NCBI GenBank assembly: GCA_905181865.1
Contig: CAJIZG010000001.1
Span: 434,001-498,000, forward strand
DNA length: 64,000 nucleotides
Source: Urechidicola croceus
Lineage (GTDB): Bacteria; Bacteroidota; Bacteroidia; Flavobacteriales; Flavobacteriaceae
Direction: 5' to 3'
In this document: positions 1 through 64,000 of the stretch, in pieces
How the letters are laid out: each line of letters starts with the position of its first letter
Numbering within the stretch: the stretch's first letter is position 1
Made by a program: the position numbers and the translations under genes
The notes under the pieces: generated by a model
Database searches by the model: none
Seen by the model: only the letters and a program-made list of their open reading frames with translations
Told to the model about the DNA's origin: nothing

Positions 1-39
1 ACGTATCTAGTTGAGGCGTTTCTTAGAATTTATGTAGTA

Positions 40-2895
40 TTACTTATTCAAATACATTTTTCTTCTTGAATACAATTCATAAAATTGATCGTCTTTCAAA
101 TCATCAATAAATAAGATAGACTCACCAGTAGATTTCATCTCAGGTCCTAATTTTTTATCAACGTTTGGAAATTTATTGAAAGAAAACACAGGTTGTTTAA
201 TTGCAAAGCCTTCTAACTTAGGATTAAAAGTAAAGTCTGTTACCTTATTAACTCCTAGCATCACTTTAGTTGCATAATTCACATACGGCTCTCCGTAAGC
301 TTTTGCTATAAAAGGTACGGTACGAGACGCCCTTGGGTTTGCTTCAATAATATAAACCATGTCATCTTTAACAGCAAATTGAACATTTATCAATCCAACT
401 GTTTTTAATGCAATCGCTATTTTCTTTGTGTGATCTTTAATTTGCTGCATTACAAACTCTCCTAAATTAAAGGGAGGCAATGTCGCATTTGAATCCCCTG
501 AATGAACTCCACAAGGCTCTATATGTTCCATAATTCCAATGATATATACATTACCATCAGCATCACAAATAGCATCTGCTTCCGCTTCTATTGCTCCTTC
601 TAAATAATGATCTAGCAATAATTTATTTCCAGGAATAGAGCGCAATAGACTAACTACATGCTTCTCAAGTTCTTCTTTATTTATCACAATTTTCATTCCC
701 TGACCTCCTAACACATAGGATGGACGAACTAAAATTGGAAAATCTAAAGTATCTGCTATTACTAAAGCTTCATCAGCATTGGTAGCGATACCAAATTTAG
801 GAAATGGAATATCTAAAGATGACAACATATCAGAAAAACGACCTCTATCTTCAGCTAAATCAAGTGCTTTAAAACTCGTACCCATAATTTTTATACCATA
901 TGCATCTAGTTTTTCAGCCAATTTCAAAGCTGTTTGGCCTCCTAATTGAACAATCACTCCTTCAGGTTTTTCATGACGAATAATATCATATAAATGTTCC
1001 CAGAAAACAGGTTCAAAATACAATTTATCGGCTGTATCAAAATCTGTAGAAACCGTTTCAGGATTACAATTGATCATTATTGTCTCATAACCTGCCTCTT
1101 TCGCAGCCAATACTCCATGAACACAGCAATAATCAAATTCAATTCCTTGACCAATTCTATTTGGCCCAGAACCTAAAACAACTACTTTCTTTTTATCTGA
1201 AACTATAGACTCGTTATCCGTATATGCCGCTCCAACTTCAATAGACATCCTGTTTTCAAAAGTGGAATAATAATATGGAGTTTGTGCATCAAATTCTGCA
1301 GCACACGTATCTACCAACTTATAAACACGATTAACATGTAATTCTTCACGTTTTTTACAAACTTCAGATTCTAAACAACCCAACATATGTGCTATTTGTC
1401 TATCACCGTAACCTTTTTGTTTTGCTTCTAGCAACAACTCTTTAGATAAAGTATCTAATTTATAGGTCGAAATTTCTTTTTCTAATGTATATAACTCTTC
1501 GTATTGCCTTAAGTACCACATATCAATCTTAGTGATATCGTATATTTTACTTAAAGAAATTCCAGCTTTGATAGCATCATAAATAATGAATACTCTATCC
1601 CAAGAAGCATGCGTTAACTTAGAGATAATTGTATCATAGTCCCTTTCCTCTTTGCCATCTGCACCTAATCCATTTCTTCTGATTTCCAAAGATTGTGTGG
1701 CCTTATGCAATGCCTCTTGAAATGAACGTCCAATTCCCATTACTTCGCCTACAGATTTCATTTGCAATCCTAGAGTTCTATCTGAGCCTTCGAACTTATC
1801 AAAATTCCATCGAGGAATTTTTACAATTACATAATCCAAGGTAGGCTCGAACAATGCAGACGTAGACCCAGTTATTTGGTTGTTCAATTCATCTAAATGA
1901 TACCCTAATGCCAATTTAGTGGCAATTTTTGCTATTGGATAACCTGTTGCTTTTGATGCTAAAGCCGAAGAACGAGATACACGAGGATTAATTTCAATTG
2001 CTATAATATCTTCTTTTTCATCTGGCGAAACTGCGAACTGTACGTTACATCCTCCCTCAAAATCCCCAATAGAACGCATCATATGAATCGCCATATCACG
2101 CATTTTTTGAAAAGTAGAATCACTTAAAGTCATTGCTGGTGCTACTGTAATAGAATCACCAGTATGAATTCCCATTGGATCCATATTCTCTATAGAACAA
2201 ACAATTACCACATTGTCATTTGCATCACGTAGCAACTCCAATTCGTATTCTTTCCAGCCCATCATTGCCTGATCAATCATTACCTCGTGAATAGGAGAAA
2301 TCTCTAAACCTCTAGATAGTAATGCATCAAAATATTCTTCTTCGTATACAATAGCTGCTCCTGCTCCACCCAGGGTAAAAGATGAACGGATACATAATGG
2401 GAACCCAAATTCTTGAGCGATTTTCTTACCTTCCAAGAAAGAAGTAGCTGTTGCTTGGGGTGCCATTGCAACGCCTATTTCCCCCATCAATTCACGAAAT
2501 TTTTCTCGATCTTCAGTAACATTAATGGCGTCGATATCAACACCTATCATTTGTACATTATAATCTTCCCAAATTCCTTTTTCATCTGCCTCTATACATA
2601 AATTTAAGGCTGTTTGACCTCCCATTGTAGGTAACACCGAATCAATATTTGGATGTTTTTTTAAGATATCACGAATAGAATTCGTTGTTAAAGGTTTTAG
2701 ATAAACATTATCTGCTAGTGACGGATCCGTCATAATTGTAGCAGGATTTGAATTAATTAAAGTAACCTCAATTCCTTCTTCTTTTAAGGACCTAATAGAC
2801 TGAGAACCTGCATAATCAAACTCACATGCTTGACCGATAACGATTGGACCTGAACCTATAATTAAAACCGATTTTATGCTACTGTTTTTTGGCAT
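40..2895 (-). CDS. carB: Carbamoyl-phosphate synthase large subunit
   Basis: Large subunit of carbamoyl-phosphate synthase, which makes carbamoyl phosphate from bicarbonate, ammonia (from glutamine via CarA) and two ATP for pyrimidine and arginine synthesis. Two homologous ATP-grasp halves are visible: the first begins with GSGPIVIGQACEFDYAGSQ near residue 14, the second with GSGPNRIGQGIEFDY near residue 580, and each has its own EINPR or EANPR metal/ATP motif. At 951 residues it is about 120 shorter than the E. coli enzyme; both halves are present and the missing part is the C-terminal allosteric region, which is usual for flavobacterial CarB as I know it, so I do not read this as damage. 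carA is not in the window. The rpmH terminator lies between rpmH and carB, so carB probably has its own promoter, though I saw no clear TAnnTTTG box. Confidence 0.97.
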   Translation of the reverse strand: MPKNSSIKSVLIIGSGPIVIGQACEFDYAGSQSIRSLKEEGIEVTLINSNPATIMTDPSLADNVYLKPLTTNSIRDILKKHPNIDSVLPTMGGQTALNLCIEADEKGIWEDYNVQMIGVDIDAINVTEDREKFRELMGEIGVAMAPQATATSFLEGKKIAQEFGFPLCIRSSFTLGGAGAAIVYEEEYFDALLSRGLEISPIHEVMIDQAMMGWKEYELELLRDANDNVVIVCSIENMDPMGIHTGDSITVAPAMTLSDSTFQKMRDMAIHMMRSIGDFEGGCNVQFAVSPDEKEDIIAIEINPRVSRSSALASKATGYPIAKIATKLALGYHLDELNNQITGSTSALFEPTLDYVIVKIPRWNFDKFEGSDRTLGLQMKSVGEVMGIGRSFQEALHKATQSLEIRRNGLGADGKEERDYDTIISKLTHASWDRVFIIYDAIKAGISLSKIYDITKIDMWYLRQYEELYTLEKEISTYKLDTLSKELLLEAKQKGYGDRQIAHMLGCLESEVCKKREELHVNRVYKLVDTCAAEFDAQTPYYYSTFENRMSIEVGAAYTDNESIVSDKKKVVVLGSGPNRIGQGIEFDYCCVHGVLAAKEAGYETIMINCNPETVSTDFDTADKLYFEPVFWEHLYDIIRHEKPEGVIVQLGGQTALKLAEKLDAYGIKIMGTSFKALDLAEDRGRFSDMLSSLDIPFPKFGIATNADEALVIADTLDFPILVRPSYVLGGQGMKIVINKEELEKHVVSLLRSIPGNKLLLDHYLEGAIEAEADAICDADGNVYIIGIMEHIEPCGVHSGDSNATLPPFNLGEFVMQQIKDHTKKIAIALKTVGLINVQFAVKDDMVYIIEANPRASRTVPFIAKAYGEPYVNYATKVMLGVNKVTDFTFNPKLEGFAIKQPVFSFNKFPNVDKKLGPEMKSTGESILFIDDLKDDQFYELYSRRKMYLNK

Positions 2896-2981
2896 TTGTA
2901 ATTTTTATTTTTCTTAGATTGCTAATATCGTACTATTCCTTTTTTATATAAACTTTAGTTATTAAAACTTATTAATAGGCT

Positions 2982-3015
2982 AAAAAAAAGGTGTTACTGA
3001 AAAACAGTAACACCT
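2982..3015 (-). terminator. Intrinsic terminator of rpmH
   Basis: An 11-bp stem (AGGTGTTACTG / CAGTAACACCT) with a 5-nt A-rich loop lies 24 bases after the rpmH stop codon. In the minus-strand transcript the hairpin is followed by a run of U, encoded by the A tract at 2982-2988. It separates rpmH from carB. Confidence 0.9.
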
Positions 3016-3038
3016 AATATATAAATTATATTAATTCA

Positions 3039-3200
3039 TTATTTCTTTGGTCTTGGATCAGAAGATACACTTAATCTTTTTCTTCCTTTAGCTCTTCTCC
3101 TAGCTAACACCTTTCTACCATTAGCAGATGCCATTCTTTCCCGGAAACCGTGTTTGTTTCTTTTTTTTCTTTTTGATGGCTGATATGTTCTTTTTGGCAT
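3039..3200 (-). CDS. rpmH: 50S ribosomal protein bL34
   Basis: A 53-codon gene. The protein starts [20 protein letters not shown] and ends SSDPRPKK. The very basic composition, the PSKRKR-type start and the GFRERM and [16 protein letters not shown] blocks identify bL34, a small protein of the large ribosomal subunit. The length is normal for Bacteroidota, where a short C-terminal tail follows the [10 protein letters not shown] block. It stands alone, with its own promoter about 75 bases upstream and its own terminator. Unlike in many bacteria it is not next to dnaA, which lies 34 kb away in this window. Confidence 0.96.
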
Positions 3201-3273
3201 TACTTATAAGTTTTAAAATCGTCTGAAATTAGTTTCTTAGCGTTAATCGTGAAATCCTCTGCTAAAAGTGGGG

Positions 3274-3303
3274 CAAATATACAAATCCTTTTATTTCTAA
3301 CAA
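3274..3303 (-). promoter_or_regulatory. Bacteroidota-type promoter of rpmH
   Basis: On the minus strand there is a TTG (-33 box, 3301-3303), 19 bases, then TATATTTG (-7 box, 3274-3281). Both boxes and the spacing match the flavobacterial consensus. The implied rpmH leader is about 70 nt. Confidence 0.8.
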
Positions 3304-3337
3304 GCACTATTTTGTAAAAAAAATTAAAATATTTCTA

Positions 3338-3370
3338 TTGGCTCAATATGGGTCAAATTAGATATATTTG
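3338..3370 (+). promoter_or_regulatory. Promoter of the SDR gene
   Basis: TTG at 3338-3340, 22 bases, then TATATTTG at 3363-3370, 22 bases before the ATG. It is divergent from and close to the rpmH promoter. Confidence 0.7.
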
Positions 3371-3392
3371 TTAGAACACAAAATTAAAAAAT

Positions 3393-4271
3393 ATGTATCA
3401 CAAACCAATGTTAAAGGAGGGTAGTTTAAAGGATAAAGTATTTGTTGTAACGGGTGGTGGAAGTGGATTAGGAAAATCGATGACTACTTATTTCCTTGAA
3501 CTTGGTGCTAAGGTCGCCATAACGTCAAGAAATATAGACAAATTAAAAGCAGTAAAAATCGAACTCGAAGAAAAAACAGGAGGAACTGTATTACCTGTTC
3601 AGTGTGACGTAAGACATTATGATCAGGTCGAGGCTATGTTAAAAACGACTCTTGACACTTTCGGGAAAGTTGATGGTCTGTTAAATAATGCCGCAGGAAA
3701 TTTTATTTCACCTACAGAACGTCTGTCTTCTAATGCTTTTGATACCATTATTGATATTGTTCTAAAAGGAACTAAGAATTGCACATTAGCTTTCGGAAAA
3801 CATTGGATTCATTCAAAGCAAGAAAAAGCAACCGTATTAAATATTGTTACTACATATGCTTGGACAGGTTCTGCTTATGTAGTTCCTTCCGCAACTGCGA
3901 AGGCAGGTGTTCTTGCTTTAACAAGATCATTAGCCGTTGAGTGGGCAAAATATGGTATGCGTTTCAATGCAATTGCACCAGGACCTTTTCCTACTGAAGG
4001 AGCTTGGGATCGACTGCTACCTGGAAACCTAAGAGAAAAATTCGATATGGCGAAAAAAGTTCCAATTGGAAGAGTTGGTGAACATCAAGAATTAGCTAAT
4101 TTGGCTGCCTATTTAATGTCTGACTATTCGGCTTACGTTAATGGTGAAGTTATAACTATTGATGGAGGAGAATGGCTTAAAGGAGCCGGAGAATTTAATA
4201 TGCTCGAAGAGATTCCCGAAGAAATGTGGGATATGCTTGAAGCTATGATTCGAAGCAAAAAGAAAAAATAA
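3393..4271 (+). CDS. SDR oxidoreductase, 2,4-dienoyl-CoA reductase-like
   Basis: Short-chain dehydrogenase/reductase of 292 residues. The nucleotide-binding motif TGGGSGLG is at residues 20-27 and NNAAGNF at 98-104. The usual catalytic YxxxK is replaced by VVPSATAKAGV around residues 163-173: the Lys (170) remains but Tyr does not precede it by four. The same change, with GMRFN and APGPF following, is a signature of the mammalian and peroxisomal 2,4-dienoyl-CoA reductase (DECR) family, which reduces dienoyl-CoA intermediates in the breakdown of unsaturated fatty acids with NADPH. I infer that role; the substrate cannot be read from sequence. The acidic/basic C-terminal tail ends in KKKK. It is monocistronic with its own promoter. 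Confidence 0.85.
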   Translation: MYHKPMLKEGSLKDKVFVVTGGGSGLGKSMTTYFLELGAKVAITSRNIDKLKAVKIELEEKTGGTVLPVQCDVRHYDQVEAMLKTTLDTFGKVDGLLNNAAGNFISPTERLSSNAFDTIIDIVLKGTKNCTLAFGKHWIHSKQEKATVLNIVTTYAWTGSAYVVPSATAKAGVLALTRSLAVEWAKYGMRFNAIAPGPFPTEGAWDRLLPGNLREKFDMAKKVPIGRVGEHQELANLAAYLMSDYSAYVNGEVITIDGGEWLKGAGEFNMLEEIPEEMWDMLEAMIRSKKKK

Positions 4272-4478
4272 TTTCTTTTTGCTTCAATAACAATCAACTT
4301 TTTTAGCGTGAGACTTACATTTGAAAGTTAGCGTTCAATCCTTCCTTTGGTATCGAAAGAAGTGAATTTTACGGTAACCGTTTTCGACTATTCTTATAAA
4401 ATATTTATTGCCGTAAATTATTCCGCATTTCACCCAATTTATTCTTAGTTTTATCGCTTCAAATAAGTTTTCTCAATT

Positions 4479-4955
4479 ATGAAATCATCAACTCTAAAAG
4501 AAATAAAACAAGAGTTACAACATCGTTCACATGCTGAATTACTCGCACTCTGCTTAAGTTTGGGACGATTTAAAAAAGAGAATAAAGAACTCCTTACCTA
4601 TTTGTTGTTCGAATCAAATGATGAAAATAATTACATTAATAGTGTAAAAGAATATATAGATAAAGAATTCGTTAATATCAATACCAAAAGTTATTTCTTT
4701 ATCCGAAAGAGTATGCGGAAGATCTTAACCAATACTAAAAAATTCATACGCTATTCAAAAAAAAAGGAAACAGAGGTTGAACTCTTACTCTATTATTGCA
4801 CTAAAATGAAGTCGTTCAAACCTTTCATTTCAAGAAGTGCACGATTAATAAATATTTATAATCGTCAATTAATTCTTATAAAAAAAACAGTTTCTACTTT
4901 GCACGAAGATTTACAATTTGATTACTATCAAGAAATTGAAGATTTAAATCAATAA
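4479..4955 (+). CDS. Conserved flavobacterial protein of unknown function
   Basis: A 158-residue Lys-rich, mainly helical-looking soluble protein without signal peptide or membrane segment. It begins MKSSTLKEIKQELQHRSHAE and contains a run of basic residues (around residues 75-95) that could bind nucleic acid; that is inference only. The start has no in-frame alternative nearby. It stands 207 bases after the SDR gene and 56 bases before the helicase gene, which has its own promoter, so the three are probably separate units. I recognise no domain. Confidence 0.7.
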   Translation: MKSSTLKEIKQELQHRSHAELLALCLSLGRFKKENKELLTYLLFESNDENNYINSVKEYIDKEFVNINTKSYFFIRKSMRKILTNTKKFIRYSKKKETEVELLLYYCTKMKSFKPFISRSARLINIYNRQLILIKKTVSTLHEDLQFDYYQEIEDLNQ

Positions 4956-4964
4956 ACAATAAGA

Positions 4965-4996
4965 TTGTCAACCCAAGTTTCTAATTAGTATCTTTG
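4965..4996 (+). promoter_or_regulatory. Promoter of the DEAD-box helicase gene; decides its start
   Basis: TTG (4965-4967), 21 bases, TATCTTTG (4989-4996). The TTG at 4994, which could be taken as a start codon, is part of the -7 box and so cannot be translated from this promoter. This puts the real start at the ATG at 5012, about 12 nt after the expected transcription start. Confidence 0.75.
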
Positions 4997-5011
4997 CAGA
5001 AACAAAAGAAT

Positions 5012-6268
5012 ATGCACTTTAGCGAATTAGCGTTAGACAAAACTATATTAAAAGCCATTAAAGAAATAGGATATGATACTCCTACTCCAATCCAAGAAAA
5101 AACAATTCCTTTAGTGCTAGAAAATAAGGATGTCATTGGGTCGGCTCAAACAGGTACTGGTAAAACTGCTGCGTATGCACTTCCAATTATTGAAAAATTA
5201 ATTTGGAATCAAAACGTTGCCAAAAAATCAAAAAAGATTAGAGCGTTAATTATAAGCCCAACGAGAGAACTGGCCGTTCAAATTCAAGATGATTTTAAAG
5301 CATATGGTCAATTCACTAATTTAAGAACAGCTGTTGTTTTTGGAGGAACCTCTATAGAGCCACAAAAAGATAAAATAAATAAAGGGGTAGATATCTTAAT
5401 TGCTACGCCTGGTAGACTGTTAGACTTAAGAAAACAAGAAATCATTAATTTAAGCCATATTCAAACCTTAGTTCTTGATGAAGCAGATTTAATGTTGGAC
5501 ATGGGCTTTATTGATGATGTAAAAAAGATTGTAAAAGTATGTCCAAGGAATAGACAGATTTTATTATTCTCTGCCACCATGCCTAAAAAAGTTTCTCAAC
5601 TGGCCTCAGAAATTTTGAATAACCCAGAAAAAGTAGCCATTTCGACAACTTCATCGGCGGCTGAAAATGTAAATCAAAAATTGTATTATGTTCCTAAACC
5701 AAAAAAAATGGAACTTTGTTTACACCTTTTGCGCAACACTATAAAGGGGAGTATTCTAATTTTTAGACGAACCAAATTTGGTGTGGACAAACTAGAAACG
5801 TCACTTACCAAAAACGGCTACAAAGTAACCTCTTTGCATGGAGATAAAACCCAAAGTGCTCGACAAGAAGCATTAAATAAGTTCAAAAATGGTGATATCA
5901 ATATTTTAATTGCAACAGACGTTGCAGCGAGAGGTATTGATATAAATAGCCTAGATGCCGTTATAAATTTCGATTTACCAAATATCCCTGAAACGTATGT
6001 TCACCGCATAGGAAGGACAGCCAGAGCAGGAGAGTCTGGGAATTCTTATTCGTTCTGTGCTGCTGACGAAATCAATTATGTAAAAAGTATTCAACATCTA
6101 ATTCAGCACAAAATTGAATTGGTCGAAGATCATCCCTATTCTTTAGATAAAAACACAAAACCAATTGTCCATAAAAACAAAGAACAGAAATCTACGAATA
6201 CTTATTTTGGCAAAAAGAAAAGTAGAAAGTCTGCTAATTCTAAAAAGAATAAGAAACGCTGGTATTAA
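5012..6268 (+). CDS. DEAD-box ATP-dependent RNA helicase
   Basis: RNA helicase of the DEAD-box family (418 residues from the ATG at 5012). Seen in order: Q-motif (TPTPIQ), motif I AQTGTGKT near residue 45, PTRELA, TPGR, DEAD at 156-159, SAT, and in the second RecA domain ARGID and HRIGRTAR near 331. The C-terminus is a short basic Lys/Ser/Asn-rich tail typical of RhlE-like proteins, likely for RNA contact in ribosome assembly or RNA turnover. An upstream TTG gives a 6-residue longer frame but overlaps the promoter -7 box, so I chose the ATG. The exact RNA substrate is unknown. Confidence 0.93.
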   Translation: MHFSELALDKTILKAIKEIGYDTPTPIQEKTIPLVLENKDVIGSAQTGTGKTAAYALPIIEKLIWNQNVAKKSKKIRALIISPTRELAVQIQDDFKAYGQFTNLRTAVVFGGTSIEPQKDKINKGVDILIATPGRLLDLRKQEIINLSHIQTLVLDEADLMLDMGFIDDVKKIVKVCPRNRQILLFSATMPKKVSQLASEILNNPEKVAISTTSSAAENVNQKLYYVPKPKKMELCLHLLRNTIKGSILIFRRTKFGVDKLETSLTKNGYKVTSLHGDKTQSARQEALNKFKNGDINILIATDVAARGIDINSLDAVINFDLPNIPETYVHRIGRTARAGESGNSYSFCAADEINYVKSIQHLIQHKIELVEDHPYSLDKNTKPIVHKNKEQKSTNTYFGKKKSRKSANSKKNKKRWY

Positions 6269-6352
6269 TACGAATTTAATAATAGCGTAACATGTTGGTT
6301 TTGAATCTCCTAATAGAACCTCTAATCAATATACATTTTAAAGGTTTCTTTT

Positions 6353-8012
<1,660 letters not shown>

Positions 8013-8119
8013 TAGGAACACATAGTTAATTAACTAATAAACAATAAGAATACACAAATTTTGTCGCTGTATTCGAGCATTGTCATGAATTAATAATGAC
8101 AAGATGACATTTAAAAAAT

Positions 8120-10021
8120 ATGGAACAAAAAAAAACAGACATAAATTCGATTATCGGATTTATCTTGCTTGGTGCAATTGCTTTATGGTGGGTTTATTCC
8201 ACCCAACCTACTCCAGAAGAACTTGAAAAACAAAAAACAGAACGCATTCAAGATTCTATCAATAAAGTACAACAACAAAAGAAATCAATTCGTACGAATC
8301 AAGCTGCGCCTATTCAAGTAGTTTCAGATTCTATTGCTCAATTAGCGGCAAAAAATGAATTAGGTCTATTTGCAAACTCCTCGTTCGTAAATTCTAATGA
8401 AACTACTGTTATAGAAAATAACTTGTTAAAGTTAACTATTCTTAATAAAGGTGGTCAAATTAAAGAAGCTTTGCTTAAAAACTTCAATACATATGACTCC
8501 TTACCTGTTAGAATAATTAAAGATAATAACGCTTCTTTCAATATCAATTTTGGTACTACAGATAATCGTATTTTAAACACGAAGGATCTAAACTTTACTC
8601 CTACTTTGTCTCAAAACGGAGAGAATCAAGTGCTTTCTATGAAGTTGATGGCAGGTTCAGGGAAGTTCTTAGAATATCGATATGAAATCAAGCCCAACGA
8701 TCACATGATTGATTTTTCTATTCGTTCTCAAGGATTAAGCAATGTATTCAATACATCTCATCCTGTTAATTTAGAATGGGATTTAACTGCTTTTAGAAAT
8801 GAAAAGAGTATCAAGTCTGAAAACATGTACACGGAGTTGTATTACAAAACGGAAGGTAAAGTTGAATATTTAAGTCAAGATGATAATGAAACTGAAAAAG
8901 GTGTAAACTGGGTCGCTTTTAAGCAACACTTTTTCTCTTCTATTTTATTATCTGATGATGCATTTAAGTCGGCCAACATGGTCTCTGAAACACTGTTTGA
9001 AGATGTCGAAACGGATTCTGTTTACACCAAAAATTTTAAATTGAATGCGCCATTAGAATTAAAAAGTGGCGAATTAAACTATACCATGAAATGGTATTAT
9101 GGACCCACAGATTATAAATTATTAAAAACCTACAAAGAGACAGATATTGAAGAAGTGGCCGATATGGGTTGGGGTATCTTTGGTTGGATCAACAAATTTG
9201 CTTTTGTATATATTTTTGCATTCTTATCTACACTAACGACAAACTACGGTTTAATCATAATATTAATGACCATTGCTGTACGAATTTTAATGTCTCCTTT
9301 GGTATATAAATCATATGTGTCTAGTGCTAAGATGAAAGTGATTCGTCCCGAAATGGAAGAAATCAATAAAAAATATCCTGGAAAAGACAACGCTATGAAG
9401 CGCCAGCAAGAAACCATGGCTATTCAAAGAAAAGCAGGAGTAAGTATGCTATCTGGTTGTATACCGGCAGTATTACAAATGCCAGTTTTCTTTGCTTTAT
9501 TCCGTTTCTTCCCGTCAAACATAGATTTGCGTCAGCAGAGTTTCTTATGGGCAGATGATTTGTCATCTTATGATAATGTTATTAACTTAGGATTTAATAT
9601 TCCATTTTATGGCAGTCACATTTCATTATTTCCTATTTTGGCCTCGATTGCAATTTTCTTTTACATGAAAATGAATCAAAGTCAGCAAGCAAATATGCAA
9701 GCACCTCAGCAAGAGGGAATGCCTGATATGCAGAAAATGATGAAGATGATGATTTATTTATCCCCGGTTATGATGCTAATTTTCTTTAATCAATATGCGA
9801 GTAGCTTAAGTTTGTATTATTTCGTATCCAACTTATTAACGATTGTTATTATGCTAGTTATTAAAAACTATGTAATCGACGAAGAAAAAATCCATGCACT
9901 AATCGAAGAAAATAAGAAGAAGCCAGAGAAAAAGAAAAGTGGTTTCCGTCAACGATTAGATAGTGCTATGAAACAAGCACAAACACAGCAAGAAACACAA
10001 AAAAAAGGTAAGAAGAAATAG
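8120..10021 (+). CDS. yidC: Membrane protein insertase YidC
   Basis: YidC/Oxa1 insertase (633 residues), which inserts proteins into the inner membrane alone or with SecYEG. There is an N-terminal membrane segment near residues 10-27, then a large periplasmic beta domain (about 60-330), then the conserved Oxa1 core with membrane segments from about residue 365 to 580 and the charged loop between them (SSAKMKVIRPEMEEINKKY). The cytoplasmic C-terminal tail is strongly basic (KKPEKKKSG... KKGKKK), consistent with ribosome contact. Length and arrangement are typical of Bacteroidota. Followed by a strong terminator. Confidence 0.96.
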   Translation: MEQKKTDINSIIGFILLGAIALWWVYSTQPTPEELEKQKTERIQDSINKVQQQKKSIRTNQAAPIQVVSDSIAQLAAKNELGLFANSSFVNSNETTVIENNLLKLTILNKGGQIKEALLKNFNTYDSLPVRIIKDNNASFNINFGTTDNRILNTKDLNFTPTLSQNGENQVLSMKLMAGSGKFLEYRYEIKPNDHMIDFSIRSQGLSNVFNTSHPVNLEWDLTAFRNEKSIKSENMYTELYYKTEGKVEYLSQDDNETEKGVNWVAFKQHFFSSILLSDDAFKSANMVSETLFEDVETDSVYTKNFKLNAPLELKSGELNYTMKWYYGPTDYKLLKTYKETDIEEVADMGWGIFGWINKFAFVYIFAFLSTLTTNYGLIIILMTIAVRILMSPLVYKSYVSSAKMKVIRPEMEEINKKYPGKDNAMKRQQETMAIQRKAGVSMLSGCIPAVLQMPVFFALFRFFPSNIDLRQQSFLWADDLSSYDNVINLGFNIPFYGSHISLFPILASIAIFFYMKMNQSQQANMQAPQQEGMPDMQKMMKMMIYLSPVMMLIFFNQYASSLSLYYFVSNLLTIVIMLVIKNYVIDEEKIHALIEENKKKPEKKKSGFRQRLDSAMKQAQTQQETQKKGKKK

Positions 10022-10050
10022 TTGACTTCGTAGAGCGTAGACAAAATTAA

Positions 10051-10084
10051 AAATCCCGAAGTAAGAACTTCGGGATTTTTTTTA
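10051..10084 (+). terminator. Intrinsic terminator of yidC
   Basis: A perfect 12-bp stem (AAATCCCGAAGT / ACTTCGGGATTT) with a 4-nt loop, followed by a T run, 30 bases after the yidC stop. Confidence 0.92.
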
Positions 10085-10144
10085 AATATTTGTTTCGACC
10101 TAAAATAGCATTACTCGAAAAAGTAGTATAATGAGAATAACTTA

Positions 10145-10730
10145 TTTAAAGCGTACCAAAAAGACTATCCGTTACGTTTAAAACTTCAAATAGTTCAATC
10201 TATTGAGCAGGGTAATTTATCTACAACCCAAGTAACAAAAAAGTATGGTATTCAAAGTCGAAAGACCATAGTGAACTGGCTTAGAAAATATGGTACATTT
10301 CATTGGGAAAATCAAACACCATCAAATATGCCAAAAATACCAGAGCAAGAAGTTCGTTTATTAAAAAAGCAAAAAGTCTTTTTAGAGAAACAGGCCAAAC
10401 AATCTGATAAGAAAGTAATATTCCTATCAGAAAAAACTCCAAACCCGAGTAATTGATTTATCTAAAGAACAATGCAATCAAAGTATTAGTTCTTCCTGTA
10501 AATTAGGTGGGGTAAGCGAACAGGTGTATTATCGTTCTATCCAAAAGCACTAGGGAACGCAAGCCTATCGCTAAAGAAGTTATCGATTTAGTGTGCCAAA
10601 TACGTTTATATATGACCCCGATAAGAACACGGAAAATTTATTATCTACTTTAAGGTTCCTTTAAAGAATTAGGAGTTGGTAGAAATAAATTATGTAGCCA
10701 TTGAAAAGCCAATCAAATATTTTTTATAGC
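10145..10730 (+). pseudogene. Remnant of an IS3-family transposase (orfA and N-terminal orfB)
   Basis: Conceptual translation from 10151 gives YQKDYPLRLKLQIVQSIEQG and further helix-turn-helix sequence ending near the small open frame 10271-10456 (NWLRKYGT, then Gln/Lys-rich). This is the OrfA DNA-binding part of an IS3-family element. From about 10450 a second frame resembles the start of OrfB: SKEQCNQSISSSCKLGGVSE, then after a frame change VIDLVCQIRLYMTPIRTRK and GSFKELGVGRNKL, broken by stop codons. No DDE catalytic core follows and I found no terminal inverted repeats, so it is dead. The remaining bases to 10947, where the glycosyltransferase gene ends, hold nothing I can identify. Confidence 0.8.
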
Positions 10731-10947
10731 AATAAGGACTCTACCCCGAATTTATTGGAAGATATTGACTAAAGCATTTTTTCCTAAGAAATTATCCTGA
10801 TCTTAGTTTTATAAACACTTTAAAACCTGATTTCGAATTATGATTTCTTGAACATTAAGACCGTTTTTTACTCAATTCGAAAGTGAATTTTGAAGGAGCA
10901 ACGGGTTCATTTGAAAAATTCGTTTCGAATTTACAGTAATAACGAGG

Positions 10948-11898
10948 CTATCTTCTTAAAAAAGATTTTAAAAACCCCAAGCCGTATCCCAAAAACTGAG
11001 TATATGTAGTTATAACACTCAAGAATGCAACTCTTAAATTCTTATTCTGAATAAATGAATCTAAGAAAATCAACAAAAAGTAAATTCCGAAAATTAAAAG
11101 AAAACTAGCATTACAAATAAGTGCACTAATTATGGATATATCAAATCCAATAATAAAAAGGCTCGGAAACCAATATGTCAATGTAGCCGTATCAGGATAC
11201 CTTTTATTCAATGTAGGTCTTGCCGTACCAAAGTTGAAGGTTTGATTGTAGAATTGTCTTATCGTACTGCGTCGTTTATGATAAACAAAGGCTTTTTCTA
11301 TGAATTGCGTTTCAAAATCATTGTGCCACAAACGAAATGTTAAATCGATATCTTCCCCATACTTTAACTCAGAGAACCCTTGAGTCCTATCAAATGCCGT
11401 CTTTGACAGCCCCATATTAAAACTTCGAGGTTGAAATTTTCCAACAGCGTTTTTTTTACCACGAATTCCACCAGTAGTTAACACTGAAGTCATAGAATAA
11501 TTTATGGCTTTTTGCATACTCGTAAACGAATCGTGGGCTGCATCTGCCCCTCCAAAAGCATCTGTATAGTTATTGCGCAAGCCATCACTGACCTCGATAA
11601 GATAATTCTTTGGCAATAGAACATCAGAATCTAATATAATGAAGTAAGTTCCTTTGGCATGTTGCATGCCAAAATTACGACTCTGTCCAGCGCCAGTATT
11701 CTCTTTTATAAAATATTGAATAGCTAATTTATCTCTGAACTTTTCAACAATAGCCTCACAATTTTGTAAAGACCCATCTTCTATAATTACAACTTCAAAA
11801 GGTTGGTTATACGTTTGAGTAGTTAAACTTTGGAGTAATTCCTCAATCTCTTGAGGCCGATTATAGACGGGAATAATAATAGAAAAATATAAATCCAT
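10948..11898 (-). CDS. Family 2 glycosyltransferase
   Basis: GT-A fold glycosyltransferase (316 residues): FSIIIPVYNRPQEIEELL at the N-terminus, the nucleotide-sugar/metal motif DSD in IILDSDVLLP near residue 85, and a hydrophobic C-terminal region with probable membrane segments (about 255-300). It likely transfers a sugar to a lipid-linked or surface glycan; acceptor and donor are unknown. A longer frame starts at 11943, but that extension runs through the fabI terminator and this gene's own -7 box at 11906-11913, so I place the start at the ATG at 11898, only 7 bases after the -7 box. Confidence 0.88.
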   Translation of the reverse strand: MDLYFSIIIPVYNRPQEIEELLQSLTTQTYNQPFEVVIIEDGSLQNCEAIVEKFRDKLAIQYFIKENTGAGQSRNFGMQHAKGTYFIILDSDVLLPKNYLIEVSDGLRNNYTDAFGGADAAHDSFTSMQKAINYSMTSVLTTGGIRGKKNAVGKFQPRSFNMGLSKTAFDRTQGFSELKYGEDIDLTFRLWHNDFETQFIEKAFVYHKRRSTIRQFYNQTFNFGTARPTLNKRYPDTATLTYWFPSLFIIGFDISIISALICNASFLLIFGIYFLLIFLDSFIQNKNLRVAFLSVITTYTQFLGYGLGFLKSFLRR

Positions 11899-11905
11899 AC
11901 AAGAG

Positions 11906-11913
11906 CAAATATA
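11906..11913 (-). promoter_or_regulatory. -7 box of the GT2 gene; decides its start
   Basis: TATATTTG on the minus strand ends 7 bases before the ATG at 11898. The implied leader is only a few nucleotides. No clear -33 TTG was seen because the upstream bases are the fabI terminator. Confidence 0.6.
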
Positions 11914-11916
11914 AAA

Positions 11917-11940
11917 AAAGCGACTCAATAGAGTCGCTTT
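11917..11940 (-). terminator. Intrinsic terminator of fabI
   Basis: A perfect 10-bp stem (AAAGCGACTC / GAGTCGCTTT) with loop AATA, followed on the minus strand by a T run, 20 bases after the fabI stop. Confidence 0.88.
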
Positions 11941-11960
11941 CATATTACTTAAAATTTTTC

Positions 11961-12776
11961 TTATTCCGTATCTCCAAAATTACGCATCACTTTGGTACTG
12001 ATTCCCATATTCGAAAACCCACCATCATGAAATAAGTTTTGAAGTGTTACTTTCTTAGTTAAATCTGAAAAAAGAGAAATGGTATAATCCGCACATTCTA
12101 TAGCAGATGCATTGCCAAGAGGTGACATTTCCTCTGCATAATTAATAAATGCATCGAACCCTTTAACTCCACTACCAGCAGTAGTCATGGTTGGTGATTG
12201 AGAAATGGTATTGACACGTACTTTGTGATCTCTCCCAAAGAAATATCCAAAGCTACGTGCAATAGACTCTAAATACGCTTTATTATCTGCCATGTCATTA
12301 TAATCTGGAAATACACGCTGTGCCGCCATATAAGTTAAAGCAACAACAGAGCCCCATTCATTCATCGCTTTCTTATTATACAATACATTCATTACTTTGT
12401 GAAAAGAAACTGCAGAAATATCCCAACCCTTTGTAGTGAAATCGTAATTAGGATCCGTATAATGTTTCCCTTTACGCACATTTACAGACATACCTATTGA
12501 ATGTAAAACAAAGTCTATTTTTCCTCCCAAAATTTCCATAGACTGGTCTATTAAATTCGTGATATCATCCATAGAAGTTGCATCTGCGGGTATTACCGTA
12601 GCACCTGTTTTTTTAGCCAATTCATTAATGGTTCCCATACGCAAAGCAATTGGGGCATTTGTCAATGTAAAAATTGCACCTTCTTCATGAGCACGTTCAG
12701 CAACTTTCCAAGCAATTGAATCCTCATTCAACGCTCCAAAAATAATTCCCTTTTTACCCTTTAATAAATTATACAT
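11961..12776 (-). CDS. fabI: Enoyl-[acyl-carrier-protein] reductase (NADH)
   Basis: Enoyl-ACP reductase (271 residues), which reduces trans-2-enoyl-ACP to acyl-ACP, the last step of each fatty-acid elongation round. The N-terminal divergent SDR cofactor motif is GKKGIIFGALNEDSIAW, the FabI-type G-x5-S-I-A pattern. The catalytic Tyr-x6-Lys is YNDMADNK near residue 158, and SQSPTMTTAGSGV forms the substrate loop. Normal length. It has its own promoter and terminator and is transcribed alone. Confidence 0.95.
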   Translation of the reverse strand: MYNLLKGKKGIIFGALNEDSIAWKVAERAHEEGAIFTLTNAPIALRMGTINELAKKTGATVIPADATSMDDITNLIDQSMEILGGKIDFVLHSIGMSVNVRKGKHYTDPNYDFTTKGWDISAVSFHKVMNVLYNKKAMNEWGSVVALTYMAAQRVFPDYNDMADNKAYLESIARSFGYFFGRDHKVRVNTISQSPTMTTAGSGVKGFDAFINYAEEMSPLGNASAIECADYTISLFSDLTKKVTLQNLFHDGGFSNMGISTKVMRNFGDTE

Positions 12777-12816
12777 AATATCTTTTTAGTTTAGTCTAAT
12801 ATTCAAAATTACGCTG

Positions 12817-12824
12817 CAAATATA
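12817..12824 (-). promoter_or_regulatory. -7 box of fabI
   Basis: TATATTTG on the minus strand, 40 bases upstream of the fabI ATG. The -33 TTG is not obvious. Confidence 0.55.
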
Positions 12825-12870
12825 AACATTTTTACATCGTATTCTTTCTTTAAATCTTTTCTCCTTTGTG

Positions 12871-14523
12871 CTAATTTAACAACGCTTTTGCATGTGCTAA
12901 AGCGGAAGGAGTTAATTCCTTTCCTCCCAACATTTCAGCGATTTCTATAATGCGTTCATCATCATTTAGTAATCTTAACTGCGTTTTTATTTTACCAGAA
13001 ACTTCTTCTTTGTAAACTTTATAATGTTGGTCCCCTATTCCAGCAATTTGGGGTAAATGAGTGATACTCATCACTTGCATATTTGAACTCATTTGAAGCA
13101 TTACATCCCCCATTCTATTAGATATTTCTCCAGAAACTCCTGTGTCTATTTCGTCAAAAATAATGGTAGGTAATTTAATATAATTTGAAAGTATCGCTTT
13201 TACTGCCAACATTATTCTTGACATTTCTCCACCTGACGCAGCCTTTTTTAGGCTACTATAGTTTTCACCTTTATTGGCTGAGAACAACAACTCTAATTCA
13301 TCTTTACCATTACTTAAAAACAGATCTGTTTCAATCAACTTAAAAACAAATCGTGTGTTTTTCATTCCTAAATTTGACAATTTATTTTCCAATCTCTTGG
13401 TCAATTTTGGAATTGCTTTTTTCCTTTTCTCATGGATTACTAGCGCTAAAGAATTAAGCGCGTCTGAAACTTTTTTAATCTCTTTTTCTTTATCGTTTAT
13501 AACGCTAGCCGAATTCTTAACTGCATCTACTTTTACCGCCAATTCTTCGTGCACTATTAATAAGTCTGCTATCGTACTTACTGAATTCTTTTTAAGCAAA
13601 TCATATATACGTTGTAATCGGTCATTCAAACGTTCAATTTCAACTGGATTGTATTCTACTCGTTCATTTTCACTTTCAATTTCCTGAAGAATGTCTTTTG
13701 CCTCAATTGAAATACTTTCGATACGTGAAGCCAACAATTCGTAAGTTTCTGAAAGGTTTGAAATACCTTCCAATTTAGATTTAAACAACTGAATTAAATT
13801 TATAATCCCGTATTCTTCATTTTCTACAATTTGCAAAGCTTCCGTTAAATTCAACTTTATGAACTCTACATTATTCATTAAAACCAAAGATGACTCAATT
13901 TCTTCTTGTTCGCCTACTTTCAATGCTGCGTCATTCAATTCATTAAATAAAAACAAATTGTACTCATATTTATCAGTATCCGCTTTTTGAACTGTTAGTA
14001 AATCTTCTAATTCTTTTGTTAACTTCTTAAATAACTGCAATCCTCGTTGGTAAGATTCTATTTCTTTAACATTTGAAGCTAAGGCATCAATCATATTAAA
14101 TTGAAATTTTTTGTCAGATAACGCTAAGGTTTTGTGCTGAGAATGAACATCAATTAGTCTTGCACTTAAGGTATTCAGCACATTTAGCGTCGTTGGCGTA
14201 TCATTAATAAATGCTCTTGATTTGCCACTTGGCATGATTTCACGACGAATAATTGTAATGGGTTCAAAATCTAAATCTTCTTCAGCAAAAAACTTTTCTA
14301 GTCCATATTGATTCAATAAGAATTCCGCTTCTACAATACATTTTAATTCCTTCTGCTTTAAAAATGAAACATCTGCACGTTTTCCAAGTACCAAACCTAA
14401 AGCTCCTAAAAGAATAGACTTTCCAGCACCAGTCTCTCCGGTAATAATTGAAAACCCTTTATCAAACTTGACGTTCAATTCTTCTATTAGGGCATAATTT
14501 TTTATTGAAAGTGATTTTAACAA
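12871..14523 (-). CDS. recN: DNA repair protein RecN
   Basis: SMC-like ATPase acting in double-strand-break repair. Walker A GETGAGKS is near residue 30 of 550, within ITGETGAGKSILLGALG. Two long coiled-coil arms fill the middle (about 150-370). The ABC signature AASGGEMSRIMLAVK and Walker B TIIFDEIDTGVSGEI are in the C-terminal part, followed by the HLPQIA switch His. Full length. It is the last gene of the bamD-rpoZ-coaBC-DUF4835-recN run; the gap to the preceding gene is 22 bases. Confidence 0.96.
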   Translation of the reverse strand: MLKSLSIKNYALIEELNVKFDKGFSIITGETGAGKSILLGALGLVLGKRADVSFLKQKELKCIVEAEFLLNQYGLEKFFAEEDLDFEPITIIRREIMPSGKSRAFINDTPTTLNVLNTLSARLIDVHSQHKTLALSDKKFQFNMIDALASNVKEIESYQRGLQLFKKLTKELEDLLTVQKADTDKYEYNLFLFNELNDAALKVGEQEEIESSLVLMNNVEFIKLNLTEALQIVENEEYGIINLIQLFKSKLEGISNLSETYELLASRIESISIEAKDILQEIESENERVEYNPVEIERLNDRLQRIYDLLKKNSVSTIADLLIVHEELAVKVDAVKNSASVINDKEKEIKKVSDALNSLALVIHEKRKKAIPKLTKRLENKLSNLGMKNTRFVFKLIETDLFLSNGKDELELLFSANKGENYSSLKKAASGGEMSRIMLAVKAILSNYIKLPTIIFDEIDTGVSGEISNRMGDVMLQMSSNMQVMSITHLPQIAGIGDQHYKVYKEEVSGKIKTQLRLLNDDERIIEIAEMLGGKELTPSALAHAKALLN

Positions 14524-14545
14524 TATATAATTTCTTTAAAAAACA

Positions 14546-15436
14546 CTATTTGATAGTATTCCATTTCGATAAATTAATTGGAGATATTCTTGATAAATAT
14601 TCTGTTAATTGACTCGCATCAAATCTGGGTCCATCGGAAAAAACAGCAACTATTTCATCTGATTTTGCATCCATAAAAATACGAAGCAATAATGCATTGG
14701 GCCTACGATCATAAATGGACTTCAAAGACCGAATAGATTTCTCTAAATTTCTTTTTGCTTTCGCTTTGTCCAACGTCATGATATCCAACCCTTGCATATG
14801 ATATGAATATAAAACATCTCGATAAACATCGTAGGTTCCTGATAATATATCTGAAACTAACGTAAACCTGTTCACCTTATTACCAGCACTATCCCAACCA
14901 ACAAATCCACTTTGTTGCGCTTGATTGACGGTGTTTTCTGCAGAACTATAATATTGACCACCTCCATTGGTAGAAAATGTATCTGCATCTAAACCCAATA
15001 TCATGTAAACATAGTAAGCAAATACGGATACTAAATTTGAATCAAATGAATTTGGATTGTATTGAAAATTTTCGAATTCCGTATAAGAAAATGCAACTTC
15101 ATTATCTTTAAAGTTTAAGACTGGACTTGAATACGTTGATCCATAAATTGGTCTAGAAGATTGAATTTGCAGTGTCCCTTTAAATTGATTATTAGATGGC
15201 TGTTCCAAAATAGTTAACAAAAAAGAACAATCTATTAGTTCTTGCTGCTTAAATTTTTTGTTTGTCCATTGCTTTTGGTTTACAAACTCACTTAAAGAAC
15301 GTTGCATCGTTTCAAAAACTTGCCTGTTAGAACCTGGTACCTTATCTGAATTAATGGAAATAGTTGCCCTTATTTCCTGCGCATTACTTTGCAAAGCAAG
15401 AAACAAAATAATTATAAAATTGGTAATTCTATTCAT
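14546..15436 (-). CDS. DUF4835 family exported protein
   Basis: A 296-residue protein with a signal peptide (MNRITNFIIILFLALQSNAQ), so it is exported. After that it has no recognisable enzyme motif; conserved Bacteroidota proteins in this exact position between coaBC and recN are classed as DUF4835. The start chosen (15436) overlaps the 3' end of coaBC by 8 bases, suggesting translational coupling; a longer frame to 15475 would put 13 extra residues before the signal peptide and is unlikely. The function is unknown. Position in the bamD block hints at envelope work, which is inference. Confidence 0.85.
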   Translation of the reverse strand: MNRITNFIIILFLALQSNAQEIRATISINSDKVPGSNRQVFETMQRSLSEFVNQKQWTNKKFKQQELIDCSFLLTILEQPSNNQFKGTLQIQSSRPIYGSTYSSPVLNFKDNEVAFSYTEFENFQYNPNSFDSNLVSVFAYYVYMILGLDADTFSTNGGGQYYSSAENTVNQAQQSGFVGWDSAGNKVNRFTLVSDILSGTYDVYRDVLYSYHMQGLDIMTLDKAKAKRNLEKSIRSLKSIYDRRPNALLLRIFMDAKSDEIVAVFSDGPRFDASQLTEYLSRISPINLSKWNTIK

Positions 15437-16640
15437 ATATTCTTTCCAAAATTTCATTAAAAATATCTTCAGCAACCAATGCTTTAGATTTTAGACCAAA
15501 TTCGGAAATATTTTCGGATTTATCAATTATTGAGACCTTATTTGTAGTATTTTGAAATCCGGCGCCTTTATCTTGTAATGAATTTAACACTATTAAATCA
15601 AGATTTTTTCGTCTTAACTTACCAATAGCATTTTCTATTTCATTGTCCGTCTCTAATGCAAAACCAACTAAAAATTGTTGCTGCTTAATGGCTCCGAGAG
15701 ACATCAATATGTCCTTTGTTTTTTCTAATTGAATACTAAATGCTACCTCTTTCTTTTTTATCTTTTTATCAGAAACATTCTTAGGAGCATAATCTGCCAC
15801 GGCAGCCGATAAAATTACTATATGTGAATCTTTAAAAAATTGATGCGCGGCGTCATACATTTCTTGAGCACTCATAACATTAATTCTATGAATTAATGTA
15901 TGTGTTACTTTTTCATTGGACATGCCAGAAATCAACGTCACGCTGGCTCCTAAAGCCGCAGCTCTTTTTGCCAATTCAAACCCCATTTTTCCAGAAGAAT
16001 GATTTCCTATAAATCTGACTGGGTCAATGGCTTCATAAGTTGGTCCTGCCGTTATAAGAACTTTCTTATTTCTAAGGGGTAACTGACTTAATACATCTTT
16101 TTCAATAAATGAGACAATATTCTCAGGTTCTGCCATTCTACCTTCTCCCACCAAACCACTTGCCAATTCTCCACTTTCTGCTGGAACACAAAGATTTCCA
16201 TAACTTTCAAGTGTAGCAATAGTCTCTTTAGTAGCAGGGTGTTTATACATATCAAGATCCATTGCTGGAGCAAAATAGACCTTGCACTTTGCAGATAAAT
16301 AAGTTGCCAATAGAAGATTGTCACTTTGTCCGTGCGCCATCTTAGCTATAGTATTTGCTGTGGCCGGCGCTACAATAAAAAAATCGGCCCAAAGCCCTAA
16401 ATCTACATGGTTATTCCATAATTCGTTCTCATTTTCTTTATCAAAAAACGCAGAATAAACAGGATTTTTGGAGAGTGTTGATAACGTTAGTGGGGTTACA
16501 AAATCCTTCGAAGCAGGCGTCATAATCACTTGGACATGAGCACCTGCTTTGATGAGTAAACGTACTAAATGTGCAGTCTTATAAGCGGCAATTCCAGCAG
16601 TAACGCCAATGAGAATATTTTTTCCGCTTAGTACAGACAT
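15429..16640 (-). CDS. coaBC: Bifunctional phosphopantothenoylcysteine synthetase/decarboxylase
   Basis: Coenzyme A synthesis: CoaB joins cysteine to 4'-phosphopantothenate (CTP-dependent) and CoaC decarboxylates the product. The N-terminal flavoprotein domain (about 1-180) shows GVTAGIAAYK, the catalytic-His region NNHVDLGLWADFF, APATANTIAKMA and FAPAMDLDMYKHPAT. The C-terminal CoaB domain starts KVLITAGPTYEAIDPVRFIG, with NHSSGKMG. 403 residues, full length. It starts 4 bases after rpoZ and overlaps the DUF4835 gene, so it belongs to one operon. Confidence 0.95.
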   Translation of the reverse strand: MSVLSGKNILIGVTAGIAAYKTAHLVRLLIKAGAHVQVIMTPASKDFVTPLTLSTLSKNPVYSAFFDKENENELWNNHVDLGLWADFFIVAPATANTIAKMAHGQSDNLLLATYLSAKCKVYFAPAMDLDMYKHPATKETIATLESYGNLCVPAESGELASGLVGEGRMAEPENIVSFIEKDVLSQLPLRNKKVLITAGPTYEAIDPVRFIGNHSSGKMGFELAKRAAALGASVTLISGMSNEKVTHTLIHRINVMSAQEMYDAAHQFFKDSHIVILSAAVADYAPKNVSDKKIKKKEVAFSIQLEKTKDILMSLGAIKQQQFLVGFALETDNEIENAIGKLRRKNLDLIVLNSLQDKGAGFQNTTNKVSIIDKSENISEFGLKSKALVAEDIFNEILERIYE

Positions 16641-16644
16641 TTAA

Positions 16645-16965
16645 TTATTTTGAATCTGCTCTTCTATGGTAAGTACGGTTTTCCAACCATTCCTCAATAG
16701 CCATAGCCGTTGGCTTAGGTAAGCGCTCATAAAATTTTGAAACTTCTATTTGCTCCTTGTTTTCAAAGACTTCTTCTAAACTGTCATTGTGCGTAGCAAA
16801 TTCTTCCAATTTATCAACGAGTTCTCTTTTAAGATCTCCATTGATTTGATTGGCTCTATTTGCCATTACTACAATTGCCTCATATAAGTTTTGAGTCGAA
16901 GATTCAATATCTTCTCTGTTATAGGTAATTGTTGATAAAGGTGCTTTTGAATTTTTATAATTCAT
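16645..16965 (-). CDS. rpoZ: RNA polymerase omega subunit
   Basis: Small RNA polymerase subunit (106 residues) of the Bacteroidota type. The protein starts MNYKNSKAPLSTITYNREDI and has the core YEAIVVMANRANQIN, the equivalent of the omega helix that latches onto the beta' subunit. It helps assembly of the polymerase core. It is 1 base away from bamD and 4 bases from coaBC, within one operon. Confidence 0.9.
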   Translation of the reverse strand: MNYKNSKAPLSTITYNREDIESSTQNLYEAIVVMANRANQINGDLKRELVDKLEEFATHNDSLEEVFENKEQIEVSKFYERLPKPTAMAIEEWLENRTYHRRADSK

Positions 16966-16966
16966 C

Positions 16967-17797
16967 TTAGTCTAATTTTCTAAATGAGGCAGCCATTTTT
17001 TCATAGACTGCTAATTGTTTATTTAAATCTTCCATTTTATTCTCTGAATCTTCCATAAATTCAGAATCTGGATAACTCTTTTTAAATTTTTCAAAATACG
17101 TGATGGCATCTTTAATACGTATACCTTGTTTCTGCGGAATACTTTGTAAACCTAACTCACTCGCAGATGCATATTTCATATACATCGCTTCTTCTCTGTA
17201 TTTCGTACCTAAATAGTCTCCTATTAAATTATCAAAAGAAGTAATCGCTGCTGTATAATCTTCAATATGATAATACTGTTGTGCTGTCTTAAATGCTTTT
17301 GTCTCTAGTTTAAATCGTAATTCTTGAATACACGTATTCGCTTCTTCAATTCTATCAGACTCTGGATATTTATCCATAAATTTTTGCATCGCACTCAACG
17401 CTTCGTTTGTTGCTGATTGATCTAAGGTGACTACTGGAGAATCCAAGTAATAACTGTGTGCTGAATAAAATGCTGCTTCTTCGCTTTTGGTACTCTTAGG
17501 ATAATTATTAGCAAAACGCTCATAGTAATAAGACGCTAAGCTGTACTGTTTTGTATTGTAATACGCAGTACTTATCATATATTGAATACGCTCCATTTGA
17601 GGCTTCCCTCTATAGCCAGGAGTAATCTTTTCGAATAACTGAATCGCTTTACTAAAGTTTTCAGTTTCATACATCTCTGTTGCCAACTTATATTGCTCTT
17701 CAATCGTTCCTTTATTAAGTACCTTATGATACTCGCCACAAGATACAACTAACAAAGCAACAAACAATAAAGTAACGCTATTTTTCATTTTAGACAT
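16967..17797 (-). CDS. bamD: Outer-membrane assembly lipoprotein BamD
   Basis: Essential lipoprotein of the BAM machine that folds beta-barrels into the outer membrane. A signal peptide ends in the lipobox LLVVSC (Cys near residue 20), followed by TPR-like helical repeats (KAIQLFEKITPGYRGKPQME..., ASYYYERFANNYPKS...), as in BamD/YfiO. 276 residues. Two starts are possible: ATG at 17797 (MSKMKNS) or at 17788 (MKNSVTLLF). A TAATTTTG box at 17802-17809 places transcription start almost on the first ATG, so the message is either leaderless or starts at the second ATG. First gene of the bamD-rpoZ-coaBC-DUF4835-recN operon. Confidence 0.92.
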   Translation of the reverse strand: MSKMKNSVTLLFVALLVVSCGEYHKVLNKGTIEEQYKLATEMYETENFSKAIQLFEKITPGYRGKPQMERIQYMISTAYYNTKQYSLASYYYERFANNYPKSTKSEEAAFYSAHSYYLDSPVVTLDQSATNEALSAMQKFMDKYPESDRIEEANTCIQELRFKLETKAFKTAQQYYHIEDYTAAITSFDNLIGDYLGTKYREEAMYMKYASASELGLQSIPQKQGIRIKDAITYFEKFKKSYPDSEFMEDSENKMEDLNKQLAVYEKMAASFRKLD

Positions 17798-17801
17798 TTG
17801 G

Positions 17802-17809
17802 CAAAATTA
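17802..17809 (-). promoter_or_regulatory. -7 box of the bamD operon
   Basis: TAATTTTG on the minus strand, 4 bases from the first bamD ATG. It bears on start choice (17797 or 17788). Confidence 0.5.
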
Positions 17810-17921
17810 GTTATTTAATATGGATTAATAAAATGAATTCATATATCATTCAATCCAGACAAAAGTAACATGGAAATACCTTAAGTATAACGTGCGTCAT
17901 CTTAATTGTTTGTTAATTAAT

Positions 17922-18812
17922 TTATCGCTTACAATTATAATATTCATCTATAAATTTCGCAATTTTCCTTTCTAAAACAGTAGTTGCTTTTACCAAGGGT
18001 AATCTTACTTGATCTCCACAGATATTGATTTTTTTAAGCAAGGATTTTATTCCTGCCGGATTGCCTTCTTCAAATATTAACGCAACACCTGCTTTAATGC
18101 TATCCAGCATAGCAAGAGCTTCCTCTGACTTCCCTTTTAAACCCAAATCAGTAAGATCCGAAAAATCTTTAGGCAATCCTTGACCAATGACACTTATCAC
18201 TCCAGCACCTCCTTCTAATATCATTGGCAATGCAATCATATCGTCTCCAGAAATAACAAGAAATTTTTCGGGCTTATTTGCTAGAATTTCTTTTGCCTGC
18301 GCTAAATCTCCTGCTGCTTCTTTAATTCCAATAATATTCTCAAAATTATTTGCAAGCCTAAGGACCGTTTTAGGTGTCATATTTTGTGCAGTCCTTCCCG
18401 GAACATTATATAAAATAACGGGTAAAGGGCTTGCTGCTGCAATTGCTTTAAAATGCTGGAATATACCTTCTTGCGTCGGTCTGTTATAATATGGAGAAAC
18501 TGATAAAATAGCATCATAAGCCGACAAATCTAAGGATTTAACCGCTTCAACTACTCCCATCGTATTGTTACCTCCTAATCCTAGAACTAAGGGTACTCTC
18601 TTCCTAGTAACGGCAACAATTGTTTCCTTTACTTTCTCTTGCTCTTCAATGGTCAACGTAGCTGGTTCTCCAGTAGTGCCAAGTACAACTAAGTAATCTA
18701 CGCCATTTTTGATCTGAAATTCTACCAGTTTTCCCAAAGCATCATAATCAACTGAAGTGTCTTCCTTAAAAGGTGTAATTAAAGCAATACCAGTTCCTAC
18801 AAATTTCTCCAT
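17922..18812 (-). CDS. dapA: 4-hydroxy-tetrahydrodipicolinate synthase
   Basis: TIM-barrel aldolase that condenses pyruvate with aspartate semialdehyde, the first committed step to diaminopimelate and lysine. Seen: [10 protein letters not shown] near residue 45, the catalytic Tyr in [10 protein letters not shown] near 135, and the Schiff-base Lys in [10 protein letters not shown] near 163. 296 residues, full length. It overlaps the stop codon of the upstream gene by 1 base, so the two are coupled. dapF of the same pathway lies 13.5 kb away at 32352. Confidence 0.96.
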
Positions 18813-19324
18813 TATATTTTATTTAAAATCTTCAAATATTTTATTATTTCACTCGTGTACCCTTGAAAATCTAACGGATCAACATCGATCATTAAATGGT
18901 ACAAAAAATTATTTTTACGAACATTCCCAATTTTAAAATTGGCATTACTATCTAAAACTAATTTATTTACATAAGCATTCTCTTGAACATAATTGACTAA
19001 TAAATCAACTGGAATGCTCAATAAAGCCTGAATCCTTTTATTCTTAAAAGTCCCAAATACCCCAAAGTCTTTACTTGATATTTCATTCTCTAATACGAAT
19101 TCTTTATCAATACGATCCTTAAATACAATTACTTTAAGATGTTCTTGATCAACATTCAATTCGTTCGCCAGAATTTGAAAATTTTTCTTATCAATATAAT
19201 CACCTGCCAAAATCAAAATAGATCCAACTTTTAGATCAGACCGAACCCTTTCCTTTTTCGAGGTAGAAAGACCTTTCGCTATTTTTCTTTCTACGATTTT
19301 ACGCTTAATGTTGTCCCAAATCAT
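18812..19324 (-). CDS. Uncharacterised flavobacterial protein paired with dapA (possibly DUF6913)
   Basis: 170-residue soluble protein with no signal peptide. The N-terminal third is very basic ([20 protein letters not shown]), then an alpha/beta pattern ([40 protein letters not shown]). It is coupled to dapA by a shared base at stop/start and has its own -7 box just upstream, so it leads the two-gene operon. I associate it with family DUF6913 from memory, with limited certainty. Function unknown; a role linked to lysine or cell-wall synthesis is only suggested by position. Confidence 0.7.
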
Positions 19325-19341
19325 TTCAAACTATTAAAACG

Positions 19342-19349
19342 CAAAAATA
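19342..19349 (-). promoter_or_regulatory. -7 box of the dapA operon
   Basis: TATTTTTG on the minus strand, 17 bases upstream of the ATG at 19324. No clear -33 box. Confidence 0.5.
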
Positions 19350-19434
19350 AATAATTCATCCTAAAAAGTTCTATACTTTCTCTAGTTTGTAATAACTAAA
19401 AAAAATAACGTCTAAAGGGCACATATATTAAAGC

Positions 19435-19818
19435 ATGCTTGGTAAAAAACTATTACTACTTAGAATAATTATAGCGATACTATTGATTCAAACATTGTAC
19501 TTCAAATTTAGTGCGCATCCAGACAGTGTTTCTATTTTTTCTCAAGTTGGATTAGAGCCGTTTGGTATAATTACAATTGGAATTCTAGAACTTATTACTG
19601 CCGCTCTTATATTGTTTCCAAAAACTCTTTGGACTGGAGCACTACTCTCAACGGGACTCATTAGTGTGGCTGTTATAATGCATCTTACAACCCTTGGAAT
19701 AGAGATACATAATGATGGTGGTACGCTCTTCTTTATGGCCTTAGTAGTATTGATTTTAAGTATTATTATCTTTTTAAAGGAGTGGGAAAATATTTCAACA
19801 ATCGAAGTAAAAATTTAA
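19435..19818 (+). CDS. DoxX-like small membrane protein
   Basis: 127 residues with four hydrophobic segments (about 5-20, 43-60, 65-85 and 97-115). The N-terminal LLLLRIIIAILLIQTLYFKF followed by a short polar stretch and a GIITIGILELITAALIL segment matches the DoxX/DoxD-like four-helix family. Members act in redox or thiosulfate metabolism in a few organisms, but most, like this one, have no assigned role. The next gene follows 57 bases downstream. Confidence 0.75.
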   Translation: MLGKKLLLLRIIIAILLIQTLYFKFSAHPDSVSIFSQVGLEPFGIITIGILELITAALILFPKTLWTGALLSTGLISVAVIMHLTTLGIEIHNDGGTLFFMALVVLILSIIIFLKEWENISTIEVKI

Positions 19819-19819
19819 C

Positions 19820-19849
19820 TTGTTATTAACATTATTTTTAATACATTTA
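19820..19849 (+). promoter_or_regulatory. Near-consensus promoter of the 70-residue gene
   Basis: TTG (19820-19822), 19 bases, TACATTTA (19842-19849); the last base departs from TAnnTTTG. 26 bases before the ATG. Confidence 0.45.
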
Positions 19850-19875
19850 GACCTTTTAAAACACGAAATTTACAT

Positions 19876-20088
19876 ATGGGAAGACCACCTACGAGACCGG
19901 CCAAATTAAGAGACGGATTTTACATTGAGGTTAGAAATAAAGGCGCAAAAAGCGGAATTAAAATTAGAAGAGACAACAAATCTGATATGATGGAGGCTGT
20001 AGATGAGTATCGCCTTGTCAAAGAAATAATGATCTTAGGCGAATCTAAGAATGATAAATGGGTAGAGAAACCAAAACAAGCATTTTAG
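19876..20088 (+). CDS. Small conserved flavobacterial protein
   Basis: 70 residues, basic, soluble: MGRPPTRPAKLRDGFYIEVR, then KSGIKIRRDNKSDMMEAVDEY. The regular pattern of charged strands and the GRPPTRPAKL start, reminiscent of AT-hook-like RP motifs, suggest a possible nucleic-acid contact, but this is only inference. No family recognised. It ends 36 bases after a conserved-looking GESKNDKWVEKP tail. Confidence 0.6.
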   Translation: MGRPPTRPAKLRDGFYIEVRNKGAKSGIKIRRDNKSDMMEAVDEYRLVKEIMILGESKNDKWVEKPKQAF

Positions 20089-20179
20089 ATAATATTCAAC
20101 GGCTTTTAAATTGTATTAAACGTATATACTGCAATTTTTAAAACTAAAAAATACTTTAAAAGAGGAATTACTTTTAATA

Positions 20180-20850
20180 ATTTCTCTTTTATGTATCATA
20201 CATCCTTCTTTTTTTGCCACTATTGCTGAGGTACAAAATATCATACAAGCTATCGAGTAATACTATAGGCGACCCATATAAATAAAGCCTAAATCGCTTT
20301 AGATCCGTGACATTTATTGATTGCCAAAATACTATCAGAAGCAATAAAAAATAAAGACATAAATAACAATGTTACGGTGCCTTTTGATGTACTATTAAAA
20401 TAATTTATAAGAGAAATTGTTCTAAACAAGTAAATTACAATGGCATAGATTGTAACTCGAATCATTAAACTTTATAAGGTATCTTTTAAAAAATACAAAA
20501 GTCCAAAAGAAATAATGGTAAAAGAAATAATGGTAAAAGGAATAATTGATAGAATTTTAATCCGTAAACTACTTTTTTTCAATACCCTAAACACTAGAAA
20601 GATATATAAAATAGAGTTATCAAGAAAGATGCTAAACCGACTATAAAATTATTTTCACTTTCAAAAATTAAGATGATATTGCCAATTAAGGAAAAAACTA
20701 CGGCTCCTATATACCAAGGTAAATTATTTTTAAGCCTGCGTATAACTCAATAAAGAAGCGAGTAAGAAAGGCTTTGTATAAACTGACAACACTTTAAATT
20801 CAGAGCACGCACCAAAATATGCGCTATTGAAATTGCGATAAAAATAATTT
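20180..20850 (-). pseudogene. Decayed YhhN-family membrane protein gene
   Basis: Minus-strand conceptual translation gives, in order and broken by stops and frame changes, VLSVYTKPFLLASLLSY, then GAVVFSLIGNIILIFESENN, then FIVGLASFLITLFYISF, and near 20340 LLFMSLFFIASDSILAINK. These match the conserved blocks of the YhhN/TMEM86 (lysoplasmalogenase-like) family: the KP loop, the FSLxGD-like block and the late SDSxLAIN motif. No full open frame survives. This accounts for most of the 780-base stretch between the 70-residue gene and ligA. Confidence 0.72.
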
Positions 20851-20868
20851 AGATTTCTATCCCACAAC

Positions 20869-22881
<2,013 letters not shown>

Positions 22882-22891
22882 TTAGCTCCTA

Positions 22892-22899
22892 CAAAAATA
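22892..22899 (-). promoter_or_regulatory. -7 box of ligA
   Basis: TATTTTTG on the minus strand, 19 bases from the ligA ATG; no clear -33 box. Confidence 0.5.
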
Positions 22900-23391
22900 A
22901 AAAATATAATGTACATTACGATGCACTTACTGCCATTATAACGGTCCTTTTGATAAAAATTTGGTGGCACACCACTTCTTAAACCACTATTAAATAGTTG
23001 TCTTAATGGATATTACTATAATTTCAATGAGTACTAACTCCATTTTCTTATTAGACATTGAGTCTGTTCCTGTTTTAAGAATTAAAATACGTAGCTTGTT
23101 TCATCATTGCTACATACAAACACCTGCTTTTATTTATACTTTAATAGCTTATTATTGTTACTCATAAAAATATTATGGGACTGCATGGTTAAAGATTAAG
23201 TAATTTTACAACGCAATTAAATTGCTGAAAAAGGTAAAAAGATAAAGGTATTTGAAGTTATTGGCTAGTAATAGCCTAGCGATGAATCTATTGGATATCA
23301 CGCCAAGAGATTACTTTTGATTGCCTTATAAGAAAGGCGTTCTTTTTTCTTTTTAAATAGTAACGCGTGTAGCATTATACCTTTGATATTA
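22900..23391. other. Geneless stretch, nothing firmly identified
   Basis: Rich in stop codons in all frames. A short plus-strand frame near 23027 would read MSTNSIFLLDIESVPVLRIK, weakly like the N-terminus of a DnaQ-type exonuclease, but it does not continue. A small hairpin (GGCTAGTAATAGCC) is near 23263. Probably decayed sequence. Confidence 0.4.
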
Positions 23392-23964
23392 TCATTGCTT
23401 CTTTATTGTACCCGTCATAAAATTAACCCCAACTGGTAGCGGGTTTCCAGCAGCACGTCTCATGGCTACAATTTGTCCTGCATGCCATACAGCGTCTTCG
23501 ATAGGGCCATTGATAGCATTCCAAAAAGGAAACTCTTTGGAGCCAAAGAGTATATTGAATTCGTTTAAGTTTGTTGCTTTTTGAAGGATACTACTCGCCT
23601 TTTCCATATTTACAAGCGCCTCTTTTCTCTTGTCTCTATAAGTCAACTCTGTAAGATCTCTATCGCCTCCATTTTGTTTTTTTAATGCTGCATTCACTAG
23701 GACTCTGGAGAGCCCTAAAATATGATCGATCGTTTGCTCAATAGTTCTGCCTTCTTCACTTAGTTTATAAACTAAATCTTCCGTTTTTAAATCTTCTGTT
23801 GCCCAACGAAATCGAAAACCTAAGCCGTCTACCATTCTCGCTGCAACAGTTCCTGCGGTATATTCACTATACTCTGTTGGAATCTGATAATATGGAAGTA
23901 CTTCCGTGTTTTGTGACATTGCCGTAAGGTTTGTTATAAGTACTAAAGATAAAAATAATTTCAT
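23392..23964 (-). CDS. Exported DinB-like protein
   Basis: 190 residues from the ATG at 23964. A signal peptide (MKLFLSLVLITNLTAMSQ) is followed by a DinB-type helical bundle: TIEQTIDHILGLSRVLVNAA and a late EDAVWHAGQIVAMRRAAG, whose His residues would be metal ligands. DinB-fold proteins are often metal-dependent thiol transferases, but this one has no assigned substrate. The frame is open a further 13 codons upstream (MHHVTELKNTYRH), but those codons come from the 89-bp repeat described separately; the signal peptide shows that the start is the ATG supplied by the end of the first repeat unit. Confidence 0.8.
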   Translation of the reverse strand: MKLFLSLVLITNLTAMSQNTEVLPYYQIPTEYSEYTAGTVAARMVDGLGFRFRWATEDLKTEDLVYKLSEEGRTIEQTIDHILGLSRVLVNAALKKQNGGDRDLTELTYRDKRKEALVNMEKASSILQKATNLNEFNILFGSKEFPFWNAINGPIEDAVWHAGQIVAMRRAAGNPLPVGVNFMTGTIKKQ

Positions 23965-24500
23965 ATGCCTATATGTATTTTTTAATTCGGTCACATGGTG
24001 CATCCATAATAGCCATTTCTTTGGATATCGCCTTTTAGTTATGGATGGTTCATATGCCTATATGTATTTTTTAATTCGGTCACATGGTGCATCCATAATA
24101 GCCATTTCTTTGGATAGCGCCTTTTAGTTATGGATGGTTCATATGCCTATATGTATTTTTTAATTCGGTCACATGGTGCATCCATAATAGCCATTTCTTT
24201 GGATAGCGCCTTTTAGTTATGGATGGTTCATATGCCTATATGTATTTTTTAATTCGGTCACATGGTGCATCCATAATAGCCATTTCTTTGGATAGCGCCT
24301 TTTAGTTATGGATGGTTCATATGCCTATATGTATTTTTTAATTCGGTCACATGGTGCATCCATAATAGCCATTTCTTTGGATAGCGCCTTTTAGTTATGG
24401 ATGGTTCATATGCCTATATGTATTTTTTAATTCGGTCACATGGTGCATCCATAATAGCCATTTCTTTGGATAGCGCCTTTTAGTTATGGATGGTTCATAT
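23962..24500 (-). repeat. Tandem array A: six 89-bp units ending on the DinB-like gene's start codon
   Basis: Six contiguous units of exactly 89 bp begin at 23962, 24051, 24140, 24229, 24318 and 24407; a 5-base stub follows at 24496. They are identical as far as I can see except for one base in the first unit (ATATCG in place of ATAGCG). In the direction of the downstream gene each unit starts ATGAACCATCCATAA (Met-Asn-His-Pro-stop), passes through TGACCGAATTAAAAAATACA and ends just before the next ATG; the last such ATG is the start of the DinB-like gene. There are no spacers, so this is not a CRISPR. I see no TAnnTTTG box inside the unit. The same unit recurs in opposite orientation at 31722-32354. 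Confidence 0.95.
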
Positions 24501-24622
24501 TCTGTATTTTATATATACCCATCATCATAGAACGTAGGATTTTAATGTGCACTCCATTTTGCTACCTATACGTACCAAAGAATTCGATGTAACATCGGTA
24601 ACGAATGGATAGAAAGCAACAA

Positions 24623-24650
24623 TAAGACCGATGTAATTACATCGGTCTTA
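24623..24650. terminator. 28-base perfect palindrome after degQ, probable terminator
   Basis: A 14-bp perfect inverted repeat, TAAGACCGATGTAA then its complement, 25 bases after the degQ stop codon. It can form a stem of 12 bp with a 4-base loop. The T run after it on the minus strand is weak (ATTGTTGCTTT). A partial second copy, CGATGTAACATCG, lies at 24585-24597. Confidence 0.65.
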
Positions 24651-24675
24651 GCACTATTTAATTCCAAAAAAAAAA

Positions 24676-26079
24676 TTAATTAAATATATAACGTTCCGTA
24701 ACACCCTTATCTGTAAGTACTTCTAATGCTATTCTTCCTTCTGTAGCCGCCTTTCGCATCGCTTTATCTGCATCGTCAATGTCATTAATTTCTACGCCAT
24801 TAATTCTTCTAATTACCTGACCTTCTTTTAAACCCAGTTCTGCCAATCTATCGTTTGTTATTCTTTCAATTTTTACCCCTTGACTCAAATCAAATTCTTT
24901 GGCCTCGGATTTGTTCAATGCTTTTAGATTCAATCCAAGTTGACTTAAGGCCGTTCTTTCGTTTTTATAAAGTTTTACCTCTATTATACTTTCAGACCCT
25001 TCTCTAATAATCGTGAAATCAACAATATCTTCGGGTCTTTTGGTCTTTAAAAAACCGCTTAAATCTGCAAATGTTGCTATTTCTACATTATCTGCTTTGA
25101 TGATAATATCGTTAGGCTTAATTCCAGCTGTCCAAGCACCACTTTCTTCCAATACATTAGTAATGATTACGCCTTCGGTATTTTCTACTTGAAATTCCTT
25201 GTTATTTTCCCCATTCAATTCCTTATAATTGATTCCAATAAAAGCTTTTTGCACATTGCCAAACTCCATAATGTCTTCAATCACCTTTTTGGCAATATTC
25301 GAAGGAACCGCAAATGAATATCCAATATACGATCCCGTATTTGAGGTGATCATGGTATTAATTCCAATTAATTCACCCCGTGTATTCACCAAGGCTCCGC
25401 CACTGTTTCCAGAGTTCACAACGGCATCGGTTTGAATGTAAGAATCTGTTTGTCCGCTGCCTAGTAAATCTCTTCCCTTAGCGCTTATAATACCAGCGGT
25501 TACTGTTGCAGATAAATTATAAGGGTTTCCTACTGCCAATACCCATTCCCCCACTTCTACATGATCTGAATCTCCAAATACAACATACGGCAAATCAGTA
25601 GCACCCACTTTAATCAAAGCAATATCATTCGATACGTCTGTTCCTATTAGTTCTGCTGTATACGATTTCTTATCATTTAATGTAATTTCAATTTCGGAAG
25701 CACCTTCAATTACATGATTATTCGTAATAATATACCCATCTGAAGAAACAATAACACCACTACCTATGCCTATTTGGACTCTTTCTTTACCGCTTCTTCT
25801 TCCATAGAGAAACGCCTCCATTGCATTGCTACTTTTATAGCTCGATTTATTTTTTACATGTACTACCGCACTTAGCGTTTGCTTTGCAGCTTCTCTAAAA
25901 TCTACCGGAGCGACACTAAAACTAGCAGGCGTAGTAAAATTTGTAGAAACGGATGCTACATTTAATTGTGGAGTTTCTTCTACAACCAATGCTGTTTCTT
26001 CCAAAAAAGTTGTATACACCATCAATGAAAACAAGCCACCTAAGGCTGCAACCAATACTAAACCAACAACTTTTTTCAT
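24676..26079 (-). CDS. Do/DegQ-type periplasmic serine protease
   Basis: HtrA-family protease of 467 residues that degrades or refolds damaged envelope proteins. An N-terminal signal or anchor segment (VVGLVLVAALGGLFSLMVYT) is followed by a trypsin-like domain with His in IITNNHVIEGA, Asp in SNDIALIKV and Ser in VVNSGNSGGALVN. Two PDZ domains follow (about 275-370 and 375-467), the second short as usual in Bacteroidota. I chose the ATG at 26079 (MKKVVG); an ATG 6 bases upstream adds Met-His. Its leader is homologous to that of mltG. Confidence 0.92.
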   Translation of the reverse strand: MKKVVGLVLVAALGGLFSLMVYTTFLEETALVVEETPQLNVASVSTNFTTPASFSVAPVDFREAAKQTLSAVVHVKNKSSYKSSNAMEAFLYGRRSGKERVQIGIGSGVIVSSDGYIITNNHVIEGASEIEITLNDKKSYTAELIGTDVSNDIALIKVGATDLPYVVFGDSDHVEVGEWVLAVGNPYNLSATVTAGIISAKGRDLLGSGQTDSYIQTDAVVNSGNSGGALVNTRGELIGINTMITSNTGSYIGYSFAVPSNIAKKVIEDIMEFGNVQKAFIGINYKELNGENNKEFQVENTEGVIITNVLEESGAWTAGIKPNDIIIKADNVEIATFADLSGFLKTKRPEDIVDFTIIREGSESIIEVKLYKNERTALSQLGLNLKALNKSEAKEFDLSQGVKIERITNDRLAELGLKEGQVIRRINGVEINDIDDADKAMRKAATEGRIALEVLTDKGVTERYIFN

Positions 26080-26150
26080 ATGCATCTATTTTTTGTTTTT
26101 AAACGATCATACTTCGACTACGCTCAGCACAGGCACTGCAGTTCGCTATG
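26080..26150 (-). repeat. Leader repeat shared by degQ and mltG (degQ copy)
   Basis: The 27 bases at 26107-26133 (minus strand, core GCTGAGCGTAGTCGAAGTAT) are identical to 33752-33778 upstream of mltG, and similarity continues on both sides: ATAGCGAAC upstream and an A-rich run up to the ATG downstream. The CTTCGACTACGCTCAG core is a sequence seen repeatedly in Bacteroidota genomes. Between here and the ompA terminator (26151-26349) I see nothing else. Confidence 0.8.
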
Positions 26151-26350
26151 CAGCATTCTTAAAGTGATTATACATATTGCATGCTCGTTCATAAGTATAA
26201 AATATTTATAGTAACAACACTCAAAATTATGCATTTATTACGTAATTCGAAAACTGATTAACGCTATTTTAACAAAACATAATGTTAATACTTACAGGAT
26301 ACTCATTACGCAACACACCACGAAAAAAAATAAGGAAATATAAGGCACAA

Positions 26351-26381
26351 AAAAAACCATCAATTAAATTGATGGTTTTTC
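26351..26381 (-). terminator. Intrinsic terminator of the OmpA-family gene
   Basis: A 13-bp stem (AAAAACCATCAAT / ATTGATGGTTTTT) with a 3-base loop, followed on the minus strand by further T residues, 33 bases after the stop codon. Confidence 0.9.
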
Positions 26382-26413
26382 AACATTTATCTAAGTTAGT
26401 CTCTAAAGACTAA

Positions 26414-27940
26414 TTATTTTGCAGTAATAACAAGAACTCTTCTGTTATTCTTTCTACCTTCACGTGTAGTATTGTCAAATTCTGGACTTAATTCACCTCT
26501 TCCTTCAGAAACTAATCTATCAGAAGATACATTTCCAGTAGAAGTAAGATACATTAAAACAGCATTTGCTCTTTGTTCAGATAACACTTGATTTCTAGAA
26601 ACACTTCCAGTATTGTCGGTATGACCTTCAATAAGGAAAGCTGCTTTCGGATAATCATTCATGATAACTGCAATTTCATTCAACTTCGCTGCAATTCCAT
26701 CTTGGAACGTTGCTTTACCTGTTTGAAATAAAATCTCTTTCGCATACGCGTCAATCAATTCTGCAGCACCCGCATCAATTGCTGGACAACCATCATTATC
26801 TAACAGCCCAGGAACATCAATACACTTATCATCTTTATCTAAAACACCATCGCCATCTGTATCTGGCCAAGGGCATCCATTATTTTCTGCAGGTCCGTCA
26901 ATACCAGGACATAAATCATCTTCATCAAGATCTAACACGCCGTCTCCGTCATAATCAGGACATCCCCAAGTTTCACTTGAACCAGCAGTATAAGGACAAC
27001 GATCTATAGTATCAGCAACACCGTCACCGTCTGTATCGATTATTTCCTCTTCTGGACAACCATTTAAGGCTTCAACACCTGCATGCTCCGGACAAGCATC
27101 ATACTTATCTGCAACACCATCACCATCACGATCTCTTGCTTTTCCAAAGTTAAAACCTAGACTAATTGAAGGTTGTACAAAGAATGAAGCATTAGAATTA
27201 TCAGACTCTAAAACTGGTAAACCAGGCCCAGGTAATTGACTCTTGAAAGCATAATTAAATGCCATAGGAACAATTCTTGCGCCCACAAATATTTCATCAG
27301 TAAAGTAATAATCTACTCCAGCTACTGCCTGAATACCTATAGAATTCACTTCAGCATGTCCAGTACCCAAGTTTACAATATCAACATTACCCTGCCAATC
27401 CAACACTGTAGGGTTATACGTAGATCTTCTTGCGTAGTTATATGGTACAGCAACACCTATATAAGGAAATAATTTCCTACTATTTGTTTTGAACAAATAT
27501 TGTGTTCCTACCGTTACATTCACAGACATGGATTCATTAGCAATCACTGCTCCATACGCTGGTAAATTACCAGCGGCAGGAATTGCTAACTGCGAAGGTG
27601 TATTACTCAAAATAGTACCTCCAGATAGGGTTAATGCCCATCTATTGCCTATATAGTAACCTAATTCAATACCAACCATATTACCCGAATCATTATGATT
27701 ACCTTCAACTAACGCACTAGGCGGCTCGTGATTAACCATACCTCCACTTCCTACGGCGGCATTATAGGGCACAGCTAAATAAGCTCCCCTTCCAAAAAGT
27801 AATTCCATCGTGAAATCCCCTTTTTTCGGCCCATATGGGTTAGCATCAGAACCTTCACTTTGGTTTGTATCTTGTCCGTACACACTTACTAGTGAAAGAG
27901 ATACGAAGAAAATAAAACTTAAAATTATATTTTTTTTCAT
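26414..27940 (-). CDS. OmpA-family outer-membrane protein with thrombospondin type 3 repeats
   Basis: 508 residues. Signal peptide (MKKNIILSFIFFVSLSLVSV), an N-terminal beta-barrel-like region (about 35-270), four Asp-rich calcium-binding thrombospondin type 3 repeats (DRDGDGVADKYDACP, DTDGDGVADTIDRCP and two more, about 275-385), then a C-terminal OmpA domain (about 395-508) with the peptidoglycan-binding signature EGHTDNTGSVSRNQVLSEQR. It likely ties the outer membrane to the cell wall. Downstream of the Ala-rich lipoprotein gene, upstream of degQ, all on the same strand but separated by hairpins. Confidence 0.9.
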   Translation of the reverse strand: MKKNIILSFIFFVSLSLVSVYGQDTNQSEGSDANPYGPKKGDFTMELLFGRGAYLAVPYNAAVGSGGMVNHEPPSALVEGNHNDSGNMVGIELGYYIGNRWALTLSGGTILSNTPSQLAIPAAGNLPAYGAVIANESMSVNVTVGTQYLFKTNSRKLFPYIGVAVPYNYARRSTYNPTVLDWQGNVDIVNLGTGHAEVNSIGIQAVAGVDYYFTDEIFVGARIVPMAFNYAFKSQLPGPGLPVLESDNSNASFFVQPSISLGFNFGKARDRDGDGVADKYDACPEHAGVEALNGCPEEEIIDTDGDGVADTIDRCPYTAGSSETWGCPDYDGDGVLDLDEDDLCPGIDGPAENNGCPWPDTDGDGVLDKDDKCIDVPGLLDNDGCPAIDAGAAELIDAYAKEILFQTGKATFQDGIAAKLNEIAVIMNDYPKAAFLIEGHTDNTGSVSRNQVLSEQRANAVLMYLTSTGNVSSDRLVSEGRGELSPEFDNTTREGRKNNRRVLVITAK

Positions 27941-27975
27941 TTTGTTTGGTTCTTTAAGGTTTAAAATTTGTTTTT

Positions 27976-28013
27976 AAAAGAACTTGGAAACAAAAGTTGT
28001 TTCCAAGCTCTTT
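27976..28013 (-). terminator. Hairpin terminator after the Ala-rich lipoprotein gene
   Basis: An 11-bp stem (CTTGGAAACAA / TTGTTTCCAAG, 27983-28007) with a 3-base loop, flanked by AAAGAA and CTCTTTT, 27 bases after the stop. On the minus strand it is followed by TTCTTTT. Confidence 0.75.
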
Positions 28014-28034
28014 TATATTTTCTTAAAGAATCAC

Positions 28035-28913
28035 TTATGATTGTAAAGCAGCTTGCATTAGTGCTAAATAAACAGCAGCTTGTGCAAGAGCATTTTCAAT
28101 TTGTTGAGACAACATCGCTGACTTTTCTACATAAAACGCATGTAGTGCATCGTTAGCCTGTCCGGTAGCATGAGCAGCCTCTAAAGCATCCTCAGCTGTA
28201 CCCAAAGCAACTATAGTACCTGTAGTACCTGAGATATGATCCACATAATATGTTTGCGCTTTACTAGCAAGACCCTCTAAATTATCGAACTGTACGAAAT
28301 TCCCATTAATGTCATTAGCGCCTAGATAACCCAACACATATTCTATGTGATCTATCTGATTCTCCACAACATACATTTGATTTATCTTTAATTGAGCATC
28401 ATGCATTAATCGATTGTATTGAGCTTGTAAATCTGCATCCAAATTAACACCTCTATAAGTTACCATGATTTCGTCATATTCTAAGGTCATCTCAGCAAGG
28501 ATTTCTAATGCAACATCTAATTTTGGTTGGATTAGGGTAATCGCATGTTGAGCAGCATCGATAGCCAATTGAAGACAAACTACGTCACAATTTTCAAGAT
28601 TTGTTACATTAGTCCCCGCAGTCACTACAGCAGCCTCAGCATTTAGTTTTGCCAATAAAGCATTATAATGATCTCCCATCAATGTGCTTGAAGTAGGTAA
28701 TGTACCTGCCACAGTTGGTGCCGTAATGTCTGCACCTAAGTCAGTCCAAGCGATATCAACTAATCCCTTCTCCGTTCCAACAGCACTATCTGCACTATTC
28801 TTTTCGATCAATGCAGCAGCTATCATAGCGATACCATCGTCAAACAAATCTTTTTGATAATCAAAAGCAGTTTGTGCGGCTGCTAAGATCGAAGCGATGT
28901 TATCAACTTGCAT
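28035..28913 (-). CDS. Ala-rich lipoprotein, C-terminal segment (third reading frame)
   Basis: Third part of what looks like a single 3-kb gene (28035-31054). It is 292 codons from the ATG at 28913, although the frame is open from 28931. Composition (Ala-rich, with heptad-like helices such as VCLQLAIDAAQHAITLIQPK and IENALAQAAVYLALMQAAL) matches the other two parts, so this is the C-terminal coiled-coil arm. It is entered from the preceding frame by a +1 shift at AGT-TGA-T (28903-28910); the ATG overlaps that TGA, so re-initiation could also produce it as a separate polypeptide. No known domain. Confidence 0.7.
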   Translation of the reverse strand: MQVDNIASILAAAQTAFDYQKDLFDDGIAMIAAALIEKNSADSAVGTEKGLVDIAWTDLGADITAPTVAGTLPTSSTLMGDHYNALLAKLNAEAAVVTAGTNVTNLENCDVVCLQLAIDAAQHAITLIQPKLDVALEILAEMTLEYDEIMVTYRGVNLDADLQAQYNRLMHDAQLKINQMYVVENQIDHIEYVLGYLGANDINGNFVQFDNLEGLASKAQTYYVDHISGTTGTIVALGTAEDALEAAHATGQANDALHAFYVEKSAMLSQQIENALAQAAVYLALMQAALQS

Positions 28914-29535
28914 AATTAGCTTGAGCCTCTGCTAATTGCATATTCCAAACTTTTGCATAAGCAGTGAGAGTATTAGACCCACCCATAACACCAGTACCAT
29001 CCCAAGTAGATAAATAACCAGCGTCAGCAGTGCCAGGGGCAAGTACAGTAGACCAATTAGCGCCAGTTGCAGCAGCTCCATTAATAGTCAAAGGCATATC
29101 AGTGAAGTCATTAAGACCTAATGCATTTGTAGCCTTGTTAAATTCCGCTAAGTTACTCGTACTTGTATCATCTGCTTCAATCTCTATAAAATAAACAGTA
29201 TTAAGATTCCAATTAGATCCTCCACCCTCATTGAACTCTGTTGAAATCGCATCCTGTGCTTCACCAGCCGATAAAAAATTAACCCCAGCTGGTAAGCCGT
29301 GTCCTTGTGCAGCACCAATCCCATTTTGACTAGCACCCGACTGATTCAATATAACCACATCATCATCATCATGTATATTATTAAAACCAGCGGTACCCAC
29401 ATTAGAGGCATCACTTGCTATAAGTTCATTTTTATAAACCTGAAAATCAGCTGAACCGTACTTTGTAGGGAACAAAGTTGCAGGAATATATTGATTAGAA
29501 CCTAAGGTAGTTTCTTTCCAAGTATCAACTCGCAT
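28903..29535 (-). CDS. Ala-rich lipoprotein, middle segment (second reading frame)
   Basis: Middle part of the split gene. The first ATG is at 29535 but the frame is open and clearly coding up to 29769 (QVDQGQDAALVTAQTNTTDA and on), so translation most likely enters from the upstream frame. Unlike the flanking parts it is rich in Asn, Gly, Asp and Thr (residues resembling HDDDDVVILNQSGASQNG), and so is probably a globular insertion between two helical arms. It ends at TGA 28903-28905, where a +1 shift continues into the next segment. No domain recognised. Confidence 0.65.
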   Translation of the reverse strand: MRVDTWKETTLGSNQYIPATLFPTKYGSADFQVYKNELIASDASNVGTAGFNNIHDDDDVVILNQSGASQNGIGAAQGHGLPAGVNFLSAGEAQDAISTEFNEGGGSNWNLNTVYFIEIEADDTSTSNLAEFNKATNALGLNDFTDMPLTINGAAATGANWSTVLAPGTADAGYLSTWDGTGVMGGSNTLTAYAKVWNMQLAEAQANYAS

Positions 29536-29752
29536 ATAAGTTGCAGAAGAACCGTCACCATGAATTCCAATCTCATCTAGATCGTCAAAATTATTGTTGG
29601 TATCGAATGCAGCATCTTCCGTTTGATTACCATTTTCATCACCTACGTAAATACCTTTAGCAGCTTCATAAGCGTCATCTGCAGTTCCTAAAGCAGTTTC
29701 AGCATCAGTTGTATTCGTCTGAGCAGTTACTAAAGCAGCATCTTGTCCTTGA

Positions 29753-31054
29753 TCAACCTGTGCAGCAGTCTAAAGCAGCAGCAGCAGCATTGTAAGTTGC
29801 TACTAGATTTCCATGGTTAGTTACTAATAAACCATGAGCAGCAGTTTTAACTGCAGCATCAATTTTAGCATTAACCAATACTTGTTGTAAATTTGCTGGA
29901 TTAGCATATTTTACGCCAACTGCATCAATTGCACCCCCGTTAGAATCAACAGTGTAGTAATCTGGAAAAGTAATACCTATAACTCCTAATGCTAATTGAG
30001 CAGTACTAACAGCAGTTGAGGCAGTAGTAATGTCTAAACCAGACTGTAAAACCGCCGCATTTGCATCTGTCACCAGACCTTGTAAAACTAATAGTGCACC
30101 AGCATAGTTAGTAATAGCCGCTCCGTTATTCGTAATAATAGTTAACTCAGCAGTAATATCTCCATTCCACGTTATTGTATCATTTTGATGATCTTCATAA
30201 ATCTGTACAAAATCTTTTCTAGCTTCATCAATACCATCTTGTCCGTCAATTAATTCGTCTGCTTCAGAGTATAAAGTTTCTGCTTCTATTTCAAGTGAGA
30301 TAGCAAGCGCTTCCGCTGTATCCATTTTATCTTGCCATTCACTCACCTGTGCGGCTATTGACGTCGGATCCTCTATTACTGCCAATAAAGCAGCATAAGC
30401 CGCTTGCGCGGATGCAATTTCACTAGTAGCTGCAGCAACATTCATTTCCAATTGAGTCATTGCATAGTCCTCATACAAACTATTTATCATTAGTGATAAT
30501 TCGTTCATAAGATTATCATTAGTTTGTTTAGTACCCATCAAAGTTAAAACATTACTCATGAGTCCATCATAACTAGATGCGTGCTCCGCAGCTATTATCG
30601 CACCTGCTTCGTTCAAATCATCCATCAATCCTAAAAGTTCAGCCTGGAATAATGCTTGTTGCCTAGCCAATTGATCTTCAATGGAATCAACAGCAGTTGC
30701 TGTTTGCGCAACTAGCAACAGCAATTCTTGCTCTTGCTCTTTAACCCACCATGCAGTTTCAGCAATTAAGTCTGCTGTTTCTGCATCAATATTGTCTGCA
30801 TTTGCACTTATCAACTCTGCATTTGCAAGTGACAAAGCAGCTTTGGCCTGTTCGGCTGCTGCCTGAGCTACTAACAATGTAGCCTGCGCATTTTGAACTC
30901 CTGCACTTGCAGCAAGCAGTGCTGCTTGATTCTGATAGATCGCAGCGACCGCCGGATCTATATCTTCATCTATACAAGACACTAATCCTGTACTAGACAT
31001 AATTACTGCTAAGAACAGTAATGCTAAAGTTTTCATTTTTTTCATTTTTTTCAT
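29753..31054 (-). CDS. Ala-rich lipoprotein, N-terminal segment (first reading frame)
   Basis: 433 codons. A lipoprotein signal (KTLALLFLAVIMSSTGLVSC, Cys near residue 27) is followed by IDEDIDP, an acidic stretch right after the lipidated Cys of the type linked to surface display in flavobacteria. Then come long Ala-rich helices (AALLAASAGVQNAQATLLVA and similar), probably coiled coil. The frame ends at TGA 29753-29755 in GGT-TGA-T; a +1 shift there enters the next segment. With both shifts the product would be about 1005 residues. Three start codons nine bases apart (ATGAAAAAA twice, then ATGAAAACT) begin it. Ala-rich surface protein of unknown role. Confidence 0.75.
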   Translation of the reverse strand: MKKMKKMKTLALLFLAVIMSSTGLVSCIDEDIDPAVAAIYQNQAALLAASAGVQNAQATLLVAQAAAEQAKAALSLANAELISANADNIDAETADLIAETAWWVKEQEQELLLLVAQTATAVDSIEDQLARQQALFQAELLGLMDDLNEAGAIIAAEHASSYDGLMSNVLTLMGTKQTNDNLMNELSLMINSLYEDYAMTQLEMNVAAATSEIASAQAAYAALLAVIEDPTSIAAQVSEWQDKMDTAEALAISLEIEAETLYSEADELIDGQDGIDEARKDFVQIYEDHQNDTITWNGDITAELTIITNNGAAITNYAGALLVLQGLVTDANAAVLQSGLDITTASTAVSTAQLALGVIGITFPDYYTVDSNGGAIDAVGVKYANPANLQQVLVNAKIDAAVKTAAHGLLVTNHGNLVATYNAAAAALDCCTG

Positions 31055-31107
31055 TTTTTGGAATTAATAAAGTATTTAAAGTTTAAATTATAAATAAAAC
31101 GTTCCGA

Positions 31108-31145
31108 CAAACTTACAATATAATTCTTATTTCGCAAGAATTATA
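31108..31145 (-). promoter_or_regulatory. Promoter of the Ala-rich lipoprotein gene with overlapping dyad
   Basis: Minus strand: TTG (31135-31137), 19 bases, TAAGTTTG (31108-31115), about 53 bases before the first ATG. A perfect 10-bp inverted repeat (TATAATTCTT / AAGAATTATA, 31119-31128 and 31136-31145, 7-base spacer) covers the -33 box, a natural place for a repressor or activator. The rest of 31146-31475 holds nothing I recognise. Confidence 0.7.
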
Positions 31146-31475
31146 TTAAATTTATTACAATATACGAGTAATTTGTGGTTTTACTGTAAATCTTACAGCA
31201 CTTAACCTACTGATTGTGTAATTGTTATTGCCTTTTTATTTGCTGCGCCCTAGCACGGTAATTAGCGTTAAAATTTAATATATATGATTTATATATACCC
31301 CTGTTGATACCTTATAGGTCAGATAATGTTCAGCGCTAACGCGTTGTAACCTCTATTATTTATGTAATCGTTGTATTTATGCCGATATGCGGATATATAA
31401 ACATATTTTCCTTTTACGCTAATCCGAAAAATGCACTAAAATAGGTAGACCTCTATATAGGACTGCATTTTTGAA

Positions 31476-31763
31476 ATGATTATCTATTTGATCGTATACT
31501 GCTTTATCTTATACGATACGTGCGCAGGATGCAATGGCTATCACTACTTCTACAAAAATAAAACAACTCAAATACAGGCTGCGCATTCAAGTACCCCTCA
31601 AAACGAGAGTAAGGCAAGCCATTCTGACCTTTTATACGCTAAGGATTCTAATCGTGAAACTCTAGAACTTTTGAAAAATTTTACACCAAGGTATTCCAAC
31701 GAATACTGTATCTTTGCAACCATGAGCCATCTATTACTCAAATTTTATTATACTAGAAAATGA
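31476..31763 (+). CDS. Doubtful 95-codon ORF running into array B
   Basis: A hydrophobic start (MIIYLIVYCFILYDTCAGC) is followed by a polar region, ending in the codons for MSHLLLKFYYTRK that belong to the first repeat unit of array B. It may be an orphan small exported protein, or chance open frame; a promoter-like TATCTTTG inside it (31709-31716) argues for the second. Confidence 0.2.
   Translation: MIIYLIVYCFILYDTCAGCNGYHYFYKNKTTQIQAAHSSTPQNESKASHSDLLYAKDSNRETLELLKNFTPRYSNEYCIFATMSHLLLKFYYTRK
31709..31716 (+). promoter_or_regulatory. -7 box directly before array B
   Basis: TATCTTTG, 5 bases before the first ATG of the array (31722). No -33 TTG at the right distance. If used, the dapF message would carry the whole array (about 630 nt) as its leader. 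Confidence 0.45.
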
Positions 31764-32354
31764 CCATTATGGATGCACCATGTGACCGAATTAAAAAATA
31801 TATATAGACACATGAACCATCCATTACTAAAAGGCGCTATCCAAAGAAATGGCTATTATGGATGCACCATGTGACCGAATTAAAAAATACATATAGGCAT
31901 ATGAACCATCCATAACTAAAAGGCGCTATCCAAAGAAATGGCTATTATGGATGCACCATGTGACCGAATTAAAAAATACATATAGGCATATGAACCATCC
32001 ATAACGAAAAGGCGCTATCCAAAGAAATGGCTATTATGGATGCACCATGTGACCGAATTAAAAAATACATATAGGCATATGAACCATCCATAACTAAAAT
32101 TTTAATTATACTAGAAAATGACCATTATGGATGCACCATGTGACCGAATTAAAAAATATATATAGACACATGAACCATCCATTACTAAAATTTTAATTAT
32201 ACTAGAAAATGACCATTATGGATGCACCATGTGACCGAATTAAAAAATATATATAGACACATGAACCATCCATTACTAAAATTTTAATTATACCAAAAAA
32301 TGACCATTATGGATGCACCATGTGACCGAATTAAAAAATATATATAGACACATG
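31722..32354 (+). repeat. Tandem array B: seven 89-91 bp units ending on the dapF start codon
   Basis: ATG-anchored units begin at 31722 (90 bp, divergent, MSHLLLKFYYTRK-stop), 31812, 31901 and 31990 (89 bp, the array A body with GGCGCTATCCAAAGAAATGG), then 32079, 32170 and 32261 (91 bp, a second body type with TTTTAATTATACTAGAAAAT). The ATG after the last unit, at 32352, is the dapF start. All share CACCATGTGACCGAATTAAA before the ATG. The orientation is opposite to array A. The first unit is most diverged and probably closest to the ancestral sequence; the array mixes two unit types, so units have been exchanged. Confidence 0.95.
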
Positions 32355-33131
32355 ACTCTACACTTTTACAAATACCAGGGAACAGGGAATGATTTTGTGA
32401 TGCTAGACAATCGCACTGGAACATTTCCAAAAGAAGACACTACTTTAGTGAACAAACTTTGCGATAGAAGGTTTGGCATTGGCGCAGATGGCTTAATACT
32501 ACTAGAAAAAAGCGATACGGTAGACTTTACGATGGTGTACTATAATGCCGACGGAAATGAAAGTAGCATGTGCGGCAATGGTGGTAGATGCCTGGTTGCA
32601 TTTGCCAAACAATTGAAGGTTATTAAACACAAGGCTACCTTTACTGCGATAGATGGTCTGCACCATGCCACTATTAAAGATGGCGTTGTTAGTCTGCAAA
32701 TGATTGATGTAACGCGTATTGAATCGTATAAGTCGCATACGTTTTTAAATACAGGATCTCCACATCATATTGAATTTGTAGCAAATGTTGATGCTATTGA
32801 TATACAAAAGAGTGGTAAAGAGATACGATATGGCGCTCCTTATTATGATGAAGGCACGAATGTTAATTTTGTGGAAGTTATAGATTCTAGTACACTTAAG
32901 GTCCGTACATATGAAAGAGGTGTTGAAGACGAAACATTGAGTTGTGGTACCGGAGTAACTGCTGCTGCCATCGCGGCATACTTTGAAGGGAAAACAACGC
33001 TACCAAACACGCGCATCTTAGCGCAAGGTGGTGCCTTGTCTGTTAGTTTTGATGAAAAAAATAAGGGTTTCTATACGGTTGTTTTAACAGGGCCTGCAAC
33101 ATTTGTATTTGAAGGTACTTTTAAAATATGA
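32352..33131 (+). CDS. dapF: Diaminopimelate epimerase
   Basis: Converts LL- to meso-diaminopimelate for lysine and peptidoglycan. The two catalytic Cys are in MCGNGGRCL (near residue 75) and LSCGTGVTA (near 200), each in one of the two mirror-image domains. The start is the ATG at 32352 (MTLHFYKYQGTGNDF), 259 residues; the frame is open 13 codons further upstream but those are repeat sequence (MHHVTELKNIYRH). It overlaps the following acetyltransferase gene by 4 bases (ATGA). Confidence 0.95.
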   Translation: MTLHFYKYQGTGNDFVMLDNRTGTFPKEDTTLVNKLCDRRFGIGADGLILLEKSDTVDFTMVYYNADGNESSMCGNGGRCLVAFAKQLKVIKHKATFTAIDGLHHATIKDGVVSLQMIDVTRIESYKSHTFLNTGSPHHIEFVANVDAIDIQKSGKEIRYGAPYYDEGTNVNFVEVIDSSTLKVRTYERGVEDETLSCGTGVTAAAIAAYFEGKTTLPNTRILAQGGALSVSFDEKNKGFYTVVLTGPATFVFEGTFKI

Positions 33132-33730
33132 AAACACTGCAAGGCAAACATATCCGTTTAAGAGCTATCGAACTCACCGATCTTGATTTTCTGTACCAAA
33201 TTGAAAATGACGAATCGTTTTGGTCTATAAGCAATACACAAAAACCATTTTCTAAATTTTTATTACAGCAATATCTAGAAAATAGCCATTTAGATATTTA
33301 CGAGGCAAAGCAACTTAGATTGATTATTTTTCAAAACAAAACGAATACTCCGGTGGGAATGATCGACTTATTTGATTTTGAACCAAAGCATAAAAGAGCA
33401 GGTCTAGGACTGTTAATTCATCCTACTTTTGAAAATAGGGGCTATGCTACTGAAGCGATTCAGCTTATAACGGCCTATGCTTTTACACATCTCGACATGC
33501 ATCAAATTTTTGCAAATATTACGACAGACAACAAAAAAAGCATTGCCCTTTTTAAAAAATTGAATTTCCAACGAGCGGGAGAGAAAAAAGATTGGATTTA
33601 TGCAAATGGTACGTACAAAAATGAAGTTTTATACCAATTGATTCATGAAACGAGCATGCTAAATCTTTATCCCCTAAGAGAAATCGAAGATTCAACGCCT
33701 CCTTTAAAAACAATAAACAAGGAGAGTTAA
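33128..33730 (+). CDS. GNAT-family N-acetyltransferase, RimJ/RimL type
   Basis: 200-residue acetyltransferase resembling those acting on protein N-termini: IRLRAIELTDLDFLYQIEND at the start, the acetyl-CoA loop in RAGLGLLIHPTFENRGYATE (about 97-117), and DNKKSIALFKKLNFQRAGEK near 140. The substrate is unknown. Coupled to dapF by ATGA overlap and 77 bases before mltG. Confidence 0.85.
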   Translation: MKTLQGKHIRLRAIELTDLDFLYQIENDESFWSISNTQKPFSKFLLQQYLENSHLDIYEAKQLRLIIFQNKTNTPVGMIDLFDFEPKHKRAGLGLLIHPTFENRGYATEAIQLITAYAFTHLDMHQIFANITTDNKKSIALFKKLNFQRAGEKKDWIYANGTYKNEVLYQLIHETSMLNLYPLREIEDSTPPLKTINKES

Positions 33731-33737
33731 TGATTGA

Positions 33738-33807
33738 TAGCGAACCGCATTCCTGTGCTGAGCGTAGTCGAAGTATGACCGAATTAAAAATCGATAAATA
33801 AAAATAC
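33738..33807 (+). repeat. Leader repeat shared by degQ and mltG (mltG copy)
   Basis: 33752-33778 is identical to the copy upstream of degQ. Immediately after it, TGACCGAATTAAAAA (33776-33790) is identical to the core of the 89-91 bp array unit, so this leader joins the two repeat types. Like them it ends at a start codon (mltG, 33808). Confidence 0.8.
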
Positions 33808-34845
33808 ATGAAAAATAAAAAACGTACGCTTCGTTTTATGCTTATTGCCTGTATACTATGCATTGCTGCCATTGGATTTAATCTCTACAGCAAAATATAT
33901 TCATCGAATGTAACGCAAGATTCCGAAATCTTTATTGCTTCTAATTCAGATTTTGACGCGGTAGTTATAGCGCTCCATTCAATCATTGCCAATAAAAATT
34001 CATTTATATGGGTTGCTACAAAGAAAAAGTACCCAAATTTGATCAAGGCTGGAAAGTACTTGCTAAAAAAAGGAATGAACAACAATGACTTGGTTAACTT
34101 ACTGCGAAGCGGAAATCAAACCGCCGTTACACTTTCTTTTAACAACCAAGACTCATTAGAAAAACTTGCTGGCAGAATCGCTACTCAAATAGAACCTGAC
34201 TCCGTAACTATATTAAAAGCGCTCACCAATCAAAATTTCTTAAAGAACAACAATTTTACGTTACAATCTGCCCTTAGTATGTATATTCCAAATAGCTACC
34301 AAGTCTATTGGAATACACCTGCTGAAAACTTTAGAGATAGAATGCTTACAGAATATACTAAATTTTGGTCTTCGGATAAAAGAAAAAAAGCCGCGTACCA
34401 AAACTTAACACCCAAAGAAGTTAGCGTACTTGCCTCTATTGTGCAAAAAGAGACACAAACCATTGCAGAAAGACCAAAAGTTGCTAGACTCTACCTTAAT
34501 AGACTAAGAAATAACTGGCCCCTTCAGGCAGATCCTACAATAATTTATGCTATTAAAGAGAAAAATGGGCAAGATTTTGTTGTAAAAAGAGTACTGTACG
34601 CAGACCTTACGATACGCTCTACATATAATACGTACCGAAACAAAGGGCTGCCTCCTGGTCCAATTGGTATGCCAGATATTTCGGCGATCAATGCCGTCTT
34701 ACATCCAGACAACCATCAATTCTTTTACATGTGCGCCGACACTCAAAATTTTGGACAGCACGTTTTTGCGAAATCCTTACGCCAGCATAATAGAAACGCC
34801 GCTGTTTATCAAAAATGGTTGTCAAACCAAGGAATCAGAAGGTAG
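33808..34845 (+). CDS. mltG: Endolytic peptidoglycan transglycosylase MltG
   Basis: Inner-membrane lytic transglycosylase that cuts nascent glycan strands. 345 residues: one N-terminal membrane segment (FMLIACILCIAAIGFNLYSK), then a LysM-like region and the YceG catalytic domain with ASIVQKETQ (catalytic Glu is the one before Thr; Gln replaces the first Glu, seen in related flavobacteria), NRLRNNWPLQADPTIIYA and YNTYRNKGLPPGPI. Third gene of the dapF group. Next gene on this strand has its own promoter. Confidence 0.95.
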   Translation: MKNKKRTLRFMLIACILCIAAIGFNLYSKIYSSNVTQDSEIFIASNSDFDAVVIALHSIIANKNSFIWVATKKKYPNLIKAGKYLLKKGMNNNDLVNLLRSGNQTAVTLSFNNQDSLEKLAGRIATQIEPDSVTILKALTNQNFLKNNNFTLQSALSMYIPNSYQVYWNTPAENFRDRMLTEYTKFWSSDKRKKAAYQNLTPKEVSVLASIVQKETQTIAERPKVARLYLNRLRNNWPLQADPTIIYAIKEKNGQDFVVKRVLYADLTIRSTYNTYRNKGLPPGPIGMPDISAINAVLHPDNHQFFYMCADTQNFGQHVFAKSLRQHNRNAAVYQKWLSNQGIRR

Positions 34846-35187
34846 GTAATGTGCTTATTTATAGTGTTTTGATACTTATAACGGTGCAACTCTCCATGTA
34901 CATGAAGAACCTCGCCATGGGCCCTTTTGTCAATTCAGAAACTTCCATACGATTACTTCGGGTATCTTTACACCAATACGTTATCCTTACAACGATGTAT
35001 ACATGTAAAATACAGTATAGATTATAGTTGGTTTTTTACAGCATTATAAGGGTGGGGTTCCGTTTATTTATGCGAGAGCATAAAATAAATAAGTACAATG
35101 AAACGTTCTAAGAACCAACATATAATAATTACAAGGCCATTTTTATAAACAAGTTGATCTAACGAATAAAAAATAAATCATAAAACC
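34846..35187. other. Geneless stretch between mltG and the lysozyme-like gene
   Basis: No convincing gene; only short frames of unlikely composition. A small hairpin (TTTATGC-GAGA-GCATAAA) is at about 35067-35084. No mltG terminator stands out. Confidence 0.5.
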
Positions 35188-35217
35188 TTGCTAAATTAAA
35201 ATAAATCAGTATTTTTG
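35188..35217 (+). promoter_or_regulatory. Promoter of the lysozyme-like gene
   Basis: TTG (35188-35190), 19 bases, TATTTTTG (35210-35217), 28 bases before the ATG. Consensus boxes and spacing. Confidence 0.8.
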
Positions 35218-35245
35218 CACCGCGAAATATTAAACGGTTCTTTGT

Positions 35246-35896
35246 ATGAAAGATATAAAAAGACTAGGTAGAAGAAGTACAAATTTAATACTAGGATTAT
35301 TTGGATTAACTGTTTTGTTTTCAGCGTATAAAGAAGTTTCAAGCAGCACAGAGATTACAAACCAAAATTGCCTTCGCCCTGAATCTGAAGCGACGGTTTT
35401 AACTTTAGAAGAATCACTACAACTGAACGAAGTCGCTCCCTTTACTGGTAAATCTTACATTGGGTTTAGAGAAGCGGTTGGTTTTAAAGAATCTAGAAGT
35501 AGGTATTATATTGTTAATAAATTTGGCTACTTAGGGAAATACCAATTTGGAAAGACGACGTTAAAGCGGTTAAAAATTTACAATGTTGAGAATTTCTTAA
35601 AAAATCCTGAGCAACAAGAAAAGGCTTTTAAGGCTTTGTGCTCATTAAACAAACATATTTTAAGAAAAGACATAAGAAGAAGTGTTGGGAAAACCATAAA
35701 TGGTATTCAAATCACTGAATCTGGCATACTTGCTGCGGCGCATTTAGGTGGGGCTGGTAGCGTAAAAAGATATTTACGAAGTAATGGCGTGCTCAATCCA
35801 AGTGATGCCTTAGGATCTTCTGTACAATATTACATGAAAAAGTTTTCTGGTTTTGACACCTCTACTGTAGCTGCTATTAAAAACGCAACCATATAG
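35246..35896 (+). CDS. Exported lysozyme-like (transglycosylase fold) protein
   Basis: 216 residues. A non-cleaved or cleaved N-terminal hydrophobic segment (LILGLFGLTVLFSAYKEV) is followed, from about residue 75, by a lysozyme-fold domain: FKESRSRYYIVNKFGYLGKY, with a candidate catalytic Glu in FKES, then GKYQFG, ILAAAHLGGAGSVKRYL and a late VQYYMKKFSGFD. The pattern matches peptidoglycan-cleaving enzymes of the phage-lysozyme/transglycosylase kind in Flavobacteriia. Lies beside mltG and dapF, so a cell-wall role fits. Monocistronic with its own promoter and a two-way terminator. Confidence 0.78.
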   Translation: MKDIKRLGRRSTNLILGLFGLTVLFSAYKEVSSSTEITNQNCLRPESEATVLTLEESLQLNEVAPFTGKSYIGFREAVGFKESRSRYYIVNKFGYLGKYQFGKTTLKRLKIYNVENFLKNPEQQEKAFKALCSLNKHILRKDIRRSVGKTINGIQITESGILAAAHLGGAGSVKRYLRSNGVLNPSDALGSSVQYYMKKFSGFDTSTVAAIKNATI

Positions 35897-35915
35897 CGCA
35901 AATTACATACGTACT

Positions 35916-35952
35916 AAAAAAAAAACGCAACATAGAATGTTGCGTTTTTTTT
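35916..35952. terminator. Bidirectional terminator
   Basis: A 15-bp stem of A7-CGCAACAT and its complement with a 3-base loop. The A and T runs on both sides serve the lysozyme-like gene (plus) and the rsmI-like gene (minus), which ends at 35951. Confidence 0.9.
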
Positions 35953-36664
35953 AGGACTTATGAATAATAAATATAGCGGGTCGTTTATGCAAATCTGGAT
36001 GTTCGCTCCCCCACTCTTTTACAGACAATGTTCTTATATATTCTGACGGCAACGTGAGATCAACGGCAATACAGATTGCTGTATTGGATGAAAGAGCTGC
36101 TTTTAAGTCCTCCAACATTTTACCATTTCTATAAGGCGTCTCAATAAATATTTGAGATTGATTTTTTTCAAAAGAAATTTTCTCCAATTGTTTTAGGGCT
36201 CTTTTTCGATCCGAACTGTCTATCGGTAAATATCCGTTAAAAGTAAAACTTTGACCATTCATACCTGATGCCATCATCGCCAAAATAATAGAAGACGGTC
36301 CAACCAGCGGTACAACTTGAATGTTCTTCTGATGCGCCAACTTCACCACTTCAGCCCCTGGGTCTGCTATGGCCGGCACCCCTGCTTCTGAGAGTAAACC
36401 TATAGAAACCCCTTCATCACATACATCTAAATATGCATTCACTTCAAAAGCATCAGCATATTTATCAATAGATTTTAATACCAAGGACGGCTGAGGTTTG
36501 TTTGGAACAATCCGCTTAATAAAGCGTCTTGCTGTTTTTTCGTTTTCAACTATAAAGTGCGCTAATTTTTCAATGACCATCTTTACGGAATACGGCAAAA
36601 CCTCCAACGGTTCATTCGCTCCCAACGTTGTAGGAATTAGATATAATTTTCCTTTTTCTGTCAT
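35951..36664 (-). CDS. RsmI-like SAM-dependent methyltransferase
   Basis: Tetrapyrrole-methylase-fold protein of 237 residues, with GKLYLIPTTLGAN at the start, GLLSEAGVPAIADPGAEVV near residue 85 and VVPLVGPSSIILAMMASGMN near 115. RsmI methylates the 2'-hydroxyl of 16S rRNA C1402; this is the Bacteroidota form, whose N-terminus departs from the usual LYVVATPIGN, so the assignment of the exact target is inferred. It lies 5 bases downstream of the phosphatase gene, in one operon with dnaA upstream. Confidence 0.82.
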   Translation of the reverse strand: MTEKGKLYLIPTTLGANEPLEVLPYSVKMVIEKLAHFIVENEKTARRFIKRIVPNKPQPSLVLKSIDKYADAFEVNAYLDVCDEGVSIGLLSEAGVPAIADPGAEVVKLAHQKNIQVVPLVGPSSIILAMMASGMNGQSFTFNGYLPIDSSDRKRALKQLEKISFEKNQSQIFIETPYRNGKMLEDLKAALSSNTAICIAVDLTLPSEYIRTLSVKEWGSEHPDLHKRPAIFIIHKS

Positions 36665-36669
36665 TTGAA

Positions 36670-37122
36670 TTAACTTAATTTAGTCGCAATAACTTCGCAC
36701 GCCTGTTCTAACATATCATACACCATCTTAAAACCATGTTCTCCTCCATTATACGGATCTGGCACATCTAAATCCTCGTTAGGAAACAACTCATTCAAAA
36801 TTAAGTGCACCTTTGCTGTATCCAAATCGTTTCTGGCTTTTCTAACAATATTTCTATAATTAGAACTATCCATCGCGTATATCAGATCAAATTCATCAAA
36901 ATCAGCCGTTTTAAACTGCCTCGCTTTCTGATTCGATATATCGAGTCCGTTTTTCTTTGCGATCTCTATAGACCTACTGTCAGGAGGTCCGCCAATATGG
37001 TAATTTCCAGTTCCGGCAGATTCAACCACCATACCACTCAAAAAAGATTTTGATTTTAAGATACCCTCCGCCAATGGCGAACGACAGATATTCCCTAGAC
37101 AGACCATTAATACTTTAGCCAT
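36670..37122 (-). CDS. Low-molecular-weight protein-tyrosine phosphatase
   Basis: 150 residues with the P-loop CLGNICRSP (C-x5-R) at residues 8-16 and the general-acid motif DVPDPYNGG near 120. Such enzymes remove phosphate from protein tyrosines, often controlling polysaccharide export; the substrate here is unknown. I start at MAKVLMVCLGN; an ATG 6 bases upstream (37128) adds Met-Lys. 12 bases after dnaA, same strand. Confidence 0.92.
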   Translation of the reverse strand: MAKVLMVCLGNICRSPLAEGILKSKSFLSGMVVESAGTGNYHIGGPPDSRSIEIAKKNGLDISNQKARQFKTADFDEFDLIYAMDSSNYRNIVRKARNDLDTAKVHLILNELFPNEDLDVPDPYNGGEHGFKMVYDMLEQACEVIATKLS

Positions 37123-37134
37123 CTTCAATAAAGA

Positions 37135-38562
37135 TTAGTAGGTCAACTTTTTGGTTAGATCTTCAACATACTTTCGAAACTGTTTATCCGTTTCTGTCAA
37201 ATTCCCCACTGTTTTACACGCATGAAGCACCGTTGCATGATCGCGTTTCCCAATTTGAGAACCAATACTCGCTAAAGAAGCTTTTGTCATGCGCTTCGCA
37301 AAAAACATTGCCAATTGTCTCGCTTGTACAATATGTCGTTTTCTCGTTTTGGATTGCAACGTAGCCACATCTAAATCAAAATAACTCGAAACTACTTTTT
37401 GAATTTGATCTATAGAAACCTCTCTTTTTGTATTTTTTACAAATTTATCTACAATTTGTTTTGTCAAAGAAAGTGTAAATTCTTTTCTATTAAAAGAAGC
37501 CTGAGCAATCATGGAAACTAATACCCCTTCCAACTCTCTCACATTAGATTTGATATACTTTGCAATATAATCTACTATTTCATCTGGCATTTCTACACCG
37601 TCGCGAAATAATTTATTCTGTAATATAGAAACACGCGTTTCATAATCTGGTGGTTGCAATTCCGCAGACAATCCCCATTTAAACCTAGACAACAATCGCT
37701 GCTCAATATCCTGCATATCCACAGGTGCCTTATCGGATGTTAAAATTACCTGTTTTCCATTTTGATGTAAATGATTGAAAATATGAAAAAACACATCTTG
37801 AGTGCCTGTTTTTCCTGATAAGAATTGAACATCATCAATAATCAACACATCAATCATTTGATAGAAATGAATAAAATCATTTCTAGAGTTCGATTTTACA
37901 GAATCTATAAATTGTTGTGTAAACCGTTCTGACGAAATATATAAAACCGTTTTATCTGGATACTTATCTTTTATTTCTACGCCAATTGCATGAGACAAAT
38001 GCGTCTTACCCAATCCTACACCACCATAAATCAATAAAGGATTAAAAGAAGTCCCTCCTGGTTTATTCGCTACAGCTCTACTTGCTGAACGCGCTAATCT
38101 ATTCGAATCGCCTTCAATAAAACTATCGAAATTATAATTCGGATTTAATTGAGATTCTATCTTTACCTTTTGAAGACCCGGAATTACAAACGGATTCTTT
38201 AATTCTCTTCGATTAATATCCATTGGAACTGTGACTCCCTGAGAGTTCATTGGTCTTCTATTTGAACTAGGAATTTTAACAGTATGGGGCTTCGAACTAC
38301 TATACGCGTTTTCCATACGTACATCGTAAATAAGTTTGGCATCACTTCCCAATTCTCGAACTAGCGCGACTCGCAACAACTTAATATAATGCTCTTCTAA
38401 CCATTCATAAAAAAATTTACTCGGCACTTGAATAGTTAAAGAATCTCCCGAAATTTTTATTGGTTTTATAGGCTCAAACCATGTTTTATATGCTTGTGGT
38501 TTTATATTGTCTTTGATAAAAGATAAACATTCATTCCAAACTGAAGTAGCAGTTTTAGTCAT
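37135..38562 (-). CDS. dnaA: Chromosomal replication initiator DnaA
   Basis: Initiator ATPase that binds DnaA boxes and opens oriC. 475 residues: domain I at the N-terminus (SVWNECLSFIKDNIKPQAYK), a linker, AAA+ domain with Walker A GGVGLGKTH (180-188) and Walker B VLIIDDVQF, and the C-terminal helix-turn-helix with GKRDHATVLHACKTV. Full length. Upstream are a TATTTTTG box and a palindrome containing a DnaA-box-like sequence, so self-regulation is likely. Downstream are the phosphatase and rsmI-like genes. Confidence 0.97.
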   Translation of the reverse strand: MTKTATSVWNECLSFIKDNIKPQAYKTWFEPIKPIKISGDSLTIQVPSKFFYEWLEEHYIKLLRVALVRELGSDAKLIYDVRMENAYSSSKPHTVKIPSSNRRPMNSQGVTVPMDINRRELKNPFVIPGLQKVKIESQLNPNYNFDSFIEGDSNRLARSASRAVANKPGGTSFNPLLIYGGVGLGKTHLSHAIGVEIKDKYPDKTVLYISSERFTQQFIDSVKSNSRNDFIHFYQMIDVLIIDDVQFLSGKTGTQDVFFHIFNHLHQNGKQVILTSDKAPVDMQDIEQRLLSRFKWGLSAELQPPDYETRVSILQNKLFRDGVEMPDEIVDYIAKYIKSNVRELEGVLVSMIAQASFNRKEFTLSLTKQIVDKFVKNTKREVSIDQIQKVVSSYFDLDVATLQSKTRKRHIVQARQLAMFFAKRMTKASLASIGSQIGKRDHATVLHACKTVGNLTETDKQFRKYVEDLTKKLTY

Positions 38563-38600
38563 TGTTAGCGTTAGGTTTTGATTTAGATTTGTTGATACAC

Positions 38601-38651
38601 CAAAAATAGAGAAAACTCATATAATTTTCAGGTTCACAAATATGTGAATAA
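38601..38651 (-). promoter_or_regulatory. dnaA promoter region with a DnaA-box-like palindrome
   Basis: Minus-strand TATTTTTG at 38601-38608, 39 bases upstream of the dnaA ATG. Further upstream TTCACAAATATGTGAA (38633-38648) is an inverted repeat of TTCACA, and TTATTCACA (minus strand, 38643-38651) fits the DnaA-box form TTWTNCACA. One box only, so I do not call this oriC. Confidence 0.5.
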
Positions 38652-38730
38652 TTATTAGTATAAAAAAATTAATTTACTATTGATTTATAACTTTTTTATG
38701 CTTATTATAGGGTTTTTATTTTTTTGAATT

Positions 38731-39141
38731 ATGTTAACAAACGAACTTAAAACCCGCGTGAGATATGGAGAAACCGATCAAATGGGTTATGTCTACTACG
38801 GAAACTATGCTCAATTTTTTGAAATGGGTCGTGTGGAGTGGTTACGCAACCTAAACACATCTTATAAGAGCATGGAAAATAGGGGTGTTATGCTCCCTGT
38901 TTTAAACTTACATGTAAACTACATTAAACCTGCAAAATACGACGACTTACTTACGATAAAAACAACGTTAATTAAAGTTCCTTCCGTAAAAATTGAATTT
39001 GAATTCGAAATTTTTAATGAGGAAAATATTTTACTAACGACTGGTTATACCTCCTTGGTTTTTATTGACATAAAAAAAAATAAACCTATTCGCTGTCCAG
39101 CGTATTTATTAGAAATAATAGTACCTCTATTTAATCAATAA
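38731..39141 (+). CDS. Acyl-CoA thioesterase, YbgC/FcbJ family
   Basis: Hot-dog-fold thioesterase of 136 residues. RYGETDQMGYVYYGNYAQFF near residues 11-30 contains the conserved catalytic Asp and the YGN turn. Hydrolyses acyl-CoA or acyl-ACP; the substrate is not readable. Divergent from dnaA. Its last 15 bases overlap the convergent yigZ gene. Confidence 0.9.
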   Translation: MLTNELKTRVRYGETDQMGYVYYGNYAQFFEMGRVEWLRNLNTSYKSMENRGVMLPVLNLHVNYIKPAKYDDLLTIKTTLIKVPSVKIEFEFEIFNEENILLTTGYTSLVFIDIKKNKPIRCPAYLLEIIVPLFNQ

Positions 39142-39732
39142 GCAACGAAGATTTTCGAAAGCAGCCTTTGTAAAAAGTGCCTCATTTTTTCTCACAGAAA
39201 TTGTATAAACACAATTCAGTTCCATTTTTTGGCTCACTATTTTCAATTTTCTGTCTTTAATAATACGCATAACTCTGTCCATGTGCTCATATTCAAAAGT
39301 TAGTGTGAGTTCCACATCAACTGTTTTTTTAATAATATCAGAAGTTTCTAGCGTGAATTTTGCCGCTGTTCTATAGGCACTTATCAAACCTCCAACACCC
39401 AGTTTTACGCCTCCAAAATAACGAACAACTACCACTAAAACATTCGTCACATCAAAAGATAGCAATTGACCAAGAATAGGCTGACCCGCACTATTACTAG
39501 GCTCTCCATCGTCATTTGACCTATATTTTATTTCTTCCGTTCCAATTCTCCAAGCATAACACCAATGCCTAGCCTTATGATGTAACGATTTTAAATGAAC
39601 TAGGTGCGCTCTTACCTGATCTTCATCTTGTACGGGAAACGCAAACCCTAAAAACTTACTTCCCTTGTCCTTAAATAATTCACCTTCAAATGGCTTCTCA
39701 ATGGTCCTATAAATATCGGTTTCATAATTCAT
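39127..39732 (-). CDS. YigZ/IMPACT family protein
   Basis: 201 residues. Typical pattern: KSKFLGFAFPVQDEDQVRAH-like start, CYAWRIG, DDGEPSNSAGQPIL near 75 and VVVRYFGGVKLGVGGLISAY near 105. Proteins of this family bind ribosomes or translation factors in eukaryotes (IMPACT); the bacterial role is unclear. It overlaps ribD by 4 bases and the thioesterase gene by 15 in the convergent direction. Confidence 0.9.
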   Translation of the reverse strand: MNYETDIYRTIEKPFEGELFKDKGSKFLGFAFPVQDEDQVRAHLVHLKSLHHKARHWCYAWRIGTEEIKYRSNDDGEPSNSAGQPILGQLLSFDVTNVLVVVVRYFGGVKLGVGGLISAYRTAAKFTLETSDIIKKTVDVELTLTFEYEHMDRVMRIIKDRKLKIVSQKMELNCVYTISVRKNEALFTKAAFENLRCLLIK

Positions 39733-40781
39733 TTTGGAATCACTATATTCAATACATCTGATGAAATATTTATTGATTCAGCAACAACTCCCGCAATTGT
39801 AGGTGCTTTTATTCCGGTTCCAAAAGTTACAGCACCCGTAAAAATTCTTGCCTCATCCCACAATCCTTGATCTATAAAACTTTGAATGGTTTGTGCTCCA
39901 CCTTCAATAAGCACAGATTGTATTTTTCGCTGATACAACCAATCACATATCTGATTCGGAATCTTTTTTGTATAATCGATATAAACCAATTCAACAGTGT
40001 TTTTTTCCTCTTTAAAAGATACTTTAGAACTTGTGAATACTAGGGTCATCACAGTTCCATCAAACACCTGTAAATCATATGGAATCCGCAACGAATTATC
40101 TAAAATCAATCTTACTGGATTTTTTCCACTCCAACTTCTAACATTTAATTTTGGATTATCCTTGATCACTGTATTTGTTCCAACCAAAATAGCATGCTCT
40201 TCACTTCGCCACTTATGGACTAATTGCTGAGAATATCCATTCGAAATCCATGTAGGCGCCTTCTCTGCACCTGCACTTCTGTCTACATCCATAAAACGAT
40301 CTAGCGTCTCTGCCCATTTTAAAACAATATAGGGTCTTTTTGCTCTTTGAAATGTGAAAAATCGTTTATTAGACGCAATACATTCCTGTTCCAACACTCC
40401 CACAATAACCTCTACTCCATGCGCTCTCAAATACGCTATTCCCTTTCCAGAGACAAGACTATTATCATCCACAACCCCTACGACAACTTTCGGGATTTTA
40501 CGCGCTACAATTAAATGTGAACAAGGTGGTGTTTTTCCAAAATGAGAACAAGGCTCTAAACTCACATACAAAACAGCGCTAGATAACAATGATGTATCTT
40601 TCACAGAATTAATTGCATTTACTTCGGCATGAGCACCTCCATACTCGCTTGTATAACCCTCTCCTATAATTTTATCATTAAAAACAATGACACTTCCTAC
40701 CATTGGATTTGGTCGTGTACTACCCAATCCATTTTTCGATATTTGTATACAGCGTCTTATATATTTTTGATGTATCTTCAC
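39729..40781 (-). CDS. ribD: Bifunctional riboflavin biosynthesis deaminase/reductase
   Basis: RibD deaminates the first pyrimidine intermediate of riboflavin synthesis and then reduces its ribose side chain with NADPH. N-terminal deaminase: HAEVNAI near residue 51 and the zinc ligands in PCSHFGKTPPC near 76. C-terminal reductase from about 145: YIVLKWAETLDRFMD, LVGTNTVIKDNPKLNVR and VLIEGGAQTIQSF. 350 residues. The start is GTG at 40781; no ATG is placed better, and the first residues KIHQKYIRRCIQISKNGLG align with other RibD starts. Confidence 0.94.
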   Translation of the reverse strand: MKIHQKYIRRCIQISKNGLGSTRPNPMVGSVIVFNDKIIGEGYTSEYGGAHAEVNAINSVKDTSLLSSAVLYVSLEPCSHFGKTPPCSHLIVARKIPKVVVGVVDDNSLVSGKGIAYLRAHGVEVIVGVLEQECIASNKRFFTFQRAKRPYIVLKWAETLDRFMDVDRSAGAEKAPTWISNGYSQQLVHKWRSEEHAILVGTNTVIKDNPKLNVRSWSGKNPVRLILDNSLRIPYDLQVFDGTVMTLVFTSSKVSFKEEKNTVELVYIDYTKKIPNQICDWLYQRKIQSVLIEGGAQTIQSFIDQGLWDEARIFTGAVTFGTGIKAPTIAGVVAESINISSDVLNIVIPK

Positions 40782-40785
40782 CCTA

Positions 40786-40793
40786 CAAAAATA
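40786..40793 (-). promoter_or_regulatory. -7 box of ribD
   Basis: TATTTTTG on the minus strand ends 4 bases before the GTG start, in the 22-base gap between the divergent ribD and GNAT genes. Confidence 0.5.
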
Positions 40794-40803
40794 AGATTTT
40801 AAA

Positions 40804-41295
40804 TTGAGTAAAAACGCGTATCACATTCGAGAAATTATTCCATCAGACAACCTCAAAATTGCGCAAGTTATTCGAACTGTTTTAACCGAACTTGGCGTTC
40901 CAAAAGTAGGTATTACCTATAAAGATGCAGCAGTAGATAAAATGTTTGAAACCTACAATATACAGAAAGCTACTTATTTTGTTCTTGTAAGAGGTACTGC
41001 TATCTTGGGCGGTGCAGGAATTTTGCCTTTACAAAAGGCAAAAGATATTATTTGCGAATTGCAAAAGATGTATTTTCTGCCAGAAGTACGAGGAAAAAAA
41101 CTTGGATTTAACATGATAAATACCTGTTTAGAAGCCGTAAAAAAATTCAGTTTTGAAAAATGCTATTTAGAAACATTATCGTGGATGAAAGGTGCCGAAA
41201 AACTGTACACTAAAGTTGGTTTCAAAACTTTAAATAATCCAATTGGAAACACGGAACATCATCGTTGCATTTTATGGATACTTAAACGCTTATAA
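40804..41295 (+). CDS. GNAT-family N-acetyltransferase
   Basis: 163-residue acetyltransferase: IREIIPSDNLKIAQVIRTVL at the start, QKMYFLPEVRGKKLGFNMIN (acetyl-CoA loop, about 95-115) and a late KVGFKTL. Starts with TTG at 40804, as the next ATG is about 50 codons in. Its stop codon shares one base with the prmC start (TAATG), so the two are coupled. The substrate is unknown. Confidence 0.82.
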   Translation: MSKNAYHIREIIPSDNLKIAQVIRTVLTELGVPKVGITYKDAAVDKMFETYNIQKATYFVLVRGTAILGGAGILPLQKAKDIICELQKMYFLPEVRGKKLGFNMINTCLEAVKKFSFEKCYLETLSWMKGAEKLYTKVGFKTLNNPIGNTEHHRCILWILKRL

Positions 41296-42140
41296 TGACA
41301 TTAAAACAACTCAGGCTATTATGTAAGGAGGAACTTTCTCCACTTTATCCGCCAGAAGAAATTGAAAGCTTTTATTTTCTATTGCTAGAAGAACGACTCC
41401 AATTAAAAAGGGTAACTATTGCACTCAATCCCGAACAAAATATTTCTAAAGAAAATAGTAGTTACTTTAGCGATTGTATTGCACAATTGAAAAACGAAAT
41501 TCCGCTACAGTATATTCTTGGGGTTACAGAATTCTTTGGGCTTCCCTTTAAAGTAACACCCGACACCTTAATTCCCAGACCTGAAACTGAAGAATTAGTA
41601 GCATGGATTATCGACGCAACAGCATCCAATAATCCAATTAGCATTTTAGATATTGGAACTGGAAGTGGATGTATTGCCATTTCACTAGCCAAGCACATTC
41701 CAAACTCAAAAGTCTCTGCTATAGATATTTCAGAAAAAGCCTTAGAAATTGCGCATTACAATGCGAACTTACATAAAGTTTCAATCTCATTTAAAAAAAT
41801 AGATATTCTAAAAGCAACAACTTTACATGCCAAATTTGATATTATAGTTAGCAATCCTCCCTATGTTCGACATTTAGAAAAGAAAGAAATAAAAAATAAT
41901 GTTCTCGAAAACGAACCACATACAGCATTATTCGTATTAGACGATGATCCCTTAATTTTTTATGATAAAATTGGGGAACTAGCCAAACAATATTTAAAAC
42001 CTACCGGACAATTATTCTTTGAAATCAACCAATATCTAGGTCAGGAAACGCTAAGTCTATTAGGTCAAAAAGGCTTTTTGAAAACGAAATTACGAAAGGA
42101 TATATTTGGAAATGATAGAATGATTTCGGCAAACATATAA
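41295..42140 (+). CDS. prmC: Peptide chain release factor N5-glutamine methyltransferase
   Basis: Methylates the GGQ glutamine of release factors. 281 residues. N-terminal helical domain, then the Rossmann SAM domain with ILDIGTGSGCIAISLAKHI (about 117-135), and the substrate-Gln motif NPPY in VSNPPYVRHLEKKE near 193. Full length, translationally coupled to the GNAT gene upstream. Confidence 0.95.
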   Translation: MTLKQLRLLCKEELSPLYPPEEIESFYFLLLEERLQLKRVTIALNPEQNISKENSSYFSDCIAQLKNEIPLQYILGVTEFFGLPFKVTPDTLIPRPETEELVAWIIDATASNNPISILDIGTGSGCIAISLAKHIPNSKVSAIDISEKALEIAHYNANLHKVSISFKKIDILKATTLHAKFDIIVSNPPYVRHLEKKEIKNNVLENEPHTALFVLDDDPLIFYDKIGELAKQYLKPTGQLFFEINQYLGQETLSLLGQKGFLKTKLRKDIFGNDRMISANI

Positions 42141-42153
42141 TGAAGGTTCACAC

Positions 42154-42181
42154 TTGAATTAAAAAATATAGTATAGATTTG
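42154..42181 (+). promoter_or_regulatory. Promoter of the MscS-family gene
   Basis: TTG (42154-42156), 17 bases, TAGATTTG (42174-42181), 26 bases before the ATG. The bases between the boxes (GAATTAAAAAATATAGTATA) resemble the end of the array unit of 23.9 and 32.3 kb, possibly by chance. Confidence 0.6.
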
Positions 42182-42207
42182 TTTCCTCCAATTTACAAAG
42201 AAAAGTT

Positions 42208-43032
42208 ATGGATATAAAAACGGTAGAGATGTTAATAGGTCATGGGAAAAACCTTTTATTTGAATATACTCCTAAGGTAATTGGAGCAATTGTAGTTTAT
42301 TTTGTTGGGAGTTATGTTATTAAAATCATCATGAATCAACTAGTAAAGATTCTAGACAATCGAAGTACAGAAGACTCGCTCAAACCATTTTTAAAAGGAA
42401 TCATTAGCGCGATACTAAAAATAATACTAGCCATTAGTGTCCTTAGTATGATTGGTGTTGAAATGACCTCTTTCATTGCAATATTGGGTGCCGCAGGATT
42501 GGCAGTCGGATTGGCATTATCTGGTACTTTGCAAAATTTTGCCGGCGGCATTGTTATCCTTATGTTCAAACCTTTTAAAGCTGGAGATTTTATAGATGCT
42601 CAAGGATATTCGGGAACCGTAAGTGAAATTCAAATTTTCAATACTATCTTAAAAACGCCTGACAACAAAACAATCATTATCCCGAATGGAGGATTATCTA
42701 CAGGCGCTATGACTAATTATTCTTCTGAACCCTTAAGAAGAGTGGATTGGACAGTCGGTATAGGATATGGAGATGACGTTGACCAAGCAAGATCTGTTCT
42801 CTTAAAAATGTGTGAAACTGACCCTAGAATATTAAAAGACCCAGCGTTATTTATTGGTATTTCTGCTTTGGCTGATAGTTCTGTTAATTTTGCAGTTAGA
42901 GCATGGGTTAAAGCCGAAGACTACTGGGGAGTGTTTTTTGATTTAAATGAAAATATATACAAAACATTCAACAAAGAAGGCTTACATATACCTTTCCCAC
43001 AAATGGATGTTCACGTACATAATTCCAAATAG
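42208..43032 (+). CDS. Small-conductance mechanosensitive channel, MscS family
   Basis: 274 residues: three membrane segments (about 20-40, 62-83 and 88-115), the last being the pore helix with AAGLAVGLALSGTLQNFAGG, then PFKAGDFIDAQGYSGTVSEI, the beta domain, and a C-terminal alpha/beta region ending INNPQ-like PFPQMDVHV. It opens on membrane tension to release solutes on osmotic downshock. Short MscS type. Confidence 0.93.
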   Translation: MDIKTVEMLIGHGKNLLFEYTPKVIGAIVVYFVGSYVIKIIMNQLVKILDNRSTEDSLKPFLKGIISAILKIILAISVLSMIGVEMTSFIAILGAAGLAVGLALSGTLQNFAGGIVILMFKPFKAGDFIDAQGYSGTVSEIQIFNTILKTPDNKTIIIPNGGLSTGAMTNYSSEPLRRVDWTVGIGYGDDVDQARSVLLKMCETDPRILKDPALFIGISALADSSVNFAVRAWVKAEDYWGVFFDLNENIYKTFNKEGLHIPFPQMDVHVHNSK

Positions 43033-43076
43033 GAATAAATGACAACGATCCCTATCAAAACTAATAAACAAACGTA

Positions 43077-43084
43077 TATCTTTG
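43077..43084 (+). promoter_or_regulatory. -7 box directly before trmD
   Basis: TATCTTTG ends 4 bases before the trmD ATG, so a transcript from it would be nearly or fully leaderless. No -33 TTG in place. Confidence 0.5.
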
Positions 43085-43088
43085 TGGC

Positions 43089-43766
43089 ATGCGTATAGAT
43101 ATTATTACAGTTTCGCCAGATCTAATTAAGAGTCCGTTTGAACATTCCATCATAAAACGAGCGATAGACAAAGGCTTGGTAGAAGTTCACTTTCATGACT
43201 TAAGGACGTACGCCCTTAATAAATATGGGAAAATTGACGATTATCAATTTGGTGGTGGAGCGGGAATGGTGCTTATGATAGAACCGATACATACATGCAT
43301 TTCAGCATTACAAGCACAACGCGCGTATGATGAAATACTTTATATGACACCAGATGCCAAGACGTTAAATCAACGAACTGCCAACACCCTTTCAATGGCT
43401 AAAAATATTATTGTTTTAACCGGTCATTATAAAGGAGTAGATCAACGCGTAAGAGATAAGTTTGTAACCCAGGAAATCTCTATTGGAGATTACGTATTAA
43501 GCGGAGGAGAGTTAGCAGCAGCCATAGTTTGCGATGCCGTAATTCGGTTAATTCCTGGAGTTTTAGGCGACGAGACTTCTGCGCTCACTGATTCTTTTCA
43601 AGATAATTTATTGTCACCACCTGTATACACTCGCCCTTCAGAATATGACGGTATGAAAGTTCCGGAAATTCTTCTTTCCGGTAACTTTCCGAAGATTGAT
43701 GAATGGCGCGCAGAAAAAGCATTAGAACACACTAAAAATAGAAGACCTGATTTACTTGAGGACTAA
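43089..43766 (+). CDS. trmD: tRNA (guanine37-N1)-methyltransferase
   Basis: Methylates G37 of tRNAs reading CNN codons, preventing frameshifts. 225 residues with the trefoil-knot SPOUT motifs: [15 protein letters not shown] near residue 56, [13 protein letters not shown]-like at 115, and [15 protein letters not shown] near 138. [13 protein letters not shown] aligns with known TrmD starts, so the start is secure. rplS follows 184 bases on, with its own promoter and leader. Confidence 0.96.
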
Positions 43767-43851
43767 ATGGATGGTTGAAAACTCACAATTATTTTCCAAA
43801 TCTACTCTAAACATCCTTAAAATCAGCCTTTAAAATATTTAAAATATTTTT

Positions 43852-43881
43852 TTGTAAAAGAAAACTAAATCCCTACATTTG
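43852..43881 (+). promoter_or_regulatory. Promoter of rplS
   Basis: TTG (43852-43854), 19 bases, TACATTTG (43874-43881). Consensus. Confidence 0.82.
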
Positions 43882-43888
43882 CACACTT

Positions 43889-43928
43889 AAAAATCAACCG
43901 CTGACGAGAATCGTGGATGTTGGTTTTA
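43889..43928 (+). ncRNA. Structured leader of rplS (bL19 leader candidate)
   Basis: The rplS leader begins with a 9-bp stem (AAAATCAAC 43890-43898 with GTTGGTTTT 43919-43927, one G-U pair) enclosing an inner hairpin ACGA-GAA-TCGT (43904-43914). A bL19 leader motif has been described for Flavobacteria; position and two-stem form fit such an autoregulatory element. Probably bL19 binds it and limits its own synthesis. I have not compared it with the covariance model. Confidence 0.6.
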
Positions 43929-43950
43929 ATAAACCATTAAAATAATTAAA

Positions 43951-44304
43951 ATGGCAGATTTAGTAAAATTCGTTCAAGACGAATTTGTATCGAAAAAAGA
44001 TTTTCCAGAATTTTCATCTGGAGATACAATCACTGTATACTACGAAATTAAAGAAGGTGAAAAAACAAGAACACAGTTCTTTAGAGGTACTGTAATTCAG
44101 CGAAAAGGCTCTGGATCTTCAGAAACTTTTACGATCAGAAAAATATCTGGTACTGTTGGTGTTGAACGTATTTTCCCTATAAACCTACCTGCACTTCAAA
44201 AAATTGAAGTAAACAAACAAGGTAAAGTAAGAAGAGCACGTATCTATTACTTTAGAGAATTGACTGGTAAAAAAGCAAGAATCAAAGAAGTTAGACGTAA
44301 ATAA
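43951..44304 (+). CDS. rplS: 50S ribosomal protein bL19
   Basis: 117-residue large-subunit protein at the 30S/50S interface. Recognised by FSSGDTITVYYEIKEGEKTR, FRGTVIQRKGSGSSETFTIR and RIFPINLP followed by KVRRARIYYFRELTGKKARI. Normal length. Own promoter, structured leader and terminator. Confidence 0.97.
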   Translation: MADLVKFVQDEFVSKKDFPEFSSGDTITVYYEIKEGEKTRTQFFRGTVIQRKGSGSSETFTIRKISGTVGVERIFPINLPALQKIEVNKQGKVRRARIYYFRELTGKKARIKEVRRK

Positions 44305-44328
44305 TTAGACACTAAACTCAACTACTAT

Positions 44329-44363
44329 AATCCCGATTTGTGCTTCAAATCGGGATTTTTTAT
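44329..44363 (+). terminator. Intrinsic terminator of rplS
   Basis: A 12-bp stem (AATCCCGATTTG / CAAATCGGGATT) with a 5-base loop and a T run, 25 bases after the stop. Confidence 0.92.
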
Positions 44364-47237
<2,874 letters not shown>

Positions 47238-47263
47238 TCCAGAAATTATTCTAAATATTTAAC

Positions 47264-47293
47264 GAAAGCCTCAACTCTGTTGAGGCTTTTTTA
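47264..47293 (+). terminator. Intrinsic terminator of icd
   Basis: A 10-bp stem (AAGCCTCAAC / GTTGAGGCTT) with loop TCT and a T run, 27 bases after the stop. It lies directly against the murQ -7 box. Confidence 0.9.
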
Positions 47294-47294
47294 G

Positions 47295-47302
47295 TACTTT
47301 TG
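47295..47302 (+). promoter_or_regulatory. -7 box of murQ
   Basis: TACTTTTG, 5 bases before the murQ ATG; the -33 region is taken up by the icd terminator. The leader would be only 1-3 bases. Confidence 0.5.
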
Positions 47303-47307
47303 ATTTT

Positions 47308-48126
47308 ATGAATTTTATAAAAATTACAGAGCAATCTTCACACTATGATCATTTAGAAAAAATGTCAACTTCTGAATTGCTACAGCATATAAATCAAGAA
47401 GATCAAACAGTCCCAATAGCGATCCAAAAAGTAATTCCACAAATTGAATCTTTGACCAATCACATTGTGAGCAAATTAAAAAAAGGGGGGCGATTGTTTT
47501 ATATGGGAGCAGGTACAAGTGGTCGCCTCGGTGTTTTAGATGCTTCAGAATGCCCGCCTACTTTTGGCGTAAACTCGAATGTTGTAATTGGCATAATTGC
47601 CGGTGGAGACTACGCTTTGCGCAATTCTATTGAAAATGCCGAAGATTCAACTGAGCAAGGCTGGGAAGATTTAACAGCATATAACATCTCCAACAAAGAT
47701 GTTGTGGTTGGTATTGCAGCTTCAGGAACCACTCCTTATGTTATTGGTGCGTTGGAAAGATGCAACCAAAACGAGATCGCTACAGGATGCATTACAATGA
47801 ATGAAGGAAGTCCGCTCGAACTAACGGCGCTATTCCCTGTTGCTTGTGTTGTTGGCCCTGAATTTTTAACAGGTAGTTCTAGAATGAAAGCCGGAACTGC
47901 TCAAAAGTTAATTCTAAATATGATTTCTACTTCTGCCATGATACAACTTGGAAAGGTAAAAGGCAATAAAATGATTGATATGAAATTATCAAATGATAAA
48001 TTGGTGAATCGTGGAACAAGAATGGTTATGGAAGAATTAAACATACATGAAAAAATAGCAAATGAACTACTTTTAAAACATGGAAGTGTTCGAAACGCTG
48101 TAAATGCATATCATGAGCGATCCTAA
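47308..48126 (+). CDS. murQ: N-acetylmuramic acid 6-phosphate etherase
   Basis: Cleaves the lactyl ether of MurNAc-6-P to give GlcNAc-6-P in peptidoglycan recycling. 272 residues, slightly shorter than the E. coli protein at the C-terminus. SIS-domain motifs: YMGAGTSGRLGVLDASECPP near residue 68 (catalytic Glu in ASECPPTF), VVGIAASGTTPYVIGAL near 133 and LTGSSRMKAGTAQK near 190. First gene of a run with a small membrane protein and an ATP-grasp protein; overlaps the next gene by 14 bases. Confidence 0.95.
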   Translation: MNFIKITEQSSHYDHLEKMSTSELLQHINQEDQTVPIAIQKVIPQIESLTNHIVSKLKKGGRLFYMGAGTSGRLGVLDASECPPTFGVNSNVVIGIIAGGDYALRNSIENAEDSTEQGWEDLTAYNISNKDVVVGIAASGTTPYVIGALERCNQNEIATGCITMNEGSPLELTALFPVACVVGPEFLTGSSRMKAGTAQKLILNMISTSAMIQLGKVKGNKMIDMKLSNDKLVNRGTRMVMEELNIHEKIANELLLKHGSVRNAVNAYHERS

Positions 48127-48331
48127 CAATGAAATTGTAAAAGGAATTAAGTTAATGGCTCTAAGCCTGCCATTAATGGTTGCAGGCCCTATAATACTGT
48201 CCATTGGATTCAGAGCGCTTAATAATGGTGTTTATATATGGGCCGTTCTTGGAATAATTCTTATAATAGTAGCTATTATTGTCGCATTTTTGGGTGTAAA
48301 ACATATTCTGAATGGATTATTTGAAAAATAA
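48113..48331 (+). CDS. Small two-helix membrane protein (DUF6095-like)
   Basis: 72 residues from ATG at 48113 (MSDPNNEIVKGIKLMALSLP), overlapping the murQ end; a start 9 bases earlier is possible. Two hydrophobic segments (about 15-35 and 44-63) make it an inner-membrane protein. Proteins of this kind commonly follow murQ in flavobacteria and I associate them with DUF6095. Function unknown. Shares one base with the start of the next gene. Confidence 0.8.
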   Translation: MSDPNNEIVKGIKLMALSLPLMVAGPIILSIGFRALNNGVYIWAVLGIILIIVAIIVAFLGVKHILNGLFEK

Positions 48332-49383
48332 TGAAGAACAACCACTTCTTCTATAAACTATTTCATTGGGAATATTGGCCGTCTTTTCTGTTTTACCTGC
48401 CCAATATTCCGTTAGCGCTATATCTTGCCATTAAAGCAAAAAGTCCTGTTTTTTTTTCTGCCACAAATCCCGCAATCAAGAACTCCGGAAATGGAATGGA
48501 GTCAAAATTTGACACTTTACAATTAATTCCTGAAGCACTTAGACCTAAATCTATTTTAGTAAAACCTACTGAAAGTTATGTCTCCATCAAAAAAAGAATA
48601 AAAGATTCATACATTGAATACCCACTTATTGCAAAACCAGATATTGGGTTTAGAGGCTTGCTAGTAAAAAAAATAAATACTTCTGAAGACTTAAAAAATT
48701 ACCTTGCAAAATATCCTATCAACATTATCATACAGGAATTTATTTCCCTAGAAAATGAATGTGGTATCTTTTACCATCGAATCCCGGGTAAAAATTCTGG
48801 AGTAATTACTTCTATGACGTTGAAAAAATATTTGACAGTTACTGGTGATGGAAAATCATCTATTTCAGAATTAATTCAACATGATAATAGGGCACGAATT
48901 TATCATGAAATTTTAATTCCTATCCTAAACTCTAAAATAGACACCGTACCTAAATTGGAAGAAAATGTTGTTTTAAATGTCATAGGAAATCATTCTAAAG
49001 GAACAAGGTTTATTGATGGAAATCATCTCATATCAAAACAACTAATTCAGACAATTGACACCATTAAAGATCAAATATTAGGATGGAATTATGGCCGAAT
49101 TGATTTGAAATTTAAATCTTTAAAGTCTTTAGAAAAAGGTGAAGAGTTTAAAATATTAGAAATTAATGGAATTATCTCTGAGCCCACTCATATTTATGAT
49201 ACTTCAAAAAACTCGTATTTAGATGCAATAAAATCAATTGCCGACCATTGGAAAATTCTTTATAGAATAGCGACGAAAAATCATTTTAGATATCAAATTT
49301 CTTATTCTAATACATGGGAGTTCATTAAAGAAATGAAAGCACTTATATTATACACTCGTATAATTAAAAGATTAAACCTTTAA
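48331..49383 (+). CDS. ATP-grasp protein, D-Ala-D-Ala ligase-like
   Basis: 350-residue protein with an N-terminal FHWEYWPSFLFYLPNIPLAL hydrophobic motif and an ATP-grasp core: PLIAKPDIGFRGLLVKKI near residue 97, IIIQEFISLENECGIFYHRI near 135 and a late KILEINGIISEPTHIYD carrying metal-binding residues. It resembles D-alanine-D-alanine ligase-like proteins in Bacteroidota whose substrate is unknown; being in a run with murQ suggests a cell-wall-related ligation. The last 12 bases overlap the convergent DinB-like gene. Confidence 0.75.
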   Translation: MKNNHFFYKLFHWEYWPSFLFYLPNIPLALYLAIKAKSPVFFSATNPAIKNSGNGMESKFDTLQLIPEALRPKSILVKPTESYVSIKKRIKDSYIEYPLIAKPDIGFRGLLVKKINTSEDLKNYLAKYPINIIIQEFISLENECGIFYHRIPGKNSGVITSMTLKKYLTVTGDGKSSISELIQHDNRARIYHEILIPILNSKIDTVPKLEENVVLNVIGNHSKGTRFIDGNHLISKQLIQTIDTIKDQILGWNYGRIDLKFKSLKSLEKGEEFKILEINGIISEPTHIYDTSKNSYLDAIKSIADHWKILYRIATKNHFRYQISYSNTWEFIKEMKALILYTRIIKRLNL

Positions 49384-49869
49384 TATTTCATTCTTGGGAG
49401 TAGTTGGATTAAAACCAAAATCGGCATCTGGAATATCAATTCCCAATTGAGATATAATATAACCTACACTTGCAAAATGATGAATAGCATGACTGTGAGT
49501 TTGTATTAACAACCCCCCCAAAGTATATTTTTGCTCAACTTTACCCATTCCTAAATCATCCACAACCACTATAACTTTCTCAAAATCGAAGGAGTTTAGC
49601 ACCTCTAATTCCATTTTTATCTTTTCAAAATATGAAAGTCCTTCTACAATCTTCAATTCAACTTCTTCGTTTCGCTTTCGAGCAGTCAAGTCGACTTTTG
49701 ATTCTGAAAGTCCTTCAAAAATACAATCAAATACATCTAATATATGCCTCATATGTATTCCTATACTTGAATGATACGGTGCTATTGAGGTATTACTATA
49801 TTGTTTGTCTGAAATCGAATTGAGTAATTTAACCCCTCTATCCAAGTTTGCCGTAATCGCTGAAATCAT
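49372..49869 (-). CDS. DinB-like protein (cytoplasmic)
   Basis: 165 residues with no signal peptide: GIHMRHILDVFDCIFEGLSE near residue 38 and LIQTHSHAIHHFASVGYIIS near 123. His residues at these spots are the expected metal ligands of the DinB/YfiT-like four-helix fold. No assigned substrate. It is not close in sequence to the exported DinB-like protein at 23392. The upstream region carries a striking palindrome. Confidence 0.8.
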   Translation of the reverse strand: MISAITANLDRGVKLLNSISDKQYSNTSIAPYHSSIGIHMRHILDVFDCIFEGLSESKVDLTARKRNEEVELKIVEGLSYFEKIKMELEVLNSFDFEKVIVVVDDLGMGKVEQKYTLGGLLIQTHSHAIHHFASVGYIISQLGIDIPDADFGFNPTTPKNEILKV

Positions 49870-49910
49870 AAATTATCGCATTAGTTTAGAAAGTGTGTCG
49901 TAAAGATAAA

Positions 49911-49952
49911 AAATATTAACTTTAATAATTACCATTATTAAAGTTAATATTT
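49911..49952. promoter_or_regulatory. 19-bp perfect inverted repeat upstream of the DinB-like gene
   Basis: AAATATTAACTTTAATAAT (49911-49929) and its exact complement (49934-49952) with the spacer TACC. Lies 42 bases before the DinB-like ATG and about 150 before the first T9SS gene, on the other strand. It has no G/C-rich stem and no adjacent coding end, so an operator is more likely than a terminator. The sequence TACCATTATT recurs at the right arm end. Confidence 0.75.
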
Positions 49953-50098
49953 ACCATTATTTGAACACTCTATTTTAAAATCTTTAATTTCTTTTAATCT
50001 ATAGAACATTTTAATACTAAAATTCGATTTTATTAAAAGATTTATAAACTATTAGTTTTCCTAAATTTATTACTTTTATATCTTATTTTTTCAAATCT

Positions 50099-52627
50099 AT
50101 GGATTTTAAAAATCACTCATTAATAATCATTTTCAGTCTACTTGTTTTTATATCAAAATCGGTGAAAGCTGATACAAATATTCCTCCAACAATTAACGCT
50201 GAAGGAAATCAGGTGTATTGCCCCGGTGAGATTATTAATATTTGTAGTGATATATCCATTGTTGACCCAGATGACACAGGTATTGAAGCCATATATATCC
50301 AAATAGCTGCTGGTTATCAAAAAAATGAAGATACCCTCTCCCTCAATGGATCACATCCAACTATTTCAACTGAATGGAACAGCACCGCAGGAAAATTAAA
50401 GTTAAGCAGTTCAACTACCGGAGATGTATTGTATACTGATTTTATTGCTGCTATTTTAGATATTGAATTTAGTAGTTCAAATCAAGCGGGAACTGCGTCA
50501 CGAGAATTCTCTATAACTATTGGAGACGCTAACTATTTGCCCTCTACACAACATTTTTACGAGTATGTTTTTGATTTAGGAGTTACTTGGTCCTCAGCCA
50601 AAACAAAGGCTGCTGCTAGAACCTATTTCGGATTAAAGGGATATTTAATCACCATAACATCTTTTGAAGAAAAACAACTCTCTGGAGAACAAACAGAAGG
50701 TACTGGTTGGATTGGTGGAAGTGATTCTCAAACAGAAGGTGTCTGGAAATGGATGACTGGTCCAGAGGCTGGCACAACATTCTGGAATGGATTAGGGACT
50801 GGATCTTCTCCTAACTATGCTTTTTGGAATACAGAAGAACCTAACAATTCTCGAGATGAAGATTATGCACATATCACCGACCCAAGTCTTGGAATTCTAG
50901 GATCATGGAACGATTTATCCAATACAGGAGCATCAACAGGTGTTTATCAACCAAAGGGGTATATTGTAGAATATGGCGGTATGCCTGGAGATCCAGTATT
51001 GCATATTTCTGCAAGCACAAGAATTCAAATTCCAGAAATTATTGAAACAATTTCAAATGCGAGATGTGGAGAAGGAATCGTTCAATTAGAGGCTAAGGCA
51101 GATTTTGGAAGTATTGACTGGTATGATGCTGCTGGAAATTTTCTAGGTACAGGCAGTACCTTCAATACACCCATAATAAGTGAGCACACAACATACTTTG
51201 TAAAACCAGCCTTAAACAATTGTTTAACGATTACTGCTCTTCCTATAACTGCCTATGTGTACTCATTTCCTGTTTTAAATTCGCCCCCCTATACTTTAGA
51301 ACAATGTGATGATGATTTCGACGGCTTTAACCTTTTTAACTTAACAGAAATTAATAATGAAATTATTTCTGTAATTTCTTCCATAACATTTACTTATTTT
51401 AAAAATGAAAATGATGCCGTAAATAACCATCATCAAATAGATAACTATTTGGCTTATAAAAATAATACCGTAAATACAGATACCATTTGGGTAAAAGTTG
51501 AAAATGAATTTGGATGTTTTTTGGTCATGCCTGTAACTTTGATCGTAAAGCCATCTGCCATTCCAATAAGTTTTTTAGAAACTTATTATAGTTGTGATGA
51601 TGGCCAGAATATAAATGATGGTATTGCAACATTTAATTTTGACGATATGACTTCTAAAATTGAGGCAATTTTCCCTATTAATATCGATGTATTTTATTAC
51701 AAAACTGAAGAAGATGCCATCAGCGAAATTAATAAAATCTCTAACCCTTCAGAATATCAAAATTCTGAGAGTCCAGAAATACAAAAGATTTGGGTGAGAG
51801 CTGATAGTGCATTCGAAAATGATTGTTTAGGCTACGGACACCATATAACCTTAATAGTAGAACCCGTGCCTCAGTTTGAGGTCAATCCTGAAACTATTAT
51901 ATGCTTAAATTCACCATTACTAATATTAAGTACTTTTAATCCAAGTGCAACATATAATTACGAATGGACTAATGAACAAGGAATCATTATAGGAAACGAA
52001 ACTGAATTACAGGTTTCATCCGCTGGCACCTATTCAGTGATAGCAAACTATATTGCGGCATCTGGGAAAAATTGCATTTCTAATCCTAGATATATTAATG
52101 TTCAAGAATCTATTATTGCTTCTGTAAGTATTGATGATATACAAATTACTGATGACTCTGCAAATAATACAGTTACTATTAATAATGAAAACAATAATTT
52201 AGGAATCGGAGATTATGAGTTTTCTTTAGATACTGAATTTGGTTCCTATCAGGACAACCCATATTTTGAGAGCGTTTTACCTGGTATACATACGATCTAC
52301 ATTAGAGACAAAAACAATTGCGGATTAGCACTAATAGAAATATCGGTCTTAGGTTTTCCTAAATTTTTCACCCCTAACAATGATGGTTATAATGATTCAT
52401 GGCAAGTTCTTGGAGTTAACGCTGATTTCTATACAAAATCTGTTATCTACATCTATGATCGATTCGGCAAAATATTAGCTAAAGTAAATTCTCTAGAGCA
52501 GGGATGGAACGGAGTATATAATGGCACAGTTCTTCCCGCAGATGATTATTGGTTTAGTTCGATGCTTACCGATAAAAATGGAATTCAAAAAGTTAGAAAA
52601 GGGCATTTTAGCATTATAAGAAGATGA
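50099..52627 (+). CDS. T9SS type B surface protein with C-type lectin domain
   Basis: 842 residues. Signal peptide (SLIIIFSLLVFISKSVKA). A C-type lectin-like domain covers about residues 151-287, with GYLITITSFEEKQ, GWIGGSDSQTEGVWKW and the late EPNNSRDEDYAHI and WNDL positions typical of carbohydrate binding. Modules beginning with CDD follow (about 400 and 497). The C-terminal 90 residues (FFTPNNDGYNDSW... IYDRFGKILAKVN... KGHFSIIRR) are the gliding-motility/T9SS type B sorting domain, so it is secreted through the outer membrane. Likely an adhesin that binds a glycan. Confidence 0.88.
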   Translation: MDFKNHSLIIIFSLLVFISKSVKADTNIPPTINAEGNQVYCPGEIINICSDISIVDPDDTGIEAIYIQIAAGYQKNEDTLSLNGSHPTISTEWNSTAGKLKLSSSTTGDVLYTDFIAAILDIEFSSSNQAGTASREFSITIGDANYLPSTQHFYEYVFDLGVTWSSAKTKAAARTYFGLKGYLITITSFEEKQLSGEQTEGTGWIGGSDSQTEGVWKWMTGPEAGTTFWNGLGTGSSPNYAFWNTEEPNNSRDEDYAHITDPSLGILGSWNDLSNTGASTGVYQPKGYIVEYGGMPGDPVLHISASTRIQIPEIIETISNARCGEGIVQLEAKADFGSIDWYDAAGNFLGTGSTFNTPIISEHTTYFVKPALNNCLTITALPITAYVYSFPVLNSPPYTLEQCDDDFDGFNLFNLTEINNEIISVISSITFTYFKNENDAVNNHHQIDNYLAYKNNTVNTDTIWVKVENEFGCFLVMPVTLIVKPSAIPISFLETYYSCDDGQNINDGIATFNFDDMTSKIEAIFPINIDVFYYKTEEDAISEINKISNPSEYQNSESPEIQKIWVRADSAFENDCLGYGHHITLIVEPVPQFEVNPETIICLNSPLLILSTFNPSATYNYEWTNEQGIIIGNETELQVSSAGTYSVIANYIAASGKNCISNPRYINVQESIIASVSIDDIQITDDSANNTVTINNENNNLGIGDYEFSLDTEFGSYQDNPYFESVLPGIHTIYIRDKNNCGLALIEISVLGFPKFFTPNNDGYNDSWQVLGVNADFYTKSVIYIYDRFGKILAKVNSLEQGWNGVYNGTVLPADDYWFSSMLTDKNGIQKVRKGHFSIIRR

Positions 52628-52782
52628 TAAAACTAATCTTTTAAATTAAACCCTAATAAATTTAATTTATTATATGTATTTATTACTTAATTTTACATAA
52701 ATTGATAAGGATTTTATTCTCTTATACGAGAGATAGATTATCTATGTAATATTAAAAATTATTATTACAAATATGAAGTTAG

Positions 52783-55700
52783 ATGCAAAAAGAAGATAAA
52801 AGTATAAATTTTCGGATACTTTTAATTCTGTTATTATTTCCAATAATAGTTTTATCTCAGTTGAGTAAGACGCATTATATTCCACCATTAACCAGCGCTG
52901 AATTTGGGAATGCAAATCCAGAAGAACAATATATTTATATATCTACGCCTAGCACAAGTAACATTTCTTATACTATTAAGCCTGCTGGACAGACCATATC
53001 CAGTTATTTAACGGGTATTGTTTCAAACACAAATCCTGCTGAACGATATATAGGGACAGGGAATTCTCAATTATTTGCTGCGTCAAGTCAAACAAGTGTA
53101 ATAACAAGTAACAAGGGTTATATTGTTGAGGCTGAAGGCCCTATATATGTATCATTTAGAATGAATGCTGGAGGCGGTGCCCAAGCAGGCGCGTTAGTTA
53201 GTAAAGGACTTTCCGCCCTAGGAAAAACTTTTAGGGTTGGTAGTTTTACCAATGAAAATCCCCAAAATAATTATTTGAATTTTGTTTCAGTAATGGCCAC
53301 TCAAGACAATACCAAAGTAACTTTTAGTGAACTTACTCCAGGAATAATCATTAAAAATTACAGTGGTACAACACCAATAGTAGTAACTTTAAACAAAGAA
53401 CAGAGTTATACCATTGCAACAAACAGTTCTGATAATTCAACAAGCAGAGATGGTCTCATTGGAACACTTATTAAATCTGATAAATACATTGTTGTGAATT
53501 GTGGCTCTGCCAATGGAAGTTTTCATAACGGTGGTAGCAGAGATTATGGAATTGATCAAATTGTTGGTTTATCAAAAGTTGGAAAAGAATATATTTTTGT
53601 TCGGGGAGGTGGATCAAATGGTTGGGAAAATATATTGATCGTTGCTCACTCCAACAATACCAACCTAAGTATTAATGGTGCTTCAATTGGGGTAACAATT
53701 AATGCAGGAGACTATTACCTTATTGAAGGAGATAAATATAATAATGCAGGAAACATGTATGTAGAAACGACCGAACCTGTATTTGCATATCAAGGTGTTG
53801 GCGCAACTACAAGTGAGGCAAATCAAGGAATGTACTTTGTACCTCCTTTAAGTTGCGAAACAAGAGGTAATTTAGATAATATTGCACATATTGAGGACAT
53901 AGGAAATACCACCTACTCTGGAGGCATCTCAATAGTTACAAAAAAAGGTGCTACAATTACCATTAATAACCAATCTACAACGAATTTTAATACTGCTGGA
54001 CCAAGCAATGTAACTGGCAATCCAGACTATGTTACCTATAAAGTAACAGGGCTCTCAAATAATGTTTCTGTACAAAGCGATGCGGAATTGTATTGTGCCT
54101 ATTTTAACTATAACGGAGCGGCAACATCTGGGAGTTTCTATTCTGGATTTCCTTCTCCTCCAGAAATAGATTTTGATGCAAAATTTGAAACCTTAGGGAT
54201 TTGCATTCCAAACATTACTTTATCCGCATCCAATGGTGATAACTTTGATAGTTTTGAGTGGCACTATGATGATGGAAACGGATTTTCTGGAACAGGAATG
54301 AAGGATGTCGACTTTACACCAATAGACCCTGGAACTTATAAATTGATTGGTATTTTAAACTGCTCAGGTCTTGAACTTGAATCTCAAGAAGTACTCGTAA
54401 GTATTTGTCCAGATGATTTTGATAATGATGGTATTATAGATAATATTGACGTAGATAATGACAACGATGGCATTTTGAATTGTGCTGAATCTAACGGCGA
54501 TCAAGCTATTAATCTAACAAACATTAATGGAGGCGTAATCCCTGTTGGCGGCTATTCTTTCACAGGCGTTTTAACACCCGTAGGTAATCTTGGAAGTACT
54601 ATTAACGGAGCCTCAAATGGAACGTTTATGAGTGAGGTTCCAAATAAAAATGGGACCCCCGTTACCCATATTCAATATCGTCTTAACTTTAATAAAAATG
54701 TAAACCTTAGATTAGCATATCCAACGTCGTCAAACTTAGGCAATGGATTCTTAACTCATGACGCAGCGTTTACCATTCAAGTACCAAATACGAGAACGAT
54801 TACCTTATATGATCCTGATGATCAATTATTGGTCGACACTAATTATGACGGAATTTTCGAGGCCGGTGTAACTCTAATTTCCTCTTTTGAAATACGATTC
54901 AAACTTACATCTAGTTCATTAGCATTTGGAGCAGGTACATTTAGTTTCTATGCAAACAATGTTGATGGGTTCACATATACTCATAGTAACAATTCAACTA
55001 CGAATGCAAATCAGGCTACTTTTGAAATTTCGGCTACTTGTGTTGCCTTGGATTCAGATAACGATGGAATTGAAGACAGTATAGACGCTGATAGTGATAA
55101 CGACGCTATACCGGATATCATAGAAAATAAAGGAGCGATTTTGACTCTTAGCAATAGTGATATGGACAATGATGGATTGGACGATATTTTTAATACTAGT
55201 GACCTACCGCTAGATTCAGATGGAGATGGAATTTTTGATTATTTAGATTTGGACAGTGATAACGATGGCATATTTGATTTAGAAGAGTCAAATAGTTTAT
55301 TTCCTGATTTAGATTTTGACGGACACGTTGATAATGCCGCTACTACCATAGGATTAAATGGTTGGATAGATGCCGCAGAAACAGCGCCTGATACTGGTTT
55401 AATAGGTTATACCATTCGCAATACGGATACAGATATAACTCTGAACTACATTGATAACGATAGCGACGGCGACAATTGTTTTGATGTTTTTGAAGCAGGA
55501 TTTTCTGATGCTAACAATGATGGCTATTTGGGTGATTCGACAATTACTGTAAATTCAAATGGAATTGTGACTACTGCTGCAGATGGATATACAACTCCAA
55601 ATAGTAATTATTTAAATGGTGCCCCAATATTAATTGAAATCCAACCATTTGATACAACCCCATGTGCTCTTACAAATGCATCTATTTCTATAGAATCTTC

Positions 55701-57915
55701 AACTGCTGAAACATATCAATGGGAGGTTAGTACAGACGGCATCAATTGGAATATCCTAATTAATGATACTATCTATAGTAATTCTCAAACCAACACATTG
55801 AATATTAATAGTATATCGTCAAGTTATGCATCTCATATATACCGGGTATATTTAAATAGAATTGGAAATTCTTGTGGGCTTTACTCAGATGAAGTGTCTT
55901 TAACTGTATTCGATTTACCTGTATTAAATGCACCTACCATTTATTCGCAATGTGATGATGCATCAAATGATGGAATAGCACAATTTAATTTGACCTTAGA
56001 GCAAATCAAAGAAGAAATTTCTCCGAATTATATAGCCGAAAATCTTGTCTTCACTTACTTCAACAGTTCCATTGACGCCCAAAATGCTTCTAACCTAATT
56101 GCATTTCCTTCTACCTATAAGAACCTTACGCCTTTTGTCACAGAAACAGTTTGGATCCGTGCTGAAAATTCGAATGGGTGTTTTAGTTTAGTTTCTATTG
56201 ACTTAGAGGTCAATCCATCAAGCGCAGCATTATCGCAATACAATCCAGCACCGATGTATCAATGTGATGATGGTGCAGCTGTCAGAGATGGAATATCTAC
56301 ATTTGATTTAACACCTGTTCATGATTATATCTCAAATGTGATTTTTTCAACGTTTAGCACTTCCGTTCATTTTTACGAAAACTTAACAGATGCCGAATTA
56401 GAAACAAATGAAATTCTAAATATTTCAACGCATCAAAACATAAATTTTCCAAGCATTCAAACTATATGGGTCCGTATAAAAAGTGATCTAGGAAACAATT
56501 GTTTGGGTCTAGAAGGTTTTCCCAATTTATTAAATGTCGAATCGCTCCCTCTTGCCAATACTGTTGCAACTTATATAGAATGTGATGACGATCAAGATGG
56601 TACTTTTCCTTTTAACACTTCTAACTTAGAAAGTAATATCTTACATGGCCAAAGTTTAACAAATGTTTCTATAACCTATTTCGATATACAAGGAAATGCC
56701 TTAACAGATGAAAACGGAACCCAGATTTCTAGTCCGTTTCCGCCAACTTTTAATTCCAAATCACAAATTATAAGTTATACACTTACAAATAAGAATACAA
56801 ACGATCCAAAAGGTGCTTGTACAGATAGTAATACACTTGAATTTATTGTAGATCAGCTTCCCATAAATACTGCAGTAACCATCCCGCCACTTTGTGATCC
56901 TAAGCCAGATGACGGGCTATTAATTGCAGATTTTGACACCGCTAATTTAGAAACTGATATTGGCGCACAACCTGGAATGGACATCACTTATTTCGACACC
57001 AATATGAATCCCCTGCAAGATGCTTTTGGCACTATAATAACGAGTCCATTTCCTAGCTCCTTCACAACTAAAAGTCAAACGATCAATGTTGTTGTAACAA
57101 ATCCAATCAATACCAAATGTTCCACAACGAATACCATCGATTTTACGGTATATGAATTACCTGATTTTTCGGTAGAATCTTTCAGAATCATTTGTGAATC
57201 TGGCCCAAATTCAACGATTACCTTAGAGGTTTATCAAGATAATCCTTCAGAAGTTTTGGACTATCAGTGGACAAACGAAATTGGCGACTTCAATTCCTCA
57301 GATAAGAGCATAGAAGTTGCTAGTTCTGGTATATACACAGTTACATTAATAAAAACAGATGGAACCTTATGCTCTCGGTCAAAAGTTATAGATATAGTCT
57401 ATTCTGAAACAGCCAAAATAACGTATCAAGATGTTACCATTCTAGATGATTCTGACAACAACACTATAGCTATTGATGCTACTAATTTAGGCAAAGGTAT
57501 TTATGAATATGCGTTGGATGATGCGTTTGGTATATACCAAGATGAATCGTTTTTCGAGAGGGTAATGCCTGGAATTCATCTTGTTTTTGTTCGTGATAAA
57601 AATGGTTGTGGAATAGCGTCTTTAGAGGTCTCTGTTGTTGGGTTTCCAAGATTCCTTACACCAAATAATGATGGTCAAAATGACACTTGGAAAATTCTTG
57701 GGGTCAATGAAAATTTTTATTCGACTTCTGTAATTTACATCTATGATCGATTTGGAAAGATGTTGGCAAAAGTAAACCCAATGGGATCAGGCTGGGACGG
57801 ATACTACCATGGTGTATTGCTTCCTTCTGGTGATTATTGGTTTAATTCAGTCATTGTAGACAGCAATGGAAACCAACGCATACGAAAAGGTCACTTTAGC
57901 CTTATTAGAAGGTAA
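52783..57915 (+). CDS. Large T9SS type B surface protein with IgGFc-binding-like and Asp-rich repeats
   Basis: 1710 residues. Signal peptide (FRILLILLLFPIIVLS). An IgGFc-binding-like beta domain occupies about 130-430 (FRMNAGGGAQAGALVSKGLS, RVGSFTNENPQN). Asp-rich thrombospondin-type calcium repeats are near 543-561 and 754-895 (DSDNDGIEDSIDADSDNDAI). Four CDD-type modules start at about 1054, 1158, 1265 and 1369. The C-terminal 93 residues are the type B T9SS sorting domain, nearly identical in layout to that of the gene before it, so the two are paralogous at the C-terminus. Presumed adhesin. An 8-codon frame (MKLDAKRR) overlaps the start. Confidence 0.88.
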   Translation: MQKEDKSINFRILLILLLFPIIVLSQLSKTHYIPPLTSAEFGNANPEEQYIYISTPSTSNISYTIKPAGQTISSYLTGIVSNTNPAERYIGTGNSQLFAASSQTSVITSNKGYIVEAEGPIYVSFRMNAGGGAQAGALVSKGLSALGKTFRVGSFTNENPQNNYLNFVSVMATQDNTKVTFSELTPGIIIKNYSGTTPIVVTLNKEQSYTIATNSSDNSTSRDGLIGTLIKSDKYIVVNCGSANGSFHNGGSRDYGIDQIVGLSKVGKEYIFVRGGGSNGWENILIVAHSNNTNLSINGASIGVTINAGDYYLIEGDKYNNAGNMYVETTEPVFAYQGVGATTSEANQGMYFVPPLSCETRGNLDNIAHIEDIGNTTYSGGISIVTKKGATITINNQSTTNFNTAGPSNVTGNPDYVTYKVTGLSNNVSVQSDAELYCAYFNYNGAATSGSFYSGFPSPPEIDFDAKFETLGICIPNITLSASNGDNFDSFEWHYDDGNGFSGTGMKDVDFTPIDPGTYKLIGILNCSGLELESQEVLVSICPDDFDNDGIIDNIDVDNDNDGILNCAESNGDQAINLTNINGGVIPVGGYSFTGVLTPVGNLGSTINGASNGTFMSEVPNKNGTPVTHIQYRLNFNKNVNLRLAYPTSSNLGNGFLTHDAAFTIQVPNTRTITLYDPDDQLLVDTNYDGIFEAGVTLISSFEIRFKLTSSSLAFGAGTFSFYANNVDGFTYTHSNNSTTNANQATFEISATCVALDSDNDGIEDSIDADSDNDAIPDIIENKGAILTLSNSDMDNDGLDDIFNTSDLPLDSDGDGIFDYLDLDSDNDGIFDLEESNSLFPDLDFDGHVDNAATTIGLNGWIDAAETAPDTGLIGYTIRNTDTDITLNYIDNDSDGDNCFDVFEAGFSDANNDGYLGDSTITVNSNGIVTTAADGYTTPNSNYLNGAPILIEIQPFDTTPCALTNASISIESSTAETYQWEVSTDGINWNILINDTIYSNSQTNTLNINSISSSYASHIYRVYLNRIGNSCGLYSDEVSLTVFDLPVLNAPTIYSQCDDASNDGIAQFNLTLEQIKEEISPNYIAENLVFTYFNSSIDAQNASNLIAFPSTYKNLTPFVTETVWIRAENSNGCFSLVSIDLEVNPSSAALSQYNPAPMYQCDDGAAVRDGISTFDLTPVHDYISNVIFSTFSTSVHFYENLTDAELETNEILNISTHQNINFPSIQTIWVRIKSDLGNNCLGLEGFPNLLNVESLPLANTVATYIECDDDQDGTFPFNTSNLESNILHGQSLTNVSITYFDIQGNALTDENGTQISSPFPPTFNSKSQIISYTLTNKNTNDPKGACTDSNTLEFIVDQLPINTAVTIPPLCDPKPDDGLLIADFDTANLETDIGAQPGMDITYFDTNMNPLQDAFGTIITSPFPSSFTTKSQTINVVVTNPINTKCSTTNTIDFTVYELPDFSVESFRIICESGPNSTITLEVYQDNPSEVLDYQWTNEIGDFNSSDKSIEVASSGIYTVTLIKTDGTLCSRSKVIDIVYSETAKITYQDVTILDDSDNNTIAIDATNLGKGIYEYALDDAFGIYQDESFFERVMPGIHLVFVRDKNGCGIASLEVSVVGFPRFLTPNNDGQNDTWKILGVNENFYSTSVIYIYDRFGKMLAKVNPMGSGWDGYYHGVLLPSGDYWFNSVIVDSNGNQRIRKGHFSLIRR

Positions 57916-57917
57916 CG

Positions 57918-59378
57918 TTACTTTCTATTCAAGAATTGATTTACAAGTAAATTTAAATCTTCCGATATTTTTAATATATAAATTAAGAATCCGTAAACTA
58001 GAGAGATTAAAATACTTTTTGCCATAATATTAGCCATTGGAATTACCGTTATTTCCAACGTATACCATAGCAAATATAAACTTAAAATAACACCAAGAAC
58101 TAGTAAAGACTTTTTAGTGAATGGCTGCATATCCATTTTCTTTTTTACGTACCAAATTTTTACCGTATTAAAAATCAAAATAGTTAAAAGTGTTGCCAGT
58201 GCCGCCCCATTAATACCTATTAAGTTAATCAAATAGTGATTGAGAATTATAACTGTTCCTGCCATCCCTAAAGAAATATAAAAAAATACTTTATAATACT
58301 TTGAATTTGTTAATATCGTTCCATTAGTGCCCAAAGCCAGTTTATACAATTCTGAGATCGAAATAAATAAAACAATCCAAACACCCACTGAATATTGAGG
58401 CTTATTAATAATCCGATATATATCTCCTATATTCAAATTAATCAGCAAAAATAATAGGCCACCTACAATTAGTAGATTTATAGAACTTTGCTTGTATAAC
58501 TTAAAAACAGCGTTCAAATCATTATTATTCAAACCTTTTGCTGTTATGGGGCTTGTAATTTGCTGCATGGCTCTATTGGGAATACCAATTGTTGATGCTA
58601 TAAAAACACCCACTGCATAATACGCTAATTCAGGTAATTGCTCAGCTTGAGGGATCATAAATTTGTCTATTTCTAACAAAATAGAGCCTGCAGATCCTGC
58701 CAATATTAAATATACGGCATACCCTAAAACCTCTTTAAAATTAGGTAACTTCTTTACTGTAAATTTTGGCGTATATACTGAAAAAGCATAGACGATCATG
58801 ACCAACATTCTAAGAAAATAAATAAGTACAATTCCAGCTACAAACTCATGAGGAGTCAACCAATTATTATAAACTAACACTAACAATATGGTGGTGCCAA
58901 CTCTTGCGAAAATTTCTTTTATAAAATTTCCAAAAACAGAATTGAAATGCACCTTGGTCCATGAATAAAACACTTCAAAATACCCCATAAATAAAGCCAC
59001 TAAAAATATAATATATGTATAATTTTTAATCAAAATGTTTTCTCGAGAGATCCAATTAGAAATACCTTCATACCAAATAACTCCCACAATTACCGTGGGT
59101 ATTATTATAAGTAGTGGTGCTATCAATGACCAAGTTAAAAGACTGTCTTTCTCTATTTTTGTCTGATAAGAAGAGAAATATTTAACTACTGCATGCTGCA
59201 TTCCATAGACTAACAATGGAAGGAGCAATGCAGAAGTTGACAACAAAAAAACTATCAAACCGTAATATTTATCTTCTAAAAAGGCTGTATATAAAAACAA
59301 GACATTCGCTCCACCAATGGTAAATCCAAGAATTAGGATTAAGGTGTTTCGAAACGATTGTTTTAATACAATTCCCAA
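57918..59378 (-). CDS. Polysaccharide flippase, Wzx/MATE-like
   Basis: 486-residue integral membrane protein with about 12-14 hydrophobic helices, beginning MGIVLKQSFRNTLILILGFT. This N-terminus (GIVLKQSFRNTLITY-like) is typical of flavobacterial oligosaccharide flippases of the PST family, which move lipid-linked repeat units across the inner membrane. 5 bases downstream of wecB, same strand, so part of the surface-polysaccharide cluster. The last gene before the convergent T9SS gene (2 bases gap). Confidence 0.85.
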   Translation of the reverse strand: MGIVLKQSFRNTLILILGFTIGGANVLFLYTAFLEDKYYGLIVFLLSTSALLLPLLVYGMQHAVVKYFSSYQTKIEKDSLLTWSLIAPLLIIIPTVIVGVIWYEGISNWISRENILIKNYTYIIFLVALFMGYFEVFYSWTKVHFNSVFGNFIKEIFARVGTTILLVLVYNNWLTPHEFVAGIVLIYFLRMLVMIVYAFSVYTPKFTVKKLPNFKEVLGYAVYLILAGSAGSILLEIDKFMIPQAEQLPELAYYAVGVFIASTIGIPNRAMQQITSPITAKGLNNNDLNAVFKLYKQSSINLLIVGGLLFLLINLNIGDIYRIINKPQYSVGVWIVLFISISELYKLALGTNGTILTNSKYYKVFFYISLGMAGTVIILNHYLINLIGINGAALATLLTILIFNTVKIWYVKKKMDMQPFTKKSLLVLGVILSLYLLWYTLEITVIPMANIMAKSILISLVYGFLIYILKISEDLNLLVNQFLNRK

Positions 59379-59383
59379 AATAC

Positions 59384-60469
59384 TTAAGAATTTAAAAGTT
59401 TAACGATTTCTGAATGCATTTTTTCGCCGACATTGTTTCCGTATAAATCTATTGAAAAATCTGCCGTGCTATTTTGAAAGTCTTCAAAGGCGTCCATCAT
59501 ATCTTTTGAATTACTGCCTACTATTCTCGCAAATCCATTGTCTAACAACTCAACCCATTCTGTTTCTTCACGAGCAATAATGCAATTCTTTTTATTAAAA
59601 AACGCCTCTTTTTGCAACCCTCCACTATCGGTAATCACCAAATTACAATTCTTCAACAATTCAAGCATATCAAAATATCCAATAGGATCTATAAATTTCA
59701 AATTATACGTCAACGCATTATCAATCAAAATTTTCTTCGTTCGCGGATGCAACGGCAATACGACTTGTTTTGTTTTAGAAATACGCTCTAAACCTTCAAA
59801 AACGGCCTTTAACTTAGTAATATCCTCTGTGTTTTCCTGACGGTGAATGGTCGCTAATACAAATTCATTTGAAACCAAATTTAAATCTGAAATTATTGAT
59901 GATTTCTCCTCAGATGTATGACTGTAATACACAACAGCATCTTTCATAATATCACCACAATTTACTACTAGATTGGACAGCTCATCAAATCCTTCATTCT
60001 TCAAATTATCGATTGAAGAAGATGTAGGGCACAATAGCAAATCTGATATTCTATCTGTTAATATCCTATTTACTTCCTCTGGCATTTTCATATTAAAAGA
60101 ACGCAATCCAGCTTCTATATGAATAACTTTGATGTGTAATTTTTTCGCAGTTAAAGCACCTGCGATCGTAGAATTGGTATCTCCATAAATTACGACTGCT
60201 TCTGGCTTTTCAATTAAAAGAATTTCCTCAATTTTCTCCATCATCTGTCCGGTCATAGCGCCATGACCGAGTCCGTTTACTTTTAAATTATACTTTGGGT
60301 TCGGGATTTGCATTTCTTCAAAAAAGACGGCACTCATATTTGAATCGTAGTGCTGACCTGTATGTACAATAATTTCTTCCAAATCTTGATGGTTTGAAAT
60401 TACTCTACTCAATACAGCGGCTTTTACAAACTGTGGTCTCGCACCCAAAATGGTAACTATTTTTTTCAT
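59384..60469 (-). CDS. wecB: UDP-N-acetylglucosamine 2-epimerase (non-hydrolysing)
   Basis: Interconverts UDP-GlcNAc and UDP-ManNAc for surface glycans. 361 residues: ILGARPQFVKAAVLSR at the start, VHTGQHYD, YGDTNSTIAGALTAKKL, HIEAGLRSFN near residue 115 and ITDSGGLQKEAFFNKK near 278. Full length. The preceding gene's stop is 85 bases away with A/T-rich sequence between. Confidence 0.93.
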   Translation of the reverse strand: MKKIVTILGARPQFVKAAVLSRVISNHQDLEEIIVHTGQHYDSNMSAVFFEEMQIPNPKYNLKVNGLGHGAMTGQMMEKIEEILLIEKPEAVVIYGDTNSTIAGALTAKKLHIKVIHIEAGLRSFNMKMPEEVNRILTDRISDLLLCPTSSSIDNLKNEGFDELSNLVVNCGDIMKDAVVYYSHTSEEKSSIISDLNLVSNEFVLATIHRQENTEDITKLKAVFEGLERISKTKQVVLPLHPRTKKILIDNALTYNLKFIDPIGYFDMLELLKNCNLVITDSGGLQKEAFFNKKNCIIAREETEWVELLDNGFARIVGSNSKDMMDAFEDFQNSTADFSIDLYGNNVGEKMHSEIVKLLNS

Positions 60470-60554
60470 GTATTAATTCTATTGTTTTTTAGCGATCACA
60501 TGCAGTCGCTATCATTCATTCCCGCAAGTGATACCAATTTTAACATGCTCGTTT

Positions 60555-61817
60555 TTATGAAACGCTCTTAATAATTTGACTCATTCTTTCTGTTAAACTT
60601 CTTCTATGATATTGTTCTATTTGGTGAGAATCTACATATAATTTACCCTCCTTATATAATTTATAATACTCTAAAATAGTAGCTTTCATCGAAACTTTAT
60701 CTTTAAAATCAATAATAACTCCAGAATTCGTCTGCTTAATAATTTCTGATAAATCGCCATCTACAGGGCCAATGGCAAAAATAGGTCGTTTCGCAATTAA
60801 ATACTCAAATATTTTACCTGTAATAATTCCTTTGGCACTCGGTACATCATTAATAGCCAAAATTAAAACTTGAGACGACTGTTGATACTCTTGAACCTTG
60901 TTATGCGAAACATAATCTATCTTTTTAAGATTTGATGCTAATTTATTCATATGAATATCATTCAGACATTTTTCGGAAACGCGTCCTATTAATTTTATTT
61001 GCAAATCAGTAGAAAAATTTTTTACTTCTTTCGATAATTCTCGTAAACTTTCCCAAAGTATTAAAGGGTTTCGATCGTCGTTCATCAAACCAATATGTGT
61101 CATGGTAAACTTTAAATCTAACTTTTTATTCTCGGTCAAAATATCAGAATCAAAACCATTCGTAACCACATGAATATTTGAATTCAAGGCCAAATAATTC
61201 TGTTTCATAGTTTCTCCAACGACAATGACAGCGTCAGATGTTTTCAAAACTTCTCTTTCCAAGTCTTGATGTTTTTTTTGTGATTTAGCACGCAACGGCA
61301 ACTGATGAAAATAATCAATGTCCGTCCAAGGATCTCTAAAATCCGAAATCCATTTAATTCCTGTTTGTTGCTTTAATTGATTCGCAATAAGGTGCAAACT
61401 ATGAGGAGGTCCTGTAGAAATAACAATATCTATATCGCTCGAATTCAAATATTTTGTTAAAAACTTAACGGATGGCTTTATCCAAAATTTTCGAGCGTCA
61501 GGAATAAAATAATTGGCTCGAATGTACTGCAATACTTTACCCATCAAACTAGGTTTCGAACTTAAAAAACCAGCACTCGTATTTTTATTTTTACCTCGTA
61601 TATTATTTGGTTCCCATATGGGTTCACGTAAAACTTCTACTCCTTCAGGAATATCTTTTAATAAACTTTTATCCATAATTGGATAATTAGGATTCTTAAC
61701 AGTATAAATAACAGGCTCTATACCAAAATCTCTAAAATATTTCACGAACTTCAACCAGCGTTGAACACCACTCCCACCTGCAGGTGGCCAATAATATGTG
61801 AGAATTAAAACTTTCAC
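60555..61817 (-). CDS. Family 4 glycosyltransferase
   Basis: GT-B fold glycosyltransferase of 420 residues. N-terminus KVLILTYYWPPAGGSGVQRW is characteristic of Bacteroidota surface-polysaccharide GT4 enzymes. DFRDPWTD near residue 178, and a C-terminal nucleotide-sugar domain with GKIFEYLIAKRPIFAIGPVD near 355. Donor and acceptor unknown. It overlaps the following gene's start by 4 bases, so they are in one operon. Confidence 0.88.
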   Translation of the reverse strand: MKVLILTYYWPPAGGSGVQRWLKFVKYFRDFGIEPVIYTVKNPNYPIMDKSLLKDIPEGVEVLREPIWEPNNIRGKNKNTSAGFLSSKPSLMGKVLQYIRANYFIPDARKFWIKPSVKFLTKYLNSSDIDIVISTGPPHSLHLIANQLKQQTGIKWISDFRDPWTDIDYFHQLPLRAKSQKKHQDLEREVLKTSDAVIVVGETMKQNYLALNSNIHVVTNGFDSDILTENKKLDLKFTMTHIGLMNDDRNPLILWESLRELSKEVKNFSTDLQIKLIGRVSEKCLNDIHMNKLASNLKKIDYVSHNKVQEYQQSSQVLILAINDVPSAKGIITGKIFEYLIAKRPIFAIGPVDGDLSEIIKQTNSGVIIDFKDKVSMKATILEYYKLYKEGKLYVDSHQIEQYHRRSLTERMSQIIKSVS

Positions 61818-63001
61818 GCAGTCATCGATTCATATAGTTCAACTAATTTCTCTGACGTTTTTTCCCAGCAAAACTCTTCTTCAATAAATCGCTTACCATT
61901 TTCACCAAAACGCAAGCGCATTTCTTCATCATTATAATACTCCATTACTTTATCAGTAAAATCTTCAACGTTGCGCTCCTCATGCACCAATCCGGAATTG
62001 GTTCTTTCAATCAAATTTTTCTGAGCAATAGCATTACTTACTAAAACTGGTTTTGAAAAACTCATATACTGAAATAACTTATTTGCATAAGCCACATCGT
62101 GCTGAATATTTCTATGCAAGGGTGAAATACAAATTGAACTTACCACAATATACGAAGGAAATAAACTTACATTCTGCCATCCTTCAAGATCCACAAATTT
62201 TTCAAGCTTTAATTCCTTTATCTGTGCTTTCAAAACGTTATCAGTAGTGTTTTTACCTACGATGACTAATTTAATAGTTGGAATCTTATCTTTTAATTGA
62301 AAAATTGCACGTATAGCCGTTTGTAAACCTCTTCTCAAACCTGTATCACCAAGATATAAAACCACAAAATTATTTTGATATCTCTTCACAATATCATTTG
62401 ATATCACAGCATCTTCATAAAACGATTTTTGAACGGTATTTGGAACCAGTACCATTTTATCTCTAGAAATAGTAGTCCGATCCAAAACCTCTTCGATAAA
62501 CTCTTGAGAAACAGTTATAACTTTATCCGATTTTTTAATAAACAATTCTTCTTTCTGTTTCCACTTTGCAGGAGAGATCAATTGTTTCCCAGGAAATTTT
62601 TGAAGATGGGGATACAACTTCATGATTTCAGGTATATTATCATGAAGATCTAAAACAACGGGTAACTTTAGTTTTTTGTTTGCCGTAAATACGGCCTCTG
62701 CAATTCGCATATCATGAATATGAATAGCCTCTATATCATTCTTGATCAAAAAATCATGAATTTTTGAATGCATCAAATAGGTATAAAAAGGAAAGGTATA
62801 CGCAAGTGCAGACAATTTATATTCCAATTTATTAGATAGATATCGCTTTACCTTAATTTCATTTACGACAACATCCTCATTTTTATCGTAGGACAAACAA
62901 AATAAGTAGACCTCATTTCCAGATTTAATCAATGAAATAGCCTCGTTTTCAACCCTCGGATCGGGAGGAAACGTTTTGTCTAATATCATACCTATTTTCA
63001 T
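61814..63001 (-). CDS. Family 4 glycosyltransferase
   Basis: 395 residues. KIGMILDKTFPPDPRVENEA start, LDLHDNIPE near 118, VVLYLGDTGLRRGLQTAIRA near 213 and NKLFQYMSFSKPVLVSNAIA near 320 are GT4 features. Distinct from its neighbour. Overlaps the methyltransferase gene by 4 bases. The role within surface-glycan assembly is inferred from position. Confidence 0.87.
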   Translation of the reverse strand: MKIGMILDKTFPPDPRVENEAISLIKSGNEVYLFCLSYDKNEDVVVNEIKVKRYLSNKLEYKLSALAYTFPFYTYLMHSKIHDFLIKNDIEAIHIHDMRIAEAVFTANKKLKLPVVLDLHDNIPEIMKLYPHLQKFPGKQLISPAKWKQKEELFIKKSDKVITVSQEFIEEVLDRTTISRDKMVLVPNTVQKSFYEDAVISNDIVKRYQNNFVVLYLGDTGLRRGLQTAIRAIFQLKDKIPTIKLVIVGKNTTDNVLKAQIKELKLEKFVDLEGWQNVSLFPSYIVVSSICISPLHRNIQHDVAYANKLFQYMSFSKPVLVSNAIAQKNLIERTNSGLVHEERNVEDFTDKVMEYYNDEEMRLRFGENGKRFIEEEFCWEKTSEKLVELYESMTA

Positions 63002-63516
63002 AGACTCTTTTTTTCCGCATATATAGCGTAATATCTAGGCGTAAATTTTCGTAAAATTGGACGAAACCCTATTTTGTGAATTGGGCTTGTCCATTTTTGC
63101 GTTTTTTTAATCTCCCAGTCCGATTTTTGAAATAACCAATCAAACTGCCAATCTTCGAACTCGTGATAATGACGATCCCATTCTTCCGTTTTTGATCTAT
63201 ACGCTTTTGCAAACCATAAACTTAAAGGAATAGTAGCTATAATTTTTGTTGACTCGATAGCACGCAGTACATTAAATGGCGCTAACAGGTGTTCAAATAT
63301 TTCAAAGGCAGTAACAGCGTCTACCTGATGCTTTTGAACGACTTCTGGTAGCACATCTAAATCCTCTCCTTCCGTATTAATTACGGTATAGCCATGTTGC
63401 TCCATTATTTCACTAAAAGCATTCCTAGTTCCTAAATCTAAAATAGTTGCGGGTGCTGGAAGCACCTCCTTTAAAAATGCAATAGTGTGATTATAACGCT
63501 TATTATGATGGCTCAT
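62998..63516 (-). CDS. Class I SAM-dependent methyltransferase
   Basis: 172 residues with TILDLGTRNAFSEIMEQHGY near residue 20 (SAM-binding motif I, slightly divergent) and VDAVTAFEIFEHLLAPFNVL near 65. The target is unknown; being in the polysaccharide cluster suggests a glycan or lipid carrier. Overlaps the YfhO-like gene by 14 bases. Confidence 0.85.
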   Translation of the reverse strand: MSHHNKRYNHTIAFLKEVLPAPATILDLGTRNAFSEIMEQHGYTVINTEGEDLDVLPEVVQKHQVDAVTAFEIFEHLLAPFNVLRAIESTKIIATIPLSLWFAKAYRSKTEEWDRHYHEFEDWQFDWLFQKSDWEIKKTQKWTSPIHKIGFRPILRKFTPRYYAIYAEKKSL

Positions 63517-64000
63517 TCCCCTTTATCTTTTTAGTATATAATATCCAACCAATCGGAATCAGTAGCAAAAATGCATATGAAATTAATGTAATTGTATTTC
63601 CTTTTTTAATTATTGTTGGCTCAAATCTAAAGACTATAGTATGTTTACCTGCAGGGATTTTAAGACCGCGCAACACATAATCTACTTGATAGATTTCAGT
63701 TAATTGTCCGTCGATGTAAGCATTCCATCCATCTTTGTAATAGATCTCCGAAAAAACAGCAAACTGATCTGAACTTGAAGAACTTTCGTATTTCAATTCA
63801 TTTGCCTGATAGTTTGTTAAATAAATACTGGCTAAACTATCCATTAGATAGCTGTTTTGGATTTCAGAAGTAAATGAACTACTAATCGTGACTGCTGTTT
63901 TGGTATTTAAACGGTTTAAAGCAATGATCTCTTCATTTGCTGAATTCACAAATTTTACATCCTGAATAAACCAAGCATTTCCATTGGCATTATCATTTAC
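63503..64000 (-). CDS. YfhO-family membrane protein, C-terminal part (cut by window edge)
   Basis: The open frame runs through the end of the window, so the gene is partial at its 5' end. The visible 165 residues hold NGNAWFIQDVKFVNSANEE (a YfhO signature near the window edge), a beta domain (VFSEIYYKDGWNAYIDGQLT, VLRGLKIPAGKHTIVFRFEP) and a last membrane helix (LISYAFLLLIPIGWILYTKK). YfhO proteins are multi-pass membrane proteins linked to glycosylation of lipids or teichoic-acid-like polymers. A GTG at 63949 is not the real start. Confidence 0.88.
   Translation of the reverse strand, partial: VNDNANGNAWFIQDVKFVNSANEEIIALNRLNTKTAVTISSSFTSEIQNSYLMDSLASIYLTNYQANELKYESSSSSDQFAVFSEIYYKDGWNAYIDGQLTEIYQVDYVLRGLKIPAGKHTIVFRFEPTIIKKGNTITLISYAFLLLIPIGWILYTKKIKGNEPS

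Follow-up and report, generated by a model that had tools for sequence, protein, structure and literature searches.

The window, by which we mean the whole 64,000-nucleotide stretch of the Urechidicola croceus genome that was analysed, contains two tandem arrays of a short repeat as well as single copies of it. Array A lies on the minus strand (23965..24498) and, as assembled, consists of six gapless 89-bp units that begin, reading downwards, at 24498, 24409, 24320, 24231, 24142 and 24053. Five of the units are identical and the gene-proximal one carries a single substitution; Tandem Repeats Finder scored the array at 1075 with 99% matches, far beyond chance. A preliminary description of this locus had reported six near-identical, gapless 89-bp units ending on a gene's ATG, and both unit reading and Tandem Repeats Finder bore this out, except that the array stops at 24498, two bases short of the end given there (24500). 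Reading of the units also confirmed that every one opens with ATG-Asn-His-Pro-stop and that six decoy ATGs lie upstream of the true start.

That start is the ATG at the right edge of the array (23962..23964, minus strand), with which a signal-peptide-like N-terminus, judged by eye, agrees; an alternative in-frame ATG at 24003, within the last unit, would lengthen the protein by 13 residues. The gene behind the array has 190 codons (23392..23964, minus strand). It had been called DinB-like, and DinB is indeed the top Pfam match of its product, but at E = 0.05, under that family's cut-off, so the similarity is weak; no Pfam family matched at 0.001. On the other side, a terminator-like hairpin (24623..24650, minus strand) lies between the upstream gene and the array, and the roughly 120 bp from hairpin to array contain neither a TAnnTTTG box nor a clear promoter.

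Array B (31722..32351, plus strand) comprises seven elements of 89-91 bp, and its right edge is the start codon of dapF (32352..33131, plus strand), whose closest named relative is that of Bacteroidetes bacterium MedPE-SWsnd-G1, followed by Lutibacter. Five bases ahead of the array stands TATCTTTG (31709..31716, plus strand), a TAnnTTTG box that comparison with congeners marks as the native dapF promoter box. The array is a mosaic: units 1, 6 and 7 belong to one type, units 3 and 4 to that of array A, and the hybrid units 2 and 5 change type within the common stretch CATCCATWACTAAAA. One array-B unit is identical to an array-A unit. To judge from the sequences, arrays A and B have exchanged sequence, since hybrid and mosaic units in B are the expected remnant of recombination. 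The earlier suggestion that the units are being homogenised agrees with the array-A-type tract flanked by hybrid units in array B, and an exchange between the arrays would have homogenised both.

Three single elements complete the set discussed here. The first (26074..26192, minus strand) contains a nested short repeat and precedes a serine protease gene starting at 26079; the second (33645..33813, plus strand) contains two nested repeats, and a YceG-family gene begins at its right ATG (33808); the third (60464..60557, minus strand) precedes a UDP-N-acetylglucosamine 2-epimerase gene starting at 60469. The last codons of the gene at 33128-33730 are encoded by the second element, and its insertion therefore altered the end of one protein and gave the next gene its start. 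Several elements (33645-33813 and loci L009, L020, L022 and L195) share, at one and the same position, a second nested repeat of some 50 bp, which also stops exactly before ATG. In several copies (26074-26192, 33645-33813, L017 and L224), the element's CATG is the site of a nested third short repeat, CCTGTGCTGAGCGNAGTCGAAG.

A dispersed, oriented repeat family

Searching the genome and its relatives with the unit, as the preliminary description had proposed, gave matches at many places in both. With a 151-base piece of the array, the own genome yielded 30 matches at E <= 0.001, tandem units included, and 49 at E <= 10. We then used two covariance models by subtype, R1 built from 17 rows and R2 from 13, which at E <= 0.01 matched the own genome at least 53 and at least 81 times, respectively, in overlapping sets; 150 candidates were scored per genome, or 21 under stricter filters, and copy numbers are lower bounds. 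For reading, 60 own-genome stretches were taken, of which L026-L028 were dropped as lacking a full element, and R2 matches at E of about 2e-5 to 0.01 were included in part. The 73 places read group into 61 chains, each made up of one or more elements, with a tandem run counted as one chain. Most family members measure 82-98 bp, and some carry nested inserts.

A frame of at least 60 codons opens from the right-edge, that is the last, ATG in 50 of the 61 chains. Five of the other 11 were judged by eye to be starts as well (interrupted frames at L010, L015 and L018, ATA for ATG at L014, and a 47-codon frame at L190), and six lie away from any gene start (L196, L199, L021, L222, L187 and L214). 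At L014 (C5:397994 of the own genome), a long open frame follows the ATA that stands in place of ATG. The genes behind the element, among them dnaN, asnS, cysS, hisS and dapF, are mutually unrelated. Similarly, ten downstream protein fragments had as their top NCBIfam matches DnaN, AsnS, CysS, HisS, DapB, guanylate kinase, ferrochelatase, GlpK, PII and LpxB, which share no common pathway. One subtype (L012, L017, L018, L019, L020 and L186) has a frame of about 23 codons, MKHPxIKxYxPxE..., running from the left ATG, a possible small peptide or a leftover.

At the level of sequence, these copies show that the unit of array A is one copy of a dispersed, apparently non-coding, oriented repeat family. 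The idea of a tandemly copied leader that includes the start codon thus held in part: the repeats do carry the start codon, but the unit is a copy of a dispersed mobile family rather than a one-off leader. Because the unit belongs to such a family, the tandem arrays look secondary. That the assembly itself produced the repeat is an explanation to which we give practically no weight. Perfect tandem repeats are prone to copy-number error, but dozens of sites carry the element, which also recurs in several independent genomes and genera, and a collapsed artefact, the refutation envisaged in the preliminary description, is unworkable as an account of the unit.

Insertion at ATG and evidence for movement

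The edges of the element follow a simple rule. On the left, ATG is followed by the element's own AAAC, also where the second codon of the gene is not AAA; on the right, the element ends as a rule in CAC, followed by the ATG that serves as start codon and then by native sequence. The left triplet is still ATG in 45 of 61 chains, and the 16 others are ATA (6), ACG (2), GTG (2) and ATT, TTG, AAG, AGG, TAA and CTA (1 each), 14 of them one change away from ATG. The simplest reading is that insertion occurs at an ATG and leaves an ATG on each side, the left one being the old start, which would then decay. The two ATGs fit a duplicated target as well as an ATG carried by the element. What had been described as a leader including the start codon would accordingly be, in the part that concerns the start codon, correctly seen, but it is an insertion between the native leader and the coding sequence, with ATG at each edge.

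The second codon points to a longer target. It is AAA in 48 of 54 start-type chains compared with 8 of 36 element-free ATG starts in the window, so ATGAAA appears to be the preferred target. No further target bases were seen by eye upstream of the ATG. Outside element DNA, ATGAAA marks 12 starts in the window (4 of which have acquired an element) and is found at 6 non-coding positions that are no starts and at 87 coding positions; the corresponding numbers for ATG are 41 starts (5 with an element), 210 and 1924. If insertions in coding sequence were purged, 57-67% of the survivors would be expected at starts for ATGAAA, a figure with a small base, and about 15% for ATG alone; 55 of 61 were seen. 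We consider ATG alone an unlikely target: element-free non-coding ATGs in the window are starts in 36 of 246 cases (41 of 395 when element DNA is left in the count), against the 55 of 61 chains.

We also rejected recognition of start codons as such. One copy (L179), in genome G019 from another family, lies at GATGAAATT within an open DapE/ArgE-family frame that reads through it. In addition, ATGAAA sites that start no gene are occupied by several copies in G019 and by one in G097. The rule therefore concerns sequence, with survival favouring start codons, and some extra preference for starts beyond the sequence target is possible. In other genomes, 52 of 66 places have an open frame of at least 60 codons from the right ATG; among the remaining 14 are two that continue into the following unit and one with a GTG start, leaving about 11 with no clear gene start. 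Together with the six own-genome chains away from gene starts, these places indicate that start codons are favoured but not required.

Orthologous sites provide the evidence for movement. At dapF, among 14 congeneric genomes, three sites are filled (the own array, G005 and G012) and seven are empty, with four (G001, G003, G006 and G011) left out of the reading. G012 and G004 have near-identical upstream sequence up to the ATG, after which G004 continues into the gene and G012 has AAACGAGCATG... and ...AACAC, then ATG and the gene. The filled copies in G005 and G012 were read by eye, and both are shortened; G012 scores E = 0.05 with the model, which does not list G005. Similarly, of 11 genomes compared at dnaN, two are filled (own and G001) and eight empty, G009 being left out of the reading, and the native dnaN leader extends up to the ATG in both states. 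No element was found at asnS in the 5 relatives examined of 12. Congeners thus differ in whether the element is present at dapF and dnaN, and so the element moves.

This movement looks recent in G097 and G019, where copies at different loci are 97-98% identical (four compared) and, in one pair, 97% identical (eight compared), respectively. The closest pair among 30 single copies of the own genome is 92% identical, and most copies there are therefore older. Both subtypes stand before the same gene (similar N-terminus, MKIIIAGAGDVGFHLAKLL) at L176 in G001, L178 in G008 and L143 in G007, which suggests repeated insertion at one site in three congeners. A simpler origin of the arrays would be plain tandem duplication of one leader, by slippage or unequal crossing-over, into a phase-variable repeat. 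It accounts well for the identical units of array A and the hybrid units of array B, that is for the arrays alone; dispersed single copies at unrelated genes and the empty and filled sites are left unexplained, and as a full explanation it is very improbable.

Within the order, R2 at E <= 1e-4 under the stricter filters matched at least 10 of 196 genomes and at least 7 of 73 genera, the own genome and the second family counted in. Both models matched 6 of 8 congeners searched at E <= 0.01; G003 and G006 gave no match at this threshold, with 150 candidates scored per genome. By these searches, the family is patchy within the order. Across the 1.51 Mb covered by 80 dapF neighbourhoods from other genera, neither model had a match at E <= 0.01, a result that doubles as a chance control. 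Phages, plasmids and viral contigs contained no match to two exact patterns, nor did phages and plasmids to one composed type-2 query each, and Rfam models gave no match at E <= 1 in window positions 20000-36000. No description of the element turned up in the open-licence literature searched, outside which most subscription journals lie.

Hairpins around the start codon

The TAnnTTTG box is absent from the first element of all 61 chains, and it occurs in 13 of 61 upstream flanks of 90 bases compared with 3.4 expected from mononucleotide shuffles. Several copies lie after the stop codon of the preceding gene. Since the copies read carry no such box, the element is likely to be a leader, not a promoter, and once inserted it would join the 5' leader.

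Two hairpins can be drawn within this leader. In H1, the arms of type 1 are CATCCAT and ATGGATG, those of G019 TCCCCAT and ATGGGGA. H2 pairs an internal CATGTG with the terminal CACATG, placing the start codon inside it; CATCTG with CAGATG and CATATG with CATATG are also seen. Double changes numbered 17 against 4.6 expected in the own genome (alignment A3), 20 against 2.6 in other genomes (A5) and 18 against 3.1 in type 1 for H1 and H2 (A6), and in each case none of 500 shuffles reached as high a count. A3 and A5 were fitted to a model, A6 is a plain MAFFT alignment with pairs named by hand, and the shuffles ignore relatedness. Across thirds of rising body divergence, 92-93% (A3) and 97-99% (A5) of H2 cells remained paired. 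Covariation in these alignments shows that H1 and H2 are kept. Type 2 in the own genus appears to have H2 alone: RNAalifold finds no H1, and the composed type-2 consensus, again with no H1, folds no better than shuffles (z = -0.50). Wobble counts fit folded RNA and folded DNA alike.

When single units were folded with CACATG or CATATG in front, it was the left edge that paired with the internal CATGTG in four of five cases, and the two edges may thus compete for one guide. For the start AUG, the predicted accessibility is modestly below that of 35 element-free window genes (0.36 versus 0.48, p = 0.04). In mRNA, H2 would probably lower or condition initiation.

These features raise the alternative that the copies form a regulon of conserved cis-acting leader RNAs, of the riboswitch, thermometer or protein-binding type, rather than a mobile repeat. 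Orientation and position before starts, the covarying hairpins and the retention of H2 in divergent copies would all follow from it, and a similar element stands at trpE in G002 and G007. We nevertheless find it improbable, given that orthologous sites are empty or filled within one genus, the functions of the downstream genes are unrelated, copies occur off gene starts and inside a coding frame, and the edges fall at ATG. A regulatory side-effect of a mobile element is possible.

The explanation that we favour, and consider probable as a whole, is a mobile, ATG-edged repeat with hairpins that uses start codons as a safe harbour and is moved in trans. The copies lie with native upstream sequence on one side and, in most cases, coding sequence on the other, bordered by ATG at both ends. 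Start codons would offer a safe harbour because the ATG and second codon remain intact after insertion there, in contrast to most other places, where a gene would be broken. The element would move as a folded single strand, of DNA or RNA, in which the internal CAT can pair with the ATG of either edge, and a putative enzyme acting in trans would mobilise it. Arrays may form when further copies insert at the new ATG, or through unequal recombination. We put forward more tentatively that it represents a new mobile class, in which a folded single strand reads both edge ATGs with an internal CAT, takes ATGAAA starts as safe harbours and has placed a conserved start-codon hairpin on dozens of genes, essential ones too: a selfish repeat turned transplantable translation leader in bacteria that lack Shine-Dalgarno sequences.

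Candidate mobilisers and known systems

We examined three enzymes as mobilisers, and the presence of none tracks the element. No match to a Y1 transposase was found in carriers G001, G002, G004, G005, G019 and G105, drafts among which may miss genes; Y1 proteins are present in G097 and G155, which hold close element copies. Of 33 Y1 loci, four had a model match at E <= 0.5, and in the two examined the element is not the transposase's own end: L303 has a truncated Y1 frame near the element, and L299 has a RAYT-like gene between different repeats, with the element 0.7 kb off. Reverse transcriptases exceeded the cut-off in 6 of 18 genomes, the own genome having matches below it only, and none exceeded it in carriers G001, G002, G004, G005, G008, G012, G019, G035 and G105. 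Integron integrase exceeded the cut-off in 0 of 18 genomes. Insertion sequences can be missing from draft assemblies, and an enzyme may be lost while its old copies persist. The negative results are therefore most telling for G019, which is 99% complete and contains the 97% identical copy pair, and carry less weight for G002 and G105.

These results bear on the idea of a REP-like or IS200/IS605-like repeat, moved in trans by a Y1 (HUH) transposase that recognises ATG through the internal CAT. The hairpin, the guide-like pairing to both edges and the Y1 proteins of G097 and G155 speak for it. The six carriers with no Y1 match, for which a lost transposase would explain old copies only, and the 33 Y1 loci, which adjoin no element resembling their own ends, speak against it. 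In REP elements with RAYT transposases and in IS200/IS605 ends, as presented in the accessible part of PMC6006769, the guide sits at the 5' foot of the hairpin, whereas CATGTG lies 3' of H1. We therefore regard Y1-driven movement of this kind as unlikely.

For the mobile, ATG-edged repeat that we favour, resemblances to known systems are partial. With REP/RAYT and IS200/IS605 ends, as far as the accessible parts of PMC6006769 and PMC3733652 describe them, it shares short, dispersed, imperfect intergenic hairpins, a non-autonomous character and pairing of guide and edge; it differs by its greater length (about 90 bp), its ATG edges, the one-orientation bias to start codons, the guide 3' of the hairpin and the lack of a Y1 match in the six carriers. 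TAACTGA direct repeats, according to the accessible part of PMC4679880, lie just before the starts of unrelated genes, in some Bacteroidetes too, and a translational role was suggested. The element likewise lies near the starts of unrelated genes, but the TAACTGA repeats, as described in that part, are seven bases long, with no ATG in the unit, no hairpin and no insertion rule. In Flavobacterium johnsoniae, according to the accessible part of PMC6847099, additional AUGs are avoided close to starts and the start region has little structure; in contrast to this pattern, each insertion adds an upstream AUG and a possible pairing partner for the start codon.

Filled and empty sites are thus natural variants for studying start-codon choice in the absence of Shine-Dalgarno sequences, and the element's mobiliser would offer a starting point for finding an ATG-specific insertion chemistry. 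Among other repeats, MITEs are short, non-coding and present in many copies, with a direct repeat at the edges and terminal inverted repeats. The element is short, non-coding and present in many copies too, with a direct repeat (ATG) at both edges, but its left end AAAC(GAGC/ATCC) and right end GACAC are, by eye, not inverted repeats. Palindromic repeats insert in frame in genes, as in Rickettsia, and copy L179 is similarly read through within an open reading frame; the usual site of the element, unlike theirs, is the start codon, where it supplies a leader and not protein. Integron attC sites act as a folded strand with two stem blocks and a three-base junction and occur in arrays. The element also has two stem blocks, a three-base junction and arrays, but its junction is ATG, it has no cassette genes, and no integrase exceeded the cut-off in the 18 genomes.

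Overall, the element appears to work like a small repeat mobilised in trans, yet, when compared with REP, MITE, integron and retroelement systems, it lacks features tested for each. Mobile elements usually harm or avoid genes. With an edge rule of ATG in and ATG out, this one can enter dnaN and several aminoacyl-tRNA synthetase genes, essential ones included, without breaking them. What sets it apart is this combination of an edge rule by which the start codon stays functional and a conserved pairing able to hold that codon.
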